Position numbers and translations under genes: made by a program | Shown: positions 1-64,000 of the stretch, in pieces | Position numbering within the stretch: position 1 is the stretch's first letter | Layout of the letters: every line of letters begins with the position of its first letter | From: Serinicoccus chungangensis | Lineage (GTDB): Bacteria; Actinomycetota; Actinomycetes; Actinomycetales; Dermatophilaceae | Direction of reading: 5' to 3' | DNA length: 64,000 nucleotides | Assembly (NCBI RefSeq): GCF_006337125.1 | Contig: NZ_CP040887.1 | Span: 1 to 64,000 of the forward strand | Notes under the pieces: generated by a model | Seen by the model: the letters and a program-made list of their open reading frames with translations, nothing else | What the model was told of the DNA's origin: nothing | Databases searched by the model: none

Positions 1-25
1 GCGCTTCCGGCACATCTCCACCGCT

Positions 26-58
26 TCATCCACATCCTGTGGACAACACTGTGGATGA
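26..58. promoter_or_regulatory. DnaA-box cluster upstream of dnaA
   Basis: Three DnaA-box-like 9-mers lie just upstream of dnaA: TCATCCACA at 26-34 (+), a perfect TTGTCCACA on the minus strand at 38-46, and TCATCCACA on the minus strand at 50-58. They fit autoregulation of dnaA and/or the left edge of the origin. The window starts here, so any part of this region further left is not visible. Confidence 0.7.
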
Positions 59-107
59 CTGCCATCACGATCGTCGTCGTCCGTTCGAGAGGGGGCTGAG
101 CCCACCC

Positions 108-1613
108 ATGTCCTCACCCTCGACCGACGCGGACGACACCTGGGGACGTGTCGTCACGGCGCTCGAGTCCAACGGGCTGGGGGCTCGGGAGAAGGCGTTC
201 CTGCGGATCACCCGCATGGTCGGGGTGCTGGACACGACGGTGCTGCTCGCGGTGCCCTACCCGCACACCAAGGAGTTGCTCGAGACCCGTCTGCGCCAAC
301 CCATCGTGGACCTGCTGTCCCGCGAGCTGGCCCGGGAGATCCGGCTCGCCATCACGGTCGACGACGACCTGCGCCAGCAGGTGGAGGAGGAGGCCGACGA
401 CACCGACGACGACCCCCTGACCCGGGAGTCGCTCACCAGGCCGGCCTCCCAGCCCAGCTCCTCGGCAGCGTCGCCCACGTCCCCGGACGCGAGGAACGGC
501 GCCGGCCCGGCCGCCTCGGGCAACGGCATACCCCGCCCGGCGACACCGGCGGGCCCCGCGGTCACCGGCGCCGCGGACGAGGCGCGGCTGAACCCCAAGT
601 ACACCTTCGACACCTTCGTCTCCGGGCCGTCCAACCGGTTCGCGCACGCCGCCTCCCTGGCGGTGGCCGAGTCACCGGCCCGCGCCTACAACCCGTTGTT
701 CATCTACGGCGAGTCCGGGCTCGGCAAGACGCACCTGCTGCACGCCATCGGGCACTACGCCCGCAAGCTCTACCCCGGGGTGCGGGTGCGCTACGTGAAC
801 TCCGAGGAGTTCACCAACGACTTCATCAACTCCATCCGCGACGACAAGGCCGGGGCGTTCCAGCGCCGCTACCGCAACGTCGACTTCCTCCTGGTGGACG
901 ACATCCAGTTCCTGCAGGGCAAGGAGCAGACCGTCGAGGAGTTCTTCCACACCTTCAACACGCTGCACAACAGCGAGAAGCAGGTGGTCATCACCTCCGA
1001 CCAGCCGCCCAAGCGGCTGTCCGGCTTCGCCGAGCGGATGCGCAGCCGCTTCGAGTGGGGGCTGCTCACCGACGTGCAGCCGCCGGACCTCGAGACCCGC
1101 ATCGCGATCCTGCGCAAGAAGGCGGCGCAGGAGGGTATGCAGCTGCCGGACGAGGTCCTGGAGCACATCGCCAGCCGCATCACGACCAACATCCGCGAGC
1201 TCGAGGGCGCCCTCATCCGGGTGACGGCCTTCGCCTCGCTGTCCTCCCAGCCGGCCGACGCCGTCCTCGCGGCCCACGTCCTCAAGGACATCGTCCCGGG
1301 CAGCGAGACGGCCCAGATCACCGTGTCGACGATCATCCGCGAGGTCTCGGAGTACTTCCAGATCACCATCGAGGAGCTGTGCGGCACCTCGCGCTCCCGG
1401 ACCCTGGTGAACGCCCGCCAGATCGCGATGTACCTGTGCCGCGAGCTCACCGACCTCTCGCTGCCCAAGATCGGCCAGGAGTTCGGCGGCCGGGACCACA
1501 CGACGGTCATGCACGCCGAGCGCAAGATCCGCGGGCAGATCGGCGAACGACGCGCGCTCTACGACCAGATCGCCGAGCTCACCGGGCGCATCCGCCGCGC
1601 CTCGCAGCGCTGA
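108..1613 (+). CDS. dnaA: Chromosomal replication initiator protein DnaA
   Basis: DnaA is the AAA+ initiator that binds DnaA boxes and opens the origin. The 501-residue product has an N-terminal helicase-loading domain (about 1-90), an acidic and Pro/Ser-rich linker (about 95-165), then the AAA+ core with Walker A GESGLGKT (about 201-208) and Walker B LLVDDIQF (about 260). The C-terminal DNA-binding domain carries the signature [14 protein letters not shown] (about 460). A GTG-initiated reading frame is open from position 39, but that part overlaps the DnaA boxes. The ATG at 108, preceded by GAGAGGGGG at 86-94, fits known DnaA N-termini better. It is the first gene of the origin cluster, upstream of dnaN across the origin spacer. 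Confidence 0.97.
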
Positions 1614-2091
1614 CCCTCACCACGACTCTGTCCACACCTGTGGATAACCCTGTGCGTTGTGGCTCAGCGTTCACCGCCGTCACACCCGTTCCTCCCCCCA
1701 CCCTCGCCGCGGGCCTGCAGACGTGTCGTCCGGCTGTGCACAGGGTGTGGAGAAGCTGGGCATCGCCGCAGGTCAGCATGGGGAAGGACGGTGCAGGAGC
1801 GCCGGGGCGCTGGGGACCGCGCCGATCCGTCCCCAGGTCGTGCCTCGCGCTCCACCGGTCCCTGCACGTCGTGTGCACAGGAGCCCACCCGGCTCGCCAC
1901 GCCTGCCGACCTGCGTCGACGGCCTCCGGAGCGAGGGTTGTCCACAGGATCCACAGGCCCGATGACGATGACGAACAGTCCCTCTCCCCTCGATGATCCT
2001 CCTACGTCCCTGGGGACGTGCTGCAGCGGGACGGGGGTGTTCGTGGCAGAGTTGCCCCGAAGACCACACAGTGCGGAAGGTTCCAGGTGTC
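1614..2091. other. Putative oriC (dnaA-dnaN spacer)
   Basis: This 478-bp spacer holds no credible gene. It contains a CTGTCCACA box at 1628-1636, a perfect TTATCCACA on the minus strand at 1639-1647 and a perfect TTGTCCACA at 1938-1946. Weaker TGTGCACA-like sites occur near 1735 and 1872. In actinobacteria oriC normally lies between dnaA and dnaN, so this is the most likely replication origin. No obvious AT-rich unwinding element stands out by eye. Confidence 0.8.
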
Positions 2092-3225
2092 GTGAAGTTT
2101 CGTGTCGAGCGCGATGTGCTCTCCGAGGCGGTGGCGTGGGTCGTGCGTGGCCTGTCCAACCGTCCCCCCGTACCGGTGCTCGCCGGTGTCCTGCTGACGG
2201 CCGACCCCGAGGGCACGCTGACCTTCTCCGCCTACGACTACGAGGTCTCCGCCACGGTCACCGTCGAGGCCGAGGTGTCCGAGGGTGGTCAGGTGCTGGT
2301 GCTGGGCCGCCTGCTGGCCGACATCGCCCGCAACCTGCCCGGCAAGCCGGTCGAGGTGTCCACCGACGGTTCCAAGGTCTCGCTGACCTGCGGCTCGAGC
2401 CGGTTCGCCCTCATCCAGATGCCGGTCGCGGACTACCCCCAGCTTCCGGCCCAGGCGGAGACGAGCGGGTCGGTCCCCGGTGACGCCTTCACCCAGGCGG
2501 TCAACCAGGTCTCCATCGCGGCGGACCGCGGCGACACGCTGCCGATCCTCACCGGGGTGCGGGTCGAGATCGACGGCGAACGCATCACCATGCTGGCCAC
2601 CGACCGCTACCGCCTGGCCCAGCGCGAGCTGACGTGGTCCCCGGGCAGCCCGGACGCCGACCACGTGTGCCTCATCCCGGCGCGCACCCTCTCGGAGACC
2701 GCGAAGTCGCTGGGCGCGAGCGCGGCCGTCGAGCTGTCGCTCGGCGCCGCGGGCCGTGGTGACGGCCTCGTCGGCTTCGAGGCCGGCCGGCGCCGCTCGA
2801 CCACCCGGCTGCTGGACGGGGAGTACCCCAAGGTCACCTCGATCTTCCCCTCCTCCGTCGACAGCGTCGCCGTCGTGGACACCCAGGCCTTCATCGAGGC
2901 GGTGCGCCGCGTCGCCCTGGTGGCCGAGCGCAACACGCCGGTGCGCCTGCGGTTCACCGACGGCCAGCTCGCGATCGAGGCCGGCACGGGCGACGACGCG
3001 CAGGGCAGCGAGGCCGTGGAGGCCACCCTCGAGGGTCCGGAGATCGAGATCGCCTTCAACCCGCAGTTCCTCCTCGACGGGCTCAACGTCCTCGGTCAGC
3101 CCTACACCCGGCTGTCGTTCACCCAGCCCTCACGTCCGGCCGTGATCTCCGGCCAGGCCGACCTGGCGGGGGACGCCGACGACTCCTACCGGTACGTCCT
3201 CATGCCGGTACGCTTCGCGGGTTGA
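2092..3225 (+). CDS. dnaN: DNA polymerase III beta subunit (sliding clamp)
   Basis: DnaN forms the ring-shaped dimer that tethers replicative polymerase to DNA. The 377-residue product starts MKFRVERDVLSEAVAWV and ends YRYVLMPVR, both typical of actinobacterial clamps, and the length suits three clamp domains. The frame is open from an ATG at 1993, but the first 33 codons do not resemble any clamp. The GTG at 2092, preceded by GGAAGG near 2075, gives the conventional N-terminus. It lies downstream of the putative origin and upstream of gnd, the usual actinobacterial order. Confidence 0.96.
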   Translation: MKFRVERDVLSEAVAWVVRGLSNRPPVPVLAGVLLTADPEGTLTFSAYDYEVSATVTVEAEVSEGGQVLVLGRLLADIARNLPGKPVEVSTDGSKVSLTCGSSRFALIQMPVADYPQLPAQAETSGSVPGDAFTQAVNQVSIAADRGDTLPILTGVRVEIDGERITMLATDRYRLAQRELTWSPGSPDADHVCLIPARTLSETAKSLGASAAVELSLGAAGRGDGLVGFEAGRRRSTTRLLDGEYPKVTSIFPSSVDSVAVVDTQAFIEAVRRVALVAERNTPVRLRFTDGQLAIEAGTGDDAQGSEAVEATLEGPEIEIAFNPQFLLDGLNVLGQPYTRLSFTQPSRPAVISGQADLAGDADDSYRYVLMPVRFAG

Positions 3226-3277
3226 CTCCCGGGTTGACCCCACGTCAGCAGATCATCACCCACCGAAGGAGCAGCAG

Positions 3278-4363
3278 ATGAAGATCGGCATGATCGGACT
3301 GGGCAAGATGGGCAACAACATGCGCGAGCGCCTGCGCCGCGCCGGCCACGAGGTCGTGGGGTTCGACCTCGACGAGAAGCTCCGCGACGTCGACGACGTC
3401 GAGTCGATGATCCAGGCCCTGGAGCCGCCGCGGGTGGTCTGGGTCATGGTCCCGCACGGCAAGCCGACCCGCTCCACGGTCGAGCAGCTCGGGGAGCTGC
3501 TCGACGAGGGCGACCTCATCATCGAGGGCGGCAACTCCAAGTACACCGAGGACCGTGAGCTCGACGCGCTCATGGAGCCCAAGGGCATCGGCTATGTCGA
3601 CTGCGGCGTCTCCGGCGGCATCTGGGGGCTGGAGAACGGCTACGGCCTCATGTGCGGTGGCCGCGAGGAGGACGTCGAGAAGGCCATGCCGATCTTCGAC
3701 GCCCTGCGCCCCGAGGGCCCCCGCGAGGAGGGCTTCGTGCACGCCGGCGAGGTCGGGGCCGGCCACTACGCCAAGATGGTCCACAACGGCATCGAGTACG
3801 GCCTGATGCACGCCTACGCCGAGGGCTTCGAGCTGCTCATGGCCAAGGACATCGTCACCGACGTCCGCGGGTGCTTCCAGGCCTGGAGCCGGGGCACGGT
3901 GGTCCGCTCCTGGCTGCTCGACCTGCTGGTCAGCGCGCTCGGCGACACGCCCGAGCTCAAGGGCATCGACGCCTACACCACCGACTCCGGGGAGGGGCGG
4001 TGGACGGTCGAGGAGGCCATCGACAACGCGGTGCCGATGCCGGTCATCAGCGCCGCGCTCTTCGCCCGCTTCGCCTCCCGCCAGGAGAACTCCCCCGCGA
4101 TGCAGGCGGTCGCCGCGCTGCGGGGCCAGTTCGGTGGTCACGACGTCCGGATGCTCGACGACGCCGACCTCGAGGAGGACCAGGCGGAGGTGCACCAGGG
4201 CGCCGAGCCGAAGAAGAACGACTCCGAGAGCCAGCAGCGCCCCGGTGCCGACGGTGGCGGCGAGGGTGACGGTGCGGCCACGGCCGACGCCGGGCCCTCC
4301 TCCGGCTCCGGCGCCACCGAGGACCGGTCCGGGCCGACCTCCGGCACCGGCGACACCCACTGA
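3278..4363 (+). CDS. gnd: 6-phosphogluconate dehydrogenase, short decarboxylating form
   Basis: This enzyme oxidatively decarboxylates 6-phosphogluconate to ribulose 5-phosphate. The N-terminus has the Rossmann motif MIGLGKMGNNM; GVSGGIWGLENGYGLMCGG and the catalytic-region KMVHNGIEYG follow. The catalytic part is about 300 residues, as in the short form often described as NAD-preferring, rather than the 470-residue E. coli type. After about residue 300 a roughly 60-residue tail is rich in Asp, Glu, Gly, Ser and Pro and looks disordered. A strong ribosome site (GAAGGAG near 3265) precedes the ATG. Its place between dnaN and recF is conserved in actinobacteria although the metabolic link is unclear. 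Confidence 0.93.
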   Translation: MKIGMIGLGKMGNNMRERLRRAGHEVVGFDLDEKLRDVDDVESMIQALEPPRVVWVMVPHGKPTRSTVEQLGELLDEGDLIIEGGNSKYTEDRELDALMEPKGIGYVDCGVSGGIWGLENGYGLMCGGREEDVEKAMPIFDALRPEGPREEGFVHAGEVGAGHYAKMVHNGIEYGLMHAYAEGFELLMAKDIVTDVRGCFQAWSRGTVVRSWLLDLLVSALGDTPELKGIDAYTTDSGEGRWTVEEAIDNAVPMPVISAALFARFASRQENSPAMQAVAALRGQFGGHDVRMLDDADLEEDQAEVHQGAEPKKNDSESQQRPGADGGGEGDGAATADAGPSSGSGATEDRSGPTSGTGDTH

Positions 4364-4378
4364 GCCGACGCGAGCGCG

Positions 4379-5635
4379 GTGCACCTGACACACCTGGAGG
4401 TCAGCGACTTCCGTAGCTATCCCGCCGCCGAGGTCGACCTGGAGCCCGGGGTCAGCGTGCTCCTCGGGCGCAACGGGCAGGGCAAGACCAACCTCGTCGA
4501 GGCGGCCGGCTACGTCGCGACCCTGAGCAGCCACCGGGTGGCCCAGGACGCCCCGCTGGTGCGTGCCGGCGCGACGGGGTCGGCCATCGTGCGGGCCACC
4601 GTCGTCCGCGACGGCCGGGAGTCCCTCGTCGAGCTGGAGATCGTCCCCGGCAAGGCCAACCGCGCCCGGCTCAACCGTGCTCCGGTGGGCCGGCAGCGCG
4701 ACGTCCTGGGCACCCTGCGCAGCGTGCTCTTCGCCCCCGAGGACCTCGCGCTGGTCAAGGGGGACCCGGGCGAGCGCCGTCGGCTGCTCGACGACCTCCT
4801 CGTCGCCCGTCAGCCGCGGTGGTCCGCGGTCCGGGCGGACTACGACAAGGCGGTGCGCCAGCGGGGGGCCCTGCTCAAGCAGGCCGGACACCTCTGGCGC
4901 GCGCCCACCCGCCGCTCCGGGGGACCGCGGCTGGCCCCGGGTGAGACCCTCGAGGAGGCCCGGGACGGCGCCCTCGCGACCCTCGCGGTGTTCGACGAGC
5001 AGCTGGCGCAGATCGGCGGTGCCCTGCTCTACGCGCGGCTCCGGCTGCTGCGCGACCTGCGCCCCTACCTCGAGCAGGCCTACCGCACCCTCAGCGACAG
5101 CGAGACCCGCGCCGGAGCGACCTACCGCAGCAGCCTCGACCCCGGCACGGAGGTGAGCGAGGCCGTCGCGGCCGGCGAGGTCCCGAGCCAGGAGGAGCTG
5201 ACGACGGCGATCCTGCGGTCGATCGACGTGGTCCGGACCCAGGAGCAGGAGCGGGGGGTATGCCTCGTCGGCCCGCACCGCGACGACCTCGTGCTCGGCC
5301 TGGGCGAGCTGCCGGCCAAGGGCTACGCCAGCCACGGGGAGTCCTGGAGCATGGCGCTGGCGTTGCGCCTGGCCGGGTTCGAGCTGCTGCGGCACGACCT
5401 GGGGACCGACCCCGTGCTCGTCCTCGACGACGTCTTCGCCGAGCTGGACTCCGGCCGTCGGGAACGGCTGGCGGGGCTTGTCGCGGACTGCGAGCAGGTG
5501 CTCGTGACGGCAGCGGTGGCCGAGGACGTGCCCGCGAGGCTCCTGGGCGCCGGGAGCCGGGTCTTCGACGTGACCCTCGGGTCGGTGAGCCCCCGGGCCC
5601 CGGAGCCCGTCGAGCAGGCGGCCAAGCAGCCATGA
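4379..5635 (+). CDS. recF: DNA replication and repair protein RecF
   Basis: RecF is an SMC/ABC-type ATPase that helps load RecA at gapped DNA. The 418-residue product begins MHLTHLEVSDFRSYP, with Walker A GRNGQGKTN at about 30-38 and Walker B VLVLDDVFAELD at about 348-359. The short coiled-coil section characteristic of RecF lies between them. Translation starts at GTG 4379, 15 bases after the gnd stop. The next gene overlaps its stop codon, indicating translational coupling. Confidence 0.95.
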   Translation: MHLTHLEVSDFRSYPAAEVDLEPGVSVLLGRNGQGKTNLVEAAGYVATLSSHRVAQDAPLVRAGATGSAIVRATVVRDGRESLVELEIVPGKANRARLNRAPVGRQRDVLGTLRSVLFAPEDLALVKGDPGERRRLLDDLLVARQPRWSAVRADYDKAVRQRGALLKQAGHLWRAPTRRSGGPRLAPGETLEEARDGALATLAVFDEQLAQIGGALLYARLRLLRDLRPYLEQAYRTLSDSETRAGATYRSSLDPGTEVSEAVAAGEVPSQEELTTAILRSIDVVRTQEQERGVCLVGPHRDDLVLGLGELPAKGYASHGESWSMALALRLAGFELLRHDLGTDPVLVLDDVFAELDSGRRERLAGLVADCEQVLVTAAVAEDVPARLLGAGSRVFDVTLGSVSPRAPEPVEQAAKQP

Positions 5636-6183
5636 CGGGTCCACGCACCCCCGGAGCGGGACCCGGCGAGGGGGACGCCGCCCCGGGCGACGGGACGATG
5701 GACGCCGCCCGGGAGGCGCTGTCCCGCGCTCGCCGCACCGCACGCGACAAGGGACTGCGCCCCGGCTCACCGGCGCGGTCCCGGCGACGTCGCGGGTCCA
5801 CCGGGGAGGAGCCTGACCTGCGGGCCCGTCGCGACCCGCAGCTGCTCGGGGACGAGATGGAGCGTCTCGTCGCCGGGCGCGGCTGGGCCGGCGAGGTGCA
5901 GGTAGGCGGGGTCGTCGGCCGGTGGCGGGCCATCGTCGGGGACCAGGTGGCCGACCAGGTCGAGGTCGTCGCCTTCGAAGGCAGCACGCTCACCGTCCGG
6001 GCCCGCTCCACGGCCTGGGCCACGCAGATGCGCCTGCTCACCTCCACGGTGCTGGCCCGGATCGAGGAGCTCGTCGGGGAGGGCGTCGTCGCCGAGATCG
6101 TCGTGCAGGGGCCGGCCGGGCCGCACTGGCGCAAGGGCCCGCTCTCCTCCGGAGGTCGCGGGCCGCGGGACACCTACGGCTGA
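5632..6183 (+). CDS. DciA-like DUF721 protein
   Basis: The 183-residue product has a low-complexity N-terminus (about 1-70, Gly/Pro/Arg-rich) followed by a DUF721 domain. Recognisable stretches are RDPQLLGDEMERLVAGRGW, WRAIVGDQVADQVEVVAF and TVRARSTAWATQMRLL. The family includes DciA, which interacts with the replicative helicase DnaB in bacteria lacking DnaC; that role is family knowledge. The ATG at 5632 overlaps the recF stop (ATGA). A longer open frame begins at 5260 inside recF, but it is not needed. The position between recF and gyrB is standard in actinobacteria. Confidence 0.88.
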   Translation: MTGPRTPGAGPGEGDAAPGDGTMDAAREALSRARRTARDKGLRPGSPARSRRRRGSTGEEPDLRARRDPQLLGDEMERLVAGRGWAGEVQVGGVVGRWRAIVGDQVADQVEVVAFEGSTLTVRARSTAWATQMRLLTSTVLARIEELVGEGVVAEIVVQGPAGPHWRKGPLSSGGRGPRDTYG

Positions 6184-8530
<2,347 letters not shown>

Positions 8531-8568
8531 GCCGCCCCACCCCATACCTGAATCGACGTAGGTGACCC

Positions 8569-11303
<2,735 letters not shown>

Positions 11304-11307
<4 letters not shown>

Positions 11308-12065
11308 GCAGCACTCCGGGCCCCTCGGGGTCCCGCTCCTCGACCGACGAGACGCAGGTGCACCAGAAGGCCGGCAGCGACTCGGACGCCGACAGCTCGT
11401 CCGCCGCCGGGTCGACGCCAACCCCCCGGGACGAGCCCGACGACCGCTCGGCGGCCGCCAAGATGAAGGACGGAGCGCTCGCGCGCACCGCTCAGGGCCG
11501 TGACCTGGCCGCCCGCAAGGCCCGCGCCCTGCGCGGCGCGACCGCCGGGCTGGCCTCCGGGTCGGCGGCGGGGGCGAGCGCGGGCCGGGGCGGGTCCACG
11601 GCCCGTGGTGCTGGTCCGCGCGACGGAGTCCAGGGGAGCACGGCCCGCACGTCGGGCAACCGTCCGCCGGGGCGTCCCGCCCCGCGTCGCGGCGGCCCGC
11701 GTCGCGTGCGCCTCACCGCGCAGCGCGTCGACCCGTGGTCGGTGCTGAAGATCAGCTTCCTCGTCTCGGTGGCGCTGGGGATCTCCGGCGTTGTCATGGT
11801 GGCGGTGCTGTGGACCGTGCTGTCCGGGATGAATGTCTTCTCGACCATCAACGGCTTCCTCGCCCAGATCACCAGCGGCGAGGCCAGCGGCCCGACCATC
11901 GACCTCACCGACTACCTCGGGTTCAGCAGGGTCATGGCGCTGTCGGCCGTGCTGGGCGTGCTCAACGTCTTCCTGCTCACCGCGCTGGCCACCCTCTCGG
12001 CCTTCCTCTACAACATCTGCGCCGCCCTCGTCGGAGGCGCCCAGGTGACGCTCTCCGACGAGTGA
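11304..12065 (+). CDS. DUF3566 membrane protein
   Basis: The 253-residue product has a long low-complexity N-terminal half rich in Ser, Gly, Arg and Pro. DUF3566 follows, containing [19 protein letters not shown] and two hydrophobic spans (about 150-175 and 210-245). Proteins of this family directly follow gyrA in many actinobacteria; their role is not established. The ATG overlaps the gyrA stop (ATGA), so it is probably co-translated with gyrA. No enzymatic motif is visible. Confidence 0.85.
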
Positions 12066-12104
12066 GGTGAGCCGGCCGGCCGAGGTCGGGCGGGGACGGC
12101 CGGG

Positions 12105-12998
12105 TCAGCGCACGATGTGCACCGGCACCATGCTCATGTGCAGGATGTTGCGCGTCGTCGACCCCAGCAGGAACGACGAGAGCCGTCCGCTGCCCCGGTT
12201 GCCGAGCACCAGCAGCGCCGCGTCAGACGACGCCTCGACGAGGCTCTCGTCGGCGCGCCCGCTGGGGGTGGCGATCTCCACCGAGAGGTCAGGGAAGGCG
12301 GTCGTGAGGGCGTCCGCGGCATGTCGTGCCTGCCCCGCCGCCCGCTCGCGGCGCACCTCGGCTGCCTCGTCGACCGACCGCATACCGTCCACGCTCAGAC
12401 CCCACGGGTCGGTCGTCGGCCGCTCCCAGCTGCTGACGACGAGCACGTCCGCGCCCCACGCCTGGGCCCACCGCGCGGCGGCCTCGGCCGCCCGCTCGGA
12501 CTCCGGGGACCCGTCGACTCCGACCACCACACGGGACTCGGGTCCGGGCATCGAGGCCGGCCCCGGCACGACGGTGACCGGGCACCGGGCGTGGCCGGTG
12601 AGGCCGTAGGCGGTGGCGCCCAGGAGGGTGCTGCGGACCCGGCCGAAGCCGCGCGACCCGACGACGACGCCCCTCGCGTGGGCGGACGCCTCGTCGAGGG
12701 CCTGGCGGGGACCGAGCAAGGACCCCTGCGCGGTGACCTCGAGGTCGGGGTGCGCCTCCCGGGCGATCGCGGCGCCCTGCTCGGCGAGGTCAGCGGCCCG
12801 CTGGTGCTCGGCGGCGGGGTCCCAGATGCCGATGGAGACGTCCTGCGCGTGGACGATGCGGTCGGCGGCGTGCAGGACCACGAGGGGCGCGACCAGGCGG
12901 GCCGCGGCGTCGGCCGCCCACCGGATGGCGTCCTGGGAGCTCTGCGACCCGTCGAAGCCCACGACGATCGGTCGGGTGGTGCTCTGGGTGGTGTTCAT
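12105..12998 (-). CDS. Tandem universal stress protein
   Basis: The 297-residue product contains two UspA domains (about 1-145 and 155-297). Each ends in the ATP-binding pattern G-x2-G-x9-G-S/T: GSRGFGRVRSTLLGAT in the first and GNRGSGRLSSFLLGST in the second. The protein is therefore probably an ATP-binding stress protein of the cytoplasm. ATG at 12998 follows an excellent ribosome site (GAGGTGAGG); a GTG three codons earlier is less likely. It converges with the DUF3566 gene, 39 bases away. An inverted repeat lies upstream, at 13023-13041. Confidence 0.92.
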   Translation of the reverse strand: MNTTQSTTRPIVVGFDGSQSSQDAIRWAADAAARLVAPLVVLHAADRIVHAQDVSIGIWDPAAEHQRAADLAEQGAAIAREAHPDLEVTAQGSLLGPRQALDEASAHARGVVVGSRGFGRVRSTLLGATAYGLTGHARCPVTVVPGPASMPGPESRVVVGVDGSPESERAAEAAARWAQAWGADVLVVSSWERPTTDPWGLSVDGMRSVDEAAEVRRERAAGQARHAADALTTAFPDLSVEIATPSGRADESLVEASSDAALLVLGNRGSGRLSSFLLGSTTRNILHMSMVPVHIVR

Positions 12999-13022
12999 CG
13001 TCCTCACCTCTCTGTGGGATAA

Positions 13023-13041
13023 CTACTACACCCGATAGTAG
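13023..13041 (-). promoter_or_regulatory. Inverted repeat upstream of the stress protein gene
   Basis: CTACTA (13023-13028) and TAGTAG (13036-13041) form an inverted repeat in the only AT-rich stretch upstream of the stress protein gene, 25 bases before its start. The overlapping 7-mer TACTACA (13024-13030) is identical to the half-site of the palindrome upstream of the nearby ABC operon. It may be an operator or part of the promoter. Confidence 0.4.
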
Positions 13042-13080
13042 CGCGGTGAGGGGAGTTCCCGCCATCGTCGGCAGGGGCGG

Positions 13081-13314
13081 TCAGCCGCCTAGCGGCGGGA
13101 AGGGTCGTCGGCTGAAGACGGTCTCGACCGGCACGGCGAAGTACTCGGCGATCTGCAGCGCGAGGACGAGGGAGGGGCTGTACTCGCCCCGTTCGAGGTA
13201 GCCCACCGTCTGGTAGTGCACGCCCAGCGCCTCGGCCAGCTCGCGGCGGCTGATGCCGCGCTCCACCCGCAGCATCGCGATCCGGTTGTGCAGCGGCGGT
13301 GACTCGCTCGGCAT
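13081..13314 (-). CDS. Small XRE-family transcriptional regulator
   Basis: The 77-residue product is essentially one helix-turn-helix domain: IAMLRVERGISRRELAEALGVHYQTVGYLERGEYSP, followed by a short LALQIAEYFAVPVETVFS tail. It is the third gene of an operon with an ABC-2 exporter and starts six bases after the permease stop. A local regulator of the transporter is the natural inference, and the palindrome at 15113-15130 is a candidate target. The ribosome site is weak, which fits coupling to the permease. Confidence 0.88.
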   Translation of the reverse strand: MPSESPPLHNRIAMLRVERGISRRELAEALGVHYQTVGYLERGEYSPSLVLALQIAEYFAVPVETVFSRRPFPPLGG

Positions 13315-13320
13315 GGACGC

Positions 13321-14171
13321 TCAGTAGCCCTTGGCCAGGACGCGCTCGCGGGCCGCCTGGACGGTGCTGCCCGACTGCCGCCGCGCCATCCGGCGCAGCA
13401 GGACCGGGGCGACGAGCAGACCCACCACCGCCCACCCGAGGATGACGAGCAGCGCCAGCCCGAGCCGGAACTCGCCCCCGATCTCGGCCGCGGCCGCCTC
13501 CGGCGGCAGCAGGACCGAGCGCACCGCGACCCCGATCCAGTAGAGCGGGCTGGCCTGCGCGGCCCACTGGAGCGGCGCCGGCCAGCCACCGACCGGGTAG
13601 AACACCCCGGACAGGGCGGCGACGGCATACATCGCCATCATCGCCCAGGCGAGGCCGATCATGGTGCGGAAGACCGAGCCGAGCACCGCACCCCACGGGA
13701 GCATGGTCACCACCCCCAGCAGGAAGACGACGAGGAGCAGCACCCACCCGAGCAGGTCACGGGGCATGACGTCGGGCAGGAAGACCGCCGCCCCGACGAT
13801 CGCCGGCAGCATGGGGATGAGCGCGTCGAAGGGTGCGACGAGGATCTTGGCGAGCAGGTGGCCCGTCATGCCGTGGGGCACCGCCTTGGCCCGGAGCAGG
13901 GTGCCGTCCTCCCGCTCCGCCTGCAGCTCGCCGGCCACCCCGAGGACGGCCGCCGAGATGACGCCGAAGGCGAGGAAGCCGCTGAAGATGTAGCCGCTCG
14001 CACCGACCTGGGCCACACCGATCTCGGCGTCCCGCAGGAACCAGAGCACCACGAGGACCACGAGCGAGACGACGACGACGCTCAGGCCGGCGGGCGAGGT
14101 GTACTTGCGGACGAGGGTGATCCGGGCCTGCCGGGCGGCGGACCGGACCACGGCGGTCGGTATGGTCGTGG

Positions 14172-14175
<4 letters not shown>
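13321..14175 (-). CDS. ABC-2 type transporter permease
   Basis: The 284-residue membrane protein has about six hydrophobic spans, including SVVVVSLVVLVVLWFL, SGFLAFGVISAAVLGVAGEL and LVILGWAVVGLLVAPVLL. The QAEREDGTLLRAKA segment is typical of ABC-2 permeases. It would form the membrane channel for the ATPase encoded immediately upstream; the substrate cannot be read from the sequence. The ATG at 14175 overlaps the ATPase stop (ATGA). The frame stays open upstream to 14388, but that part is a shadow of the ATPase gene. Confidence 0.88.
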
Positions 14176-15104
<929 letters not shown>

Positions 15105-15112
15105 GGGAGCAA

Positions 15113-15130
15113 TGTAGTAGAGGTACTACA
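15113..15130 (-). promoter_or_regulatory. Perfect palindrome in the ABC operon promoter
   Basis: TGTAGTA-GAGG-TACTACA is an exact inverted repeat with 7-base arms and a 4-base spacer. It lies nine bases before the ATPase start and overlaps the candidate -10 (TACATT on the minus strand). A dimeric regulator bound here would block transcription; the XRE protein at the end of the operon is the obvious candidate. The TACTACA half-site recurs upstream of the stress protein gene. Confidence 0.6.
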
Positions 15131-15234
15131 AATTGTTCAAGGTCTGCTACGGGACGAGGAGCGCTCTGCGGAGTGTTTTGGCGGCGCTCCGGGGGGTGAG
15201 GTAGTCTCGACCGTCGCGTGCCTCGCACGCGCCC

Positions 15235-15311
15235 GGGCCTATAGCTCAGTCGGTTAGAGCGCTGTCCTGATAAGACAGAGGTCACTGGTTCAAGTCCAGT
15301 TAGGCCCACCA
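15235..15311 (+). tRNA. tRNA-Ile (GAT anticodon)
   Basis: The acceptor stem GGGCCTA pairs with TAGGCCC at 15301-15307, followed by discriminator A and an encoded CCA ending at 15311. The anticodon loop CTGATAA carries GAT, reading ATC/ATT. The D arm and the TTCAAGT T-loop are normal. The pairing of tRNA-Ile and tRNA-Ala downstream of gyrA is conserved in actinobacteria. Confidence 0.97.
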
Positions 15312-15351
15312 CCCACCTGCGTCGTCGCCGAGATCAGGAGTTGATCGACAG

Positions 15352-15483
15352 ATGAAGCGCCTCCTCATGGTGGCCGCCGCCGCGGCCGGCCTCGTGGCCC
15401 TCAAGCGGATGCAGGACCAGCAGGCCGAGCGTGACCTGTGGGCCGAGGCCACCGACGACGTCCCCGGTCAGCCGGGTCAGTAA
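15352..15483 (+). CDS. DLW-39 family mini-protein
   Basis: This 43-residue product starts MKRLLMVAAAAAGLVALKRM and contains the ERDLWAEATD segment that gives the DLW-39 family its name. The N-terminal hydrophobic stretch suggests membrane association. The family is found in actinobacteria between the two tRNA genes near gyrA, exactly as here; its function is not known. AGGAG near 15336 is the likely ribosome site. Confidence 0.85.
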   Translation: MKRLLMVAAAAAGLVALKRMQDQQAERDLWAEATDDVPGQPGQ

Positions 15484-15554
15484 CCTCTCGTCCGCCGGAC
15501 CCGGCTCCCGTCCGCGGGAGGTCGGTCGCCTGCGTCTCACAACTGCATACCCTC

Positions 15555-15627
15555 GGGGGCGTGGCGCAAGTGGTAGCGCACCTGCTTTGCAAGCAGGGGG
15601 TTAGGGGTTCGAGTCCCCTCGCCTCCA
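15555..15627 (+). tRNA. tRNA-Ala (TGC anticodon), island integration site
   Basis: The 73-base gene has acceptor stem GGGGGCG pairing with CGCCTCC (one G-T pair), anticodon loop CTTTGCAAG with TGC, and a standard TTCGAGT T-loop; CCA is not encoded. The gene is intact. Its 3' half (15585-15627) is the left copy of a repeat that recurs at the right end of the island, showing that it served as attB for a tyrosine recombinase. Confidence 0.97.
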
Positions 15628-15629
15628 CC
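15585..15629 (+). repeat. Left attachment repeat (tRNA-Ala 3' end)
   Basis: The 45 bases starting CTTTGCAAGCAGGGGGTTAG and ending CTCGCCTCCACC are identical to 43073-43117. The repeat spans the anticodon loop to the acceptor end, the usual crossover region for tRNA-targeting integrases. Confidence 0.9.
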
Positions 15630-15636
15630 CCAGGTC

Positions 15637-15669
15637 AGAGGCCCTTCCCGCTCAGCGGGGAGGGCCTCT
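15637..15669 (+). terminator. Terminator after tRNA-Ala
   Basis: A stem of AGAGGCCCTTCCCGC with its complement (one G-T pair) and a TCA loop is followed by TTT. Similar hairpins follow the other two att copies, at 20973-21004 and 43129-43159. Confidence 0.8.
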
Positions 15670-15678
15670 TTCGTGCCC

Positions 15679-15687
15679 GTACCCCAG
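15679..15687 (+). promoter_or_regulatory. Candidate integrase arm site GTACCCCAG
   Basis: GTACCCCAG lies about 50 bases inside the left att copy. The same 9-mer occurs next to the internal and right att copies. The repeated placement suggests arm-type binding sites for the integrase N-terminal domain. Confidence 0.45.
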
Positions 15688-15773
15688 CAAAGTACGGCAG
15701 CAAACACGCCGCGCAAGGCTGTGACCTGCAGGTATGCGGCCAGCAGGGGGTCCTCATCGTGGACTCGGCGCTT

Positions 15774-17069
15774 TCACCTCAGTTGTCCGCGCGGCAGACG
15801 CGAAGCCTGGAGGTGGCTCTGCGCAGCGACGGCGGTCGCGACCCGGCGGGCGTCCTCGGCGAAGGGTGCGGGTGCGGCCTCAGCCGCTGCGAGGACTGCT
15901 TCGGGCAGGCCTGTGCGCAGGCGCTCCACGCGGTCGACGGCCTCGGTCGCCTCCAAGCCAAGGGAGAGGCCGACGGCGACCCAGTCCTCGACGGTCACGT
16001 CGCGCACGAGCCAGGTGCGCCCCACCTTCATCGAGCTGCGCACCGCCTCCCCCTTGTTCAGGTACGGGGCGTAGGACGCGACGTCATAGAGGGGTGCCAG
16101 GGCCACCCGTGGCCCGCGCAGGAGCAGGGAGTAGTTCTTCGCGTGGGCGTCGGTCCCGCCCACCAGGACGTTGAAGGCGAAGGCATCGAAGAATGCCGAC
16201 CGCACGGCATCGCGGTCCGCGAGGGCCAGCGTCGACAGGAGAGAGGCGACGTTCTTGACGCTGGGGCCGCCGTCGGACTGGTACTTCTTGGTCGGTGGGT
16301 AGCTCATGGCCTGAAGAAGGTCTTCCTGATGGAGGCGCAACCACATCCCGTCCTGTCCGCGACCGCGGTCGTAGCGGGTGGAGACCAGCGTCTTGGCCCC
16401 GCCGACGTCGATCAGGTCCACCCGGGCGACGCGCAGGCCCAGCAGACCCGCGGCACGCAGGCAGACGAACTCGTTGACGTGCAGGTCCTCGAAGCGGGTG
16501 CCGGCGCGGGTCGGCTTGAGGATGTGCGTCGTCGGCGTCGCGTCCTGAGGAACACCCCACCCGCCGTCGTCCAGGCGGTGCAGCGCCACCTTGTTCTGCG
16601 CTCCCGCCAGGCTCCATCGTCCTGAACCGGCACCGACGTCCCAGCCGTGGTCCCCCACCGTCAGGCGCAGAAGAAGACCCGAGAGCTCGTCTTCGGCGAG
16701 CCGGCGGACGTCGCCCGTGCGCCGAGCTGCATCCGGTGGGTCGACGTCGACGGGAAGCACCTGCACGGCCCCCGCGGCATCGCGCCCGACGTGCCGGAGC
16801 AGGGCGAACGGGTTGCGCGGTGACACCTCGAACCTACGAGCCCACTCCTCCCGCACGGCGAGGTTGTCCGGGAGGAGCCCCTCGAGCCAGGCGGCGACGA
16901 CACGGTTCGAGTGTCGCGACCCACTCAGCGGCATCGACAGCGAGAGCGGCGTGGGGTTGGCACGGGCGGTGTAGGAACTGTCGTAGGCAAAAGCGAGCGC
17001 CCCACCAGGGGTCTGCGTCAGCTGTCCGGCAAGGACGCCGTCGAGGTAGACGTTCAGGAATGCCGTCAT
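15774..17069 (-). CDS. hipA: HipA-family serine/threonine kinase toxin
   Basis: HipA toxins phosphorylate translation factors such as glutamyl-tRNA synthetase and cause dormancy; this is family knowledge. The 431-residue product has the N-terminal HipA subdomain (VYLDGVLAGQL, then LPDNLAVREEWARRF), the ATP-loop SLAGAQNKVAL (153-163), the catalytic NVLVGGTDAHAKN (Asp307, Lys311, Asn312) and a metal-binding LYDVAS (Asp329). All key residues are present and the length is normal, so it looks active. Its ATG overlaps the end of hipB by four bases. It is the first island gene, reading toward the tRNA. Confidence 0.94.
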   Translation of the reverse strand: MTAFLNVYLDGVLAGQLTQTPGGALAFAYDSSYTARANPTPLSLSMPLSGSRHSNRVVAAWLEGLLPDNLAVREEWARRFEVSPRNPFALLRHVGRDAAGAVQVLPVDVDPPDAARRTGDVRRLAEDELSGLLLRLTVGDHGWDVGAGSGRWSLAGAQNKVALHRLDDGGWGVPQDATPTTHILKPTRAGTRFEDLHVNEFVCLRAAGLLGLRVARVDLIDVGGAKTLVSTRYDRGRGQDGMWLRLHQEDLLQAMSYPPTKKYQSDGGPSVKNVASLLSTLALADRDAVRSAFFDAFAFNVLVGGTDAHAKNYSLLLRGPRVALAPLYDVASYAPYLNKGEAVRSSMKVGRTWLVRDVTVEDWVAVGLSLGLEATEAVDRVERLRTGLPEAVLAAAEAAPAPFAEDARRVATAVAAQSHLQASRLPRGQLR

Positions 17070-17332
17070 GAGCCGTCCTCGAACAGGCCGGCAAACGGGT
17101 CATCGGCCGTGGCCTCGGCCACGGGGGTGGTGACCAGGTCGACCGCGAGTCCGAGCGCGGCGAGGACGTCCAGCACCTTGCCCATCTCGGCGGAGGGACC
17201 CTTCCCCGCTTCCACGCGGGAGAGCCACTGGCGGGAGACCCCCGCCCGGTCCGCGAGAGCCTGCTGACTGAGCCCGGCCTCCCGGCGTGCTCGGCGCACC
17301 GCCGCACCGACGTCTCGGACCGTCCTGAGCAT
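17066..17332 (-). CDS. hipB: HipB-family XRE antitoxin
   Basis: The 88-residue product is a helix-turn-helix protein: VGAAVRRARREAGLSQQALA, then GVSRQWLSRVEAGKG, followed by the dimerisation strand LGLAVDLVTTP. Such antitoxins bind HipA and repress the operon. ATG at 17332 has GGGAGGTGGG upstream and is preferred over an ATG 14 codons earlier that would lie inside the operator palindrome. It is translationally coupled to hipA (ATGA overlap). Confidence 0.92.
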   Translation of the reverse strand: MLRTVRDVGAAVRRARREAGLSQQALADRAGVSRQWLSRVEAGKGPSAEMGKVLDVLAALGLAVDLVTTPVAEATADDPFAGLFEDGS

Positions 17333-17352
17333 GCGACCCACCTCCCAACCGT

Positions 17353-17388
17353 AGATGTCACAGATTTGTGACATCTCGAAATGTCACA
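17353..17388 (-). promoter_or_regulatory. HipB operator palindrome
   Basis: AGATGTCACA-GATT-TGTGACATCT (17353-17376) is a perfect inverted repeat with 10-base arms and a 4-base spacer. A further half-site ATGTCACA follows at 17381-17388. It lies 21 bases upstream of hipB in an AT-richer stretch, the expected place for a HipB operator. Palindromes with one extra half-site are common in autoregulated toxin-antitoxin operons. Confidence 0.75.
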
Positions 17389-17458
17389 GTACTACGACAT
17401 ATGCATTTGTCGTCGAGCCGCGACATCTTCGTTCGTCGCACATGGGGCGACAGCCGGT

Positions 17459-18677
17459 CTAGCCAGCCGAGCCGCCCAGCCGTCCGCCGAGCTGGCGCAG
17501 TGCCTCGCGCGTGGCCTGCGCTGAGACCTGGGAGTAGACCTCCATGGTCATCGCGATCCTGCTGTGGCGGAGGACGGCCATCGCCACTCGCGGGTGCACG
17601 TCGAGCGAGACGAGCAGGCTCGCGCAGGTCCGCCGCGTGGCGTGGACCGGGATGATCGGGACCCCGGCCTTTCGCGCCCGGTTCTTGAACGCCGTGTGGA
17701 AGTTGCGCGGGTCGAGCGGGTCGCCGAGACGGGTGGTGAAGACGAGGCCGCAGTCGCCCCACATGTCGCCGGCGGCGATCCGTCTCCGATCCTCGTCGGC
17801 CCGGTGCCGCTCGAGGGCACGCACGGCGATGTCCGGAAGGGGCAGCGGCGCGTCCGAGGAGGGGGTCTTCGTCCGTCGCCGGAGCAGCTGGCCGTCGACC
17901 CGCTGTACCTGCCAGGCGATATACGCCTCGCCCCGCTCCAGGTCGACGTCCTCCCACGCCAGGCCGAGCACCTCGCCCCGCCGCCAGTCCGAGCACGAGG
18001 AGCAGCACGTAGGCCGCATACATCGCGTCCCCGGCATGACGAGCAGACTCGAGGAACCGCCGCGCGTCGTCCACCGACCACACGGCCGATCGCTTCGCCC
18101 GGGGCACGGGCACGCGCACGAGCGCGGCCACGTTCCGGAAGACGAGCTCCTCCCGCATCGCCTGGGTCAGTGCCCCGCGCAGCACCCGCCACGCCTGGTG
18201 GACCGTCCACTCGGAGGCGACCTCTTGGCAGCACTGCCCGCGTGCGCAGCACTGCGGTTCCGGCCGGGCCGCGTCCTTGCCTTGGAAGCAGCACTGGCAC
18301 CGCACCCGCAGCTCGTTGACCCAGGTCTGGACGTCGCGGACCGACAGCTTCTCGAGCTTGCGGTCCCCCAGGTCGGGGACGATGTAGAGCCGGGAGAACA
18401 TCTCGTAGTTGCTCGCCGTGGCCGGCGAGAGCCCGGGGCGCACGGTCTCCCTCAGCCACTGCTCCAGGAAGTCGCGCAGCTTGGGCGAGACCGGGACGAC
18501 CGGGCCGCGCCGCGCCTGCTCGTGCAGCCGCAGCCACTTCTCGTGGACCTCGGCCCTGGTCTTGCCGTAGACGGACTTGCGCTGGCGCCGACCCGCGGGG
18601 GTGGTGATCCACACGTGGGCGGCGAAGCCGTTCCGGTACGGGTAGATCGACCCCTCCCCGTTGGCTCGCCTGCTCAC
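17459..18677 (-). pseudogene. Tyrosine integrase, frameshifted copy
   Basis: This is a near-identical copy of the intact integrase at 23360-24589. Near position 17987 it reads CCGCCGCCAGTCC where the other copy reads CCGCCGCAGTCC: one extra C. The frame shifts after LLLVLGL, separating the N-terminal arm-binding and core-binding domains from the catalytic domain. The catalytic part is still open in another frame to 17459 with RRTCASLLVSLDVHPRVAMAVLRHSR and a tyrosine in MEVYSQV. The last 17 or so residues differ from the other copy (ending QLGGRLGGSAG). The GTG start overlaps the excisionase-like gene. A sequencing error cannot be excluded. Confidence 0.8.
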
Positions 18678-19136
18678 GGCCAGTCCGCCTCCGCCTCGGC
18701 GGCCCGCTTGGCGACGTACTCGTCGACCCACGCCGGCAGGATGCGCCGGGACCCGCCGTCCTTGAGCGAGCGCAGGTCGCCGGAGATGCACATCATGCGC
18801 ACCTTCGTGGGCCCGTAGCCGAGCATCTCCGCCACTTCGGGCACGCTGTACCACCGCCGCTGCAGCGGCCCGACCGGTGCCTTGCTCCGCTGCTCCGGAC
18901 TCCCGCTCGCCATCGTTGACATGTCCACTCCCTTCGTCAGGGACCAACCTCCGGTAGGCCAGATCCCGTGCGGACCAGGCAGGCACTTGACCGTTCCTGT
19001 GGATAACCACCCGACGACGAACCTGCCTACCCCTAATGCGGACGAGACCCCCCGCTGGGGCTCACTTCTTCCCAACTTTTTCTGAGCAGTTTCGCGACCG
19101 GCCGACAGCCCGCAGCAGCAGATCAAGGACACACCT
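17518..19136. repeat. 1.62-kb direct repeat, copy 1 (int-xis)
   Basis: From GCGCTGAGACC at 17518 to ACACACCT at 19136 the sequence matches 23431-25048 with, as far as I can read, only the one-base insertion near 17987 as difference. It covers most of the integrase, the excisionase-like gene and about 210 bases upstream of it. Same orientation, 5.9 kb apart. Confidence 0.9.
18674..18922 (-). CDS. Excisionase-like helix-turn-helix protein, copy 1
   Basis: The 82-residue product has an AlpA/MerR-like winged helix: RRWYSVPEVAEMLGYGPTKVRMM, then ISGDLRSLKDGGSRRILPAWVDEYV. Such proteins act as recombination directionality factors next to integrases. ATG at 18922 has GGGAG upstream; a second ATG three codons on is possible. 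The stop overlaps the GTG of the integrase. The protein appears identical to that encoded at 24586-24834, and this copy is intact although its integrase is broken. Confidence 0.82.
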   Translation of the reverse strand: MSTMASGSPEQRSKAPVGPLQRRWYSVPEVAEMLGYGPTKVRMMCISGDLRSLKDGGSRRILPAWVDEYVAKRAAEAEADWP

Positions 19137-19287
19137 TCGCGACCGGACGGAGTGCACGCCATCCGCGGCAGAACAGGTCCTCCTGGCTGCCCACGCCTTC
19201 AACACCACGGATCCGTCCTCCCTGCGAGTGGCTGTTCGTCCCCCGGCGAGGGGCTGTAGGACTTTCCTATCCCGCTAGCATGCCTCC

Positions 19288-20067
19288 ATGACCGACGATG
19301 ACGGTGGTGACCAGTCGCCACAAGTTCGTGACGACATTGGGGATCCCATCGAGCTGGATGGCTGGGTGCGTGTTCTTGCGGCTGTTGCAGGTGTAGGACT
19401 TGGAACGGTTGGCTCAGTCGCCCTGTTGGACGGAGTCGACGGATTTGGATCAGTCGCGATCTTCCTGGCATCACTCATGCTCCTCTTGCTAGCAGCGGCG
19501 GGACACGTCCCCCAACGCATCTGGGGTAAGGACATGGGGATGATCCTGCGGGCCCGCGAGCAAGGGCGGCGTGAGGGCGCCGTAGAGACGGCCGAGAGCG
19601 CGAGCGAGGCGGTGAGTCCGAAGGAGCTGGCTGAACTGGTGAACCGGCTTCCACGCAACACGCCGGATGCCGCGCTGTGGACATTCATAAGAGCATCTGC
19701 CTTCGAGCAAGAGGCTATGGAGGTCCTGCAGCAATCGGCTCATAACTTGGGAGCCGAAGTTATTCCCGGAGGCGAGGATCAGGCCTGGGATGCCAGGGTG
19801 GTGCTCGGCGGCATATCCGTCAATGTCCAATTTAAGTACCGTCTCTCTACTCCGGTGCTTAAAGATCTCTTAGCTCGGGCAGCCATTGATGGAGCGGTGC
19901 TGGTCGTCACTTCATATGACCAGTCGCCAAATTTCGGGAGGCGTGTCCGCGACCTGCGGCGTCAGCATCCTGAACTAGCGTTCGAAGTCGCTAACATGAC
20001 AATCGACAGCGTTAGCCGCCACCTCACTCAACTTGTTAGTTACATCAAGGCCCGTCCTGCTACCTGA
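19288..20067 (+). CDS. Membrane protein with restriction-endonuclease-like domain
   Basis: I do not recognise a named family for the whole 259-residue protein. Two adjacent hydrophobic spans (about 27-50 and 55-76) anchor it, followed by a charged helical linker (about 85-120). The C-terminal domain (about 130-255) begins with PDAALWTFIRASAFEQEAMEVL. It contains WDARVVLGGISVNVQFKYR, a D-x(n)-Q-x-K pattern like the Mrr-type PD-(D/E)xK nuclease core, and AAIDGAVLVVTSY. A membrane-tethered nuclease fits an anti-phage role, but this is inference. No Shine-Dalgarno is visible; TAGCAT six bases before the ATG suggests a leaderless transcript. GC is lower than in host genes. Confidence 0.6.
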   Translation: MTDDDGGDQSPQVRDDIGDPIELDGWVRVLAAVAGVGLGTVGSVALLDGVDGFGSVAIFLASLMLLLLAAAGHVPQRIWGKDMGMILRAREQGRREGAVETAESASEAVSPKELAELVNRLPRNTPDAALWTFIRASAFEQEAMEVLQQSAHNLGAEVIPGGEDQAWDARVVLGGISVNVQFKYRLSTPVLKDLLARAAIDGAVLVVTSYDQSPNFGRRVRDLRRQHPELAFEVANMTIDSVSRHLTQLVSYIKARPAT

Positions 20068-20375
20068 GGGGGGACAGGCCGGACCAACATGGCGATTCAG
20101 TATGTGGCGCGCTTGGCGAGTCGTTCGCGTGCCGATATGTCCCGGGCGACCGTTCAGGTGCCAGATATGTACGGGGTGTGACAGTCCCTTGCCATGGAGT
20201 AACGGAGGTCCATCTCGGATGCGTGGCGCTTGGTCGCTCGATGTCTGGTGAACGCCCAGCGCCCGACCCCTGGTATGTGAGCACTCGCCCGTGGACGTTA
20301 ACCAATCGGCCGGTGCGGCCGCTGCCTCGGACGCTCCGAAACATCCGGACATCGGCGTTATGTAGGTATCGGGTG
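20068..20375. other. Intergenic stretch without a recognised feature
   Basis: Between the membrane-nuclease gene and the integrase remnant I see no gene with convincing codon usage, no repeat and no RNA gene. Confidence 0.5.
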
Positions 20376-20927
20376 TCAAGAGGCCTCGTCGTTGTCGAGG
20401 CTGGTGAGCAGGTTGTCGTAGATCTCGGCGCGGCGGGTCTGGCCCTTGGCGGCGGCGTCGTCGCGCTGGGCGTGCAGGGTGGGGCGGAAGGCGATGGTGG
20501 TCTGGAAGAAGGTGCAGACTCGCAGACCGTCTCGTAGACGCAGTCCATGGCCGCTCGTCGGGTGCAGTAGCCGTTGCCCAGGAGGCGGGAGTACTCGCGG
20601 CTGAGGTGGGCCATGTTGGGGCCGAGGGCGTCAGCGGGGAGCTGGGCGGGGCGGGCGTAGAGGGCCTCGACTTGGTCGGCGACGGCGAAGTACTCGTCGG
20701 CGACGGTGCGGTTGGCGATCTTGGCGTGGACCAGGGTCATGTCCATGGACTTGTGCCCGAGCATCGCGGCGATCGCTTCCAGGGACCTGCCGCGGTTGAT
20801 GGCTTGCGTGGCCAGGGTGTGCCGCAGCTGGTGGGGGTTGATGTGCCCGAGCCCGGCGGCGGTGCCGGCCCTGTTGATGAAGCGGGTGACGGTGTGCCGG
20901 TCCAGGGCCTTGCCGTTCTCCCTCGGC
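20376..20927 (-). pseudogene. Truncated, frameshifted tyrosine integrase remnant
   Basis: The minus strand encodes the C-terminal part of a tyrosine recombinase unrelated to the other two copies here. Visible segments are TVTRFINRAGTAAGLGHINP, HQLRHTLATQAINRGRS and MLGHKSMDMTLVHAKIANRT, then a helical tail. The R-H-x-x-R box is represented by HQLRHTLA and LGH. The 5' end of the gene is missing exactly where the internal att copy begins. Near 20525 the frame shifts, after VYETVCE, before a tail ending TSLDNDEAS. It is a relic of another integration event. Confidence 0.75.
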
Positions 20928-20966
20928 AGCAGGGGGTTAGGGGTTCGAGTCCCCTCGCCTCCACCC
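20928..20966 (+). repeat. Internal attachment repeat
   Basis: The 39 bases from AGCAGGGGGTTAGGGG to CGCCTCCACCC match the 3' end of tRNA-Ala but lack the anticodon-loop part present at 15585 and 43073. The repeat directly abuts the truncated integrase and is followed by a hairpin like that after tRNA-Ala. It marks the junction between the two parts of the island. Confidence 0.85.
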
Positions 20967-20972
20967 AGGTCA

Positions 20973-21004
20973 GAGGCCCCTTCCCGGGTTCCGGGAGGGG
21001 CCTC
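20973..21004 (+). terminator. Hairpin after the internal att copy
   Basis: GAGGCCCCTTCCCGG and CCGGGAGGGGCCTC form a strong stem with one bulged base and a short loop. It corresponds to the terminator after tRNA-Ala but has a different sequence, so it came from a different tRNA-Ala locus or diverged. Confidence 0.65.
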
Positions 21005-21014
21005 GGTCTTGCCC

Positions 21015-21023
21015 GTACCCCAG
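21015..21023 (+). promoter_or_regulatory. Candidate integrase arm site GTACCCCAG
   Basis: A second copy of GTACCCCAG lies about 50 bases after the internal att copy, the same distance as at the left end of the island. Confidence 0.4.
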
Positions 21024-21080
21024 ATGAGTCAACGTGTGCTGATTCCGGCAACGTGTGCTGCTTCCGGGGGGAGCCGGCGT

Positions 21081-21782
21081 TCAGACGCCCTGCCCCCTGT
21101 GCTGTGCGGCAGACGCCCGTGCAAGCCGATCCAGGTAACTCACCATGACGGTGTCGTCGCCCATCATCTGGTTCTCCGCCGCAACGTTGTAGGACAGCGC
21201 GAGACCGAATGAAGGCGTGGGGGGCCTTGGCTTCCCGGGTAGGTTGAGCGGTACGCCGTACCGCAGACCCAGCATCAGCGCTAAGAGGCGGGCCGTGCTG
21301 CCGTTGTGATCAACGAACGGGTGGATGCGGATCCATTCGCCGTGAGCCCAGGCACACAGCTGTAGAACATCGGGGTAGAGGGTATTGAGGCCCTCCCCCA
21401 CGGAAACCCGGGCGTCGAGGCCATCGATTCGGCGATCCAGCTCCTCGAACATGCCACGCACGCGCTGTCGTACATGGGCGGGCGGCTCGCCCAATCGCCC
21501 ACCGACGTGCACCAGGGCATCGCGCAACTGAGAGCCGGAAGGTCCCTCGCCTCGGTAGTGGCCCGCCACCCACGGCTCCGCCAGGCGGATGCCATCCAGC
21601 GAACGTGCATGCCATCCCTGCACCAACGCTGGCGTCGGTCGATTCCTCGCGAGGCCCGATTGGACCACTTCAGCTCGAAGGTGTCGGTAGTTCTCTTCTA
21701 TGCGCTTGCGGTTGCTGTCTGACCGAGAGTCCCAGGGGAAGGGAACTGGGACCTTTCGGGACTTCCCCCGCTTACTCGGCAC
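21081..21782 (-). CDS. Fic-like protein with altered active-site motif
   Basis: Fic proteins usually transfer AMP or related groups to target proteins. The 233-residue product contains the helical Fic core with GEWIRIHPFVDHNGSTARLL. The active-site motif HPFVDHNGSTAR (about 154-165) keeps the catalytic His, Phe, Asp, Asn, Gly and last Arg. His replaces the usual Gly/Ala before Asn, and Ser replaces the first Arg of the canonical NGRxxR. Activity may therefore differ from AMP transfer. GTG 21782 overlaps the stop of the upstream gene and has GGAAG before it; the open frame extends to an ATG at 21854. It is the third gene of a TIGR04255 / Xre-like / Fic operon. Confidence 0.75.
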   Translation of the reverse strand: MPSKRGKSRKVPVPFPWDSRSDSNRKRIEENYRHLRAEVVQSGLARNRPTPALVQGWHARSLDGIRLAEPWVAGHYRGEGPSGSQLRDALVHVGGRLGEPPAHVRQRVRGMFEELDRRIDGLDARVSVGEGLNTLYPDVLQLCAWAHGEWIRIHPFVDHNGSTARLLALMLGLRYGVPLNLPGKPRPPTPSFGLALSYNVAAENQMMGDDTVMVSYLDRLARASAAQHRGQGV

Positions 21783-22482
21783 CGCTGTCTTCCGGGCCCA
21801 ACTTCCACGAACCCCTCGTCTTCTCATGCGTCTGCTGCACAAGTTCGTCCTCAACGTCGGATACAGCAGCGATTAGCTCATCGCGCGTGAGTCCCGTCAA
21901 TGCATTAGGTGCCTGGAGCTCTCCAGAGATAAGCTGTTGAACAGCGAGCTCAAGACCACCTAGGCGCCGGTCATCTAGTCGACCCGACAGCCACCCGCCT
22001 TCATGGAGCTTGGCTCGCCCCTTTTGGAGGCCCAGCTCGCCAATGAGCAGACCAACCGCCGTACGAAAACGGAGAAGCCGGCCGGCCTTGTTCGGCCGCA
22101 CTGGCGCGTCGGGGTGCTGACGCCACCAGGCTCGTGTGGAGGGGCTAAGACCCACTATGCGCACCAGTTCATCGAGCGACAGGCCCAGCCAACCCTGAAG
22201 CTCTTCAAGTGCTGCGGTTCCAGGGTGCGGTGAAGAGCTGCCCGGCTCAGTTGGGGGATCTGTCCTAGATGGAGCCACCGTGGTTACCACCGTCAGGTTG
22301 CGACGGACACGAGTCCAACCAGAGAACTGGGGCGAGCTGGTCAATAGCGCCAGAAATGGCTCTACTGTCCCCGGTGGCGGGATGACAGGCGTCACGTCCT
22401 CGGCCCAGGCGTCGAGCGCGCTAGCCGCCTTTGCTTGGGCGGAGTCGTCAGACACGGGCGTGCGCTGAAGCAGATCACTCAT
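21772..22482 (-). CDS. Xre/MbcA-like antitoxin-type protein
   Basis: The 236-residue product has a disordered Pro/Ser/Thr-rich region (about 65-90). A helical domain follows: EELQGWLGLSLDELVRIVGL, then STRAWWRQHPDAPVRPN, then LLRFRTAVGLLIGELG. This resembles the Xre/MbcA/ParS antitoxin fold (helix-turn-helix plus toxin-binding region). The tail HEGGWLSGRLDDRRLGGLEL also fits that family. I infer a regulator or antitoxin for one of its operon partners. ATG 22482 has AGGAGGG five bases upstream and overlaps the preceding gene by eight bases. Confidence 0.55.
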   Translation of the reverse strand: MSDLLQRTPVSDDSAQAKAASALDAWAEDVTPVIPPPGTVEPFLALLTSSPQFSGWTRVRRNLTVVTTVAPSRTDPPTEPGSSSPHPGTAALEELQGWLGLSLDELVRIVGLSPSTRAWWRQHPDAPVRPNKAGRLLRFRTAVGLLIGELGLQKGRAKLHEGGWLSGRLDDRRLGGLELAVQQLISGELQAPNALTGLTRDELIAAVSDVEDELVQQTHEKTRGSWKLGPEDSGAE

Positions 22483-23260
22483 CTTGCCCTCCTTCTGGAA
22501 CCTCGTCCCCACGCAGATTACCGAGCATCTCAGCCGAGATCATAGATTGAAACACAGCCACGCCGCGAGCGTTCAGTTTATCGAACTCGTCCATCACCCG
22601 TTCGAGGGTCCAGAGCGCTCCTGATTCCCCATAGTTATCGAGGTCGAGGAGGTAGTTCCCATCGTCGGTAGGCCCACTGCGCAGGCCACAACGGAACCCA
22701 TCACCTATGTCTAACTGGAGTTGCTGGGAAAAGGCGAGCATCCCCTCCGACAGCCACACATCGTCGAGAACCGCCACGAGAGAGGGGCGCATCCAGCGTG
22801 CCCACTCGCTGTCTGGATGCCGTTCTGGGAGACGCATCAAGTTGACGAATCGAAGTCCGGACCGGGTAAGTGATATCGGATTCAGAATATCAGTGGCTCC
22901 GATTACGAGTTGGTGCCATCGCGGACGAAAGTTTTCTTCATAGCTCCTGAAAGCAGGAGTCTCCAAGGCAACCGAATCAGTGGTTATAGTAGCTGTCCAC
23001 TCCCCGTCCGCACTGATCAGTTGGTAACCGCTAGTACGAGACGTCACAGGCTCGGGCGTAGTAGTACCGAAAATGACTTGGTTGAGTTCCAGTGGGCTGA
23101 CGCGTGCCATACGTATCCCTGCTTCCTCGAGAAGTTCCTGGAAGCGGGAGAGAACACCCCCGTCGAGTTCGGCGCCGCCGGAGAAGCGGGCTTGGGCGAC
23201 CACGAGGGGGAGCGCGACGTTTTGGAGTGGACGATGGTCGGCCTGCGGCAGTCTCAACAT
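22475..23260 (-). CDS. TIGR04255-like protein
   Basis: The 261-residue product starts with an NVALPLVVAQARFSGGAELD segment and continues with GYQLISADGEWTATITTDSVAL, then YEENFRPRWHQLVIGATDIL and SRSGLRFVNLMRLPE-like sequence. This is the pattern of the sporadically distributed TIGR04255 family, whose function is unknown. It is the first gene of a three-gene overlapping operon with the Xre-like and Fic-like genes. GC is lower than in host genes. Direct repeats lie just upstream of the ATG. Confidence 0.65.
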   Translation of the reverse strand: MLRLPQADHRPLQNVALPLVVAQARFSGGAELDGGVLSRFQELLEEAGIRMARVSPLELNQVIFGTTTPEPVTSRTSGYQLISADGEWTATITTDSVALETPAFRSYEENFRPRWHQLVIGATDILNPISLTRSGLRFVNLMRLPERHPDSEWARWMRPSLVAVLDDVWLSEGMLAFSQQLQLDIGDGFRCGLRSGPTDDGNYLLDLDNYGESGALWTLERVMDEFDKLNARGVAVFQSMISAEMLGNLRGDEVPEGGQDE

Positions 23261-23276
23261 AGTGTCTCCACACGGT

Positions 23277-23295
23277 TACTGTAGCCCTACTGTAG
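23277..23295 (-). promoter_or_regulatory. Direct repeats upstream of the TIGR04255 operon
   Basis: TACTGTAG occurs twice (23277-23284 and 23288-23295), 11 bases apart, i.e. about one helical turn, 17 bases before the start of the operon. They are candidate operator half-sites for the Xre-like protein or part of the promoter. Confidence 0.5.
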
Positions 23296-23359
23296 GTACA
23301 ACGTAGTGGAGTGGTCACGAGTTCCGCCAGCACCGATCCGGGCTCCCTGTCAGACGGTC

Positions 23360-24589
23360 CTACGGGCCCGACGTGGGCTCTAGACCTTGGAGCTCCATCC
23401 CCAGGTTGCGGAGGGCTTGGCGGGTAGCGCGCGCTGAGACCTGGGAGTAGACCTCCATGGTCATCGCGATCCTGCTGTGGCGGAGGACGGCCATCGCCAC
23501 TCGCGGGTGCACGTCGAGCGAGACGAGCAGGCTCGCGCAGGTCCGCCGCGTGGCGTGGACCGGGATGATCGGGACCCCGGCCTTTCGCGCCCGGTTCTTG
23601 AACGCCGTGTGGAAGTTGCGCGGGTCGAGCGGGTCGCCGAGACGGGTGGTGAAGACGAGGCCGCAGTCGCCCCACATGTCGCCGGCGGCGATCCGTCTCC
23701 GATCCTCGTCGGCCCGGTGCCGCTCGAGGGCACGCACGGCGATGTCCGGAAGGGGCAGCGGCGCGTCCGAGGAGGGGGTCTTCGTCCGTCGCCGGAGCAG
23801 CTGGCCGTCGACCCGCTGTACCTGCCAGGCGATATACGCCTCGCCCCGCTCCAGGTCGACGTCCTCCCACGCCAGGCCGAGCACCTCGCCCCGCCGCAGT
23901 CCGAGCACGAGGAGCAGCACGTAGGCCGCATACATCGCGTCCCCGGCATGACGAGCAGACTCGAGGAACCGCCGCGCGTCGTCCACCGACCACACGGCCG
24001 ATCGCTTCGCCCGGGGCACGGGCACGCGCACGAGCGCGGCCACGTTCCGGAAGACGAGCTCCTCCCGCATCGCCTGGGTCAGTGCCCCGCGCAGCACCCG
24101 CCACGCCTGGTGGACCGTCCACTCGGAGGCGACCTCTTGGCAGCACTGCCCGCGTGCGCAGCACTGCGGTTCCGGCCGGGCCGCGTCCTTGCCTTGGAAG
24201 CAGCACTGGCACCGCACCCGCAGCTCGTTGACCCAGGTCTGGACGTCGCGGACCGACAGCTTCTCGAGCTTGCGGTCCCCCAGGTCGGGGACGATGTAGA
24301 GCCGGGAGAACATCTCGTAGTTGCTCGCCGTGGCCGGCGAGAGCCCGGGGCGCACGGTCTCCCTCAGCCACTGCTCCAGGAAGTCGCGCAGCTTGGGCGA
24401 GACCGGGACGACCGGGCCGCGCCGCGCCTGCTCGTGCAGCCGCAGCCACTTCTCGTGGACCTCGGCCCTGGTCTTGCCGTAGACGGACTTGCGCTGGCGC
24501 CGACCCGCGGGGGTGGTGATCCACACGTGGGCGGCGAAGCCGTTCCGGTACGGGTAGATCGACCCCTCCCCGTTGGCTCGCCTGCTCAC
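23360..24589 (-). CDS. int: Tyrosine integrase, intact copy
   Basis: The 409-residue site-specific recombinase has an N-terminal arm-binding domain (GEGSIYPYRNGFAAHVWI), a core-binding domain and a catalytic domain. Within the core-binding domain sits a Cys-rich insert RVRCQCCFQGKDAARPEPQ and CCARGQCC, as in many actinobacterial element integrases; it may bind metal. Catalytic residues include Arg in LVLGLRRGEVLGLAWEDV, HATRRTCASLL, LRHSRIAM and Tyr in MEVYSQVS. GTG 24589 overlaps the stop of the excisionase-like gene; a longer open frame to 24922 is not needed. It probably acts at the tRNA-Ala att sites, though it lies well inside the island. Confidence 0.92.
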   Translation of the reverse strand: MSRRANGEGSIYPYRNGFAAHVWITTPAGRRQRKSVYGKTRAEVHEKWLRLHEQARRGPVVPVSPKLRDFLEQWLRETVRPGLSPATASNYEMFSRLYIVPDLGDRKLEKLSVRDVQTWVNELRVRCQCCFQGKDAARPEPQCCARGQCCQEVASEWTVHQAWRVLRGALTQAMREELVFRNVAALVRVPVPRAKRSAVWSVDDARRFLESARHAGDAMYAAYVLLLVLGLRRGEVLGLAWEDVDLERGEAYIAWQVQRVDGQLLRRRTKTPSSDAPLPLPDIAVRALERHRADEDRRRIAAGDMWGDCGLVFTTRLGDPLDPRNFHTAFKNRARKAGVPIIPVHATRRTCASLLVSLDVHPRVAMAVLRHSRIAMTMEVYSQVSARATRQALRNLGMELQGLEPTSGP

Positions 24590-25048
24590 GGCCAGTCCGC
24601 CTCCGCCTCGGCGGCCCGCTTGGCGACGTACTCGTCGACCCACGCCGGCAGGATGCGCCGGGACCCGCCGTCCTTGAGCGAGCGCAGGTCGCCGGAGATG
24701 CACATCATGCGCACCTTCGTGGGCCCGTAGCCGAGCATCTCCGCCACTTCGGGCACGCTGTACCACCGCCGCTGCAGCGGCCCGACCGGTGCCTTGCTCC
24801 GCTGCTCCGGACTCCCGCTCGCCATCGTTGACATGTCCACTCCCTTCGTCAGGGACCAACCTCCGGTAGGCCAGATCCCGTGCGGACCAGGCAGGCACTT
24901 GACCGTTCCTGTGGATAACCACCCGACGACGAACCTGCCTACCCCTAATGCGGACGAGACCCCCCGCTGGGGCTCACTTCTTCCCAACTTTTTCTGAGCA
25001 GTTTCGCGACCGGCCGACAGCCCGCAGCAGCAGATCAAGGACACACCT
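23431..25048. repeat. 1.62-kb direct repeat, copy 2 (int-xis)
   Basis: This is the partner of 17518-19136. The 73 bases beyond its left edge encode a different integrase C-terminus (RNLGMELQGLEPTSGP). Beyond its right edge the sequence leads into the relaxase gene. The copies appear identical apart from one base, indicating very recent duplication or gene conversion. Confidence 0.9.
24586..24834 (-). CDS. Excisionase-like helix-turn-helix protein, copy 2
   Basis: The 82-residue product appears identical to that of copy 1, with SVPEVAEMLGYGPTKVRMM and SRRILPAWVDEYVAKRAAEA. It is co-transcribed with the intact integrase through a four-base overlap (GTGA). Because this pair is intact, it is the likely functional integration/excision module. 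Confidence 0.82.
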   Translation of the reverse strand: MSTMASGSPEQRSKAPVGPLQRRWYSVPEVAEMLGYGPTKVRMMCISGDLRSLKDGGSRRILPAWVDEYVAKRAAEAEADWP

Positions 25049-25118
25049 GGTGCACTCGGTGATATTGGTGCCGAAAAAGTGACCCCCTGAGCGCTGCTGC
25101 TCCGCATTAGGAGGCATG

Positions 25119-28100
25119 ATGACGTTGCACAAGCTCGCCGCGGGGAGCGGGTACACGTATCTGACGAAGCAGGTCGCTGCCCACGACGCCACGGAAAAGC
25201 GGCAGGTCGGCCTGGCCTCCTACTACGAGGAGAAGGGCGAGGCACCCGGTCGTTGGCTCGGCACGGGCCTGGTCGGGCTGGACCTGGCGGTGGGGGACGT
25301 GGTGACCGAGGAGCAGATGAAGCTGCTGTTCGGGCAGGGCCGCCACCCCCGCTCCGATGAGCCCGACGCGGCCGCGAACGGGTGGGGCGGGTTGGGGCGG
25401 GCGTTCCCGACCTTCGACGCCACGTCTCTGCGACAGGTGACGGCGCGGGCCTTCAGCGAGCACAACACCAGTCGCGGGCTGACGTGGAACGCGCCGATCG
25501 CAGCGGACGAGCGGGCAGTGATCAGGACGCAGGTCGCCCGGGAGGTCTTCGATCAGCGGCACGGCCGTCCACCCGTGGACGGGGGTGAGCTGACGATGTT
25601 CGTCGCGAACGCATCGCGGCCGGCGCAAGTGCCGGTGGCGGGGTTCGACCTGACGTTCTCGCCGGTGAAGTCGGTCTCAGCCCTCTGGGCCCTCGCCCCG
25701 GTCGAGGTCGCCCGGCAGGTGGAGGCCGCGCACGAGGACGCGGTCCTTGCGACTCTGGCGATGTTGGAACGCGAGGTGGCGTTCACGAGGGTTGGGAAGG
25801 GCGGCATCCGCCAGGTGCCCGTGGTCGGGCTGGTCGCGGCGGCGTTCGACCACCGTGACTCGCGCACCGGTGACCCGGACCTGCACACCCACGTCGTCGT
25901 GTCCAACAAGGTCCAGTCCCCGCCCGAGGAGGGCGGACGGTGGCTGACCCTGGACGGGCGGATGCTGTTCAAGGCCAAGGTGATGGCCTCCGAGCACTAC
26001 AACACCCACCTCGAAGCCGGCCTTGTGGACCGGCTCGGGGTCGGCTTCGTCGACCGCCCCGGGGTGGAGGGCAAGCGGGCGGTGCGGGAGATCGCCGGGA
26101 TCGACCCGGCCCTGCTCAGTGCCTGGTCGTCGCGACGGCAGGCGATCGAGGCCCGGCAGCGCGAGCTCACCTCGACCTTCCGAGCCGACCACGGCCGCAA
26201 CCCCACCGCGATCGAGTTGTTGGCGCTGGCGCAGCAGGCGAACCTGGAGACCCGCCCGGACAAGCACGAACCCCGCTCGGAGGCCGAGCAACGGCAGACC
26301 TGGCGCGAGCAAGCCACGACCGTCCTCGTCGACGCCGGACAGACTCCGGAAGAGGTGGTCACCGCGGCGGTCGGAGCGGGGTGGGGACGCAACCAGGGAC
26401 GTGACCGGGGACGCGGTAGGGACGTGAGCAGCGTCGCAGGTCACGGGGTGGGGACCCTCCAGCAGGGACGTTTCCGGGGACGTGTCCAGGGACGTGCTGG
26501 GGACGTGCGTCCCCAGGTCGTCGCGGCCCGGGTGCTCGCGGTGCTCGAGGGGTCGCGGGCGACGTGGCAGATCTGGCACGTGCGCGCCGAGACGCTGCGC
26601 CAGCTCCGCACCGCGCAGGTCCCCCTGGACAAGCTCGAGGCGTACCAACGTGACGTTCAGCGATGGGTGCTGCAGGGCTTCTCGGTTCCGGTCGGGGTAC
26701 CGCCGGACCTGGGTGAGCCGGAGGTGCTGCGCCGCCCGGACGGACAGTCCGCGCACACGGTGCACGGCAGCCAGGCCTACACCTCCCGTGCGATCCTGGC
26801 CGCCGAGGACGAACTGCTCGCGCTGGGGTTGCGCCGCGACGGCCGTCAAGCAGACCCGGTCATCGTGGAGGACGTGCTGGCCGCCCAGAGCGCGGACCGT
26901 CCGATCCTGGACCGGTCCCAGGCGGCGCTGGTCCGCAACCTCGCCACGAGCGGATGCCGGGTGCAGGTCGCCCTCGCCCCCGCCGGCGCCGGCAAGACCG
27001 CCGCGCTGCGCGTGCTAACGCGGTCCTGGGAGGCCTCGGGAGGCACCGTGCTGGGCCTGGCCCCCACCGCGGTCGCGGCCGAGGAGCTCGGTCGCGTTAC
27101 CGGAATCCGCGCCGACACCCTTGCCAAATACCTTCATGAGACCACCCCGGCAGGTGCTTCAGCGGCGACCGGCACGACGTCCGCCGTGGGCAGAACGGTC
27201 GGCCCAGGGACGTTGGTGCTGATCGACGAGGCCGGGATGGCCGGCACGCGCGACCTGGCGGCCGTGGTCCGGCACGTCGTCGACACGGGCGGGAGCGTGC
27301 GTCTGGTGGGCGACGACCAGCAGCTGGCCGCCGTCACGGCTGGCGGGATCTTCCGGGACCTGGCCGAGCAGGGTCATGCGCACGGCACCACCGCCACGCT
27401 GACCGAGCTGCACCGGTTCACCGACCCCGCCGAGGGCGCCGCCACCCTCGCCGTCCGCGACGGCGACCCCGCCGCCCTAGACCACTATTACGATCACGAC
27501 CGGGTCCACATCGGCGACACCGGAGACACGGTCGAGGCGGCCTACACGGCCTGGCGGGCCGATCAGCGCGCCGGGTTGTCCAGCCTGCTGCTGGCTGCGA
27601 CCCGGGAGACCGTGCGCGAGCTGAACCAGCGCGCCCGGCAGGACCGCCTCGACACCACCGGGCAGCCGCTCGGACCGGAGGTGACCCTGGCCGACGGCAC
27701 CCGCGCCAGCGCCGGCGACACCATCGTCACCCGTCGCAACGACAGGTCGCTGCGGACTGAGGAGGCCTGGGTCAAGAACGGCGACCGGTGGCGCGTCCTG
27801 GCTGTCCACCCGGACGGGACCGTCTCGGCCGAGCGCCACCGCGACGGGCGGGGAACCAAGTCGGCTCACGTCACCCTGCCGGCTACCTATGTGGGCGAGC
27901 ACGTGCAGCTTGGGTATGCCAGCACGATCCACGGAGCTCAGGGAGCTACCGTCGACACAACCCACACCGTCCTCACCGGCGCAGAGAGCCGCCAGGCGTT
28001 GTACGTCACCCTCTCCCGAGGGCGTCAGAGCAACCACCTCTACCTCGGCACACCCGCCGCCTCGCTGGACAGTGTCGGCCCAGACGTGCACGACACGTCG

Positions 28101-28955
28101 GCTACGGCGGAGCCGCGGCAGGTGTTGATCGACATCCTTGCCCGCGACGGCCGCGTGCTCTCGGCCACGACCGTCGAGCACGGCGACACCGCCCAGCTGC
28201 TGCGGGAGGCCGTACTGGCCTACCAGGACGCGCTGCCGGTCCTGGCCCAGCACCACCTCGGACCCGAGCGGATGACCGCTTTAGACGACGCGCTCGGGGA
28301 GTGGATGGCCGGCCTCACCGGGGCGCCGGCCTACCCGCACCTGCGCGGCCAGCTCGCGCTGCGATGGGTCGACGGCGCGCCGCCACAGGCCGTGATCGAG
28401 GAGGCCACCTGGTACCGCGGAAAGGAAAACCTGGCGGAGGCCAACGACCCGGCCGCCGCACTCGCCTGGCGCATCGCCGGCACCATGCCACCGTCCTACC
28501 GGGACGCGCCCCTGTCTTGGCTGCACGACGTCCCACCAGCGCTACGACAGGACCCAGAGACGAGCGACTACCTCGACCGGCTCACCCACCGGGTCCAGCA
28601 GCTCGTCGAGCGCGTCGCCGACGAAGCCCGGCAAGCGGGTGCGTCCGACCGGGTGCCCTGGCAGCGGACCCTGCCCCCGGACGTCGACGACCATCTCATC
28701 GGCGACCTCGCCGTCTGGCGCGCCGCCCACGGCATTCCAACCACCGAGGTGGAACCCACAGGTTCACCGATCAGAGAACCCGCTGCAGCCAGGTACCAGA
28801 CACGACTCGGCCGCCGGTTGAGCGCGCCGTCTCCGATCTCAGGCGTGTCGACGCCGAACACTGACGGCAGCAGGCTCCGAGCCAGCCGACGACGAGCAGA
28901 CCGGCACGCGGGGCACCTGAGTCCCTCCCGTGAGGTTCCTGGACCCGCCCGATGA
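25119..28955 (+). CDS. MobF-family conjugative relaxase-helicase
   Basis: MobF relaxases nick oriT, attach to the DNA end through a tyrosine and unwind the strand for transfer. The 1278-residue product has an N-terminal TrwC-type domain with candidate catalytic Tyr in GSGYTYLTKQV and the metal-binding histidines in FDHRDSRTGDPDLHTHVVVS. The C-terminal half is a RecD-like helicase with Walker A APAGAGKTAA, LVLIDEAGMAG and VRLVGDDQQLAA. AGGAGG precedes two consecutive ATGs; the second (25119) has better spacing. An odd linker encoded by GGGACG repeats lies between the domains. No oriT was identified and no mating-pore genes are present, so the element would depend on a helper. Confidence 0.92.
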   Translation: MTLHKLAAGSGYTYLTKQVAAHDATEKRQVGLASYYEEKGEAPGRWLGTGLVGLDLAVGDVVTEEQMKLLFGQGRHPRSDEPDAAANGWGGLGRAFPTFDATSLRQVTARAFSEHNTSRGLTWNAPIAADERAVIRTQVAREVFDQRHGRPPVDGGELTMFVANASRPAQVPVAGFDLTFSPVKSVSALWALAPVEVARQVEAAHEDAVLATLAMLEREVAFTRVGKGGIRQVPVVGLVAAAFDHRDSRTGDPDLHTHVVVSNKVQSPPEEGGRWLTLDGRMLFKAKVMASEHYNTHLEAGLVDRLGVGFVDRPGVEGKRAVREIAGIDPALLSAWSSRRQAIEARQRELTSTFRADHGRNPTAIELLALAQQANLETRPDKHEPRSEAEQRQTWREQATTVLVDAGQTPEEVVTAAVGAGWGRNQGRDRGRGRDVSSVAGHGVGTLQQGRFRGRVQGRAGDVRPQVVAARVLAVLEGSRATWQIWHVRAETLRQLRTAQVPLDKLEAYQRDVQRWVLQGFSVPVGVPPDLGEPEVLRRPDGQSAHTVHGSQAYTSRAILAAEDELLALGLRRDGRQADPVIVEDVLAAQSADRPILDRSQAALVRNLATSGCRVQVALAPAGAGKTAALRVLTRSWEASGGTVLGLAPTAVAAEELGRVTGIRADTLAKYLHETTPAGASAATGTTSAVGRTVGPGTLVLIDEAGMAGTRDLAAVVRHVVDTGGSVRLVGDDQQLAAVTAGGIFRDLAEQGHAHGTTATLTELHRFTDPAEGAATLAVRDGDPAALDHYYDHDRVHIGDTGDTVEAAYTAWRADQRAGLSSLLLAATRETVRELNQRARQDRLDTTGQPLGPEVTLADGTRASAGDTIVTRRNDRSLRTEEAWVKNGDRWRVLAVHPDGTVSAERHRDGRGTKSAHVTLPATYVGEHVQLGYASTIHGAQGATVDTTHTVLTGAESRQALYVTLSRGRQSNHLYLGTPAASLDSVGPDVHDTSATAEPRQVLIDILARDGRVLSATTVEHGDTAQLLREAVLAYQDALPVLAQHHLGPERMTALDDALGEWMAGLTGAPAYPHLRGQLALRWVDGAPPQAVIEEATWYRGKENLAEANDPAAALAWRIAGTMPPSYRDAPLSWLHDVPPALRQDPETSDYLDRLTHRVQQLVERVADEARQAGASDRVPWQRTLPPDVDDHLIGDLAVWRAAHGIPTTEVEPTGSPIREPAAARYQTRLGRRLSAPSPISGVSTPNTDGSRLRASRRRADRHAGHLSPSREVPGPAR
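26383..26507 (+). repeat. GGGACG repeat cluster inside the relaxase gene
   Basis: About eight GGGACG(T/C) units are scattered over 125 bases. They encode a Gly/Arg-rich linker (GRNQGRDRGRGRD and GRFRGRVQGRAGD) between the relaxase and helicase domains. The frame stays open. The repeat could be a flexible linker, a slippage-expanded tract or a nucleic-acid-binding patch. Confidence 0.6.
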
Positions 28956-29236
28956 CCGGTCAGTGACGCGGCCTGGTCCGGGTAGCGCGAAGTAATCGAT
29001 ACATCGCTGATTCGCCGATGTCCGAATGTCTCAAGGAGCTAATGGAAGGATCGCCTCGACGTGGCTGGAACGGTTGGCCGGCTAGAGCGTGCCCACACGG
29101 GCGATGGCGCTTGAGGCCCGGCTGCGGCCGGCCGTCGCCCGGGGAATGGGAGGCGCGCCAACCTATGAGTGCTCCTCCTCGCGACCTCCTGCTGTACCGT
29201 TCGCAGATAACTCGGCAAACTGAAAGGTTGGCAAGG
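28956..29236 (+). ncRNA. Noncoding region upstream of the reverse transcriptase, possible RNA
   Basis: This 281-base stretch has no convincing gene; the open frame from 29018 looks noncoding up to about 29160. It contains inverted sequences such as GGGCGA (29099-29104) and TCGCCC (29135-29140) enclosing further GC-rich complementary segments. Several defence-type reverse transcriptases use an upstream noncoding RNA as template or partner, so this is a candidate; the structure was judged by eye only. Confidence 0.3.
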
Positions 29237-30676
29237 ATGAAGCGTGACGTACGTAAGGCGGCCAAGGGTTACCACAGCAGTCTGGACCCCTCGTTTCCAC
29301 CGCTCATCACCTTCTCCAGCCTCGAAAAGGCGGAGTCCTCTTTAAGTGAAACCGCAGAGACCATGTTGGACGGGGAGCGATACCCATCCGGCGAGACGCT
29401 CAGCGTGCCCAGGCGGAGCGGCGGCGCGCCTCGTCCCGTGACGGTGCTCCCACCTCCGGTCTCCGTAGCATATTCAGCTCTCACCGACACGTACAGCGAG
29501 GTGCTGCCAACACGCACCGCTCAAGACTATGCCGAATTTCACGGGGTGGGGCTGAGCGGGAACGCCACTTACGTGGTGGAGAGCGACATAGCCTCCTGCT
29601 ACGAGTACGTGAATCATGATCTTCTCCGGCTTGAGATGCTCAAAGCTAAACCTGGCGGCCTTGCACACGCCAATGAGTTACGTCGCCTACTCAGCGAGAC
29701 GCACCCCCGTCACGTCGGTCTTCCACAAATGAACACAAATAGTGACCGCCTCGCGGATCTGTATATTTCTGCGATCGTTAAGCAAGCGCGGTTGGCGGGC
29801 TACGACATATATTCGTACGCCGACGACTTTAAGGTTCTGGTCCACGATTGGGCCGAGGCCAACACCTGTGTTGAGGATCTTTCCGAGTTCGCGCGGTCCA
29901 TGGGTCTTGTTCTTTCCCAGCATAAAACAGTCACTTGGCGTGCCGAGCGACTCCGAGAGCGCGAAGCTGAATCTACCAGTTTCTTTCGGCAGCATCTGCT
30001 TCCGGCAGAAGGGAAAGAGGAGGTGTCATTGGTAAATCCGTACGACGTGAAGATCACTGTTGGTCAGGCCCCGAACTTCGCCGGCGCTTCTGCGCTAATC
30101 GAGCGATGGAGTGAACGAGGGGAGGAGATAAGGCAACATCCTTGGGAGCTTCGACTCGAGGATCGATTCATCACCCAGGCCCTCCTCATTGCAGCCGCTG
30201 GCCAGCAGGCTATAGATAATGAGACGTTGACCGATTTCGTGTTTTTCAACCCGCACCGCCTGAGCACCCTTCCATTTATTATGCTCCAGCGGAGCAATAA
30301 TGACCAGAACGACCCTTTGATCGATTCACTAGTCACCTCAGGCCGTCAAAGTGCGTGGTTCAAGCTTTGGATGATGCACCTCATTCAGCATCGATCGGGA
30401 GACCTGACGAGTGCCCAGGAAACGTGGCTACTTCGGCAGTTTGATGATCGTCACGAGGTAATACGCGCAGAGTCCGCCTGGGTCGCTTCCCAATTAGGCC
30501 TCCTGACGTCTGACCACCTGGAGCGCGCGTATCGTTCCGCAGGGCCTTTAACCATGCACACGTTGGCGGCCTGCTCGGCTCACTTGCCGACGAGCAAGAG
30601 CCTTCACGCCATCGGCAACGATGGGCCCTTGAATAAGGCGGCAAAGCGCTGGGCAGAAGAGGATTCGGGAGCTTGA
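29237..30676 (+). CDS. Reverse transcriptase, defence-type candidate
   Basis: The 479-residue product has reverse-transcriptase fingers (PRPVTVLPPPVSVAYSALTD), motif A VESDIASCYEYVNH (Asp117), motif B GLPQMNTNSDRLADLY (about 161), motif C SYADDF (Asp196 and Asp197) and motif D LSQHKT. About 190 helical residues without a known motif follow. There is no intron maturase, and no retron or diversity-generating context is obvious. The motif B pattern and C-terminal helical domain recall the Abi/DRT (unknown-group) reverse transcriptases of phage defence. ATG 29237 has GAAAGG upstream; ATG 29165 and 29018 are alternatives. The stop overlaps a HEPN-like gene. GC is clearly below the host level. Confidence 0.85.
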   Translation: MKRDVRKAAKGYHSSLDPSFPPLITFSSLEKAESSLSETAETMLDGERYPSGETLSVPRRSGGAPRPVTVLPPPVSVAYSALTDTYSEVLPTRTAQDYAEFHGVGLSGNATYVVESDIASCYEYVNHDLLRLEMLKAKPGGLAHANELRRLLSETHPRHVGLPQMNTNSDRLADLYISAIVKQARLAGYDIYSYADDFKVLVHDWAEANTCVEDLSEFARSMGLVLSQHKTVTWRAERLREREAESTSFFRQHLLPAEGKEEVSLVNPYDVKITVGQAPNFAGASALIERWSERGEEIRQHPWELRLEDRFITQALLIAAAGQQAIDNETLTDFVFFNPHRLSTLPFIMLQRSNNDQNDPLIDSLVTSGRQSAWFKLWMMHLIQHRSGDLTSAQETWLLRQFDDRHEVIRAESAWVASQLGLLTSDHLERAYRSAGPLTMHTLAACSAHLPTSKSLHAIGNDGPLNKAAKRWAEEDSGA

Positions 30677-31203
30677 GCAGAATCGGCGAAGTCTACTTGG
30701 GCCAGACTGTTCACCTGCTCACTCGAGCTCAAGACAACGACCCTTTGGGTACGCTCGTCGCTTGTTGCGCCTTAGGAGAAGCGTTCGCCGGTTCCATACT
30801 TGAGGAGCGCATCGATACCACGGGCGTCCCTGCGCATCCCTTAGGGCGGTTCATGCTAAGCGAGTCCGCAAAGGATCGCGATGGAACCTGGGAAGCTAGA
30901 ACCAAGTGGCTAACTGCGACTGGTATCCCAAGTTTCCGGGGTGCGAAATGGTATCAGGACTTTGACGCCCTAACTCAGGCGCGGAATGCCATGCTGCATG
31001 GGTACGGAGACCTTACGCAACGCCAGACGTCGAGCATCACGCATATGGTCGTACTGCGTGACACGATCACTCGACGAACCAAAATCGAAGTGGTGGGGAC
31101 GCAATTGCAACTTGATCCGAGTAATTCCCCGACATGGGTAGAGATAGTACACAACTTCATCAGGGAGCTGGACGCGCTTCACGAGAAGAGTGCGGTTGAA
31201 TGA
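30673..31203 (+). CDS. HEPN-like protein coupled to the reverse transcriptase
   Basis: The 176-residue all-helical product contains DALTQARNAMLHGYGDL. RNAMLH (Arg104-His109) matches the Rx4H catalytic motif of HEPN ribonucleases, in the RNxxxH form. Apart from that I recognise no family. Translation starts at TTG 30673, overlapping the reverse-transcriptase stop (TTGA), so the two proteins are made together. In AbiA a reverse transcriptase is fused to a HEPN domain. The present arrangement could be a split version in which the HEPN protein is the toxic effector; this is inference. Confidence 0.6.
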   Translation: MSRIGEVYLGQTVHLLTRAQDNDPLGTLVACCALGEAFAGSILEERIDTTGVPAHPLGRFMLSESAKDRDGTWEARTKWLTATGIPSFRGAKWYQDFDALTQARNAMLHGYGDLTQRQTSSITHMVVLRDTITRRTKIEVVGTQLQLDPSNSPTWVEIVHNFIRELDALHEKSAVE

Positions 31204-31388
31204 TTGCGCCGCTCGGTGCCTCCCCCTGCGTCAGCAGTCTGCGGACCGGCTGTGGTGCTGACACGGCCAACGGCGTTCGAATCCCCGCCGCGGCGCGGGC
31301 TGACCGCGCCACGCCAAGGCCGCGCAGGCAAGGACGCATAGGCGGAGGTGCCCGCCCGCGCGTTCCTGCTGAACCGCGTGCCCTCCAC

Positions 31389-31736
31389 TCAGCGCCGCGT
31401 GCCGTTGGACCATGGCGGTGTCCGGGTCCCCGACCTTGACGTCAAGTGCCATCGACGACAACTTGGGCAGAGGTATACACCAATTGGCCGCTGTCTTCCC
31501 GAAGACTTGTAACGCCGTTGGATGGCTCGCAAGGCAAGCTCGGCGGCGGGAAGACAGGGGTAGGGCACCTTGCGGGAGGCAGGCACGACGCTCCTCGAAC
31601 AGAGACGTCGTGCTCGGCTGGCTGGCACCCGCTTCCACGGCCGGCTGAGGTCGAAAGTTCGGGCGCCCATTCCGTTGCCCTGGATGACGACGTCCAGGTT
31701 GGGTTGTCTTGGTGCGTCGGTGCGTGCGTGAAGCAA
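31389..31736 (-). CDS. Small Cys-rich protein, tentative
   Basis: The open frame codes for 115 residues, of which the centre looks genuine: RRLCSRSVVPASRKVPYP, AAELALRAIQRR, then VYLCPSCRRWHLTSR. The C-x2-C-x3-WHLTS ending is familiar from small actinobacterial zinc-ribbon-like proteins that start with a Lys/Arg-rich segment. The start is uncertain and the last 15 residues do not fit, so it may be a decayed gene. It stands alone between the reverse-transcriptase pair and the helicase operon; the rest of 31204-31762 shows nothing else convincing. Confidence 0.35.
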   Translation of the reverse strand: MLHARTDAPRQPNLDVVIQGNGMGARTFDLSRPWKRVPASRARRLCSRSVVPASRKVPYPCLPAAELALRAIQRRYKSSGRQRPIGVYLCPSCRRWHLTSRSGTRTPPWSNGTRR

Positions 31737-31762
31737 AGCAGCTGACTCACCCCTGGCGCTTC

Positions 31763-31957
31763 ATGGGCAGCGCGGAGGTCGCGGAGCACCTTGGCCTCAG
31801 CCGTCAGTGAGTCCTGCAGTTGCTCGCCGACGACGCGACGTTCCCGAAACCGGTCGCCGGGTTCAGGATGGGCAAAGTCTGGCTGGCCACCGACGTCCGG
31901 GCGTGGGCAGACCGCTCGTGCGCCGGGACGCCGACGGCTACTTCACCGCCGGCGTGA
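31763..31957 (+). pseudogene. Excisionase-like HTH gene with in-frame stop
   Basis: Read from ATG 31763, the frame gives MGSAEVAEHLGLSRQ, a TGA stop, then VLQLLADDATFPKPV, GFRMGKVWLATDVRAWAD and a stop at 31955. Without the TGA it would be a typical 64-residue AlpA/excisionase-type winged helix. A single CGA-to-TGA change explains the break. It overlaps the end of the ATPase gene on the other strand by 20 bases. Confidence 0.6.
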
Positions 31958-33665
31958 CCTCTGTGTCGCTGCACCGGCAGGAGAAGGTCCGCTGTCCTCG
32001 CCGTTCTACCCAGCGCCCGCAGGACGAGCAATGCAGCGCCGCCACCAGTTCGGCCACCGCCCAGCCGAACCGCTCGGCTTCGGCCCAGGTGACGCCCTCC
32101 GCCCACTCGTTGTAGTGGGCGCCTGCGGCGTTGCGCAGATGCAGCCACCGGTCGACCTCGGCCACCGAGCCGCCCACGGATGTCGCCTTGAGCTCCTTGG
32201 CGGTCCCGGGCCACAGGTCCGCGAGCGTGTACGCGTCGCCGTGCTTGCGCTTGACGCTGATCGGGATGGTCCAGCTCATCCGGTCACACGCCTGTTCAAG
32301 AACGCGTCCGGCCACGCCGCAGACGGTGTGCGGGTCCTGTCCCTCCAGCGCCGACCACAGAGCAGCGGCCGGGTTGGAGTCGGCGGCCGCGTTGACGGTC
32401 GGCCCGCGCTCGAAGTCCCACCCTCGCACTTCGATGTCCGCAACAGGATGGCCTGCCCGCTGGAAGACGTCCCGGAGCTGGGTGCGCCACAGCCGGTCGT
32501 GGACCGTGACCAGAAGCTGCCAGTCTTCGAACTCCTTCACTACCAGGTCCATGACCGCGACCCGGATGCCGGCATCGACGCTCTGCAGCACGTCGTCCAG
32601 GACCAGGACCTTGGCCTGACCGCGCTCCCCGGCGGCCCGAAGCACCGCGAGGAAGTAGAGCAGCGCGATGAGGTCCTGGTAGCCCTCGCTGAACACCTGC
32701 TGCGGCGACCGCCGGGCGCCGTTGCTCATGTGGGCGAAGAGCTCGATGGACATGTCGCTAGCGGCCCCGTAGACCGCGTCCAGCCGAGTGACGTGACGAG
32801 CTCCGGTCACCGCGTGGAAGGCATGGGTCAGCCAGTCGCTCACGTCGCCGAGGATGTCGTGCATGGCGCGTAGCCGGGCGATGACCGCCGGGACCGTCTG
32901 GGTCGTGGCCCTGAGTCGTTCGTTGTGCCGAGCCACCTCCTCGCGCCAGCGCTCGATCTCGGCCACGTCCGGTTGGACGGAACGATGGATGGCCACGCGG
33001 GCCCGATGCTCAGGCGGGACGCCCTTGTAAACGTGCTCGTCGAGGAGCGCGTCGATGGCGGTGGCGGACTTCGGCGGCTCGGCACCGAACCGCTCGGCCA
33101 GTCCCGCCGCTGCCGCGCGCATCGACGCCTTCGCCGAGTGGAGGTCGTTGCGAACGGCCTCTGCTTCGTCAGTCGCCACCTGGCTGCCGGTCGGGTCGTC
33201 GTCGAGCGAGTGACCCATGAAGACCTTGGCGCGCTCCAACGGCGACGTCCCCAGGAACTTGAGGATGTCGGCTCGCTTCAAGGACATCGGGACGCGCCGG
33301 AACGCAGCCGGTGTCGGGTCTCCCTGGATGCGGTGGGTGCCTTCCGCGTCCAGCGCGGCCCGGCGTTCCACGACCCTGCCGTCGGTGAGCAGGACGCGCA
33401 CGCGAGCAGTCGCGGACGCCGCCGCCACGTTCACCACGGACGGAGCGCCCGGGCTCGTGCTCGGCGCCTGTCGCGCGACCCGGCCTTGGCACGCCCACTC
33501 CACAGCGTCAACGATGCTGGACTTGCCGGACCCGTTCTCGCCGAAGATCAGCGCGGATGTCGGCCGGGCCGCGTCGCCGAACGCGACTCGCTGGCGCCCC
33601 GGCATGCCGCGGAAGCCCTCAAGCTCGACCTCCGCAACACGGAGCCGTCGGACTGCGTCGCCCAT
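31938..33665 (-). CDS. SMC/RecF-like AAA ATPase of the defence operon
   Basis: The 575-residue product starts with RLRVAEVELEGFRGMPGRQ and Walker A FGENGSGKSS (about 41-50), has a central helical region, then FSEGYQDLIALLYFLAVLRAAG and Walker B KVLVLDDVLQSVD (about 365). This is the ABC/SMC-type split ATPase layout. A C-terminal pair of Cys motifs, CSSCGRW and CRC (about 545-565), suggests a zinc ribbon. It is the last gene of the helicase-methylase-ATPase operon, 17 bases after the DUF499 gene. It might sense or hold DNA ends; no nuclease motif is evident. Confidence 0.8.
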   Translation of the reverse strand: MGDAVRRLRVAEVELEGFRGMPGRQRVAFGDAARPTSALIFGENGSGKSSIVDAVEWACQGRVARQAPSTSPGAPSVVNVAAASATARVRVLLTDGRVVERRAALDAEGTHRIQGDPTPAAFRRVPMSLKRADILKFLGTSPLERAKVFMGHSLDDDPTGSQVATDEAEAVRNDLHSAKASMRAAAAGLAERFGAEPPKSATAIDALLDEHVYKGVPPEHRARVAIHRSVQPDVAEIERWREEVARHNERLRATTQTVPAVIARLRAMHDILGDVSDWLTHAFHAVTGARHVTRLDAVYGAASDMSIELFAHMSNGARRSPQQVFSEGYQDLIALLYFLAVLRAAGERGQAKVLVLDDVLQSVDAGIRVAVMDLVVKEFEDWQLLVTVHDRLWRTQLRDVFQRAGHPVADIEVRGWDFERGPTVNAAADSNPAAALWSALEGQDPHTVCGVAGRVLEQACDRMSWTIPISVKRKHGDAYTLADLWPGTAKELKATSVGGSVAEVDRWLHLRNAAGAHYNEWAEGVTWAEAERFGWAVAELVAALHCSSCGRWVERRGQRTFSCRCSDTEVTPAVK

Positions 33666-33682
33666 GTCTCCGCTGCCCGGCC

Positions 33683-36622
33683 TCAGACGTCGCGGGAACT
33701 GGGGTTCGTGCCGCTCGCGCGCGCAGCCTGCTCGATCCCGTCAGCGACATCGGCGGCCAGAACCACCTTCACCTGGAGCTGTGCCCAGGAGACCTTGCCC
33801 TCGTCGGCGGCGTTGGACAGCTCCAGGAGCAGCCGGCGGACCGCGTCGCGGGTGTCACCGTCGCCCAGGCTCGTCATCAAGCTGAACGCGATCTCGCGCT
33901 CGGTCGCGACGGGGGCGGGACCTGGGCCGGGTTCGGGGTCGGGCGACGGACCAGGGCCCGGCGAGGGACCAGGGCCGGGGCCGGGTGACGGGCCAGGACC
34001 CGGCTGAACATCGGGCCCGGGGCCAGGATTGGGGTCGACGGACTTCGGCGGCGCAAGGCGCAGGCCCGAGGAACCGACGGCGATGTCGCCGGCGCGGGTG
34101 ACGGCGCGGTCCTGCCCGTCCGCACCGACGAGCCGCAGGAGCCCGGCCTCGACGGCCTCGTACACGGCTCGCTGAAGGTCAGCGTCACCGCCGGGCAGCA
34201 GCGGCATCCGGGGGCTGCTCCAGAACAGGTCCCGGAGCTCGTCGAGCGGCCTGCCGTAGTCTTTAGCGTCGAGGTTGTGCAGCAGCGCCTTCGCGGTCAG
34301 CGCGGAGGTGTCGAACGCCTTGCCCTGTCCGGCGAGCGACTTCCATACCGCGGTGCCGTCGAGCGAGGTGAGGTTGCTGTCCGGCTCGAACGCGTGCGTC
34401 CGGTCGATGCGGGGCTGGTCCTGCTGGTCGCCTTCAGCGAGGTAGATGAGGTGGCGGTAGGAGCGGCGGACGGCGCTGTCGAGGTTGCGTCGCGCCTCTG
34501 CTCGCTCGGTGCGTGCCTGCTCTGAGAGCTCGTCGTCGGCGCGCACGGCGTCCATGACGGCGACGCGGTCCCAGGCGAGGTAGGCGGCGGCCGCTCCGCG
34601 GGCGGCGGCGCGGCCCTGCGTGTTGACGACGGCGTAGACAGCGGACGATGCCCACTGCACCGGGACCTTGTTGGGTCCGAGCCCCATGACGGCCCGGATG
34701 GCGTCGCGGGTGTCCTTGTCGACGCCGTTGAGCAGGCTGAACTGGCACGGGTCGAGCACGACCAGTCGGGTCGTCCTGGCGTCGTCGATGCCAGCGGCGG
34801 TGAGCACTGCCAGCGGGTCCCGGTCGGGGTCGGCGCGGACGAAGACCTTGCTCTTGAACGGCCCGGTGGTCGAGAGGCGCTCGGCAGTCCGGGCAAGCTC
34901 CTCGTCGCGGTCGTCGTCGGTGACGCTGGTGCGGGCGGCCTTGACGAGCATGTTCAGCGTCCGCCTGGTGGACATGAACAGCCGCGGCGCCTGGCCGCCC
35001 TTGCCGGCGAGGTGCTCGACGCTGGACAACCCGCCGCCCTCGATGTCCATCAGCTCGGCGAGCACGCTGTCGGCCTCGCCGATGGAGTAGTTCGGGTCGG
35101 GGACGAAAAGCGCGGCCTTGAGCTCTGCCTCGGTCGCGCCCTGCCGGCCGCCGGCGCGGGCGCCGATGACCGAGCACAGGAACAGGCAGGTCGCGGCGCG
35201 CTCGGCGGCACGCGGGTTGAGCGAGCCGATGATGCCGTCGGTGCGGCCGCGGTCGAGCTCGCGCGCGGCGCCCTTGAGATCGTCGGCAGCGGCGATGTCG
35301 GCGCTGGCGATCTGGCGGTAGTTCGCCTGGGTGCGGGTGTCCACGATGAGGCCGCTGTTGATGACGGCCTCGCGCACCGTGGGGTCGGACAACGGCAGAT
35401 CGCCGGGGCCGACGAGCAGCGGCGCCCACTGTCCGGACTTGCCGCGCTGGTACTGCGAGTGGGCGGTGGCGGCAAAGATGCGGATGGTCGAGCGGACGCG
35501 CTGGAACCCTGCGAGCTTGGCCCACTCCTGCTCGGCCAGCGCCATGAGCTGAGGGTGGAACGGGTAGCAGCGCGCGACCTCCTCCGGGAACTCCGGGTTG
35601 GCCGTCGCGGGCACCAGGTCGAACACCTTCGCGCGCCAAGGGCCGATCATCCGCGAGGCGTAGGCGGTGGCGGTGGCCTTGAGGACCTCGGCGGGCGGCG
35701 TGCCGTCGAACAGCCGACGCCGCAGGATGGCAGCGAAGTCGGTGTTGTCGTTGATGGTGGCGGTCTCGCCGTTCCGGATGAGCAGGTCGTCGAGCTCGGC
35801 TCGGCGCTTATGCCCGGCGTCGTCCAGGTCGATGTTGTCGGCCTCGGACGCGATCATCACGACGACGGCGGCGACGTTCGGGACGTCGTTCACGCTGTCG
35901 AGCAGCGCGCGCAGGAAGGCCATGTCCTTGACCGCCAGGTCTGCGTTCTCGGTCAGCGAGAGCTGCCGGACGTAGTCCATGATCTCGTCGATAAGGATGA
36001 GCACGGGCCTGCCAACGGCGGTGAGCGCCTCGACGATGCGGTGCTTGTCGGCGTAGCCGTCGCGGTAGCGCAGGTAGAGGTTGTTGTCGCCGCTGAACAG
36101 ACGCCACAGGAAGCGCTCGTGCAGAGTCTGCGCCGGACCGTCGAACTCCGCGCTGCCCTTCCCTGCGGTCATGTTGTCGGCCGCGATCACGACGACGACC
36201 GGGCTGTTGAGATCAGCAGGCGGCTGCTCGTCGAGGATCTGCGCGGCCTTGTCCCAGGCGGCCTTCCCGACGTCGGTCTGACCGAGAGCGGCCGGGTGCG
36301 CCGCGAGGTGCCACAGCCCGATGAGTCCGTGCGACTTGCCGCCGCCCATCGCCTGGTCCAGCCGCCACAGCGCCCGCGCGCGGGTGTTCTTGTCGCCTCC
36401 GCCCAGGCGCACGGCGACCTTCGCCATGAGGTCGGTGAACAGCGGGCTCGGGTGCGTGATGTCGCCGTAGTAGCCGGCGCCGGCGTACGGCGGCCGATCC
36501 TGAGGCGTCCCGTGGACAGCCTGAAACAGCGACATCTGCACGTCGTCGATGGACCCGGACGCGTGGACGACCTCGTCCCTGAGCTTGAGGACCTCCCACC
36601 AGGGGGTCACGCGGCTGCTCAA
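33683..36622 (-). CDS. DUF499 ATPase of the defence operon
   Basis: The 979-residue product belongs to the DUF499 (COG1483) AAA+-like family. It has Walker A LDQAMGGGKSHGL (about 88-100) and Walker B VLILIDEIMDYVRQ (about 207-220), plus VVVMIASEADNIDLDD. Near the C-terminus a proline-glycine tract (PGPGPSPGPGPGPSPGPGP and similar, from about 855 to 905) links the core to a last domain of about 65 residues. DUF499 and DUF1156 genes travel together in defence islands. TTG 36622 overlaps the methylase stop (TTGA) and follows GGAGACGTC; a longer frame to 36952 is a shadow. Confidence 0.88.
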   Translation of the reverse strand: MSSRVTPWWEVLKLRDEVVHASGSIDDVQMSLFQAVHGTPQDRPPYAGAGYYGDITHPSPLFTDLMAKVAVRLGGGDKNTRARALWRLDQAMGGGKSHGLIGLWHLAAHPAALGQTDVGKAAWDKAAQILDEQPPADLNSPVVVVIAADNMTAGKGSAEFDGPAQTLHERFLWRLFSGDNNLYLRYRDGYADKHRIVEALTAVGRPVLILIDEIMDYVRQLSLTENADLAVKDMAFLRALLDSVNDVPNVAAVVVMIASEADNIDLDDAGHKRRAELDDLLIRNGETATINDNTDFAAILRRRLFDGTPPAEVLKATATAYASRMIGPWRAKVFDLVPATANPEFPEEVARCYPFHPQLMALAEQEWAKLAGFQRVRSTIRIFAATAHSQYQRGKSGQWAPLLVGPGDLPLSDPTVREAVINSGLIVDTRTQANYRQIASADIAAADDLKGAARELDRGRTDGIIGSLNPRAAERAATCLFLCSVIGARAGGRQGATEAELKAALFVPDPNYSIGEADSVLAELMDIEGGGLSSVEHLAGKGGQAPRLFMSTRRTLNMLVKAARTSVTDDDRDEELARTAERLSTTGPFKSKVFVRADPDRDPLAVLTAAGIDDARTTRLVVLDPCQFSLLNGVDKDTRDAIRAVMGLGPNKVPVQWASSAVYAVVNTQGRAAARGAAAAYLAWDRVAVMDAVRADDELSEQARTERAEARRNLDSAVRRSYRHLIYLAEGDQQDQPRIDRTHAFEPDSNLTSLDGTAVWKSLAGQGKAFDTSALTAKALLHNLDAKDYGRPLDELRDLFWSSPRMPLLPGGDADLQRAVYEAVEAGLLRLVGADGQDRAVTRAGDIAVGSSGLRLAPPKSVDPNPGPGPDVQPGPGPSPGPGPGPSPGPGPSPDPEPGPGPAPVATEREIAFSLMTSLGDGDTRDAVRRLLLELSNAADEGKVSWAQLQVKVVLAADVADGIEQAARASGTNPSSRDV

Positions 36623-39354
36623 GACGTCTCCTCTGCCATGTCGATGTCGAACAGGGTGCGCTGCCGGTCCTTGTCCTGATCGGCCTCGCGCTGCGCCGAG
36701 ACGACACCTCGCGCCACGCTGGCGATACCCCGCCGCGCGCGGACGAGGGATGTCCACGCCACGGCGTCGGGGTCGGCCTCTGGCAGGAGCGACGACAGGT
36801 ACCCTAGCGTCGCCCACAGGTAGGCGTCGTCTTCGTCCCGCTTCGCCGATGCCAGCACCTGCGCCACCTCGTCGAGACCGCCGGGCCAAGCCTTTGCCAT
36901 CGCCATCGCCACGTCGATGACCGACGAGGTCGGCCCGATGGCGCCCTTCCACTCCTTGGACGTCACCAGCCGCACGGCCTTATCCGCCTCGTGCAAGACG
37001 CCCTTGAGCTCTTCGAGCGTCAGGTCCGCAGCCAGTGCTTGCCAGCGGGCCTCGGACTTCGCGGCTGGAGCGCGGCGGTAGAGGCGCGCCCAGCCGAGCG
37101 CGAAGCGCGTGCGGGCGTCGAAGGTATCGAGCGGTAGATTCTCAATAGGAACCGAAGTGGCGTCTACGACGGCCTTGCGGGCCACAATGAGGTAGTGCGA
37201 CGGGTCCACCGGGTCGCCGAGGTGATCCAGGACCTGGGCGTACCTGCCCACAGCCTCCATCGCCGGCCCTGCAGACGCCATGAGCTGGTCAGTCGGGGCG
37301 AGCCCAGCGGCATCCCACAGCGGGATGCGCGACTGCACCTCGCGCCGGACCTCCGACTCGATCAGGTGGGCCCTGCCGTTGGGGCGACCCACCGGCGCGG
37401 GCCGGCACGACATCGTCAGCGTGGTCAGGATGTTCGCCGACCCGCCGCTCGTGTTCGCTTCCGTACGAGCCGGCCACGATCCTGTGAGCACCAGCCCCGC
37501 TGCGGCTACCGATGCCAAGAATCGGTGCCAGACGTCGGGGTCACCGTGACCGAAGACGATGCTGACGACGCCGTCAGCGCTGACTGCTCGTGCGGCTTCC
37601 CTGAACGCCTTGGTGATGCTGGCGTCGTAGTGAGCCCTGTTCCGATGCTCTCCTGGCGCGTTGCCGCCAGCCTTCCGGACGATGGCTTCGAGCGCCTTGT
37701 CCTGAACTCCCGTGAGGTCGCCCACCATCTGCAGCTCCGGGGCGGAACTGAGGAGCGCCCGCTTCATCCAGACGAAGAACAAGTCTGACGCGTCGAGGTA
37801 CTCGATCATGCTGTCGTACGGCGGGTCGGTGACAACCGCGTCCAGTACCCCGTCGCGGTACGGAAGGGCGGTGGCCGTGCCCCAGGCGATGTGCGCGGAT
37901 CGGCCCACTGATCGTGATGCCTGGTTCCTCAGGATCACCAGGGTGTCCTTGCACAGGGAGCGCCAGGTCCCCGGACCGTCTCCGAGGCCCGCTTCGAAGT
38001 AGTCAAACGAGAAGGTGATGCTCCCTTCGTGCCGGAACAGGTCGGTCGTCTGTACCGTGCCGGTCTTGTGGGCCATGAGTGAAACGCCGCGAGTCGCCCG
38101 GCGGAACTTGCGGATCATGACGGCGGTCGCGTAGCCGGCCAGGGCCGTCGCGTAGTCGCTGGAGACACCCGCATCCCGCATCTCAACGGCCAGGTCGTTG
38201 ATCGCCCTAGCTAGCTCGACAAAACCCAGCGTCTGCCGTGCGTTGCACAGGTCGCCGTACGTCTTGGCCCCGTAGACGAGGGGCTGCACTGTCCATGTGT
38301 TGGCGGGTGGAATCGGCTCTTCGGGGACGGCGCTCAGTCCTGGGCCGAAGTCCGGCTGGCCGGCCAAGGCATCAACGGCCGCTGCAGCGGCGGCGATCTC
38401 CTCGTCCGTCAGCGGCCGGAACCGCTTGCCCACGGCGTCGTCGAAGTCCGCCGCGAGCAACTGGGCGTCCCGCATGAGCCCGAGCTTCGCCAGCCGCGTC
38501 TGCAGGTCCTTCGAGTGACCGTGCTCGCAGAACGGGCAGATGGCCGACTTCCCCGCAGCGTCGTACTTGGACTTGCCTTCTGGCACCACCCGCGTCGGCC
38601 GGTCAGTAGGCGGTCCGTCGTGGATCTCCGCGCGGAAGGTCCCAGCGGCTCGGTCGACGACGAGCCGGAAGCTCTGCCCGGGGTCAGACCGCTTCGCCGA
38701 CGGGTGACGCAGCACCAGGGACCCGATGAGAGGGAAACGGCGGTCGCACTCCTGGCAGGGCATCGTCAGCGCCCACACGTACCCCCAAGGCTGGCTGGTT
38801 CCCCGAGTCGGGTAGTACTGGCGCATAGCCGCCTCGTACCGGTTGCCCACCTCGTTGAGGACTTCTGCCACGTCCTGTGTCAGTCGATCGTCGAGCGGGT
38901 TCTGCGCGTACCCGTCCATGGGGAGGTCCGGCTCGCCGGACCAGTCCCTGAGGGGGTAGTCGGCGAGCAGTCGGCCCGCGATGGCGGCGACGGGCGAGTA
39001 GTCGATGCCCTCGGCTCGGGCGCCCATTCTTGCCGCTTCGAGCGGGATGATGGCCCTGCCCGAGAACGGGTCGAGGACGCGCGCTCCTTGCGGGTAGTGC
39101 TTGCCGAGCTCCGCCAGAAGCTCGTCGTGCGCGGCGTCACGGCCTAGGAGGGACCGCCGGACAAGGTCCTGCAGCCGCCGCTGCTCGGCGACGTCCTCGG
39201 GCCAGGGCAGGAGACTGGTGATGACAGCGGCTCGCGCTTGGGCCAACGGCCTGGCCGCGAACCAGGTAAACAACGCCTTCTCGCTCTTGCCGCTGCCCCA
39301 GCCGCTCGCAGAAGCTTCGCTAACCTCGGCGCAGGGGAACCAGCGCTCGATCAT
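36619..39354 (-). CDS. DUF1156 adenine-type DNA methyltransferase of the defence operon
   Basis: The 911-residue product has an N-terminal DUF1156 region (MIERWFPCAEVSEASASGWG), a SAM-binding motif RVLDPFSGRAIIPLEAARMG (about 92-110), zinc-ribbon-like pairs CQEC and CPFCEHGH, and the catalytic TDPPYDSMIEYLDASDLFF (DPPY about 509). The DPPY motif indicates exocyclic amino (N6-adenine or N4-cytosine) methylation. Its target sequence cannot be read. It would mark host DNA or act within the defence complex. ATG 39354 overlaps the helicase stop. Its neighbours are the SNF2 helicase and the DUF499 ATPase. Confidence 0.9.
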   Translation of the reverse strand: MIERWFPCAEVSEASASGWGSGKSEKALFTWFAARPLAQARAAVITSLLPWPEDVAEQRRLQDLVRRSLLGRDAAHDELLAELGKHYPQGARVLDPFSGRAIIPLEAARMGARAEGIDYSPVAAIAGRLLADYPLRDWSGEPDLPMDGYAQNPLDDRLTQDVAEVLNEVGNRYEAAMRQYYPTRGTSQPWGYVWALTMPCQECDRRFPLIGSLVLRHPSAKRSDPGQSFRLVVDRAAGTFRAEIHDGPPTDRPTRVVPEGKSKYDAAGKSAICPFCEHGHSKDLQTRLAKLGLMRDAQLLAADFDDAVGKRFRPLTDEEIAAAAAAVDALAGQPDFGPGLSAVPEEPIPPANTWTVQPLVYGAKTYGDLCNARQTLGFVELARAINDLAVEMRDAGVSSDYATALAGYATAVMIRKFRRATRGVSLMAHKTGTVQTTDLFRHEGSITFSFDYFEAGLGDGPGTWRSLCKDTLVILRNQASRSVGRSAHIAWGTATALPYRDGVLDAVVTDPPYDSMIEYLDASDLFFVWMKRALLSSAPELQMVGDLTGVQDKALEAIVRKAGGNAPGEHRNRAHYDASITKAFREAARAVSADGVVSIVFGHGDPDVWHRFLASVAAAGLVLTGSWPARTEANTSGGSANILTTLTMSCRPAPVGRPNGRAHLIESEVRREVQSRIPLWDAAGLAPTDQLMASAGPAMEAVGRYAQVLDHLGDPVDPSHYLIVARKAVVDATSVPIENLPLDTFDARTRFALGWARLYRRAPAAKSEARWQALAADLTLEELKGVLHEADKAVRLVTSKEWKGAIGPTSSVIDVAMAMAKAWPGGLDEVAQVLASAKRDEDDAYLWATLGYLSSLLPEADPDAVAWTSLVRARRGIASVARGVVSAQREADQDKDRQRTLFDIDMAEETS

Positions 39355-42300
39355 GCGCACGGTGCGTGCTCCTCGGTGTCTCGGGCGGCCTTGAGGGCGC
39401 TGCCGGGTACGTGAACGATGACCTGGGCGATGGACAGGTCGCCGAAGGTCCGGACGGGGTCGGGGTAGGTGCCGTAGAGGCGGCCGGTGCCGTCGTTGCA
39501 CTGGTCGACGACGTAGAGCCAGTAGTCCTTGCCGTGCTGGGTCGCGATGAGGACTTCGTCGGCGGTGAGGCTGACGCCCTGGCTGCTGGCGGCGTTCCAG
39601 ACGCCCTTGATCTCGACCAGGCGCTGCTCCCGACCCCGGCTGGCGTGCAGGTCGTAGCCGCGGCCTTCGGTGTGGACGTCGCTGACGGCGTACCCCTGCT
39701 CGCGGAGCATCTCGGCCACGAGGTCGCTGCTGATGCGCTCGCTGTCGGCCTCGGTCGGCTCGGTTGGCGGCGCGGCGGCGGTGACGCGGGCCCAGGCGAG
39801 CCGGCGCGGCTCGCCGATGGTCACCTCGCTCATCTGGCGCAGGTCGGCGAGGCGCTGGTTGGTCATGGCCTTGAGCCGGGCGCGCTCGGCGATGCGGGCG
39901 TCGCGGTCGCCGATGTCATTGGTGAGCTCGTTGGGGAGCAGGTCAAGCTCGCGCTGGGCGACGCGGAGCCAGTCGTCCAGGGCGCGGGAGCGGCGCTGCT
40001 GCTCCTCGAGTCCTTCCATCGCTGCGCGGGCGGCGGCGTCGTGCGAGCGGGCCGGGTGGGGCCCCCCGGCGGGGGCGTCGGCGGGGACGAGGTTGGCGAG
40101 CATCTCCCAGCGGACGAGCCGGGCGCCTGCGCTGTCGACGCGGACCAGGCACGCCCACGTGCCCTTGCGCCGGCCGCCGGCCTCGGTGAGGTCGGCATCG
40201 TAGGCGAACAGGTCGTAGTCGGTGCTGCTGGTTTGGTCCACGAGCCCGGCTCCGCGGAACATCGCGGGGCCGAGCGCGTCGGTGCAGTGCGCGACGAGGG
40301 CCTTGAACGGCGGGTCGCTCGGCCCGAGGTTGACGGCGTCGGAGACGGCGGCACCGTTGCGCCGGGCGTGGGCCAAGCTCTTACCGCTGGTGGCGATCAG
40401 CGCGGTGGTGCCGGCGCGGCGCTGACCGGGCGGAGCGAACTCCCGCGGCAACTCGGTTCCGCTCGGGAGGGCGAGGGTGAACATGCCGTCGCCGGCTGCG
40501 TGCGGGCTGACCCGGACGGCGCCTCCGTCGGCGGCGTGGCGCAGGAACGCCTCGACGATGGCCGGGTTGATGCGGTCTAGCCGCTCGTCCTTGAGCGCGG
40601 CGACGGCCTGGCTGATGTCGACGCTGGTCTTGAGGGCGCGCTCCTGGTCGTCGGCGCGCTTCGCGGCGTCGGCCAGCCGGCTGGCGGTGACCGCGCCGAC
40701 CGCGGACAGCGCGCGGGCGCGCTGCTCTTCGTCGCCGAAGGTGTCCGCGAGGACCTTGCTGAGCTCGTCGTCGGCCAGGCCGACGAGCTCGCCCACCAGG
40801 CTGAGGCTGTCGAACATCCGGCCTTCGAGCTGGTTCGCGGCGGTGACGAAGTTTCCGAGCAGGACCTCCAGCACCTCGCCCTCGCGCGTGTCCTTGGCGA
40901 TGAGGTTGTAAAGCTCGACGTCGCGGGTCTGGCCGACGCGGTGGATGCGGCCCATGCGCTGCTCAAGGCGGACCAGCGACCACGGGATGTCGTAGTTGAC
41001 CAGGACGTGCGCGGTCTGCAGGTCGATGCCCTCGTTCCCGGCGTCGGTACTGACCAGGACCTGGAAGTCGCGGCGGGCAAAGGCGTCACGGGTTTCGTCG
41101 CGGGTGTGGTGGTTGTCCCGGCCGGAGTACCGCTTGGCGGTGAAGCCGGCGTGCAGGAGCCGCTGGACGAGCCAGTCGGCGGTGTCGGCGTACTCGGTGA
41201 ACACGACGGCCTGCTCGCCGTTTCCGGGCTTGATCCCGTTGCGGCCCAGGCAGGTGAGCACGAGCGGGTCCCACTTCGACGCGGGCTGCTCCATGTCCGC
41301 GACCAGCGGCCCAAGACGAGCCAGGAGCGCATCGATCTCCTTGCGCTCGGCCTTCGCGCTCTTGGAGCCCTCGTGGACGATCCGGGCCTCGTCGGCGGTC
41401 GCGGGGTCGTCGCCGTCGGGGTCGGCCTCCTGCGCGGCCGCGGACGGCATCTGGGTGCCCATGCCGTCGCGGCGGCGCTTGAGGGTCTCGGCGAGCGCGT
41501 GCAGCGAGCTGGCTGCGCGCTTGCCGTAGACCATCTTCCCGAGCGGCACCGCGATCGCGGGGAAGTACCGATCGACCAGGTCCAGGGCCTCGGCGTAGAA
41601 CTCGGTCTCGACCGGGGACAGCCGCACGGGCTGGTTCTCGGCGTGCCGACCCTTGAAGAGCTTGGTGGTCCCGTCGAAGTCGACGAGGTCCTCCTTCATC
41701 CGGCGCAAGAAGTGGACCCGTCCGGGCTTGACCTGCCGGGACGGCTCCTTGTTGCTCTCGACCTCCGGGAAGACGTCTGGGTCCACCAGGTGGAGCAGCG
41801 CGCGGAACAGCCACTCCTTGCCGCGGTGCGGCGTCGCGGTCATCAGCAGCGCTCGCGGGGTGTTCAGCGCGAGCATCTCGCCCGCCTGGTAGTAGCCGAC
41901 GGCGGTCGGCGTGAGCCGGTGCGCCTCGTCGAACACCACGGCGTCCCAGCCCATCCGGTCCGGGTGCACCGCGTCTTGGACCGCGCCGTTCACCGACAGC
42001 AGGTCCAGACTGACGATCCACAGGTCGTGACCGCTGTCCAGGCCATGCTCCCTCACCGTCTGGGCGGTGATGGCGCGGAGCCCGCCGCCGAAGAACCGCT
42101 CGAAGTCGGCCTGCCACTTGCTCACCAGGTGCGCCGGGACGACGATCAGCGCGCTGCGGACGAACCCGAGACGCTGCATCTCCCGCAGGTACAGCCCCGC
42201 CATGATCGTCTTGCCGGTGCCCGGCTCGTCGGCGAGCAGGAACCGCAACCTCGGCTGAGGGAGCATCGCGCCGTACACCGCGTTCATCTGGTGCGCGTAC

Positions 42301-42599
42301 GGCGTCAGTGGCGACGACGCGAGCACCGCCGACCGCGCCCCCGCCCCCGCGGCCCGCATCCACGCCGTCCACAAGCCCGCCAGCAGCGCCTTGCCGTCAC
42401 CGGCGCCGTCCTCGGTGAGGACCTCGCACGCCGCGACTTGCTCGGCGGTCAGATCGAGTCGATGGAACTGGGAGTCGCCGTCGGGCTGGACGTACAGCCG
42501 GACCGCGCCGCCATCGCCCTCGCTGGCATCGTCGACGGTGACCCAGTTCAGGTCCGGCCGCGACGGGACGCGGATGCGCAGACCGGGCACGAGGATCAC
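39351..42599 (-). CDS. SNF2-type helicase with DUF3883 domain
   Basis: The 1082-residue product has SF2/SNF2 motifs: motif I LADEPGTGKT (about 122-131), DEAH (about 224-227), LLMTATPHRGKEWLF, VLVSTDAGNEGIDLQ and motif VI QRMGRIHRVGQ (about 560). The C-terminal 150 residues contain GYDLHASRGREQRLVEIKG and TADEVLIATQHGKDYWLYVV. This is a DUF3883-type domain with the D-x(n)-E-x-K pattern of restriction-endonuclease-like folds. It is the first gene of a four-gene overlapping operon. GTG 42599 is taken as start; the ribosome site is weak. It resembles the helicase of helicase-methylase-ATPase (Hma-like) and DISARM-type systems. Confidence 0.9.
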   Translation of the reverse strand: MILVPGLRIRVPSRPDLNWVTVDDASEGDGGAVRLYVQPDGDSQFHRLDLTAEQVAACEVLTEDGAGDGKALLAGLWTAWMRAAGAGARSAVLASSPLTPYAHQMNAVYGAMLPQPRLRFLLADEPGTGKTIMAGLYLREMQRLGFVRSALIVVPAHLVSKWQADFERFFGGGLRAITAQTVREHGLDSGHDLWIVSLDLLSVNGAVQDAVHPDRMGWDAVVFDEAHRLTPTAVGYYQAGEMLALNTPRALLMTATPHRGKEWLFRALLHLVDPDVFPEVESNKEPSRQVKPGRVHFLRRMKEDLVDFDGTTKLFKGRHAENQPVRLSPVETEFYAEALDLVDRYFPAIAVPLGKMVYGKRAASSLHALAETLKRRRDGMGTQMPSAAAQEADPDGDDPATADEARIVHEGSKSAKAERKEIDALLARLGPLVADMEQPASKWDPLVLTCLGRNGIKPGNGEQAVVFTEYADTADWLVQRLLHAGFTAKRYSGRDNHHTRDETRDAFARRDFQVLVSTDAGNEGIDLQTAHVLVNYDIPWSLVRLEQRMGRIHRVGQTRDVELYNLIAKDTREGEVLEVLLGNFVTAANQLEGRMFDSLSLVGELVGLADDELSKVLADTFGDEEQRARALSAVGAVTASRLADAAKRADDQERALKTSVDISQAVAALKDERLDRINPAIVEAFLRHAADGGAVRVSPHAAGDGMFTLALPSGTELPREFAPPGQRRAGTTALIATSGKSLAHARRNGAAVSDAVNLGPSDPPFKALVAHCTDALGPAMFRGAGLVDQTSSTDYDLFAYDADLTEAGGRRKGTWACLVRVDSAGARLVRWEMLANLVPADAPAGGPHPARSHDAAARAAMEGLEEQQRRSRALDDWLRVAQRELDLLPNELTNDIGDRDARIAERARLKAMTNQRLADLRQMSEVTIGEPRRLAWARVTAAAPPTEPTEADSERISSDLVAEMLREQGYAVSDVHTEGRGYDLHASRGREQRLVEIKGVWNAASSQGVSLTADEVLIATQHGKDYWLYVVDQCNDGTGRLYGTYPDPVRTFGDLSIAQVIVHVPGSALKAARDTEEHAPCA

Positions 42600-42955
42600 G
42601 GTGCAACCCTAGAGGGACATGGCGGGGAGAACCGACACGTCCGGACGGCGCGGCGGCTGAACGCGCACCTCCGTGCCGCGAGTTCCTCGCCTCTGCGCGA
42701 AGCTGCGGCGGCGGCTAGCACCATCAGGCGCCGAGCAGCCGCTAACCGGGATGGGGGCGTCTCCTGGCGCTGCTCCTCAGCGGCTACGCCCAACAGCATC
42801 CTCCAGGCCCCGCCGTCCTTGCCTACCGCGCCGACGATTGGCGATCCCAACAAGTCGCAAGTCCGAGCGGCCGACCTTCGGCGCACAGGTTTGCCCATCC
42901 CCTCATGCACGTCCCCGGGCCCGCCGCTCCCGGGCCTAAGGCAGCCAGAGCGGGC

Positions 42956-42996
42956 GTACCCCACTTGTACCCCAGAAAAGTACTGCAGTGGGGTAC
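42956..42996. repeat. Inverted repeat with GTACCCC motifs near the right att
   Basis: GTACCCCACT (42956-42965) and AGTGGGGTAC (42987-42996) are exact inverted repeats. Between them lies a GTACCCCAG (42967-42975). Together with 43057-43065 this gives four GTACCCC-type motifs within 110 bases, a plausible integrase/excisionase arm-site array. Confidence 0.55.
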
Positions 42997-43056
42997 ATAT
43001 TTCGCGCGATCGAGTGCTCTGCAACGCGACATACTCGCAGGTCAGAGCGCTCTCGC

Positions 43057-43065
43057 GTACCCCAG
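43057..43065 (+). promoter_or_regulatory. Candidate integrase arm site next to the right att
   Basis: GTACCCCAG ends eight bases before the right attachment repeat. It is identical to the motifs at 15679, 21015 and 42967. Confidence 0.4.
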
Positions 43066-43072
43066 CCGTGGA

Positions 43073-43117
43073 CTTTGCAAGCAGGGGGTTAGGGGTTCGA
43101 GTCCCCTCGCCTCCACC
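43073..43117 (+). repeat. Right attachment repeat
   Basis: These 45 bases are identical to the tRNA-Ala 3' end at 15585-15629 and form the right boundary of the island. A partial tRNA without the 5' half is left here. Confidence 0.9.
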
Positions 43118-43128
43118 GAGCGACGTCA

Positions 43129-43159
43129 GAGGCCCTTCCCGCACTGCGGGGAGGGCCTC
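43129..43159 (+). terminator. Original tRNA-Ala terminator displaced by the island
   Basis: GAGGCCCTTCCCGC pairs with GCGGGGAGGGCCTC (one G-T) around an ACT loop. It is probably the host's original terminator for tRNA-Ala, moved 27 kb away by the insertion. Confidence 0.7.
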
Positions 43160-43200
43160 CGTCATGGGCGCCTCCTCCGGGTGGGTGACAGGATGGCCGA

Positions 43201-44007
43201 ATGAGCTCCCTCTCCTCTCGAGGCGTCCTCGTCACCGGCTCCTCGCGAGGCGTGGGGGCGGCGGTGGCCCGCGCCTTCGCGGCGCGGGGCGACCGGGTCG
43301 TCGTCCACTACCTCGGCAGCGAGGCGGCCGCGCACGAGGTGTGCCGTGACCTCCCCGGAGAGGGGCACGCCGTCGTCCAGGCCGACCTCGCGGATCCGGA
43401 CGCCGTCGAGCGGCTGGCAGCGGAGGCGGTCGAGGCCCTGGGCCGGGTCGACGTCCTCGTCAACAACGCGGCGATGCTCGCCGCCCCGTCGGAGGGCGGG
43501 AGCCGGCGCGGAGACCACCCGCTCGAGGAGACCTCGTACGCCGCGTGGGTGGAGATCTGGCGGCGCACCCTGGACACCAACCTGCTGGGCCCGGCCCACC
43601 TGACCTGGCAGGTGGCCCGCCACATGATCGACGTGCCGCCCGCCGACGGCGTGCCCGTCGGGCGGATCGTCAACGTCGGCAGCCGCGGCGCCTACCGGGG
43701 CGAACCGGACATCCCGGCCTACGGCGCGAGCAAGGCCGGCCTGCACTCCTTCGGCCAGTCGATGGCGGTGCGCCTGGGCCGGCACGGGATCGCGGTGACC
43801 TCGGTGGCCCCGGGCTTCATCGAGACCGAGATGGCCGGGTATGCGCTGGCCGGGGACCGCGGTGCGGCAACCCGGGCGCAGAGCCCCTTCGGCCGGGTCG
43901 CCCGGCCGCACGAGGTGGCCGATGCCGTGCTGGCGCTCGCCGACCCCCGGGCGGAGTGGGCCTCGGGCGCGGTCCTCGACCTCAACGGGGCCAGCCACCT
44001 GCGCTGA
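43201..44007 (+). CDS. SDR-family oxidoreductase
   Basis: The 268-residue product is a classical short-chain dehydrogenase/reductase: cofactor loop VTGSSRGVGAAVARA, NNAAM, catalytic Ser in NVGSRGAYRG, YGASKAG (Tyr, Lys) and a C-terminal GRVARPHEVADAVLALAD. The arrangement resembles 3-oxoacyl-ACP reductase (FabG)-like enzymes, but the substrate cannot be inferred. It is the first host gene to the right of the island. Upstream signals are weak, so a different start a few codons away is possible. Confidence 0.88.
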   Translation: MSSLSSRGVLVTGSSRGVGAAVARAFAARGDRVVVHYLGSEAAAHEVCRDLPGEGHAVVQADLADPDAVERLAAEAVEALGRVDVLVNNAAMLAAPSEGGSRRGDHPLEETSYAAWVEIWRRTLDTNLLGPAHLTWQVARHMIDVPPADGVPVGRIVNVGSRGAYRGEPDIPAYGASKAGLHSFGQSMAVRLGRHGIAVTSVAPGFIETEMAGYALAGDRGAATRAQSPFGRVARPHEVADAVLALADPRAEWASGAVLDLNGASHLR

Positions 44008-44180
44008 CACGCCGCCGGTCCGGCCCTCATCAGGTCGCGACCGGTCTCGTCGGGGTGTCCAGGACGCACGGCCGTCCGAGGGAGATGGCCCGCGCAGGCC
44101 CTACCCACGGGGCGCGCGGAGTGCCACACTGAGGAGATAGGCGACATGTGACGAGTCGCCGGGACGACAAGGGGTCCGTG

Positions 44181-46463
44181 ATGCTCCTTCGACGGTTCTG
44201 GACAGCCGTGGTGGTGGCCGGCTCCACGCTGGCTGTGGCGCTGGGGCCGGCCCCCGCCCTGGGTGACGGCGCCGGCGCTCGGGTGCCGCCGGCCCCGGCC
44301 GCGGCACCGGTCCTGTCCCAGCTGCCCCCTCCCCAGCCAGGTGCCGAGGTCTACCGCCGCCCGGTGGACGGGTCGTACACCATCAGCGGACGCGGCTTCG
44401 GCCACGGCATCGGCATGTCCCAGTACGGCGCGCACGGCGCCGGCCTCGCCGGCCTGACGCACGCCCAGATCCTCGCCTACTACTACCCGGGCACCCGGTT
44501 GGACACCCGCACCCTCGGACCCATCCGTGTCGGCATCACCGTCGACGACGACGGGGGGACCCGGGTCGCCCACCGCTCCGGCCTCCGGGTCGGCAACGCG
44601 GCGACCAGCACGACGACGTATGCCCTTCCCTCCGGTCGCGACCAGTGGCGGGTGCGGGCCACCGGCTCCTCCGCCTCGAGCTGCGTGCTGGAGGGTCGGG
44701 TCGACGGGGGGTGGTCGACGACCTGGCCGGCGGGGCTGACGCGAGCCTGCCCGCTGACCTTCAGCTCGCCCACCGAGAGCAGCGTCGACCTCGTCCTGCC
44801 CGACGGGTCGCGGCGGGTCTACCGTGGGGTGCTCACGGCGGTGCATACCGGCTCGTCCACCCTGACGACCGTCAACCGGGTGCCGATGCAGTCCTACCTG
44901 CGCTCGGTCGTGGCCGCGGAGATGCCCGCCTCCTTCCACGCCGCCGCCCTGCGCAGCCAGGCCGTGAGCGCGCGGACGTATGCCGCCCGTGGCGTGGGCG
45001 GGACGGCGATCTACGACACCTGCGACACGGTGGCGTGCCAGGTCTACCGGGGCAGGGGGGTGCGGACCAGCGGCGGTGGCCTCACCTCCTACGAGCACCC
45101 CGACACCGATGCCGCGGTGTCGGCGACGCCGGGTCAGGTCCTGACCTACCCCTTCGGCACCGGTCGGGCGTTGGCCACCACGATGTTCTCCTCGTCCTCG
45201 GGCGGGCACACCGCACCAGGCTCAGCGGCGCACCCCTACCTGCGTGCCCACCCGGACGCGTACGACGGGGTAGCCGCCAACGGCCGGCACACCTGGTCGG
45301 GCGAGCTGCCCGTGAGCACCCTGGAGTCGACCTTCGGGATCGCCTGGGTGGAGCGGGTGCAGGTGCTCAGACGAGACGGCTTCGGGTCCTTCGGCGGGCG
45401 CATCGAGGCCGCCCGCGTGGAGGGCTACACCTCCTCAGGCCGTTACACCTACCGGGACGTCACCGGCCCCGACCTCCGCTTCGCCCGGCCCTACCCGACG
45501 CACCGCAACGGGCTGTCCTCCCACTACTTCACCTTCGTCGCCGAGCCCACGGTGCGACCTGCCACCCGCATCGCAGGTGCCGACCGGTACGCCACGAGCG
45601 CCGCCGTGGCGCGTGCCTGGCCGGCGGGGGTCTCCACCGCCTACATCGCCTCCGGTCGCGACTTTCCCGACGCGCTCACCGCGGCAGCCCGCAGCGGGGT
45701 CCGCGACGCTCCCCTGCTCATCACCGACCCGGTGTCGCTGTCGTCGTCGACCGCCCAGGCGCTGGCCCGGTTGCAACCGGGGCGCATCGTCGTGGTCGGG
45801 GGCTCGGCGGCCGTCTCCGACACGGTCGTCTCCCAGCTGGCGGCATACTCCTCCAGCGGCGAGGTGCAGCGGCTGGGTGGCGCCGACCGCTACCACGTGG
45901 CGGCCAACGTCGCCGCGCACTACCCGCCGGACGTCCCCCGGGTCTACCTGGCCAGCGGGCAGGACTACCCCGACGCGCTCTCCGGCGCTGCCCTGGCCGC
46001 CCGCCAGGGAGCCCCGCTGCTGCTCACCCGCCCGACGTCGCTCCCACCCGTGGTCGCCGAGCAGCTGCGACGCCTGTCCCCCGGCCAGGTCATCGTGCTG
46101 GGCGGCGATGCGGCGGTCTCGGGGGCCACGGCGCGGGCCGCCGGCAGCTTGAGCGACACCGGCGCGTTCACCCGGGTGTCCGGCGCCGACCGGTACGCCA
46201 CCGCCCAGGCCGTCGCCCAGCTCTACCCCGCCGGCACCAGCCGCGCCTACGTGACCTCGGGCACCGCCTACCCCGACGCGCTGGTGGCCGCCGCACGAGC
46301 GGGGCGCCAGGACGCTCCCCTGCTGCTCACCCGGGAGACCGCGGTGCCCGGACGCACGGCCGCAGCCCTGGACCGGCTCACCCTCTCGGCGATCTACGTC
46401 GTGGGAGGGTCCGCCGTCGTCAGCGACCGCGTGGTCGCCGAGCTGGGCCTGGCGCTGGAGTGA
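44181..46463 (+). CDS. Secreted SpoIID/LytB protein with cell-wall-binding repeats
   Basis: The 760-residue product starts with a signal peptide (MLLRRFWTAVVVAGSTLAVA, cleavage near ALG). A SpoIID/LytB domain follows, with FGHGIGMSQYGAHGAGLAG, YLRSVVAAEMPASFHAAALR and SAVSARTYAA-like sequence. SpoIID proteins are peptidoglycan lytic transglycosylases. The C-terminal 300 residues hold three cell-wall-binding repeats of type 2 (ADRYATSAAVARAW, ADRYHVAANVA, ADRYATAQAVAQ) that anchor the protein to the wall. ATG 44181 with AAGGGG upstream is chosen over the GTG at 44148. Confidence 0.9.
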   Translation: MLLRRFWTAVVVAGSTLAVALGPAPALGDGAGARVPPAPAAAPVLSQLPPPQPGAEVYRRPVDGSYTISGRGFGHGIGMSQYGAHGAGLAGLTHAQILAYYYPGTRLDTRTLGPIRVGITVDDDGGTRVAHRSGLRVGNAATSTTTYALPSGRDQWRVRATGSSASSCVLEGRVDGGWSTTWPAGLTRACPLTFSSPTESSVDLVLPDGSRRVYRGVLTAVHTGSSTLTTVNRVPMQSYLRSVVAAEMPASFHAAALRSQAVSARTYAARGVGGTAIYDTCDTVACQVYRGRGVRTSGGGLTSYEHPDTDAAVSATPGQVLTYPFGTGRALATTMFSSSSGGHTAPGSAAHPYLRAHPDAYDGVAANGRHTWSGELPVSTLESTFGIAWVERVQVLRRDGFGSFGGRIEAARVEGYTSSGRYTYRDVTGPDLRFARPYPTHRNGLSSHYFTFVAEPTVRPATRIAGADRYATSAAVARAWPAGVSTAYIASGRDFPDALTAAARSGVRDAPLLITDPVSLSSSTAQALARLQPGRIVVVGGSAAVSDTVVSQLAAYSSSGEVQRLGGADRYHVAANVAAHYPPDVPRVYLASGQDYPDALSGAALAARQGAPLLLTRPTSLPPVVAEQLRRLSPGQVIVLGGDAAVSGATARAAGSLSDTGAFTRVSGADRYATAQAVAQLYPAGTSRAYVTSGTAYPDALVAAARAGRQDAPLLLTRETAVPGRTAAALDRLTLSAIYVVGGSAVVSDRVVAELGLALE

Positions 46464-46481
46464 CCCGGGGGAGCCGCCCGG

Positions 46482-48044
46482 TCAGCCATCGACGGTGCTG
46501 TCCGCCGTGTCGACCGTGGCCGACGGGACGACCTCGTCCGCCGGCCGGTCGTCGGCCGACCGCCCGCTGCGCAGCATCTGCAGCAGGTCGATGCCGGTCT
46601 GCGACTTGAGCTGCTTGGCGAGCTCCTGGACCCCGGTCGACACCTGGCCGGAGAGCCGGGAGGCGCCGTCGCGGTCGATGACGGTGATGTCGTCGATGCT
46701 GCCCAGCGCGTCGGCGTAGGGCTGCGCCATCTTGGGCAGGGCGTCGAGCACCATCTGCAGGCGCGCCGACTCCGGGAAGGTCTGGTAGGCGTCGGCCTCC
46801 GCCTTGATCGCGGCACCGCGCGCCTCGCCCTTGGCCCGCTCCGCGGCGGCCTCGGCCTCACCGCGCGCCTGCACCCCGTCGGCCTCGGCCCGCGCCCGCG
46901 CGAGCGCTCCCTCGGCGTTCCGCTGCTGCTCCACCAGCGCCGCCTCGGCGCGTGCCCGCAGGGCCGCGGCCTCCGCGTCGGCCTGCGCCGTCGTGCGCTG
47001 CGCCTCGGCCTCCGCCTTGCGGATCGCCGTGGTCTTGGCGGCCTCCGCCTCCTGCTCCGCGGCGTACTTGCGGGCGTCCGCCTCCTGGGCCGCCTCGTAC
47101 TTGCGCGCCTCCGCCGGCTTGCGCACCTCGGTCTGCAGCTCCTGCTCGCGCAGCGCCGCCCGGCGCTGGGCGACCTGCTCCTGCTCGACCAGCACCGACT
47201 GCTGGGCCTCGGCCTCGGCGCGCTCCTTCGCCGCCCCGGCCTCGGCCTCCGCCGTCGCGGTCTCCCGGGCGATCTGCGCGTTGCGCAGGGCCAGCGCCTT
47301 GTCGGACTCCGCGATCTGCACGGCGGCCTCGTTGGAGCGCTCGGTGCTCTCCTGCCGGGCCTGCGCCTCGGCGATCTCGGCGTCCCGGGCGACCGCGGCG
47401 GCGCGCGGCCGGCCCAGGTTGCGGATGTAGTCGCCGGAGTCCTCGACCGTCTGGATCTCGAAGTTCTCCAGGATGAGGCCGCGCTCGGCCAGCATCGGCA
47501 CCGCGATGTCCTTGACCTCCTTGGAGAAGTCCTGCCGCTCGTAGAGGATCGACTCGACGGTCAGCGTGCCCGCGATCGTGCGCAGCACACCGACGAGGAC
47601 CTCGCTGGTCTGCTGCTCGATCACCTGCTCCTGGCTGCGCCCGGCGAAGCGCTGCGCCGCGGCCCGCACCATGCGCTCGGTGCCGCCCACCTTGACGACG
47701 GCGATGCTGCGCAGGGTGACGCCGACACCGCTCTTGGTCGTGGCGTCCTCGGCCGTCACCGGGAAGCTCTGCGAGGCCAGCGACAGCCGCGCGACCTGCT
47801 CGAAGATCGGCTTGACGAAGGTGCCGCCGCCGATGACGACCCGCTGTCCGGACAGGTCCGTGGTCTCGTCCCCGGTCTCGGGGTTGATGACGGGGGTGCC
47901 GCTCTTGCGCCCGGTGATGATGAGCGCCTCGTCCGGGGTGGCGATCTTGAACCGCACCTTGGCGTAGACGAAGGCGACCACCGCCAGGACGACCAGGGCG
48001 ACGACGATCGCCGCGACGATGAGGACGGGGCCGGCGAGATCCAT
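46482..48044 (-). CDS. Flotillin-like SPFH protein
   Basis: The 520-residue product has one N-terminal membrane span (VLIVAAIVVALVVLAVVAFV), an SPFH/band-7 domain (about 30-190: RFKIATPDEALIITGRK and FPVTAEDATTKSGVGV) and a long Ala/Glu-rich coiled coil (about 220-420). Flotillins organise membrane microdomains and affect fluidity. ATG 48044 has AAGGAG upstream; the open frame extends to 48140 but codes an atypical stretch. It converges with the SpoIID gene, 18 bases apart. Confidence 0.92.
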   Translation of the reverse strand: MDLAGPVLIVAAIVVALVVLAVVAFVYAKVRFKIATPDEALIITGRKSGTPVINPETGDETTDLSGQRVVIGGGTFVKPIFEQVARLSLASQSFPVTAEDATTKSGVGVTLRSIAVVKVGGTERMVRAAAQRFAGRSQEQVIEQQTSEVLVGVLRTIAGTLTVESILYERQDFSKEVKDIAVPMLAERGLILENFEIQTVEDSGDYIRNLGRPRAAAVARDAEIAEAQARQESTERSNEAAVQIAESDKALALRNAQIARETATAEAEAGAAKERAEAEAQQSVLVEQEQVAQRRAALREQELQTEVRKPAEARKYEAAQEADARKYAAEQEAEAAKTTAIRKAEAEAQRTTAQADAEAAALRARAEAALVEQQRNAEGALARARAEADGVQARGEAEAAAERAKGEARGAAIKAEADAYQTFPESARLQMVLDALPKMAQPYADALGSIDDITVIDRDGASRLSGQVSTGVQELAKQLKSQTGIDLLQMLRSGRSADDRPADEVVPSATVDTADSTVDG

Positions 48045-48217
48045 GGGGCTCCTTCGGGGACGACGTGTGCTCCGGCGGGGTGGCCGAAGGTCCGTCGTGG
48101 ACGTGCAGCCCCCCGGGTCGACCGTCCCGTATGCCTGCACGACGCCGGGCGGTCCCCCTCAGCCTAACCAGGCGCGTCGGCGTGACGGGGCAGGTCAGCC
48201 CGCCAGTCGCCCTCTCG

Positions 48218-49189
48218 TCACGACGCTGCGGCAGCCCTCAGCAGGGCCAGGCTGGCCTCGACGACCTGCGCCTGCGCCTCCGCCCGGCTCGTCCCCGGTA
48301 TGCCGTCGCCCGGCTGCTCGCCGTAGTCCCCGAAGAAGGCGTGCACCCCGCCGGCGACCTCGACCGCCTGGGTGTCCGGTGGGAGGTCGGCCAGGCTGGC
48401 CCCGATGTCGGCCGGGGTGGCGAGGCCGTCCTCGCTGCCGGACACGGTGGCGACCGCCAGGTCCGCGCGCCCGCTGAGGTCGTCCAGCGGGTAGGACGCC
48501 CAGAGCAGCAGGCCGTCGATCTCGTCGGGGTGGTCGGCGGCATACGTGGAGGCCACGACCCCGCCGAGGCTGTGGCCGCCGGTCACCCACGTGCCGACCT
48601 CGGGGTGGTCCGCGATGACCCCGGAGGGCGCCCCGGCCGCGGTGAAGCCGATGCCGAAGGGCTGCTTGACGACGACGACCAGGTGGCCGTCGGCGGCGAT
48701 CTCGGTGAGCAGCGGGAGGTAGGCCCGCGGGTCGACCCGCGCGCCCGGCTGGAAGACCAGCCCGTCCGCCGGCGCTCCCGCCGTGGGCGTGATCGTGATC
48801 CGCGACGCGGAGTCGGCGACCGCCACCTCCGGCGTGCCGTCCGTCAGGGCGACCGCCTGCGGGCTGGCGCCGAAGGGCCGCAACCAGGTCAGGACGCCCA
48901 GCACCAGGACGCTCGCGAGGACCACGACCGCACCGCCCGCGACGCGCAGCCACGGCCGCCGTCGGCGGTCCCCTGGCGGCGGGGCGCCAGCTCGGGCCCG
49001 GCGGATCCCGTCGGCGAGCACCAGGACGCCGACGACCGCGGCGAGCGAGACGGCGACCGCGTAGGCCGGGTGGCCGGCCAGCAGGACCCCCGCCAGGGTG
49101 GCCCAGACCCAGGCGGGCACCAGGACCCACAGCGCGCCCAGGACGAGCAGGGGCCAGGACGGGCGGTGACCGCTGGTCAGGGGCCTCAC
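48218..49189 (-). CDS. Membrane-anchored alpha/beta hydrolase
   Basis: The 323-residue product has three hydrophobic spans in its first 110 residues, then an alpha/beta hydrolase domain. The nucleophile elbow is TGGHSLGGVVA, and GGVHAFFGDYG supplies a likely catalytic histidine. The substrate is unknown. GTG 49189 overlaps the AzlD stop (GTGA), so it is co-expressed with azlCD although a functional link is not evident. The 173-base gap to the flotillin gene downstream holds the flotillin promoter. Confidence 0.8.
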   Translation of the reverse strand: MRPLTSGHRPSWPLLVLGALWVLVPAWVWATLAGVLLAGHPAYAVAVSLAAVVGVLVLADGIRRARAGAPPPGDRRRRPWLRVAGGAVVVLASVLVLGVLTWLRPFGASPQAVALTDGTPEVAVADSASRITITPTAGAPADGLVFQPGARVDPRAYLPLLTEIAADGHLVVVVKQPFGIGFTAAGAPSGVIADHPEVGTWVTGGHSLGGVVASTYAADHPDEIDGLLLWASYPLDDLSGRADLAVATVSGSEDGLATPADIGASLADLPPDTQAVEVAGGVHAFFGDYGEQPGDGIPGTSRAEAQAQVVEASLALLRAAAAS

Positions 49190-49497
49190 GGGAGCCCCGC
49201 GAGCCGGCCGAGCGCCGCGGCCGTGGCGCCCACCACGACGACGAGGAGGAAGGGCGCGCGCAGGAGCAGCGCCACCACCGCGGCCGCCAGGGCCAGCAGC
49301 CGGGAGTCCAGGGCGAGGGCCTGGCCGTCGGCCACGGCGTTCATCGTCACCAGCGAGGCCAGCAGCCCGATCGTCATGCACCCCGAGACCCGCACGACCG
49401 CGGGCGAGCCGAGCAGCCGCTGCGGCACGAGGTATCCGCTGAGCTTGGTGAGGAAGGCGAGCCCGCACGCGGCGAGCAGCCACAGCCATACCGTCAC
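49186..49497 (-). CDS. azlD: AzlD-family branched-chain amino acid exporter subunit
   Basis: The 103-residue membrane protein has about four hydrophobic segments and the family pattern LAFLTKLSGYLVPQRLL and VSGCMTIGLLASLVTMNAVADG. AzlD partners AzlC to export branched-chain amino acids. GTG 49497 overlaps the azlC stop (GTGA) and the gene's own stop overlaps the hydrolase start, so the three form an operon. Confidence 0.88.
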   Translation of the reverse strand: MTVWLWLLAACGLAFLTKLSGYLVPQRLLGSPAVVRVSGCMTIGLLASLVTMNAVADGQALALDSRLLALAAAVVALLLRAPFLLVVVVGATAAALGRLAGLP

Positions 49498-50195
49498 CGC
49501 GCCACCACCCGGTCGGGCGTGCGCTCGCGCCCCCACCAGCCGACGAGGGCGGCGACGGCGGCCGCCACGAGGATGGGGATCCCCGGCGGCACGAGAGGTA
49601 TGGCCAGCACGGTCACCACCGCGCAGACCGTGGCGATCGCCCAGGGCTCGCGCCCGCGCAGGCGCGGCCACAGCAGCCCGAGGAAGGCCGCCACCGCGGC
49701 GCCGTCCAGGCCCCACCGCCGCGGGTCGCCGAGCGCGTCACCGGCCAGCGCGCCGAGCAGGGTCATGAGGTTCCACAGGACGAAGATGCCGACGCCGGCG
49801 GTCCAGAACCCTCGAGCCTGCTCGTCCCGGTCGCTCTGCCCCAGCGCGATGGCCGTCGACTCGTCGATGGTGACGTGCGCGGCCGCGAGCCGGCGCCAGC
49901 CGCGTGGCCGCAGCAGCGTGCTGACCTGCATGCCGTAGACCCCGTTGCGCAGCCCCAGCAGCGTGGCCGCGCCGGCGGCGGACGCGGGGCTCCCTCCCCC
50001 GGCGAGCACCCCGATGAAGGCGAACTGCGACCCGCCGGAGAAGAGCAGCAGGCTGAGCACGCAGACCTCGGCCACCCCCAGGCCGCTGGCCGTGCCGAGC
50101 GCGCCGAAGGACACGCCGTAGGCCCCGGTGGCCACCGCGATGGACAGCCCGGCCCGGGTGGCCGGGCTGGTCCGCACCCGCTCGCGCACGTTCAC
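49494..50195 (-). CDS. azlC: AzlC-family branched-chain amino acid exporter
   Basis: The 233-residue membrane protein has the AzlC signature (SIAVATGAYGVSFGALG, LLLFSGGSQFAFIGVLAGGG, LGLRNGVYGM and HVTIDESTAIALGQ) and about seven hydrophobic spans. It forms the exporter with AzlD encoded immediately downstream. GTG 50195 is the start. A strong hairpin terminator lies just upstream and separates it from the amidase gene. Confidence 0.92.
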   Translation of the reverse strand: MNVRERVRTSPATRAGLSIAVATGAYGVSFGALGTASGLGVAEVCVLSLLLFSGGSQFAFIGVLAGGGSPASAAGAATLLGLRNGVYGMQVSTLLRPRGWRRLAAAHVTIDESTAIALGQSDRDEQARGFWTAGVGIFVLWNLMTLLGALAGDALGDPRRWGLDGAAVAAFLGLLWPRLRGREPWAIATVCAVVTVLAIPLVPPGIPILVAAAVAALVGWWGRERTPDRVVAR

Positions 50196-50236
50196 CCCGT
50201 CATCGTGCCTCCTCCGCGGGGCCGGGGAGGACAGGA

Positions 50237-50293
50237 CCCGGGATGGAGAGGCGGCGCCTGGGGCGGATCCGGGTGCCGTCTCTCCATCCCGGG
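50237..50293 (-). terminator. Terminator of the amidase gene
   Basis: CCCGGGATGGAGAG (50237-50250) and CTCTCCATCCCGGG (50280-50293) are perfect inverted 14-base arms around a 29-base GC-rich loop. They lie between the amidase stop and the azlC start. There is no T-run. Confidence 0.7.
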
Positions 50294-50297
50294 AGTC

Positions 50298-52286
50298 TCA
50301 GCAGGTGGCGGAGCCGGCGTCCCAGGAGAGGACGCCCGACCCACCGGCGAGCCGGGAGAGCCGGATGTCGAGGGCGTCGTAGACCTCGTCCACCGAGGTG
50401 GTGCGGCAGCCCTTGCGCACGAGCAGCAGCGGGGCCGAGCGGTCGGCCGCCAGCTGGGTGCCGGCCATGGCGTCCACCGGCGCGTCACCGGCGGCGAGGA
50501 CCGCCGTGGTGGACTGCTCGAAGGCGTCCATCGCGATGAGGGCGCTCGTCTGGTAGCGGTTGGCGCCACCGATCCGCTCGATGCTGGCGCCGGGCAGGAG
50601 CTGCTGCGCCTGCTGCACCACCGACTCGGCGACGGCGCCCGTCCCGCCGAGGACGACGACGCGCTGGGGGGCCAGCTCGGCCAGCCGGGCCGCCGTCACC
50701 GGCGGCAGGGCGGTCGTGCGGGTGAGCAGCATCGGTGCCTCGACGTGGGCGGCCGCCGCGCCGCCACCCAGGGCGTCGGTGAGGTTGCTGCCGCTGGCGA
50801 GGTAGACGGTGCCGCTGTGCCACTGCTGCTCGTAGCTGAGCTGCACCGCGGTGTCGTAGCGGTCCCTGCCCGACACGCGCCGCACGGCATACCCCTCGGC
50901 CTCCAGGGCGCGACCGACCGCGGGGGTGACGGCCTGGGTGCCGCCGACGAGGACGACCTCCAGCGCGCCCATGTCCTCCAGCACCTCGACGGTGGACGGC
51001 GGCACCTCCTCGGGCCGGGTGAGCAGGACGGCGGCGTGGCCCTTGCTGGCGACCGGGCCGACGCCCAGCGCGTCGGCGATCTCCCCGCCCTGGGTGATGT
51101 AGGCGGTGTCCACGCCGTAGGGCGCGCCCTCGTGGGCGAGACCGGCGGCGACGTCGTAGCGGGTGGCGCCACCGATCCGCTGCACCGCGGTGCGCTCCAG
51201 GCGCTGCTCGGCGGCGACCATGGTGCGCAGGGCACCGAGCATCTGGTACATCTGCCAGCCGGGACAGCTCGTGGCGTAGACGTCGCGGTGCCCGTGCAGC
51301 GTGGACAGGGTGCGGGTCCAGCCGAGGTAGGAGTTGGTGTAGCGCTTCTGCTGCGTGACGTCGGCCCCGTGCAGGTTGAGCACCCACCCGGCGGTCCGCG
51401 CCAGGCCGGCGAGCTCGGCCTGGGGCACCGGGCTGATCTCGTGGTTGCCGAGCGAGCTGAGGCCGAACCAGTCGTAGTTCATGCCGTAGGAGTGGGCACC
51501 CTGGACGTTGTTCTCCAGCCCGCCGGAGCGGCCCTCCCAGACCCGGCCGTAGCGGTCCACCATCGCGTTGTAGCCCACGTCCCGCCAGTCGAGGGTGTGC
51601 GCGTGGTAGCGGTAGACCGCGCGCAGCATCGCCGGGACGTCCTCGGCGGCGTAGTAGGCGTCGGTCGCGGTGTGGTGCAGGGTGATGCCCATCTTCGGCG
51701 AGGGGCGGATGGGTCCGGCGCTGGGGATGAGGTCCATGTCCTGCGCCCAGTCCTTGCGCCGCGCGACGACGAGGCCGTCCGGCCCGGCGTCGGGCACAGG
51801 GAGCTCGGCCACCGTCGCGGCGTCCTGGGCGGTGACGTAGGTGGTCCAGCTCTCGATGCGCGCGTCCTCGGTCTCGCCGGAGAGCTCCACCTGGACCCGG
51901 TCGGCGTCGAGGAGCACCGTGCCCTCGGTCCCCCACTCGCCCGCCTCCTGGCCCTGCTCGTCCGGACCGGTGGCGAGGCCGTCCTCCAGGGAGGTCCACT
52001 CGCCCCAGGCCCCCTCCTGCTCCACCCGCATGCGGGCGCCGCCGTCCTGCGGGCCCGACCAGCGCACCCCCACGACGGTGACGGCACGCTCGTCCACGTC
52101 CAGCGTGCCGCGTAGGACGTCGGCGCCCTCGCCGGACGTGGTCTGCGCCACCGGGTCGAGCGCGACCGAGCGGTGCTCGGGGTCCGCGGAGGGCTCCTCG
52201 GCGAGGGCGGCAGGGACGCCGACCCCGGGCACGACGAGGGCCATCGCGGTGAGCGCGGACAGCACGAAGCGGCGGGCAGAGGGCAT
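50298..52286 (-). CDS. Secreted PGRP-type amidase with cell-wall-binding repeats
   Basis: The 662-residue product has a signal peptide (FVLSALTAMALVVPGVGVPAALA), an N-terminal beta-rich region and a peptidoglycan-recognition amidase domain (about 195-350). That domain shows zinc-ligand motifs GITLHHTATD, GYNAMVDRYGRVWEGR and LHGHRDVYATSCPG. Three cell-wall-binding type 2 repeats follow (GGATRYDVAAGLA, GRDRYDTAVQLS, GGANRYQTSALIA). It would cleave the amide bond between N-acetylmuramic acid and the stem peptide. A good AAGGAG ribosome site precedes ATG 52286. Confidence 0.93.
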   Translation of the reverse strand: MPSARRFVLSALTAMALVVPGVGVPAALAEEPSADPEHRSVALDPVAQTTSGEGADVLRGTLDVDERAVTVVGVRWSGPQDGGARMRVEQEGAWGEWTSLEDGLATGPDEQGQEAGEWGTEGTVLLDADRVQVELSGETEDARIESWTTYVTAQDAATVAELPVPDAGPDGLVVARRKDWAQDMDLIPSAGPIRPSPKMGITLHHTATDAYYAAEDVPAMLRAVYRYHAHTLDWRDVGYNAMVDRYGRVWEGRSGGLENNVQGAHSYGMNYDWFGLSSLGNHEISPVPQAELAGLARTAGWVLNLHGADVTQQKRYTNSYLGWTRTLSTLHGHRDVYATSCPGWQMYQMLGALRTMVAAEQRLERTAVQRIGGATRYDVAAGLAHEGAPYGVDTAYITQGGEIADALGVGPVASKGHAAVLLTRPEEVPPSTVEVLEDMGALEVVLVGGTQAVTPAVGRALEAEGYAVRRVSGRDRYDTAVQLSYEQQWHSGTVYLASGSNLTDALGGGAAAAHVEAPMLLTRTTALPPVTAARLAELAPQRVVVLGGTGAVAESVVQQAQQLLPGASIERIGGANRYQTSALIAMDAFEQSTTAVLAAGDAPVDAMAGTQLAADRSAPLLLVRKGCRTTSVDEVYDALDIRLSRLAGGSGVLSWDAGSATC

Positions 52287-52340
52287 GGCGGATCTCCTTG
52301 ACCGGAGACGTCCGGCCGCGGCTGACTGCTTCAGGGGACG

Positions 52341-52367
52341 CAGTGACAGTAACCTCAGGAGTCACTG
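52341..52367. promoter_or_regulatory. Inverted repeat upstream of the amidase gene
   Basis: CAGTGAC (52341-52347) and GTCACTG (52361-52367) are inverted, with a further GATGTCACT directly after. They lie 55-80 bases upstream of the amidase start and could be an operator for a cell-wall stress regulator. The rest of the gap shows only AT-richer promoter-like sequence. Confidence 0.3.
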
Positions 52368-52417
52368 ATGTCACTACTCTTTACCCAATGCATACCTTCT
52401 GATCTGCAGCGATACCG

Positions 52418-52981
52418 TTACTGCAGGAACTGCGCCGGGTCGAACTCCGCGATCGGGATGATGCGCAGGCGCGGCAGCGGGGCGTTGAAGGCCCGGGTGT
52501 CGTGCTCGAGGTCGAAGAACTCCATGCCCTGGTGCACGAGCTGGTGGAAACCGGCGTTGCGGAACTCCTCGAAGGCGATGAGACCGACGCGGCGGGTGCC
52601 GTCGATGAGCGGGGTCACCGTCTCGAGGAAGTCGCCGTCGTGGCTGACGAGCATGACGTCGTCGCTGCGGGCGTGCAGCGCCTCCAGGGTGCGCTGGATG
52701 GCGATGTCGACGACCTTCTCCTCGGCCGTCCCGGACAGCGGCACCGGGGTGTAGCCCAGCGCGCGCAGCGCCTGGACGAAGGACATCGGCAGCCCGCTGC
52801 TGGCGTTGAGGAAGAACAGGCCCTTGGCGCTCTGCCCCCACGTCTCCTGGGTGAAGGTGAGCAGGCGGTCCCACCGCGGGCGCTCGTCCGGGTGCGGGCG
52901 GCGGCCGAGGATGGAGTTGCCCAGGGTCGCGTCGATGTTCTCCCCGTCGACGAGGAGATAGGTGATGCGGTCAGCAGTCAT
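52418..52981 (-). CDS. NYN-domain protein (LabA/DUF88-like)
   Basis: The 187-residue product has the PIN-like NYN fold: TYLLVDGENIDATLG with the first acidic site, EEKVVDIAIQR with the second and DVMLVSHDGDFLETV with the third. Such proteins are predicted metal-dependent ribonucleases. GACGAAGG-type sequence precedes ATG 52981. It follows the esterase gene, 33 bases away on the same strand, and may belong to that operon. Confidence 0.88.
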   Translation of the reverse strand: MTADRITYLLVDGENIDATLGNSILGRRPHPDERPRWDRLLTFTQETWGQSAKGLFFLNASSGLPMSFVQALRALGYTPVPLSGTAEEKVVDIAIQRTLEALHARSDDVMLVSHDGDFLETVTPLIDGTRRVGLIAFEEFRNAGFHQLVHQGMEFFDLEHDTRAFNAPLPRLRIIPIAEFDPAQFLQ

Positions 52982-53014
52982 GACGAACCTTCGTCTTTCT
53001 TCTCTTGTATCAAT

Positions 53015-54205
53015 TTATTCGTAGACGAGCTTCTGCGGACCCGGGAAGATCCACGACAACCCGTCCCGCAGCCGGTCCCGCCAGTTCTCCCAGGAGTGGC
53101 CGTCCCGCGACTCGACGTACTGCACCCGCGACCCGGTGGACTCGAAGACCGGGACCATCGAGCGGTTCGGCACGATGAGCGGCTCGTAGACGCCGCAGGT
53201 GATGAACATCCGCTCGGCGACCCGGCGGGGACGCTCACGGTAGCGGTTCATGAAGCGCACGACCGGGTCGAAGGCCGGCCCTCCGCCGTGGTCGGAGCCG
53301 ATGTCGGTGAAGACGAAGGAGCCGGACTGCAGGAAGAGGTTGTCCCACACCCCGGGGTTGCGGGCCGCGGTGGACAGCGAGGCGACCGCGCCGAAGCTCG
53401 CGCCCATGAGGCAGCGGGCGTCCGAGCGGCGGATGAGCGGCAGCTGCTCCTCCAGCGCCGGCAGCAGCTCGGTCGTGAGGTGGCGTGCGTGCGGGGCGGA
53501 GTTGGGGTACTCGCGCAGCCGGTCCCCGGGGTTGGTGAAGACCACGATCGTCTCGGCCATGTCCAGGTCGTGGATGAGGTTGTCGAGCACCGTGCGCATG
53601 GCGGCGTAGTTGAGGTAGTCGTCACCGTCGTGCACCACGAGCAGCGGGTAGCGGCTGCTGCGGCGGAACCGCGCCGGGAGGTAGACGCGGGGGTGGGTGG
53701 CCCGGCGCAGCGCCTTGCTCTGCACGGTGAGGTCGACGAGCTCACCGGGGCGGGCGTCCGGCTGCGGCGCGACCCACTCGGGGGTCTCGTAGCCGGCCGC
53801 CTGGCAGACGCTCGAGGACCCGACGGGGCTGTGCGCCACGTAGGGGTTGAGCGGGTCGTTGAAGGTCTCCACCGCCTCGCCCTGGCGGACCTCGATCTGG
53901 TACTCCACCCGCGACGCGGCCGGCAGCTCGATGGTGACGTACCAGAGCGGGGTGGTCCCCTCGGGCACCTCCACCCGCTTCATCGGCACGTGCTGCGGCT
54001 GGTTGACGATGCGGTGCCGCACGGCCACGCCGTCGGCCTGGCCGCGGTAGAGGAAGGTGCACTTCGCCCCCTCCACGATCGGGACCTCCTGCTCGGCCAG
54101 GAAGCGCTCGATCACCTGGTCGTCCAGCCGGCGGGCGCGCAGCGCGTTGATCGCGAGCTTGCCCTTGTGCCGCGGGGGCAGCGGGTATGCCGTCTGCTGG
54201 CTCAC
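53015..54205 (-). CDS. Esterase of the Fes/EsteraseD type
   Basis: The 396-residue product has an N-terminal domain resembling enterochelin-esterase (PLWYVTIELPAASRVEYQIEV, DPLNPYVAHSPVGSSS), then an alpha/beta hydrolase domain. Its nucleophile is in CLMGASFGAVASL, the catalytic acid is probably around ITCGVYEPLI, and His is in SRDGHSWENWRDRL. It is likely cytoplasmic, with no signal peptide. GTG 54205 overlaps the stop of the upstream gene. It is third in an operon with an ATP-grasp ligase and an amidotransferase-like protein. Confidence 0.85.
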   Translation of the reverse strand: MSQQTAYPLPPRHKGKLAINALRARRLDDQVIERFLAEQEVPIVEGAKCTFLYRGQADGVAVRHRIVNQPQHVPMKRVEVPEGTTPLWYVTIELPAASRVEYQIEVRQGEAVETFNDPLNPYVAHSPVGSSSVCQAAGYETPEWVAPQPDARPGELVDLTVQSKALRRATHPRVYLPARFRRSSRYPLLVVHDGDDYLNYAAMRTVLDNLIHDLDMAETIVVFTNPGDRLREYPNSAPHARHLTTELLPALEEQLPLIRRSDARCLMGASFGAVASLSTAARNPGVWDNLFLQSGSFVFTDIGSDHGGGPAFDPVVRFMNRYRERPRRVAERMFITCGVYEPLIVPNRSMVPVFESTGSRVQYVESRDGHSWENWRDRLRDGLSWIFPGPQKLVYE

Positions 54206-55296
54206 GCGCCCTCCTCCCCGGGGATGGTGGGAGTCGCCCCGGAGGGGTCGACGGAGGTGGGGACGGCGACGCGCGCGGCATACCTCGTGACCGTGCCCTC
54301 GGGGCCGAAGATGCGGGTGCCCTCCGGCACCCGGCCGTCGGCGGTGAGGGTGACCCGGTCACCCGGGTCCAGCGGCAGCGCCACCCTCGGGCGGCACCGG
54401 TAGGTGAGGGTGCGCATGCGGTCCAGGTCCTTGACGTCGAGCCGGTCGGTGGCGGCGGGCAGGGCGACGAGGCCGCGGGTCAGGCCGAGCCCGTCCATGA
54501 GCACCTCGGCCACCCCGGGGGCCACCACCGAGTCGTCGTAGAACAGCACCACCCGCTCGGTGAGCGCCATCGCGCCGGCTCCCCAGGCGACCACCGGGCG
54601 GTCCACCCGGGCGTGGACGCCCCGGGGGTCGGCCGGGTCCGCCACGGCGGTGGCGAGCACCGGGGCGAGGTTGAACATGTGCAGGGTGCCGAGCAGCACA
54701 CCGACGTGCCCGCCGGCGATGACGACCGCGTCGCACTCGCCGACGAGGCTCCCGACCTCGTAGCGACCTCGCACGACGGCGTCCCGGTGCTGCGGCTCGT
54801 GGGTGGCGAAGAACTCCTCGTTGAGCTCGGCGACCCGCCGGACGTGTCGCTCGTCGAGCTCGCGCATGACCCCGAGGACGTCCTCGACGGCCAGCCGGTG
54901 CACCCGGGGGTCCCGCGGCTGGTGCGCCCGGATCCGGGTGCAGGCCTCCACCGCCTGCTGGAGGCCGATGAGGTAGAGCTGCTGCATCTCGGTGAGGATC
55001 TGCCGGCGCCGCCGGTCGGCCTGCTCCAGCTCGGGGTCGTCCTCCCAGATCTGCTGCATCCGCTCCCACAGACCGAGGTTGACGCACCGGCCGCCGAGCT
55101 GGTCGACGAGCACCCGGTCGTCGTGCTCCCGGTCGCGCCACCCGGCGGTGATGGTCGCCACCCGGGCTCCCTCGAGCCCGAGGGAGCGCATGACCTCGTC
55201 GACGACGGGGTCGCGCTGGGGGCCCAGCAGGGTGATCCGGTGGTCGGGCGCCCCGTGCCCGTCGCCGTCGGCGGAGCCCTCAGCGGGCATAGACAT
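54202..55296 (-). CDS. Class I amidotransferase/S51-like protein
   Basis: The 364-residue product starts with RITLLGPQRDPVVDEVMRSL and carries CDAVVIAGGHVGVLLGTLHMFNL. This resembles the Gly-rich nucleophile-region loop of the type 1 glutamine amidotransferase/peptidase S51 superfamily. The expected Ser or Cys nucleophile is not clear (His-Val in GGHVG), so it may not be a hydrolase. Its function is unknown. It is second in the ATP-grasp operon; ATG 55296 (or 55290) overlaps the ATP-grasp stop. The frame continues upstream to 55593 only as a shadow. Confidence 0.6.
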   Translation of the reverse strand: MSMPAEGSADGDGHGAPDHRITLLGPQRDPVVDEVMRSLGLEGARVATITAGWRDREHDDRVLVDQLGGRCVNLGLWERMQQIWEDDPELEQADRRRRQILTEMQQLYLIGLQQAVEACTRIRAHQPRDPRVHRLAVEDVLGVMRELDERHVRRVAELNEEFFATHEPQHRDAVVRGRYEVGSLVGECDAVVIAGGHVGVLLGTLHMFNLAPVLATAVADPADPRGVHARVDRPVVAWGAGAMALTERVVLFYDDSVVAPGVAEVLMDGLGLTRGLVALPAATDRLDVKDLDRMRTLTYRCRPRVALPLDPGDRVTLTADGRVPEGTRIFGPEGTVTRYAARVAVPTSVDPSGATPTIPGEEGA

Positions 55297-56497
55297 GCAC
55301 CGTGCGCCCCACGTCGTCGAGCATGTCCCGCAGCACGTCGAAGTCCGGGTGCCGCATCCGGATCCACGCGTTGGCCATGAAGCCGGCCTCGACCGGCTGG
55401 GTGCCGGTCCCCGCCACCGGGACGTGCGCGTCGATGATCCACCGGCCGTAGCGGTTCTCGACGTCCTCGAGGCCGCTGTAGCCGGTGATGACGCCGTCCT
55501 GGTCCGGGCGCAGCGCGACGATCCCCGCACTGTGGCTGCGGCTGGGGCGCTCGCGGACCTCGCCGTGGACGATCGACTGGGCCCATGCGGCATACACGTC
55601 CATGTCGTTGGCCGCGCAGTAGAGGTCCCAGCAGCCGACCCCGGGCGGACGGCAGCCGATCTCGGAGAAGGTCAGCCCGCGCGGCCCGTGGAACCACTCC
55701 ATGTGGGTCGCGGACGTGCCGATCCCGAGCGCCTCGTTGACGCGGTGCCCCATGGCGCGGATCTCGTCGTAGAGGCCCCCGTCGTCGATCCGGTTGGTCG
55801 CGACGAACTGCGGGGAGATCCACCGCGCCCGCATCCCCTCCAGCACCCCGGGGAAGTAGTGGGAGGCGAAGTCGAGCTCGATGCGGCCGTCGACGGAGAC
55901 CGTGTCGTAGAACCCCTCGTGACCCTCGATGAACTCCTCCACGGCGATCGAGCTGTAGCGCCCCATCCGCTCCAGGGCGGCGGAGAGCTCGGTGTCCGAG
56001 CCGACGCGCACGGTGTCCGCCGCCCCCGCGGCGTCACGGGGCTTGAGGATGAGCGGGTAGCCGACGGCGGCGGCGAAGTCCCACACCTGCGCGGCGTCGT
56101 CGGCCCCCGTGGACCGGGCGGTCGGCACGCCGGCGGCGCGCAGCGCCTCCTTCATCGAGGGCTTGTCGCGGCACAGCCAGGTCGTGCGGACCGAGGTGCC
56201 CGGTATGCCGAGGTCCTCGCGGACCTGGGCGGCCACCATCTGGTGGGACTCGATGGTCGACTCCATCCGGTCGACCCACACCATGCCCTGCACCCGGCGC
56301 ACGGCCTCGGTCATCTGGGCCCGGTCGGTCACCGACCCCACCTGCTCGTAGTGGACCATCCAGGACGTGAGCTGGTCGTCGAGGTAGTCCAGCGGGGTCT
56401 CGCCGATGCCGATGACGTTGGCGCCGGCCTCGGCCAGGGCCCGGGCGAACTCGCGCTGGTTCTTCGGGAAGTGCGGCTCCACGAGGACGATGTTCAC
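55280..56497 (-). CDS. ATP-grasp carboxylate ligase
   Basis: The 405-residue product has the ATP-grasp core: MKEALRAAGVPTARS, YPLILKPRDAAGAADT (ATP-binding Lys), IAVEEFIEGHEGFYDT and a metal-binding EIGCRPPGVGCWDLY. The fold joins a carboxylate to an amine or thiol via an acyl phosphate. The substrate cannot be inferred. First gene of an operon with the amidotransferase-like protein and the esterase, suggesting synthesis and trimming of a small amide or peptide metabolite. ATG 56497 is the start. Confidence 0.88.
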   Translation of the reverse strand: MNIVLVEPHFPKNQREFARALAEAGANVIGIGETPLDYLDDQLTSWMVHYEQVGSVTDRAQMTEAVRRVQGMVWVDRMESTIESHQMVAAQVREDLGIPGTSVRTTWLCRDKPSMKEALRAAGVPTARSTGADDAAQVWDFAAAVGYPLILKPRDAAGAADTVRVGSDTELSAALERMGRYSSIAVEEFIEGHEGFYDTVSVDGRIELDFASHYFPGVLEGMRARWISPQFVATNRIDDGGLYDEIRAMGHRVNEALGIGTSATHMEWFHGPRGLTFSEIGCRPPGVGCWDLYCAANDMDVYAAWAQSIVHGEVRERPSRSHSAGIVALRPDQDGVITGYSGLEDVENRYGRWIIDAHVPVAGTGTQPVEAGFMANAWIRMRHPDFDVLRDMLDDVGRTVHVYAR

Positions 56498-56569
56498 GAC
56501 CCTGAGCCTGCCACATCCGGGCGGCGCACGGGAGTGCCGACCGGTGCGGACCCGACGCGCCGCGCCGCG

Positions 56570-58759
56570 TCAGTCGCGGCGGGCCAGCTCGTCGAAGGCG
56601 TGGGCGACGACCTCGGCGTAGACGTGCATCCCGTCGATGTCGGGGTGCACGTTGTCGCTCTGCAGCGTCTCCGGCTGCTGGCTGATCGTCGCGTTCCACT
56701 CACCGACGACCGTGTGGGGGTAGTCCTCGACGACCTCGCGGATGGTCTCGTTGGAGGACTCGGTGAAGGAGGCCTGGACGTAGAGGTCCATGACCACGAC
56801 GTTGCGCTCGGGCCCGAGCGTGTCCAGCACCGCCCGCAGGGCCTCCTCGTCGACGCCCGCGTTGGTCCCGAGGTGCAGGACGACGTTGTCGCGCACGGTG
56901 CCGGCCGCGAGGGCCTCGTCCACCCGCTGCGTCGCCTCGCCCCACTGGCGGTTCGACTCGGCGGCGAAGGCGATGTCGGGGAAGCGGAAGCTCAGGCCGT
57001 CGGCGCTGGTGACGACCAGGGAGTCGCCGATGGCGGTGAGGTCGGACCCCGACGGCACCAGCAGCCCGTCGGCGTCCGCGGTGAAGGTGCTGCCGTTGAC
57101 CTCCACCTCGCCGGGCGACGGGGCGGCCTCGGTCTCGGTGGCGTCCTCCTCGTCCTCGGCCGTGGCCTCGTCGCCCTGCTCGTCAGCGGCCCCGGAGCTC
57201 CCCTCGCCGGCGGGAGCCGCCCCGAGGGTGGCGCCGAGACCGGTGCCCCGGCGCGGGGCCTCGGCCGGCGCGCCCCCGGTCGGGGCGGGAGCCGGGGTGC
57301 CGTTGTCGATGCGGGTCTGGGACTGCTCGATCTGGCGCTGGGTGGCGGACTTCTCCGGGGCGGTCACCAGGGCGACGACGGTGGCCACGAGCAGCAGCAC
57401 CAGGCCGGCGGCGACGATGCGCGGCCGCTTGCTGCGGTGCCACCCCTGGGTGAACCAGCCCGCGGCGGCCCGGATGCTCGCCCGGATGCCCCGTCGGCGG
57501 ACCGGCACCTCGAGCAGCCGCCAGGACAGCTCGGCGAGCACCAGGGTGACGACGAGGGCGCTGAGCAGGACGGCGGTGCCCCGGGCGGTGCCGACGGCGT
57601 AGGGCACGAGCGCCCCGGCGATGACGAGCACCGGCCAGTGCCAGAGGTAGATGCCGTAGGACCGCTGTCCCAGCCAGGCCAGCGGCCGCAGCGACATGAC
57701 CCGCCGCCACGGCGACGGGGCCTCGAGCAGGCCGGCGATGAGGACGACGGTCGCGACCGAGGCCAGGGCGATGCCGCCGCGGAAGGTCAGCGCGGAGTCC
57801 TCGCCGGACCAGCGCATCAGGCCCGCCAGGACGAGCAGCGCGGCGAGGACCGCAGGGCCGCGGAACCGACGCCAGGTGGCGGTGCGCAGGCCGGCCCGGT
57901 GCACGGGGTCGGCCCAGGCGAGGGCCAGCGCGGCGCCGCCCATGAGGCCCACGAGGTGGGTGTCGGTGCCGTAGTAGACGCGGGTCGCGTCCGCCCCGGT
58001 GGCGATGAGCGTGGCCATGAGCACGGTCGAGGCGAGCCCCAGCAGCACCACCGCCGTGACGCGGTGCCGGGTCGTGGGGGCCAGCGCGAGCAGGACGACC
58101 AGCGTCAGCGGCCACAGCAGGTAGAACTGCTCCTCGACCGCCAGGCTCCAGAAGTTGACGAAGAGGATGGGGCTGGTGCTGTGGAAGTAGCTCGCCCCCG
58201 CCGTGATCTCCAGCCAGTTGCTGGTGAACGTCAGGGCACCCAGGGTCTGCCGACCGATGCCGACGAGCAGGTCGCCGCCGACCAGCCGGGCGGTGGCGAC
58301 GCTCACCAGCACGACGACGGCCAGCGGGGGCAGCAGCCGGCGCGCCCGGCGACGCCAGAAGGTGGGCAGGTCGACCCGGCCGCGGTGGTCGACCTCGCGC
58401 AGCAGCAGCGTGGTGATGAGGAAGCCGCTGACGACGAAGAAGACGTCGACGCCGAGGAACCCGCCGGGCAGGGCCGTCGGGACGAAGTGGAAGGTCAGGA
58501 CCGCGAGGATCGCGATGGCCCGCAGGCCGTCCAGGCCGGGGATGTGGCCGGGCCGCGGTTCGACGTCGCGAGGGCCGCGGCCGCCACGACGCGGTCGCCG
58601 GGTGGGGGTGGTCTCGAGGACGGCGCCCGGCGCGGCGCCGTGCCGCGGGGGCAGCGACGCACGAGGGCGGGGTGCTCCCGGCTCGACCAGGGCTCGCTCA
58701 CCACCGGGGACGGGGCCGCGGTCCTCCGTGGGGGTCGGGGACGAGGCGGGCAGCGACAT
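56570..58759 (-). CDS. OafA-type acyltransferase with SGNH domain
   Basis: The 729-residue product has a Pro-rich cytoplasmic N-terminus, an acyltransferase-3 membrane domain with about 10 spans (starting HIPGLDGLRAIAILAVLTFH and containing FFVVSGFLIT and WSLAVEEQFYLLWP) and a periplasm-facing SGNH-hydrolase-like domain (LTAIGDSLVV, HLGTNAG, DNVHPDIDGMHVY). Such proteins O-acetylate cell-surface glycans. ATG 58759 is chosen because GAAGGAGG lies 11 bases upstream; the GTG at 58771 is too close to it. Confidence 0.92.
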   Translation of the reverse strand: MSLPASSPTPTEDRGPVPGGERALVEPGAPRPRASLPPRHGAAPGAVLETTPTRRPRRGGRGPRDVEPRPGHIPGLDGLRAIAILAVLTFHFVPTALPGGFLGVDVFFVVSGFLITTLLLREVDHRGRVDLPTFWRRRARRLLPPLAVVVLVSVATARLVGGDLLVGIGRQTLGALTFTSNWLEITAGASYFHSTSPILFVNFWSLAVEEQFYLLWPLTLVVLLALAPTTRHRVTAVVLLGLASTVLMATLIATGADATRVYYGTDTHLVGLMGGAALALAWADPVHRAGLRTATWRRFRGPAVLAALLVLAGLMRWSGEDSALTFRGGIALASVATVVLIAGLLEAPSPWRRVMSLRPLAWLGQRSYGIYLWHWPVLVIAGALVPYAVGTARGTAVLLSALVVTLVLAELSWRLLEVPVRRRGIRASIRAAAGWFTQGWHRSKRPRIVAAGLVLLLVATVVALVTAPEKSATQRQIEQSQTRIDNGTPAPAPTGGAPAEAPRRGTGLGATLGAAPAGEGSSGAADEQGDEATAEDEEDATETEAAPSPGEVEVNGSTFTADADGLLVPSGSDLTAIGDSLVVTSADGLSFRFPDIAFAAESNRQWGEATQRVDEALAAGTVRDNVVLHLGTNAGVDEEALRAVLDTLGPERNVVVMDLYVQASFTESSNETIREVVEDYPHTVVGEWNATISQQPETLQSDNVHPDIDGMHVYAEVVAHAFDELARRD

Positions 58760-58874
58760 CTGCCGTGCCACCTCCTTCGTCGACCGACCCGGGAACCGCT
58801 GGAGAACAATCTAGGCGCGCCGTCACCGGGGGTCGGGGAGGTGGAGGGTGTGTCGCCGGACGGGCCCCGGACGC

Positions 58875-58911
58875 GCACGAGGCGCCCACCGGGGTGGTGG
58901 GCGCCTCGTGC
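58875..58911 (-). terminator. Perfect hairpin terminator
   Basis: GCACGAGGCGCCCACC and its exact complement form a 16-base-pair stem with a GGGGT loop. It lies just beyond the stop of the gene at 58935, so it most likely terminates that gene. Confidence 0.8.
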
Positions 58912-58934
58912 CGGGCTGGTGCGGCCTGGTGTCC

Positions 58935-60389
58935 TCAGGCCCGCGTGGAGCTGTCGTCCTCGCCGTCGCCGTCCGTGGTGTGCGGCAGCGACTCGTGGTG
59001 GTGCTCCTGAGCCGACCGGATCTCCTCGGTGGGGGACTCGCCCTTACCCTGCTCCTCGACGGGAGCGGCGCTGGCGCTGCCGAGGTCGTCGATCTGCTCG
59101 GTGTCGAGCATCTTGGCGGAGCCGTCCTCGTTGAGCGAGGGTGCCTCCACCTCGTCGCCGGCGACCGGCTGGTCACCCTGCGTCTCCTGAGCGTCGTTGC
59201 TCATGGTCCTCTCCTTCTCTGTGGTGGACCCGACCGCGCCCGCCGACGCGGCGGTGGTCGTCGCGGGTGCGGCGGTCGCCGAGGGGGCAGAGGTGGTCGA
59301 GGTGCTCGCGGCCCACGGGTCGCGCGTCTCCTTGGCGGCCCACGGGTCGGCGGCCGGCTGCTTCTGCTGCTGGGCGAGCCACCAGGCGAGACCCGCACCG
59401 GCGGCGGCGAGCAGCCCCAGCGTGATGAGAGCACTGCCCCGCCGCTTCTTCGTCTTGGGCGAACCGGTCACGGCGGCCACGACGCCCTCGTCCTGGGCGA
59501 GCAGCCGGTCCTTGCCGACCTGCATGTCGCCGAGCATCTGCTGGATCTTCGGCAGCAGCTCGTCGTTGATGAGGTCGCGGACGTGGTCCACCGCGGGCGC
59601 GACGCCGGCGATGCCCTCCTGGGCACGCGGCACGGCGACGTCGATGCCGTGGTCCACCCCGGAGACGGCGCGGTCGCGGGTCGCGGCGGCCAGTCCGGCG
59701 AGGGCGGCAGCCCCCGCACCTGCCCGGGCCACGGCGGCCTCGCCGACGGGACCGGCCTGGTCCAGGGCGGCCGCGGAGCGGTCGCGCAGCACGTCGACGG
59801 CGTGGAGACCCTGCTCGCGCAGGACGTCACCCTGGTGACGGGCGTCCTTCACGGCCAGCTTGCCGCGCTTGCCGGCGTCCTTGGCGGTCTTCTTGCCCTG
59901 CTTGCGGGCGTTCTTGGCCGCCTGCTCGCTCTGCTTGCTGACGCGCTTGGCGGTCTTCTTGCCCTGCTTGCGGGCGTTCTTGGCCGCCTCCTCGCTCTGG
60001 GCGCGGACGTCCTCGGCGAGGCGGGAGGCGCGGTCGGCCGCGGCGGCACTGACGGCCGCGGCCCGGCCCCCGGCCTTCTTGCTCTGCTGCTCCAGGGCCG
60101 CCCGGCTGTGCTGGCGCGCCTGTCCGGCGGCCTCGCGCGCCTTGCCGGCCGCCTTGGCGGCCGACTCGCGGTCCTGCTGCGCGGCCTTGAGCGCCTTGGC
60201 CCGGGCCTTCTGGGCGTGCTTGCGCCCGGACGTGTCGTCCTGCGGGGCGGTCACCTCGGCGAGGGTCGCCAGGAAGGCGGCTCCGAGGTTGCGGGCGCCG
60301 GACGCGGCGCTCGCACCGGCCTCGGAGGCGTCCTGCCGGGCGCGGCTGGCCTGGGTCGCGGCCCGCTCGGCATCGGTCTTGAAGAACAC
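58935..60389 (-). CDS. Ala/Lys-rich repetitive membrane-anchored protein
   Basis: The 484-residue product has a long helical Ala/Lys/Arg-rich N-terminal half with a repeated unit (AAKNARKQGKKTAK occurs twice) recalling LEA or apolipoprotein-like amphipathic repeats. One membrane span (ALITLGLLAAAGAGLAWWLA) is at about 330. A Thr/Ser/Ala linker and an acidic tail follow. I do not recognise a family. The basic repeats could bind DNA, RNA or acidic membranes. GTG 60389 has CAGGAGGG upstream. Confidence 0.8.
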   Translation of the reverse strand: MFFKTDAERAATQASRARQDASEAGASAASGARNLGAAFLATLAEVTAPQDDTSGRKHAQKARAKALKAAQQDRESAAKAAGKAREAAGQARQHSRAALEQQSKKAGGRAAAVSAAAADRASRLAEDVRAQSEEAAKNARKQGKKTAKRVSKQSEQAAKNARKQGKKTAKDAGKRGKLAVKDARHQGDVLREQGLHAVDVLRDRSAAALDQAGPVGEAAVARAGAGAAALAGLAAATRDRAVSGVDHGIDVAVPRAQEGIAGVAPAVDHVRDLINDELLPKIQQMLGDMQVGKDRLLAQDEGVVAAVTGSPKTKKRRGSALITLGLLAAAGAGLAWWLAQQQKQPAADPWAAKETRDPWAASTSTTSAPSATAAPATTTAASAGAVGSTTEKERTMSNDAQETQGDQPVAGDEVEAPSLNEDGSAKMLDTEQIDDLGSASAAPVEEQGKGESPTEEIRSAQEHHHESLPHTTDGDGEDDSSTRA

Positions 60390-60500
60390 GTGCTGTCCCT
60401 CCTGTTGTCGGTCTGGGCCCCATCCTGCCCTGTCGCGCCCCCGAACTCCACCTCACCCGCCACGGCACCCGGCCCCGGGGGACCGTGCGAAACTGGGGCC

Positions 60501-61019
60501 ATGAACGTCACGCTGCATACCAACCACGGCGACATCGCGCTGGTGCTCTTCGAGCACGCGGCCCCCAAGACGGGCGCCAACTTCACGGGCCTCGCCACGG
60601 GCGAGAAGGAGTACTCCGACGACGCCGGCCGGAGCAACCCGCAGCCGTTCTACGACGGCCTGTCCTTCCACCGCGTCATCCCCGGCTTCATGATCCAGGG
60701 CGGCTGCCCGATGGGTGAGGGCTTCGGCGGTCCGGGCTACACCTTCGACGACGAGATCAGCCCCGACCACGACTTCACCCAGCCCTACATGCTGGCCATG
60801 GCCAACGCCGGCAAGCGCATGGGCAAGGGCACCAACGGCTCGCAGTTCTTCATCACCGTCGAGCCGACGACCTGGCTGCAGGGCAAGCACACCATCTTCG
60901 GCGAGGTCGCCGACCAGGCCTCCCGCGACGTCGTCGACGCGATCGCCGCGGTGCCGACCGCTGCCGGTGACAAGCCGGCCGAGCCGGTCGTCATCGAGCG
61001 GGTCAGCGTCGAGGGCTGA
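60501..61019 (+). CDS. Cyclophilin-type peptidyl-prolyl isomerase
   Basis: The 172-residue product is a single cyclophilin domain: catalytic Arg in FHRVIPGFMIQGG, then GTNGSQFFITVEPTTWLQGKHTIFGEV. It has no signal peptide, so it is cytoplasmic. A much longer open frame from 58848 is antisense shadow of the neighbouring gene; the ATG at 60501 with GGGGCC upstream is the natural start. Confidence 0.95.
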   Translation: MNVTLHTNHGDIALVLFEHAAPKTGANFTGLATGEKEYSDDAGRSNPQPFYDGLSFHRVIPGFMIQGGCPMGEGFGGPGYTFDDEISPDHDFTQPYMLAMANAGKRMGKGTNGSQFFITVEPTTWLQGKHTIFGEVADQASRDVVDAIAAVPTAAGDKPAEPVVIERVSVEG

Positions 61020-61034
61020 GCCCTGGACGAACCG

Positions 61035-61961
61035 GTGAGCGGGTCTGCCGCCGACGCCCCCCGGGTGCCGCCCGGGGGCGGCGGCACGCCGGGCGGTCCG
61101 CCCGTGTGCCCGCGACACCCCGACCGGACGTCCTACATCCGGTGCCAGCGTTGCGAGCGCCCGACCTGTCCTGACTGCCAGCGCCCCGCGGCGGTGGGGG
61201 TGCAGTGCGTCGACTGCGTGTCCGAGGGCGCCCGCTCGGCTCCTGTCGCCCGCACCCGCTTCGGGGCACCGGTGCGCGAGGGCCGTCCGGCCGTCACCTG
61301 GACGCTCATGGGGCTGTGCGCGGTGGTGTACGTCGCGCAGCTCGCCAACCCGGTGGTGACCCGGGAGCTGGCCTTCGTCGGCGTGCTCGCGGGGGCGGAG
61401 CCGTGGCGGCTCGTCACGTCGGCCTTCGTGCACTCCCCGCAGAGCCTGCTGCACATCGCCTTCAACCTCTACATCCTCTTCGCCGTCGGCCCGGTGCTGG
61501 AGCAGGCCCTGGGCCGCGCCCGCTTCGCGGTGGCCTACCTCATCTGCGCCGTCGGCGGCTCGGTCGGGGTGCTGGTGCTGGCGGCCCCGGACCCCGGGTG
61601 GGTGCGCCCCGTCGTGGGCGCCTCGGGTGCCATCTTCGGGCTGCTGTTCCTCTACATCGTGCTGGCCTGGCGCAGGGGCGGGGTCTCGACGGGGCTGCTC
61701 GTGATGATCGGCATCAACCTGGCCCTGCCGTTCTTCGTCGGCGGCATCGCCTGGCAGGCCCACATCGGTGGCGCCGTGACCGGTGCGGCCATCGGGGGGC
61801 TCATGCTCCTGACCTCGGCGCCGGGCCGCTCCCCGCAGGCGGTGCGACGTCGGGCCCTGGCCTGGCCCGCGCTCTCGGGCGTGCTCGTCGTCCTGCTGCT
61901 GCTGGCCGGGCTGCGGCTCTGGCAGGTCCTCGGCCCCGCGGCCCTGGGGCTGCCGGGCTGA
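61035..61961 (+). CDS. Rhomboid family intramembrane serine protease
   Basis: The 308-residue product has an N-terminal zinc-finger-like region (CPRHPDRTSYIRCQRCERPTC, CPDCQ, CVDC) and six membrane spans. The catalytic Ser lies in VVGASGAIFGLLF and His in AWQAHIGGAVTG. A conserved HIAFNLY motif lies in span 2. It cleaves membrane proteins within the bilayer; its substrates are unknown. GTG 61035 is 15 bases after the cyclophilin stop, so the two are probably co-transcribed. Confidence 0.93.
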   Translation: MSGSAADAPRVPPGGGGTPGGPPVCPRHPDRTSYIRCQRCERPTCPDCQRPAAVGVQCVDCVSEGARSAPVARTRFGAPVREGRPAVTWTLMGLCAVVYVAQLANPVVTRELAFVGVLAGAEPWRLVTSAFVHSPQSLLHIAFNLYILFAVGPVLEQALGRARFAVAYLICAVGGSVGVLVLAAPDPGWVRPVVGASGAIFGLLFLYIVLAWRRGGVSTGLLVMIGINLALPFFVGGIAWQAHIGGAVTGAAIGGLMLLTSAPGRSPQAVRRRALAWPALSGVLVVLLLLAGLRLWQVLGPAALGLPG

Positions 61962-62000
61962 GCACCACTTTCTGTCGCCTGGACCGAGTTACACCCGTGT

Positions 62001-62034
62001 GGTTATCCCCATCGTGGGGACAACCTGTGGACAA
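62001..62034. promoter_or_regulatory. Inverted repeat and perfect DnaA box near crgA
   Basis: GGTTATCCCC and GGGGACAACC (62001-62025) form an imperfect hairpin between the rhomboid and crgA stops, and could terminate both. Immediately after it, TGTGGACAA (62026-62034) is a perfect DnaA box on the minus strand. Confidence 0.5.
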
Positions 62035-62298
62035 CTACCGCCACTGGGTGGCCATGCCGAAGCCGATCATGATGAGGCCCATGCCGATCCCGAGGTTCCA
62101 GTAGCGGATCGACTCGATGGGCCACAGGCCACCGGTGATGTAGAAGATGGCCACCCACAGCACGCCGATGATCATCAACGCGCACATCACCGGCACGAAC
62201 CAGGAGGGGTTGCTCGGCAGGCTCTGGGTCTGGGGCTCGGTCTGGCTGGTGCGCTGGGCGCGCTTGCGAGCGCCGTCTCGGCCTCGGGACTCGGGCAC
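62035..62298 (-). CDS. crgA: Cell division protein CrgA
   Basis: The 87-residue product has two membrane spans (FVPVMCALMIIGVLWVAIFY and WNLGIGMGLIMIGFGMATQW) and the conserved PSNPSWFVPVM junction of CrgA. CrgA is an actinobacterial septal membrane protein acting with FtsZ and penicillin-binding proteins. GTG 62298 is the start. Its location near DUF881 and pknB is the standard actinobacterial arrangement. Confidence 0.95.
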   Translation of the reverse strand: MPESRGRDGARKRAQRTSQTEPQTQSLPSNPSWFVPVMCALMIIGVLWVAIFYITGGLWPIESIRYWNLGIGMGLIMIGFGMATQWR

Positions 62299-62353
62299 GT
62301 CGACTCCTTCGTGGTGGGAGCCGCCAGGATATACGCCGGATACCCTGGGTCCC

Positions 62354-63115
62354 ATGACCGATGAGCCGAGCGAGGGTCCGGGCTCCGCGGTGGCACCGCG
62401 CCGGGCCCGGAGCAGGACGGTCGGGGTGACGCTCGTCTGCCTCGCCGCCGGGCTCCTCTTCGGCACCAGCGCCTCCCTCGCCCGCGACGCGCGTCCGGAG
62501 CCGGGGGACCTGGTCGGCCTCATCACCCAGCGCGACGTCGAGGTGCGTGAGCTCAGCGCCCAGGCCGAGGAGCTGCGGCACGAGGTGGACCGGCTGCGGT
62601 CCGCTCAGGCCACCAGCGCCGCGGCGGTGGACGGCCAGCGGGCGGAGGACCTCGCGGTGGGCGTGGGGGCGACCGCCGTCACCGGACCGGCCGTGAGCGT
62701 CACGCTCGACGACGCCGGCTACAGCCTGGACACCCTCCCCGAGGGCTACTCGGTCGACGACGTGGTCGTGCACCAGCAGGACCTCCAGGGCGTGGTCAAC
62801 GCCCTGTGGGCCGGCGGGGCCGAGGCGATCATGGTGCAGGATCAGCGCATCGTCGCGACCAGCTCGGTCCAGTGCGTGGGCAACACCCTCTACCTCCAGG
62901 GACGGGTCTACTCCCCGCCCTTCACCGTCACCGCCGTCGGGGACCCCGAGGCCCTGCACGCGGCGCTCGCGGCGGACCCGGTCGTCGCGACCTACCGCGA
63001 CTGGGCCGACGCCGTCGGACTGGGGTATGCCGTGGCCGACCTCGGGGAGACCGAGCTCCCGGCCTACGCCGGTCAGGTGCGGCCGAGCCACGCCCGGGTC
63101 GTCGACTCCCGCTGA
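62354..63115 (+). CDS. DUF881 membrane protein
   Basis: The 253-residue product has one N-terminal membrane span (VTLVCLAAGLLFGTSASLA), a short coiled coil (about 55-85) and a DUF881 domain with ALWAGGAEAIMVQDQRIVATS, VQCVGNTLYLQGRVYSPPF and VATYRDWADAVGLGY. DUF881 genes sit near crgA and the division cluster in actinobacteria; their function is unresolved. The ATG is at 62354. Confidence 0.9.
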   Translation: MTDEPSEGPGSAVAPRRARSRTVGVTLVCLAAGLLFGTSASLARDARPEPGDLVGLITQRDVEVRELSAQAEELRHEVDRLRSAQATSAAAVDGQRAEDLAVGVGATAVTGPAVSVTLDDAGYSLDTLPEGYSVDDVVVHQQDLQGVVNALWAGGAEAIMVQDQRIVATSSVQCVGNTLYLQGRVYSPPFTVTAVGDPEALHAALAADPVVATYRDWADAVGLGYAVADLGETELPAYAGQVRPSHARVVDSR

Positions 63116-63127
63116 CCCGCGCGGCGG

Positions 63128-64000
63128 TCAGTCGGTCGGCTCCTCCGAGGGGGGTGGGTCCTCCGGCGGTCCCGGCTCGGTCGGCTCCGGCTCGGTCGGC
63201 TCCGGGGGCACCGTCGGATCCTCGGTGGTGGGGTCCTCGGTGGGCTCCTCCGTCGGCTCGTCCGTGGTGGGCTCCTCGGTGGGCGTCGGCGTCGGGCTGG
63301 GCGTCACCGTCACCGACTCGGTGACGACCTCGGTGGCGGTCTGGACCGGCTCGGCGGCGACGACGAGCTCGACCGTGGTGCCCTGCTCGACCGTGTCGCC
63401 GGGGTCGATCGACTGCTCGAGGACGGTCCCGGCGTCGGCGTCCCCGGTGCGCCGCGTCGTGACCTCCCACTCCAGGGTCTGCTCGTCCAGGAGCAGCACC
63501 GCCTCGTTCTGGTCGCGACCGACGACGTCGGGGACCTCGACCTCACCGCTGGACACGGTGAGCACGATGAGCTGGTCGGGGGCGATCTCCTCGCCCTCAC
63601 CGGGGTCGCTCGAGACGACCTGGCCCTCCTCCCAGTCCGGGTCGTCGGTCTCCTCCGACTCCCCGCGTACGTTGCTGAACCCCTCCCGCTCCAGCAGGTC
63701 GCGGGCCGCCTGCTCCTCCAGCCCTTGCAGCCGGGGGATGGTGCGGGCCTGCGGGCCGGCCGAGACCGTGAGCTCGATCTCCTCGCCCCGGGGCGCCTCC
63801 CCGCCGGGCGGGTCCTGCTCGATGACGATGCCGGGCTCCTCGGCGCTGTTGCGCTGCACGACGGCCTCGGCCACGGTGAAACCTGCCGCGGTCAGCGTGG
63901 TGCGCGCCTGCGCCTCGGTGCTGCCCACGGTGCTCGGCACGACGAGCATCTCGGGCCCGTCGTCCCCGTTGGGTCCGAGCACCTGCACCAGGACCCAGGC
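63128..64000 (-). CDS. pknB: PASTA-domain Ser/Thr kinase, C-terminal part (probably PknB)
   Basis: The window cuts the gene; only the C-terminal 290 residues are visible. They contain three PASTA repeats (VPSTVGSTEAQARTTLTAAGF, then RLQGLEEQAARDLLEREGF, then VPDVVGRDQNEAVLLL) and a Pro/Thr/Glu-rich tail. PASTA repeats bind peptidoglycan fragments and muropeptides. The position after crgA and DUF881 fits PknB, which regulates cell-wall growth and division. The kinase domain would lie to the right of the window. Confidence 0.85.
   Translation of the reverse strand, partial: AWVLVQVLGPNGDDGPEMLVVPSTVGSTEAQARTTLTAAGFTVAEAVVQRNSAEEPGIVIEQDPPGGEAPRGEEIELTVSAGPQARTIPRLQGLEEQAARDLLEREGFSNVRGESEETDDPDWEEGQVVSSDPGEGEEIAPDQLIVLTVSSGEVEVPDVVGRDQNEAVLLLDEQTLEWEVTTRRTGDADAGTVLEQSIDPGDTVEQGTTVELVVAAEPVQTATEVVTESVTVTPSPTPTPTEEPTTDEPTEEPTEDPTTEDPTVPPEPTEPEPTEPGPPEDPPPSEEPTD

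What the first reader, a model, noticed from the sequence alone, without database searches (positions are those of the whole stretch)
29237..31203. Reverse transcriptase coupled to an Rx4H HEPN-like protein
The reverse transcriptase has all catalytic motifs (SYADDF) with a helical C-terminal domain. Its stop overlaps the TTG start of a 176-residue protein with RNAMLH, the HEPN ribonuclease signature. In AbiA these activities are fused; here they are split and translationally coupled, in a low-GC stretch of a defence-rich island. The pair could be an abortive-infection module in which a DNA product of the reverse transcriptase controls a HEPN ribonuclease.
Basis: partly seen in the sequence, partly recalled or inferred. 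Interest (0 to 1): 0.8.

Follow-up and report, generated by a model that had tools for sequence, protein, structure and literature searches.

The report
Reverse transcriptase and HEPN defence pair
Two overlapping genes in what looks like a mobile island of an actinobacterium encode a reverse transcriptase and a probable RNA-cutting HEPN partner that were found side by side in nearly all close relatives examined; both are already in a defence-gene library, but how they work together is open.

Summary
The reverse transcriptase (RT, 29237-30676) has its catalytic residues and a helical-repeat C-terminus; its stop overlaps the TTG start of a 176-residue protein whose model has the HEPN fold. The kind is known: the RT matches PADLOC RT_UG22 (E 1e-124), the partner PADLOC RTasHEPN (E 4e-30), both labelled DRT. 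In a genome scan seeded with such RTs, HEPN follows the RT in 32 of 33 loci, all actinobacterial by title; the 33rd RT runs off its contig. HEPN-linked RTs lie on one side of a branch (100/99); RT and HEPN distances agree (Mantel r 0.90) and 24 of 34 pairs show a 4-base stop/start overlap. HEPN R, N, H are invariant in 37 of 37, RT aspartates in 38 of 38. A linker tyrosine, Tyr269, is conserved where AbiA primes DNA on itself. Best reading: a protein-primed RT, no ncRNA found, whose DNA gates a HEPN RNase. Synthesis, cleavage and gating are inferred; a structural HEPN, as in AbiA, is the main rival. Three of seven genomes with full-length UG22 hits lack HEPN nearby.

The parts
29237..30676 (+). 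UG22-type reverse transcriptase with C-terminal alpha-helical repeat domain; start possibly ATG 29165
29585..29587 (+). codon of catalytic Asp117 (motif A)
   Evidence: D in 38 of 38 aligned RTs
29822..29827 (+). codons of catalytic Asp196-Asp197 (YADDF)
   Evidence: DD in 38 of 38 aligned RTs
30041..30043 (+). codon of Tyr269 in the flexible linker, candidate protein-priming tyrosine
   Evidence: Y in 38 of 38 in alignment A5, 90% or more in realignment A8; mean pLDDT 62-66 in residues 261-280. Function inferred
30659..30663 (+). GAGGA, ribosome-binding-like site for the HEPN gene, inside the RT gene
   Evidence: read; function inferred
30673..30676 (+). TTGA stop/start overlap of the two genes
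   Evidence: the same 4-base overlap can be read in 24 of 34 pairs
30673..31203 (+). HEPN-fold protein, 176 aa (RTasHEPN family)
30982..30999 (+). RNAMLH, the Rx4H HEPN motif
   Evidence: R, N and H each in 37 of 37 aligned; RNxxxH in 38 of 38 further proteins returned by the profile search

Best explanation
A two-gene anti-phage operon of the UG22 DRT kind, with no ncRNA found. The RT is a template-independent, protein-primed DNA polymerase of the Abi/DRT4/DRT6 architecture that starts DNA on Tyr269 of its own flexible linker. The HEPN protein, made in step with the RT through the overlapping start, is the effector: a dimeric RNase held inactive in complex with the RT and its attached DNA, and switched on when a phage product binds, degrades or protects that DNA, so that RNA (perhaps tRNA) is cut and the infected cell stops growing. 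Shown here: families, folds by prediction, invariant catalytic residues, linkage, single-branch grouping, overlapping genes, conserved linker tyrosine, no conserved ncRNA or third gene detected. Inferred: DNA synthesis, priming at Tyr269, RNase activity, complex formation, gating by DNA, abortive outcome.
Against: No experiment. In AbiA, the nearest RT-HEPN protein with data, no RNase activity was seen and HEPN is assigned a structural role. Three of 7 genomes with full-length UG22 hits have no HEPN within the 12-13 kb fetched. One HEPN gene stands without RT on a 3.2-kb contig beside a transposase-like gene, and one RT is split between frames with HEPN intact (L037); if real, they argue against a strict toxin that the RT must hold, but both are in fragmented or metagenome assemblies. 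Some Tyr in each linker is not rare by chance (product probability 0.035); the stronger case rests on acidic neighbours, and the window copy itself (VNPYDVKI) has an acidic residue only at +1, not at -1 or +2. Tyr269 is invariant in A5 but only 90% or more in the realignment A8. An ncRNA without sequence conservation is not excluded, and no positive control for the ncRNA test was run.
Confidence: 0.45

Rival explanations
1. AbiA-like split polymerase: HEPN is a structural subunit that dimerises the RT and is needed for DNA synthesis; the ssDNA itself is the toxic or decoy product and HEPN does not cut RNA.
For: AbiA needs its HEPN for dimerisation and polymerisation, and its HEPN with an R-x6-H motif showed no RNase activity on the substrates tested (PMC11077055 passages). 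DRT4, among the nearest folds, is described as defending through its ssDNA product (PMC13213688).
Against: W73, R104, N105, H109, G112, T115 are invariant in 37 of 37 and E36 in 36 of 37 while pairwise identity drifts to 13%, which looks like a kept active site (AbiA keeps its motif too, so this is not decisive); UG22-like RTs without HEPN exist.
Confidence: 0.25
2. Plain toxin-antitoxin pair: the RT protein neutralises a HEPN toxin by binding, and DNA synthesis matters little.
Against: RT aspartates D117, D196, D197 are kept in 38 of 38. The Tyr of the Rx4HxY site (motif recalled, not from a call) is present only in the window copy, 1 of 37, and no widely shared third gene is seen.
Confidence: 0.15
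3. DNA from the RT, or deoxyoligonucleotides cut from it by a phage nuclease, acts as an activating ligand for HEPN rather than as an inhibitor.
For: A preprint title cited in PMC13405049 reports deoxydinucleotides activating ApeA, which that paper lists among HEPN systems (introduction passage and reference list only).
Against: No added ligand-binding domain: the model is a HEPN helical bundle with a short beta hairpin.
Confidence: 0.1

Closest known systems
PADLOC DRT families RT_UG22 (PDLC03760) and RTasHEPN (PDLC03820)
   Same: The window proteins match these families over nearly the whole profile; RT first, HEPN second in all 35 pairs seen
   Different: The window copy is a diverged branch: the nearest paired copies with known context are 27-31% identical in the RT (L002, L054); only P0004 (54%, context unknown) is closer. 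Whether PADLOC joins the two families in one system rule was not seen in a call
AbiA (Lactococcus)
   Same: RT, helical domain and HEPN; tyrosine in the RT-helical linker
DRT4 (UG15) and DRT6
   Same: Overall RT plus helical-repeat fold over 412-432 residues
   Different: Described as single-gene systems (PMC13213688); no HEPN
Type IX retron (retron-Kva2)
   Same: RT and HEPN RNase in one operon, DNA product as switch in the retron
   Different: The retron has an msr-msd ncRNA, a winged-helix protein and a non-canonical HEPN site; here the motif is canonical, no third gene is shared and no ncRNA was found
HEPN-MNT toxin-antitoxin
   Same: HEPN fold and Rx4H motif
   Different: Partner is an RT; the HxY tyrosine is in 1 of 37

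Membership tests
DRT UG22 with RTasHEPN (PADLOC) | RT matches the UG22 profile best, over its length | tested here: met
   E 1.1e-124, profile 8-476 of 476; next best UG21 1.7e-19
DRT UG22 with RTasHEPN (PADLOC) | HEPN partner of the RTasHEPN family next to the RT | tested here: met
   E 4.3e-30; overlap TTGA
DRT UG22 with RTasHEPN (PADLOC) | Protects against phage | not testable with these tools
   needs plaque assays; no paper on UG22 in the library
UG/Abi Class 1 (alphaRep, template-independent) | RT domain followed by alpha-helical HEAT-like repeats | tested here: met
   helices from 281 to 478 in the model; fold matches to DRT6, DRT4 and AbiK over 412-432 residues; profile similarity to designed alphaREP chains, E 2.6e-5 for the whole chain, no single stretch passing on its own
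UG/Abi Class 1 (alphaRep, template-independent) | Phylogenetic place of UG22 within Class 1 | not tested
   the classification paper is not held
UG/Abi Class 1 (alphaRep, template-independent) | Untemplated, in some cases protein-primed, DNA synthesis | not testable with these tools
   only the candidate Tyr269 is shown
AbiA | HEPN fused to the C-terminus of the RT | tested here: not met
   two genes in different frames
Group II intron RT/maturase | Reaches the NCBIfam cut-off of TIGR04416 | tested here: not met
   49.5 bits against a cut-off of 300
Retron | msr-msd ncRNA beside the RT | tested here: inconclusive
   Rfam finds only two tRNAs in the window; three 150-nt pieces before the RT fold with z 0.26, -0.77 and 1.64, one after HEPN with -1.43; upstream similarity absent in 12 of 14 pairs
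HEPN superfamily, active RNase type | HEPN fold | tested here: met
HEPN superfamily, active RNase type | Rx4-6H motif | tested here: met
   37 of 37 in the alignment and 38 of 38 further proteins
HEPN superfamily, active RNase type | RNA cleavage | not testable with these tools
   needs biochemistry
HEPN-MNT toxin-antitoxin | HxY modification site (recalled motif) | tested here: not met
   conserved Tyr absent: Y in 1 of 37, namely the window copy
HEPN-MNT toxin-antitoxin | MNT antitoxin gene adjacent | tested here: inconclusive
   no third gene family in more than 5 of 35 loci; MNT profiles were not searched

The most novel reading that the evidence does not exclude
A third way of joining reverse transcription to a HEPN RNase, beside the AbiA fusion and the type IX retron: without ncRNA or fusion, the RT grows untemplated DNA on a linker tyrosine, in most members acid-flanked ([DE]-Y-x-[DE]), that docks at or near the HEPN dimer, so that the state of that protein-bound DNA (growing, cut or covered by phage proteins) directly gates the RNase. 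The strict motif is in 23 of 38 RTs of this clade and in 0 of 3 HEPN-less UG22-like RTs looked at, as co-evolution of priming site and HEPN would predict; the window copy keeps the Tyr but not the strict motif.
Probability: 0.2. Interest if true: 0.8.

Novelty: new member of a known kind. Interest (0 to 1): 0.5.

Why it matters
The pair resembles AbiA taken apart into two genes (a likeness, not membership), so polymerase and HEPN can be removed and mutated separately, and it could settle whether a HEPN beside a defence RT is an RNase effector or a scaffold. If DNA made on Tyr269 gates the RNase, the retron principle (DNA as a tripwire for a toxin) would extend to Abi-type polymerases without ncRNA.

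Tried and rejected
Group II intron RT: rejected, 49.5 bits against a cut-off of 300. Chance Rx4H match: rejected by family and fold. HEPN-MNT: not favoured, see above. Upstream ncRNA: not found. blastn of up to 700 nt before the RT (34 sequences, 30 coding bases included) found similarity in five pairs, RTs 62-91% identical; a 200-nt local alignment exceeded all 100 shuffles in 2 of 14 chosen pairs, L027/L028 and L047/L052, whose RTs are 82% and 91% identical. The conserved 145 nt before L027/L028 could be promoter and leader or a small RNA. No positive control with a known ncRNA-bearing DRT was run. The promoter and terminator scan gave two promoter-like sites against 1.2 expected, none before the RT on its strand, and no terminator.

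Genome contigs with the window RT gave 0 relatives from 19 stretches; the alignment A3 gave 33 relatives from 77 stretches. A3 held six RTs, five HEPN-linked and one without known context, so that scan leans towards this clade and 32 of 33 must be read so. Phage records: no match. Viral contigs: 0 of 65 stretches; with A4, 1 of 21, the weak locus L056, without HEPN. Plasmid records: the pair in two Rhodococcus plasmids, the other hits being distant RTs. Pfam HEPN_RiboL-PSP matches 11 of 35 HEPN members at E 0.1 or better, best 1.8e-5; the window copy matches no Pfam family. The PDB sequence search with the HEPN profile found only two designed proteins.

Rows dropped: L037 (RT in two frames), L055 (RT cut, in two frames) and L056 were left out of the RT alignments; L037 was kept for HEPN with a mid-frame start. 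L001, L023, L033, L053 were dropped as copies of window, L016, L015, L002. HEPN starts were picked by me among candidates listed; where several start codons lie near the RT stop (for example L041, L043, L047, L052) I took the one at -3, so 24 of 34 leans towards that overlap. L054 was left unsettled. L029 was counted at +1 but aligned from a later ATG. The neighbour clustering used open frames of 90 aa or more, listed only the largest clusters, and had short flanks in some loci.

Mestre et al. 2022 (UG/Abi classification) is not held; it was not seen. That no paper on UG22-HEPN turned up rests on searches of an open-licence library; of the papers that came up I saw passages of PMC12596737, PMC3710099, PMC8934634, PMC12489045, PMC13092281, PMC8195603, PMC7159879, PMC12948488, PMC13174585 and PMC13405049, passages and section 21 part 1 of PMC11077055, and part 1 of 2 of PMC13213688.

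Full report
What is there. The RT gene ends at 30676 and the next gene starts inside its stop codon (TTGA, 30673-30676). A GAGGA lies nine bases before the TTG (read). The RT matches RVT_1 and PADLOC RT_UG22 at E 1.1e-124; the 176-aa protein matches PADLOC RTasHEPN at E 4.3e-30. Pfam gives no match and NCBIfam only a weak, below-cutoff one for the small protein.

Relatives and linkage. UG22 profile searches over 396 phylum and 394 class genomes gave 9 genomes at E 1e-25 and 8 at E 1e-35. Seven distinct genomes carry a hit above 250 bits: four, the window's included, have HEPN next door, and three (G340, G078, G726) have none within the 12-13 kb then fetched, although UG22 is their best PADLOC family too. 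RTasHEPN was found in 5 of 394 class genomes: the same four plus G402, where a HEPN gene stands beside a transposase-like gene (named by eye) on a 3.2-kb contig with no RT piece. A scan of named genomes seeded with HEPN-linked RTs gave 33 RT loci, every title an actinobacterium; HEPN follows in 32, and in the 33rd the RT runs to the contig end. Three of these 33 are the genomes G316, G438 and G468 again. Two Rhodococcus plasmids carry the pair too. Apart from RT and HEPN, no gene family is shared by more than 5 of 35 loci among the clusters listed.

Coupling and history. With HEPN starts picked from the candidates, the overlap is exactly 4 bases in 24 of 34 pairs, longer in 5, a short gap in 4, unsettled in 1. 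Distances between RTs and between HEPNs correlate at r 0.905 over 34 loci, none of 2000 permutations reaching it. In a maximum-likelihood tree of 44 RTs the 34 HEPN-linked ones, with 4 rows of unknown context, form one side of a branch with support 100/99; the three HEPN-less and three other UG-type RTs are on the other side. One gain of HEPN suffices; it is not proved. Families of Actinomycetota intermix in that tree, which points to transfer of the pair as a unit (my reading).

The linker tyrosine. Tyr269 lies between palm and helical domain in a stretch of low model confidence and low conservation. It is Tyr in 38 of 38 in A5 and in 90% or more in the realignment A8. Some Tyr in a linker of 60-115 residues is not rare, but acidic residues at both -1 and +2 occur at this Tyr in 23 of 38 and at only 1 of 72 other linker tyrosines; the three HEPN-less RTs lack such a motif in the stretch examined. 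Against this, the window copy (VNPYDVKI) is one of the 15 without the strict motif. AbiA's DNA is attached to Tyr298 or Tyr303 in the 290-310 loop that joins the same two domains (PMC11077055 section 21 part 1); DRT3b primes from a conserved Tyr666 (PMC13174585 passages); DRT9 uses tyrosines in its C-terminal loop instead (PMC12489045 passages). The sequences are related, so the counts are not independent events.

Mechanism. With this architecture and no ncRNA found (no positive control), untemplated DNA synthesis is the expected chemistry: Class 1 systems studied so far work so, in some cases with protein priming (PMC13174585 passages). For the partner, the kept active site favours an RNase effector, and retron-Kva2 shows that an RT-DNA complex can hold and release a HEPN tRNase (preprint PMC13405049 abstract and passages). 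AbiA warns that a HEPN beside an RT may be structural. I put 0.45 on DNA-gated HEPN, 0.25 on scaffold, 0.15 on plain toxin-antitoxin and 0.1 on DNA as activating ligand.

Setting. The pair sits behind a phage-type integrase (23363-24922, -) and a TrwC relaxase-helicase (25116-28952, +), and before a minus-strand set matching HmaC, HmaB and HmaA profiles (33686-42599) with an SMC-like ATPase at 31941-33665.

Known or new. Both families are in PADLOC-DB of 2023 and labelled DRT, so this is a new member of a known kind. No paper on UG22 or on RTasHEPN was found in the held open-licence library (related searches).

Noticed in passing
window 31941-42599 (-): Neighbouring minus-strand set matching Hma profiles (helicase, DUF1156 methylase, DUF499 ATPase) plus an SMC-like ATPase with mad3-like similarity.
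   Followed up: partly
window 15777-28952: HipA-like gene at 15777-17069, phage-type integrase at 23363-24922 and TrwC relaxase-helicase at 25116-28952, suggesting an integrative conjugative or mobilisable element.
   Followed up: no
window 30673-31203: A public ORF call of this gene (P0001, 116 aa) starts at an internal Met and lacks the first 60 residues, probably because the true start is TTG.
   Followed up: partly
L021 and L022 (Rhodococcus plasmids): 451 bases downstream of HEPN are 92% identical between the plasmids while the RTs are 62% identical, as if alleles of the pair were exchanged at one site.
   Followed up: no
L019, L020: Lower-scoring UG22 hits are followed at once by small proteins with long hydrophobic stretches (by eye), a different partner from HEPN.
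   Followed up: no
L027 and L028 upstream of the RT: About 145 bases before the RT start are 85% identical and then similarity stops; promoter and leader or a small RNA.
   Followed up: partly
L057 (G402 contig): HEPN gene without RT next to a transposase-like gene.
   Followed up: partly
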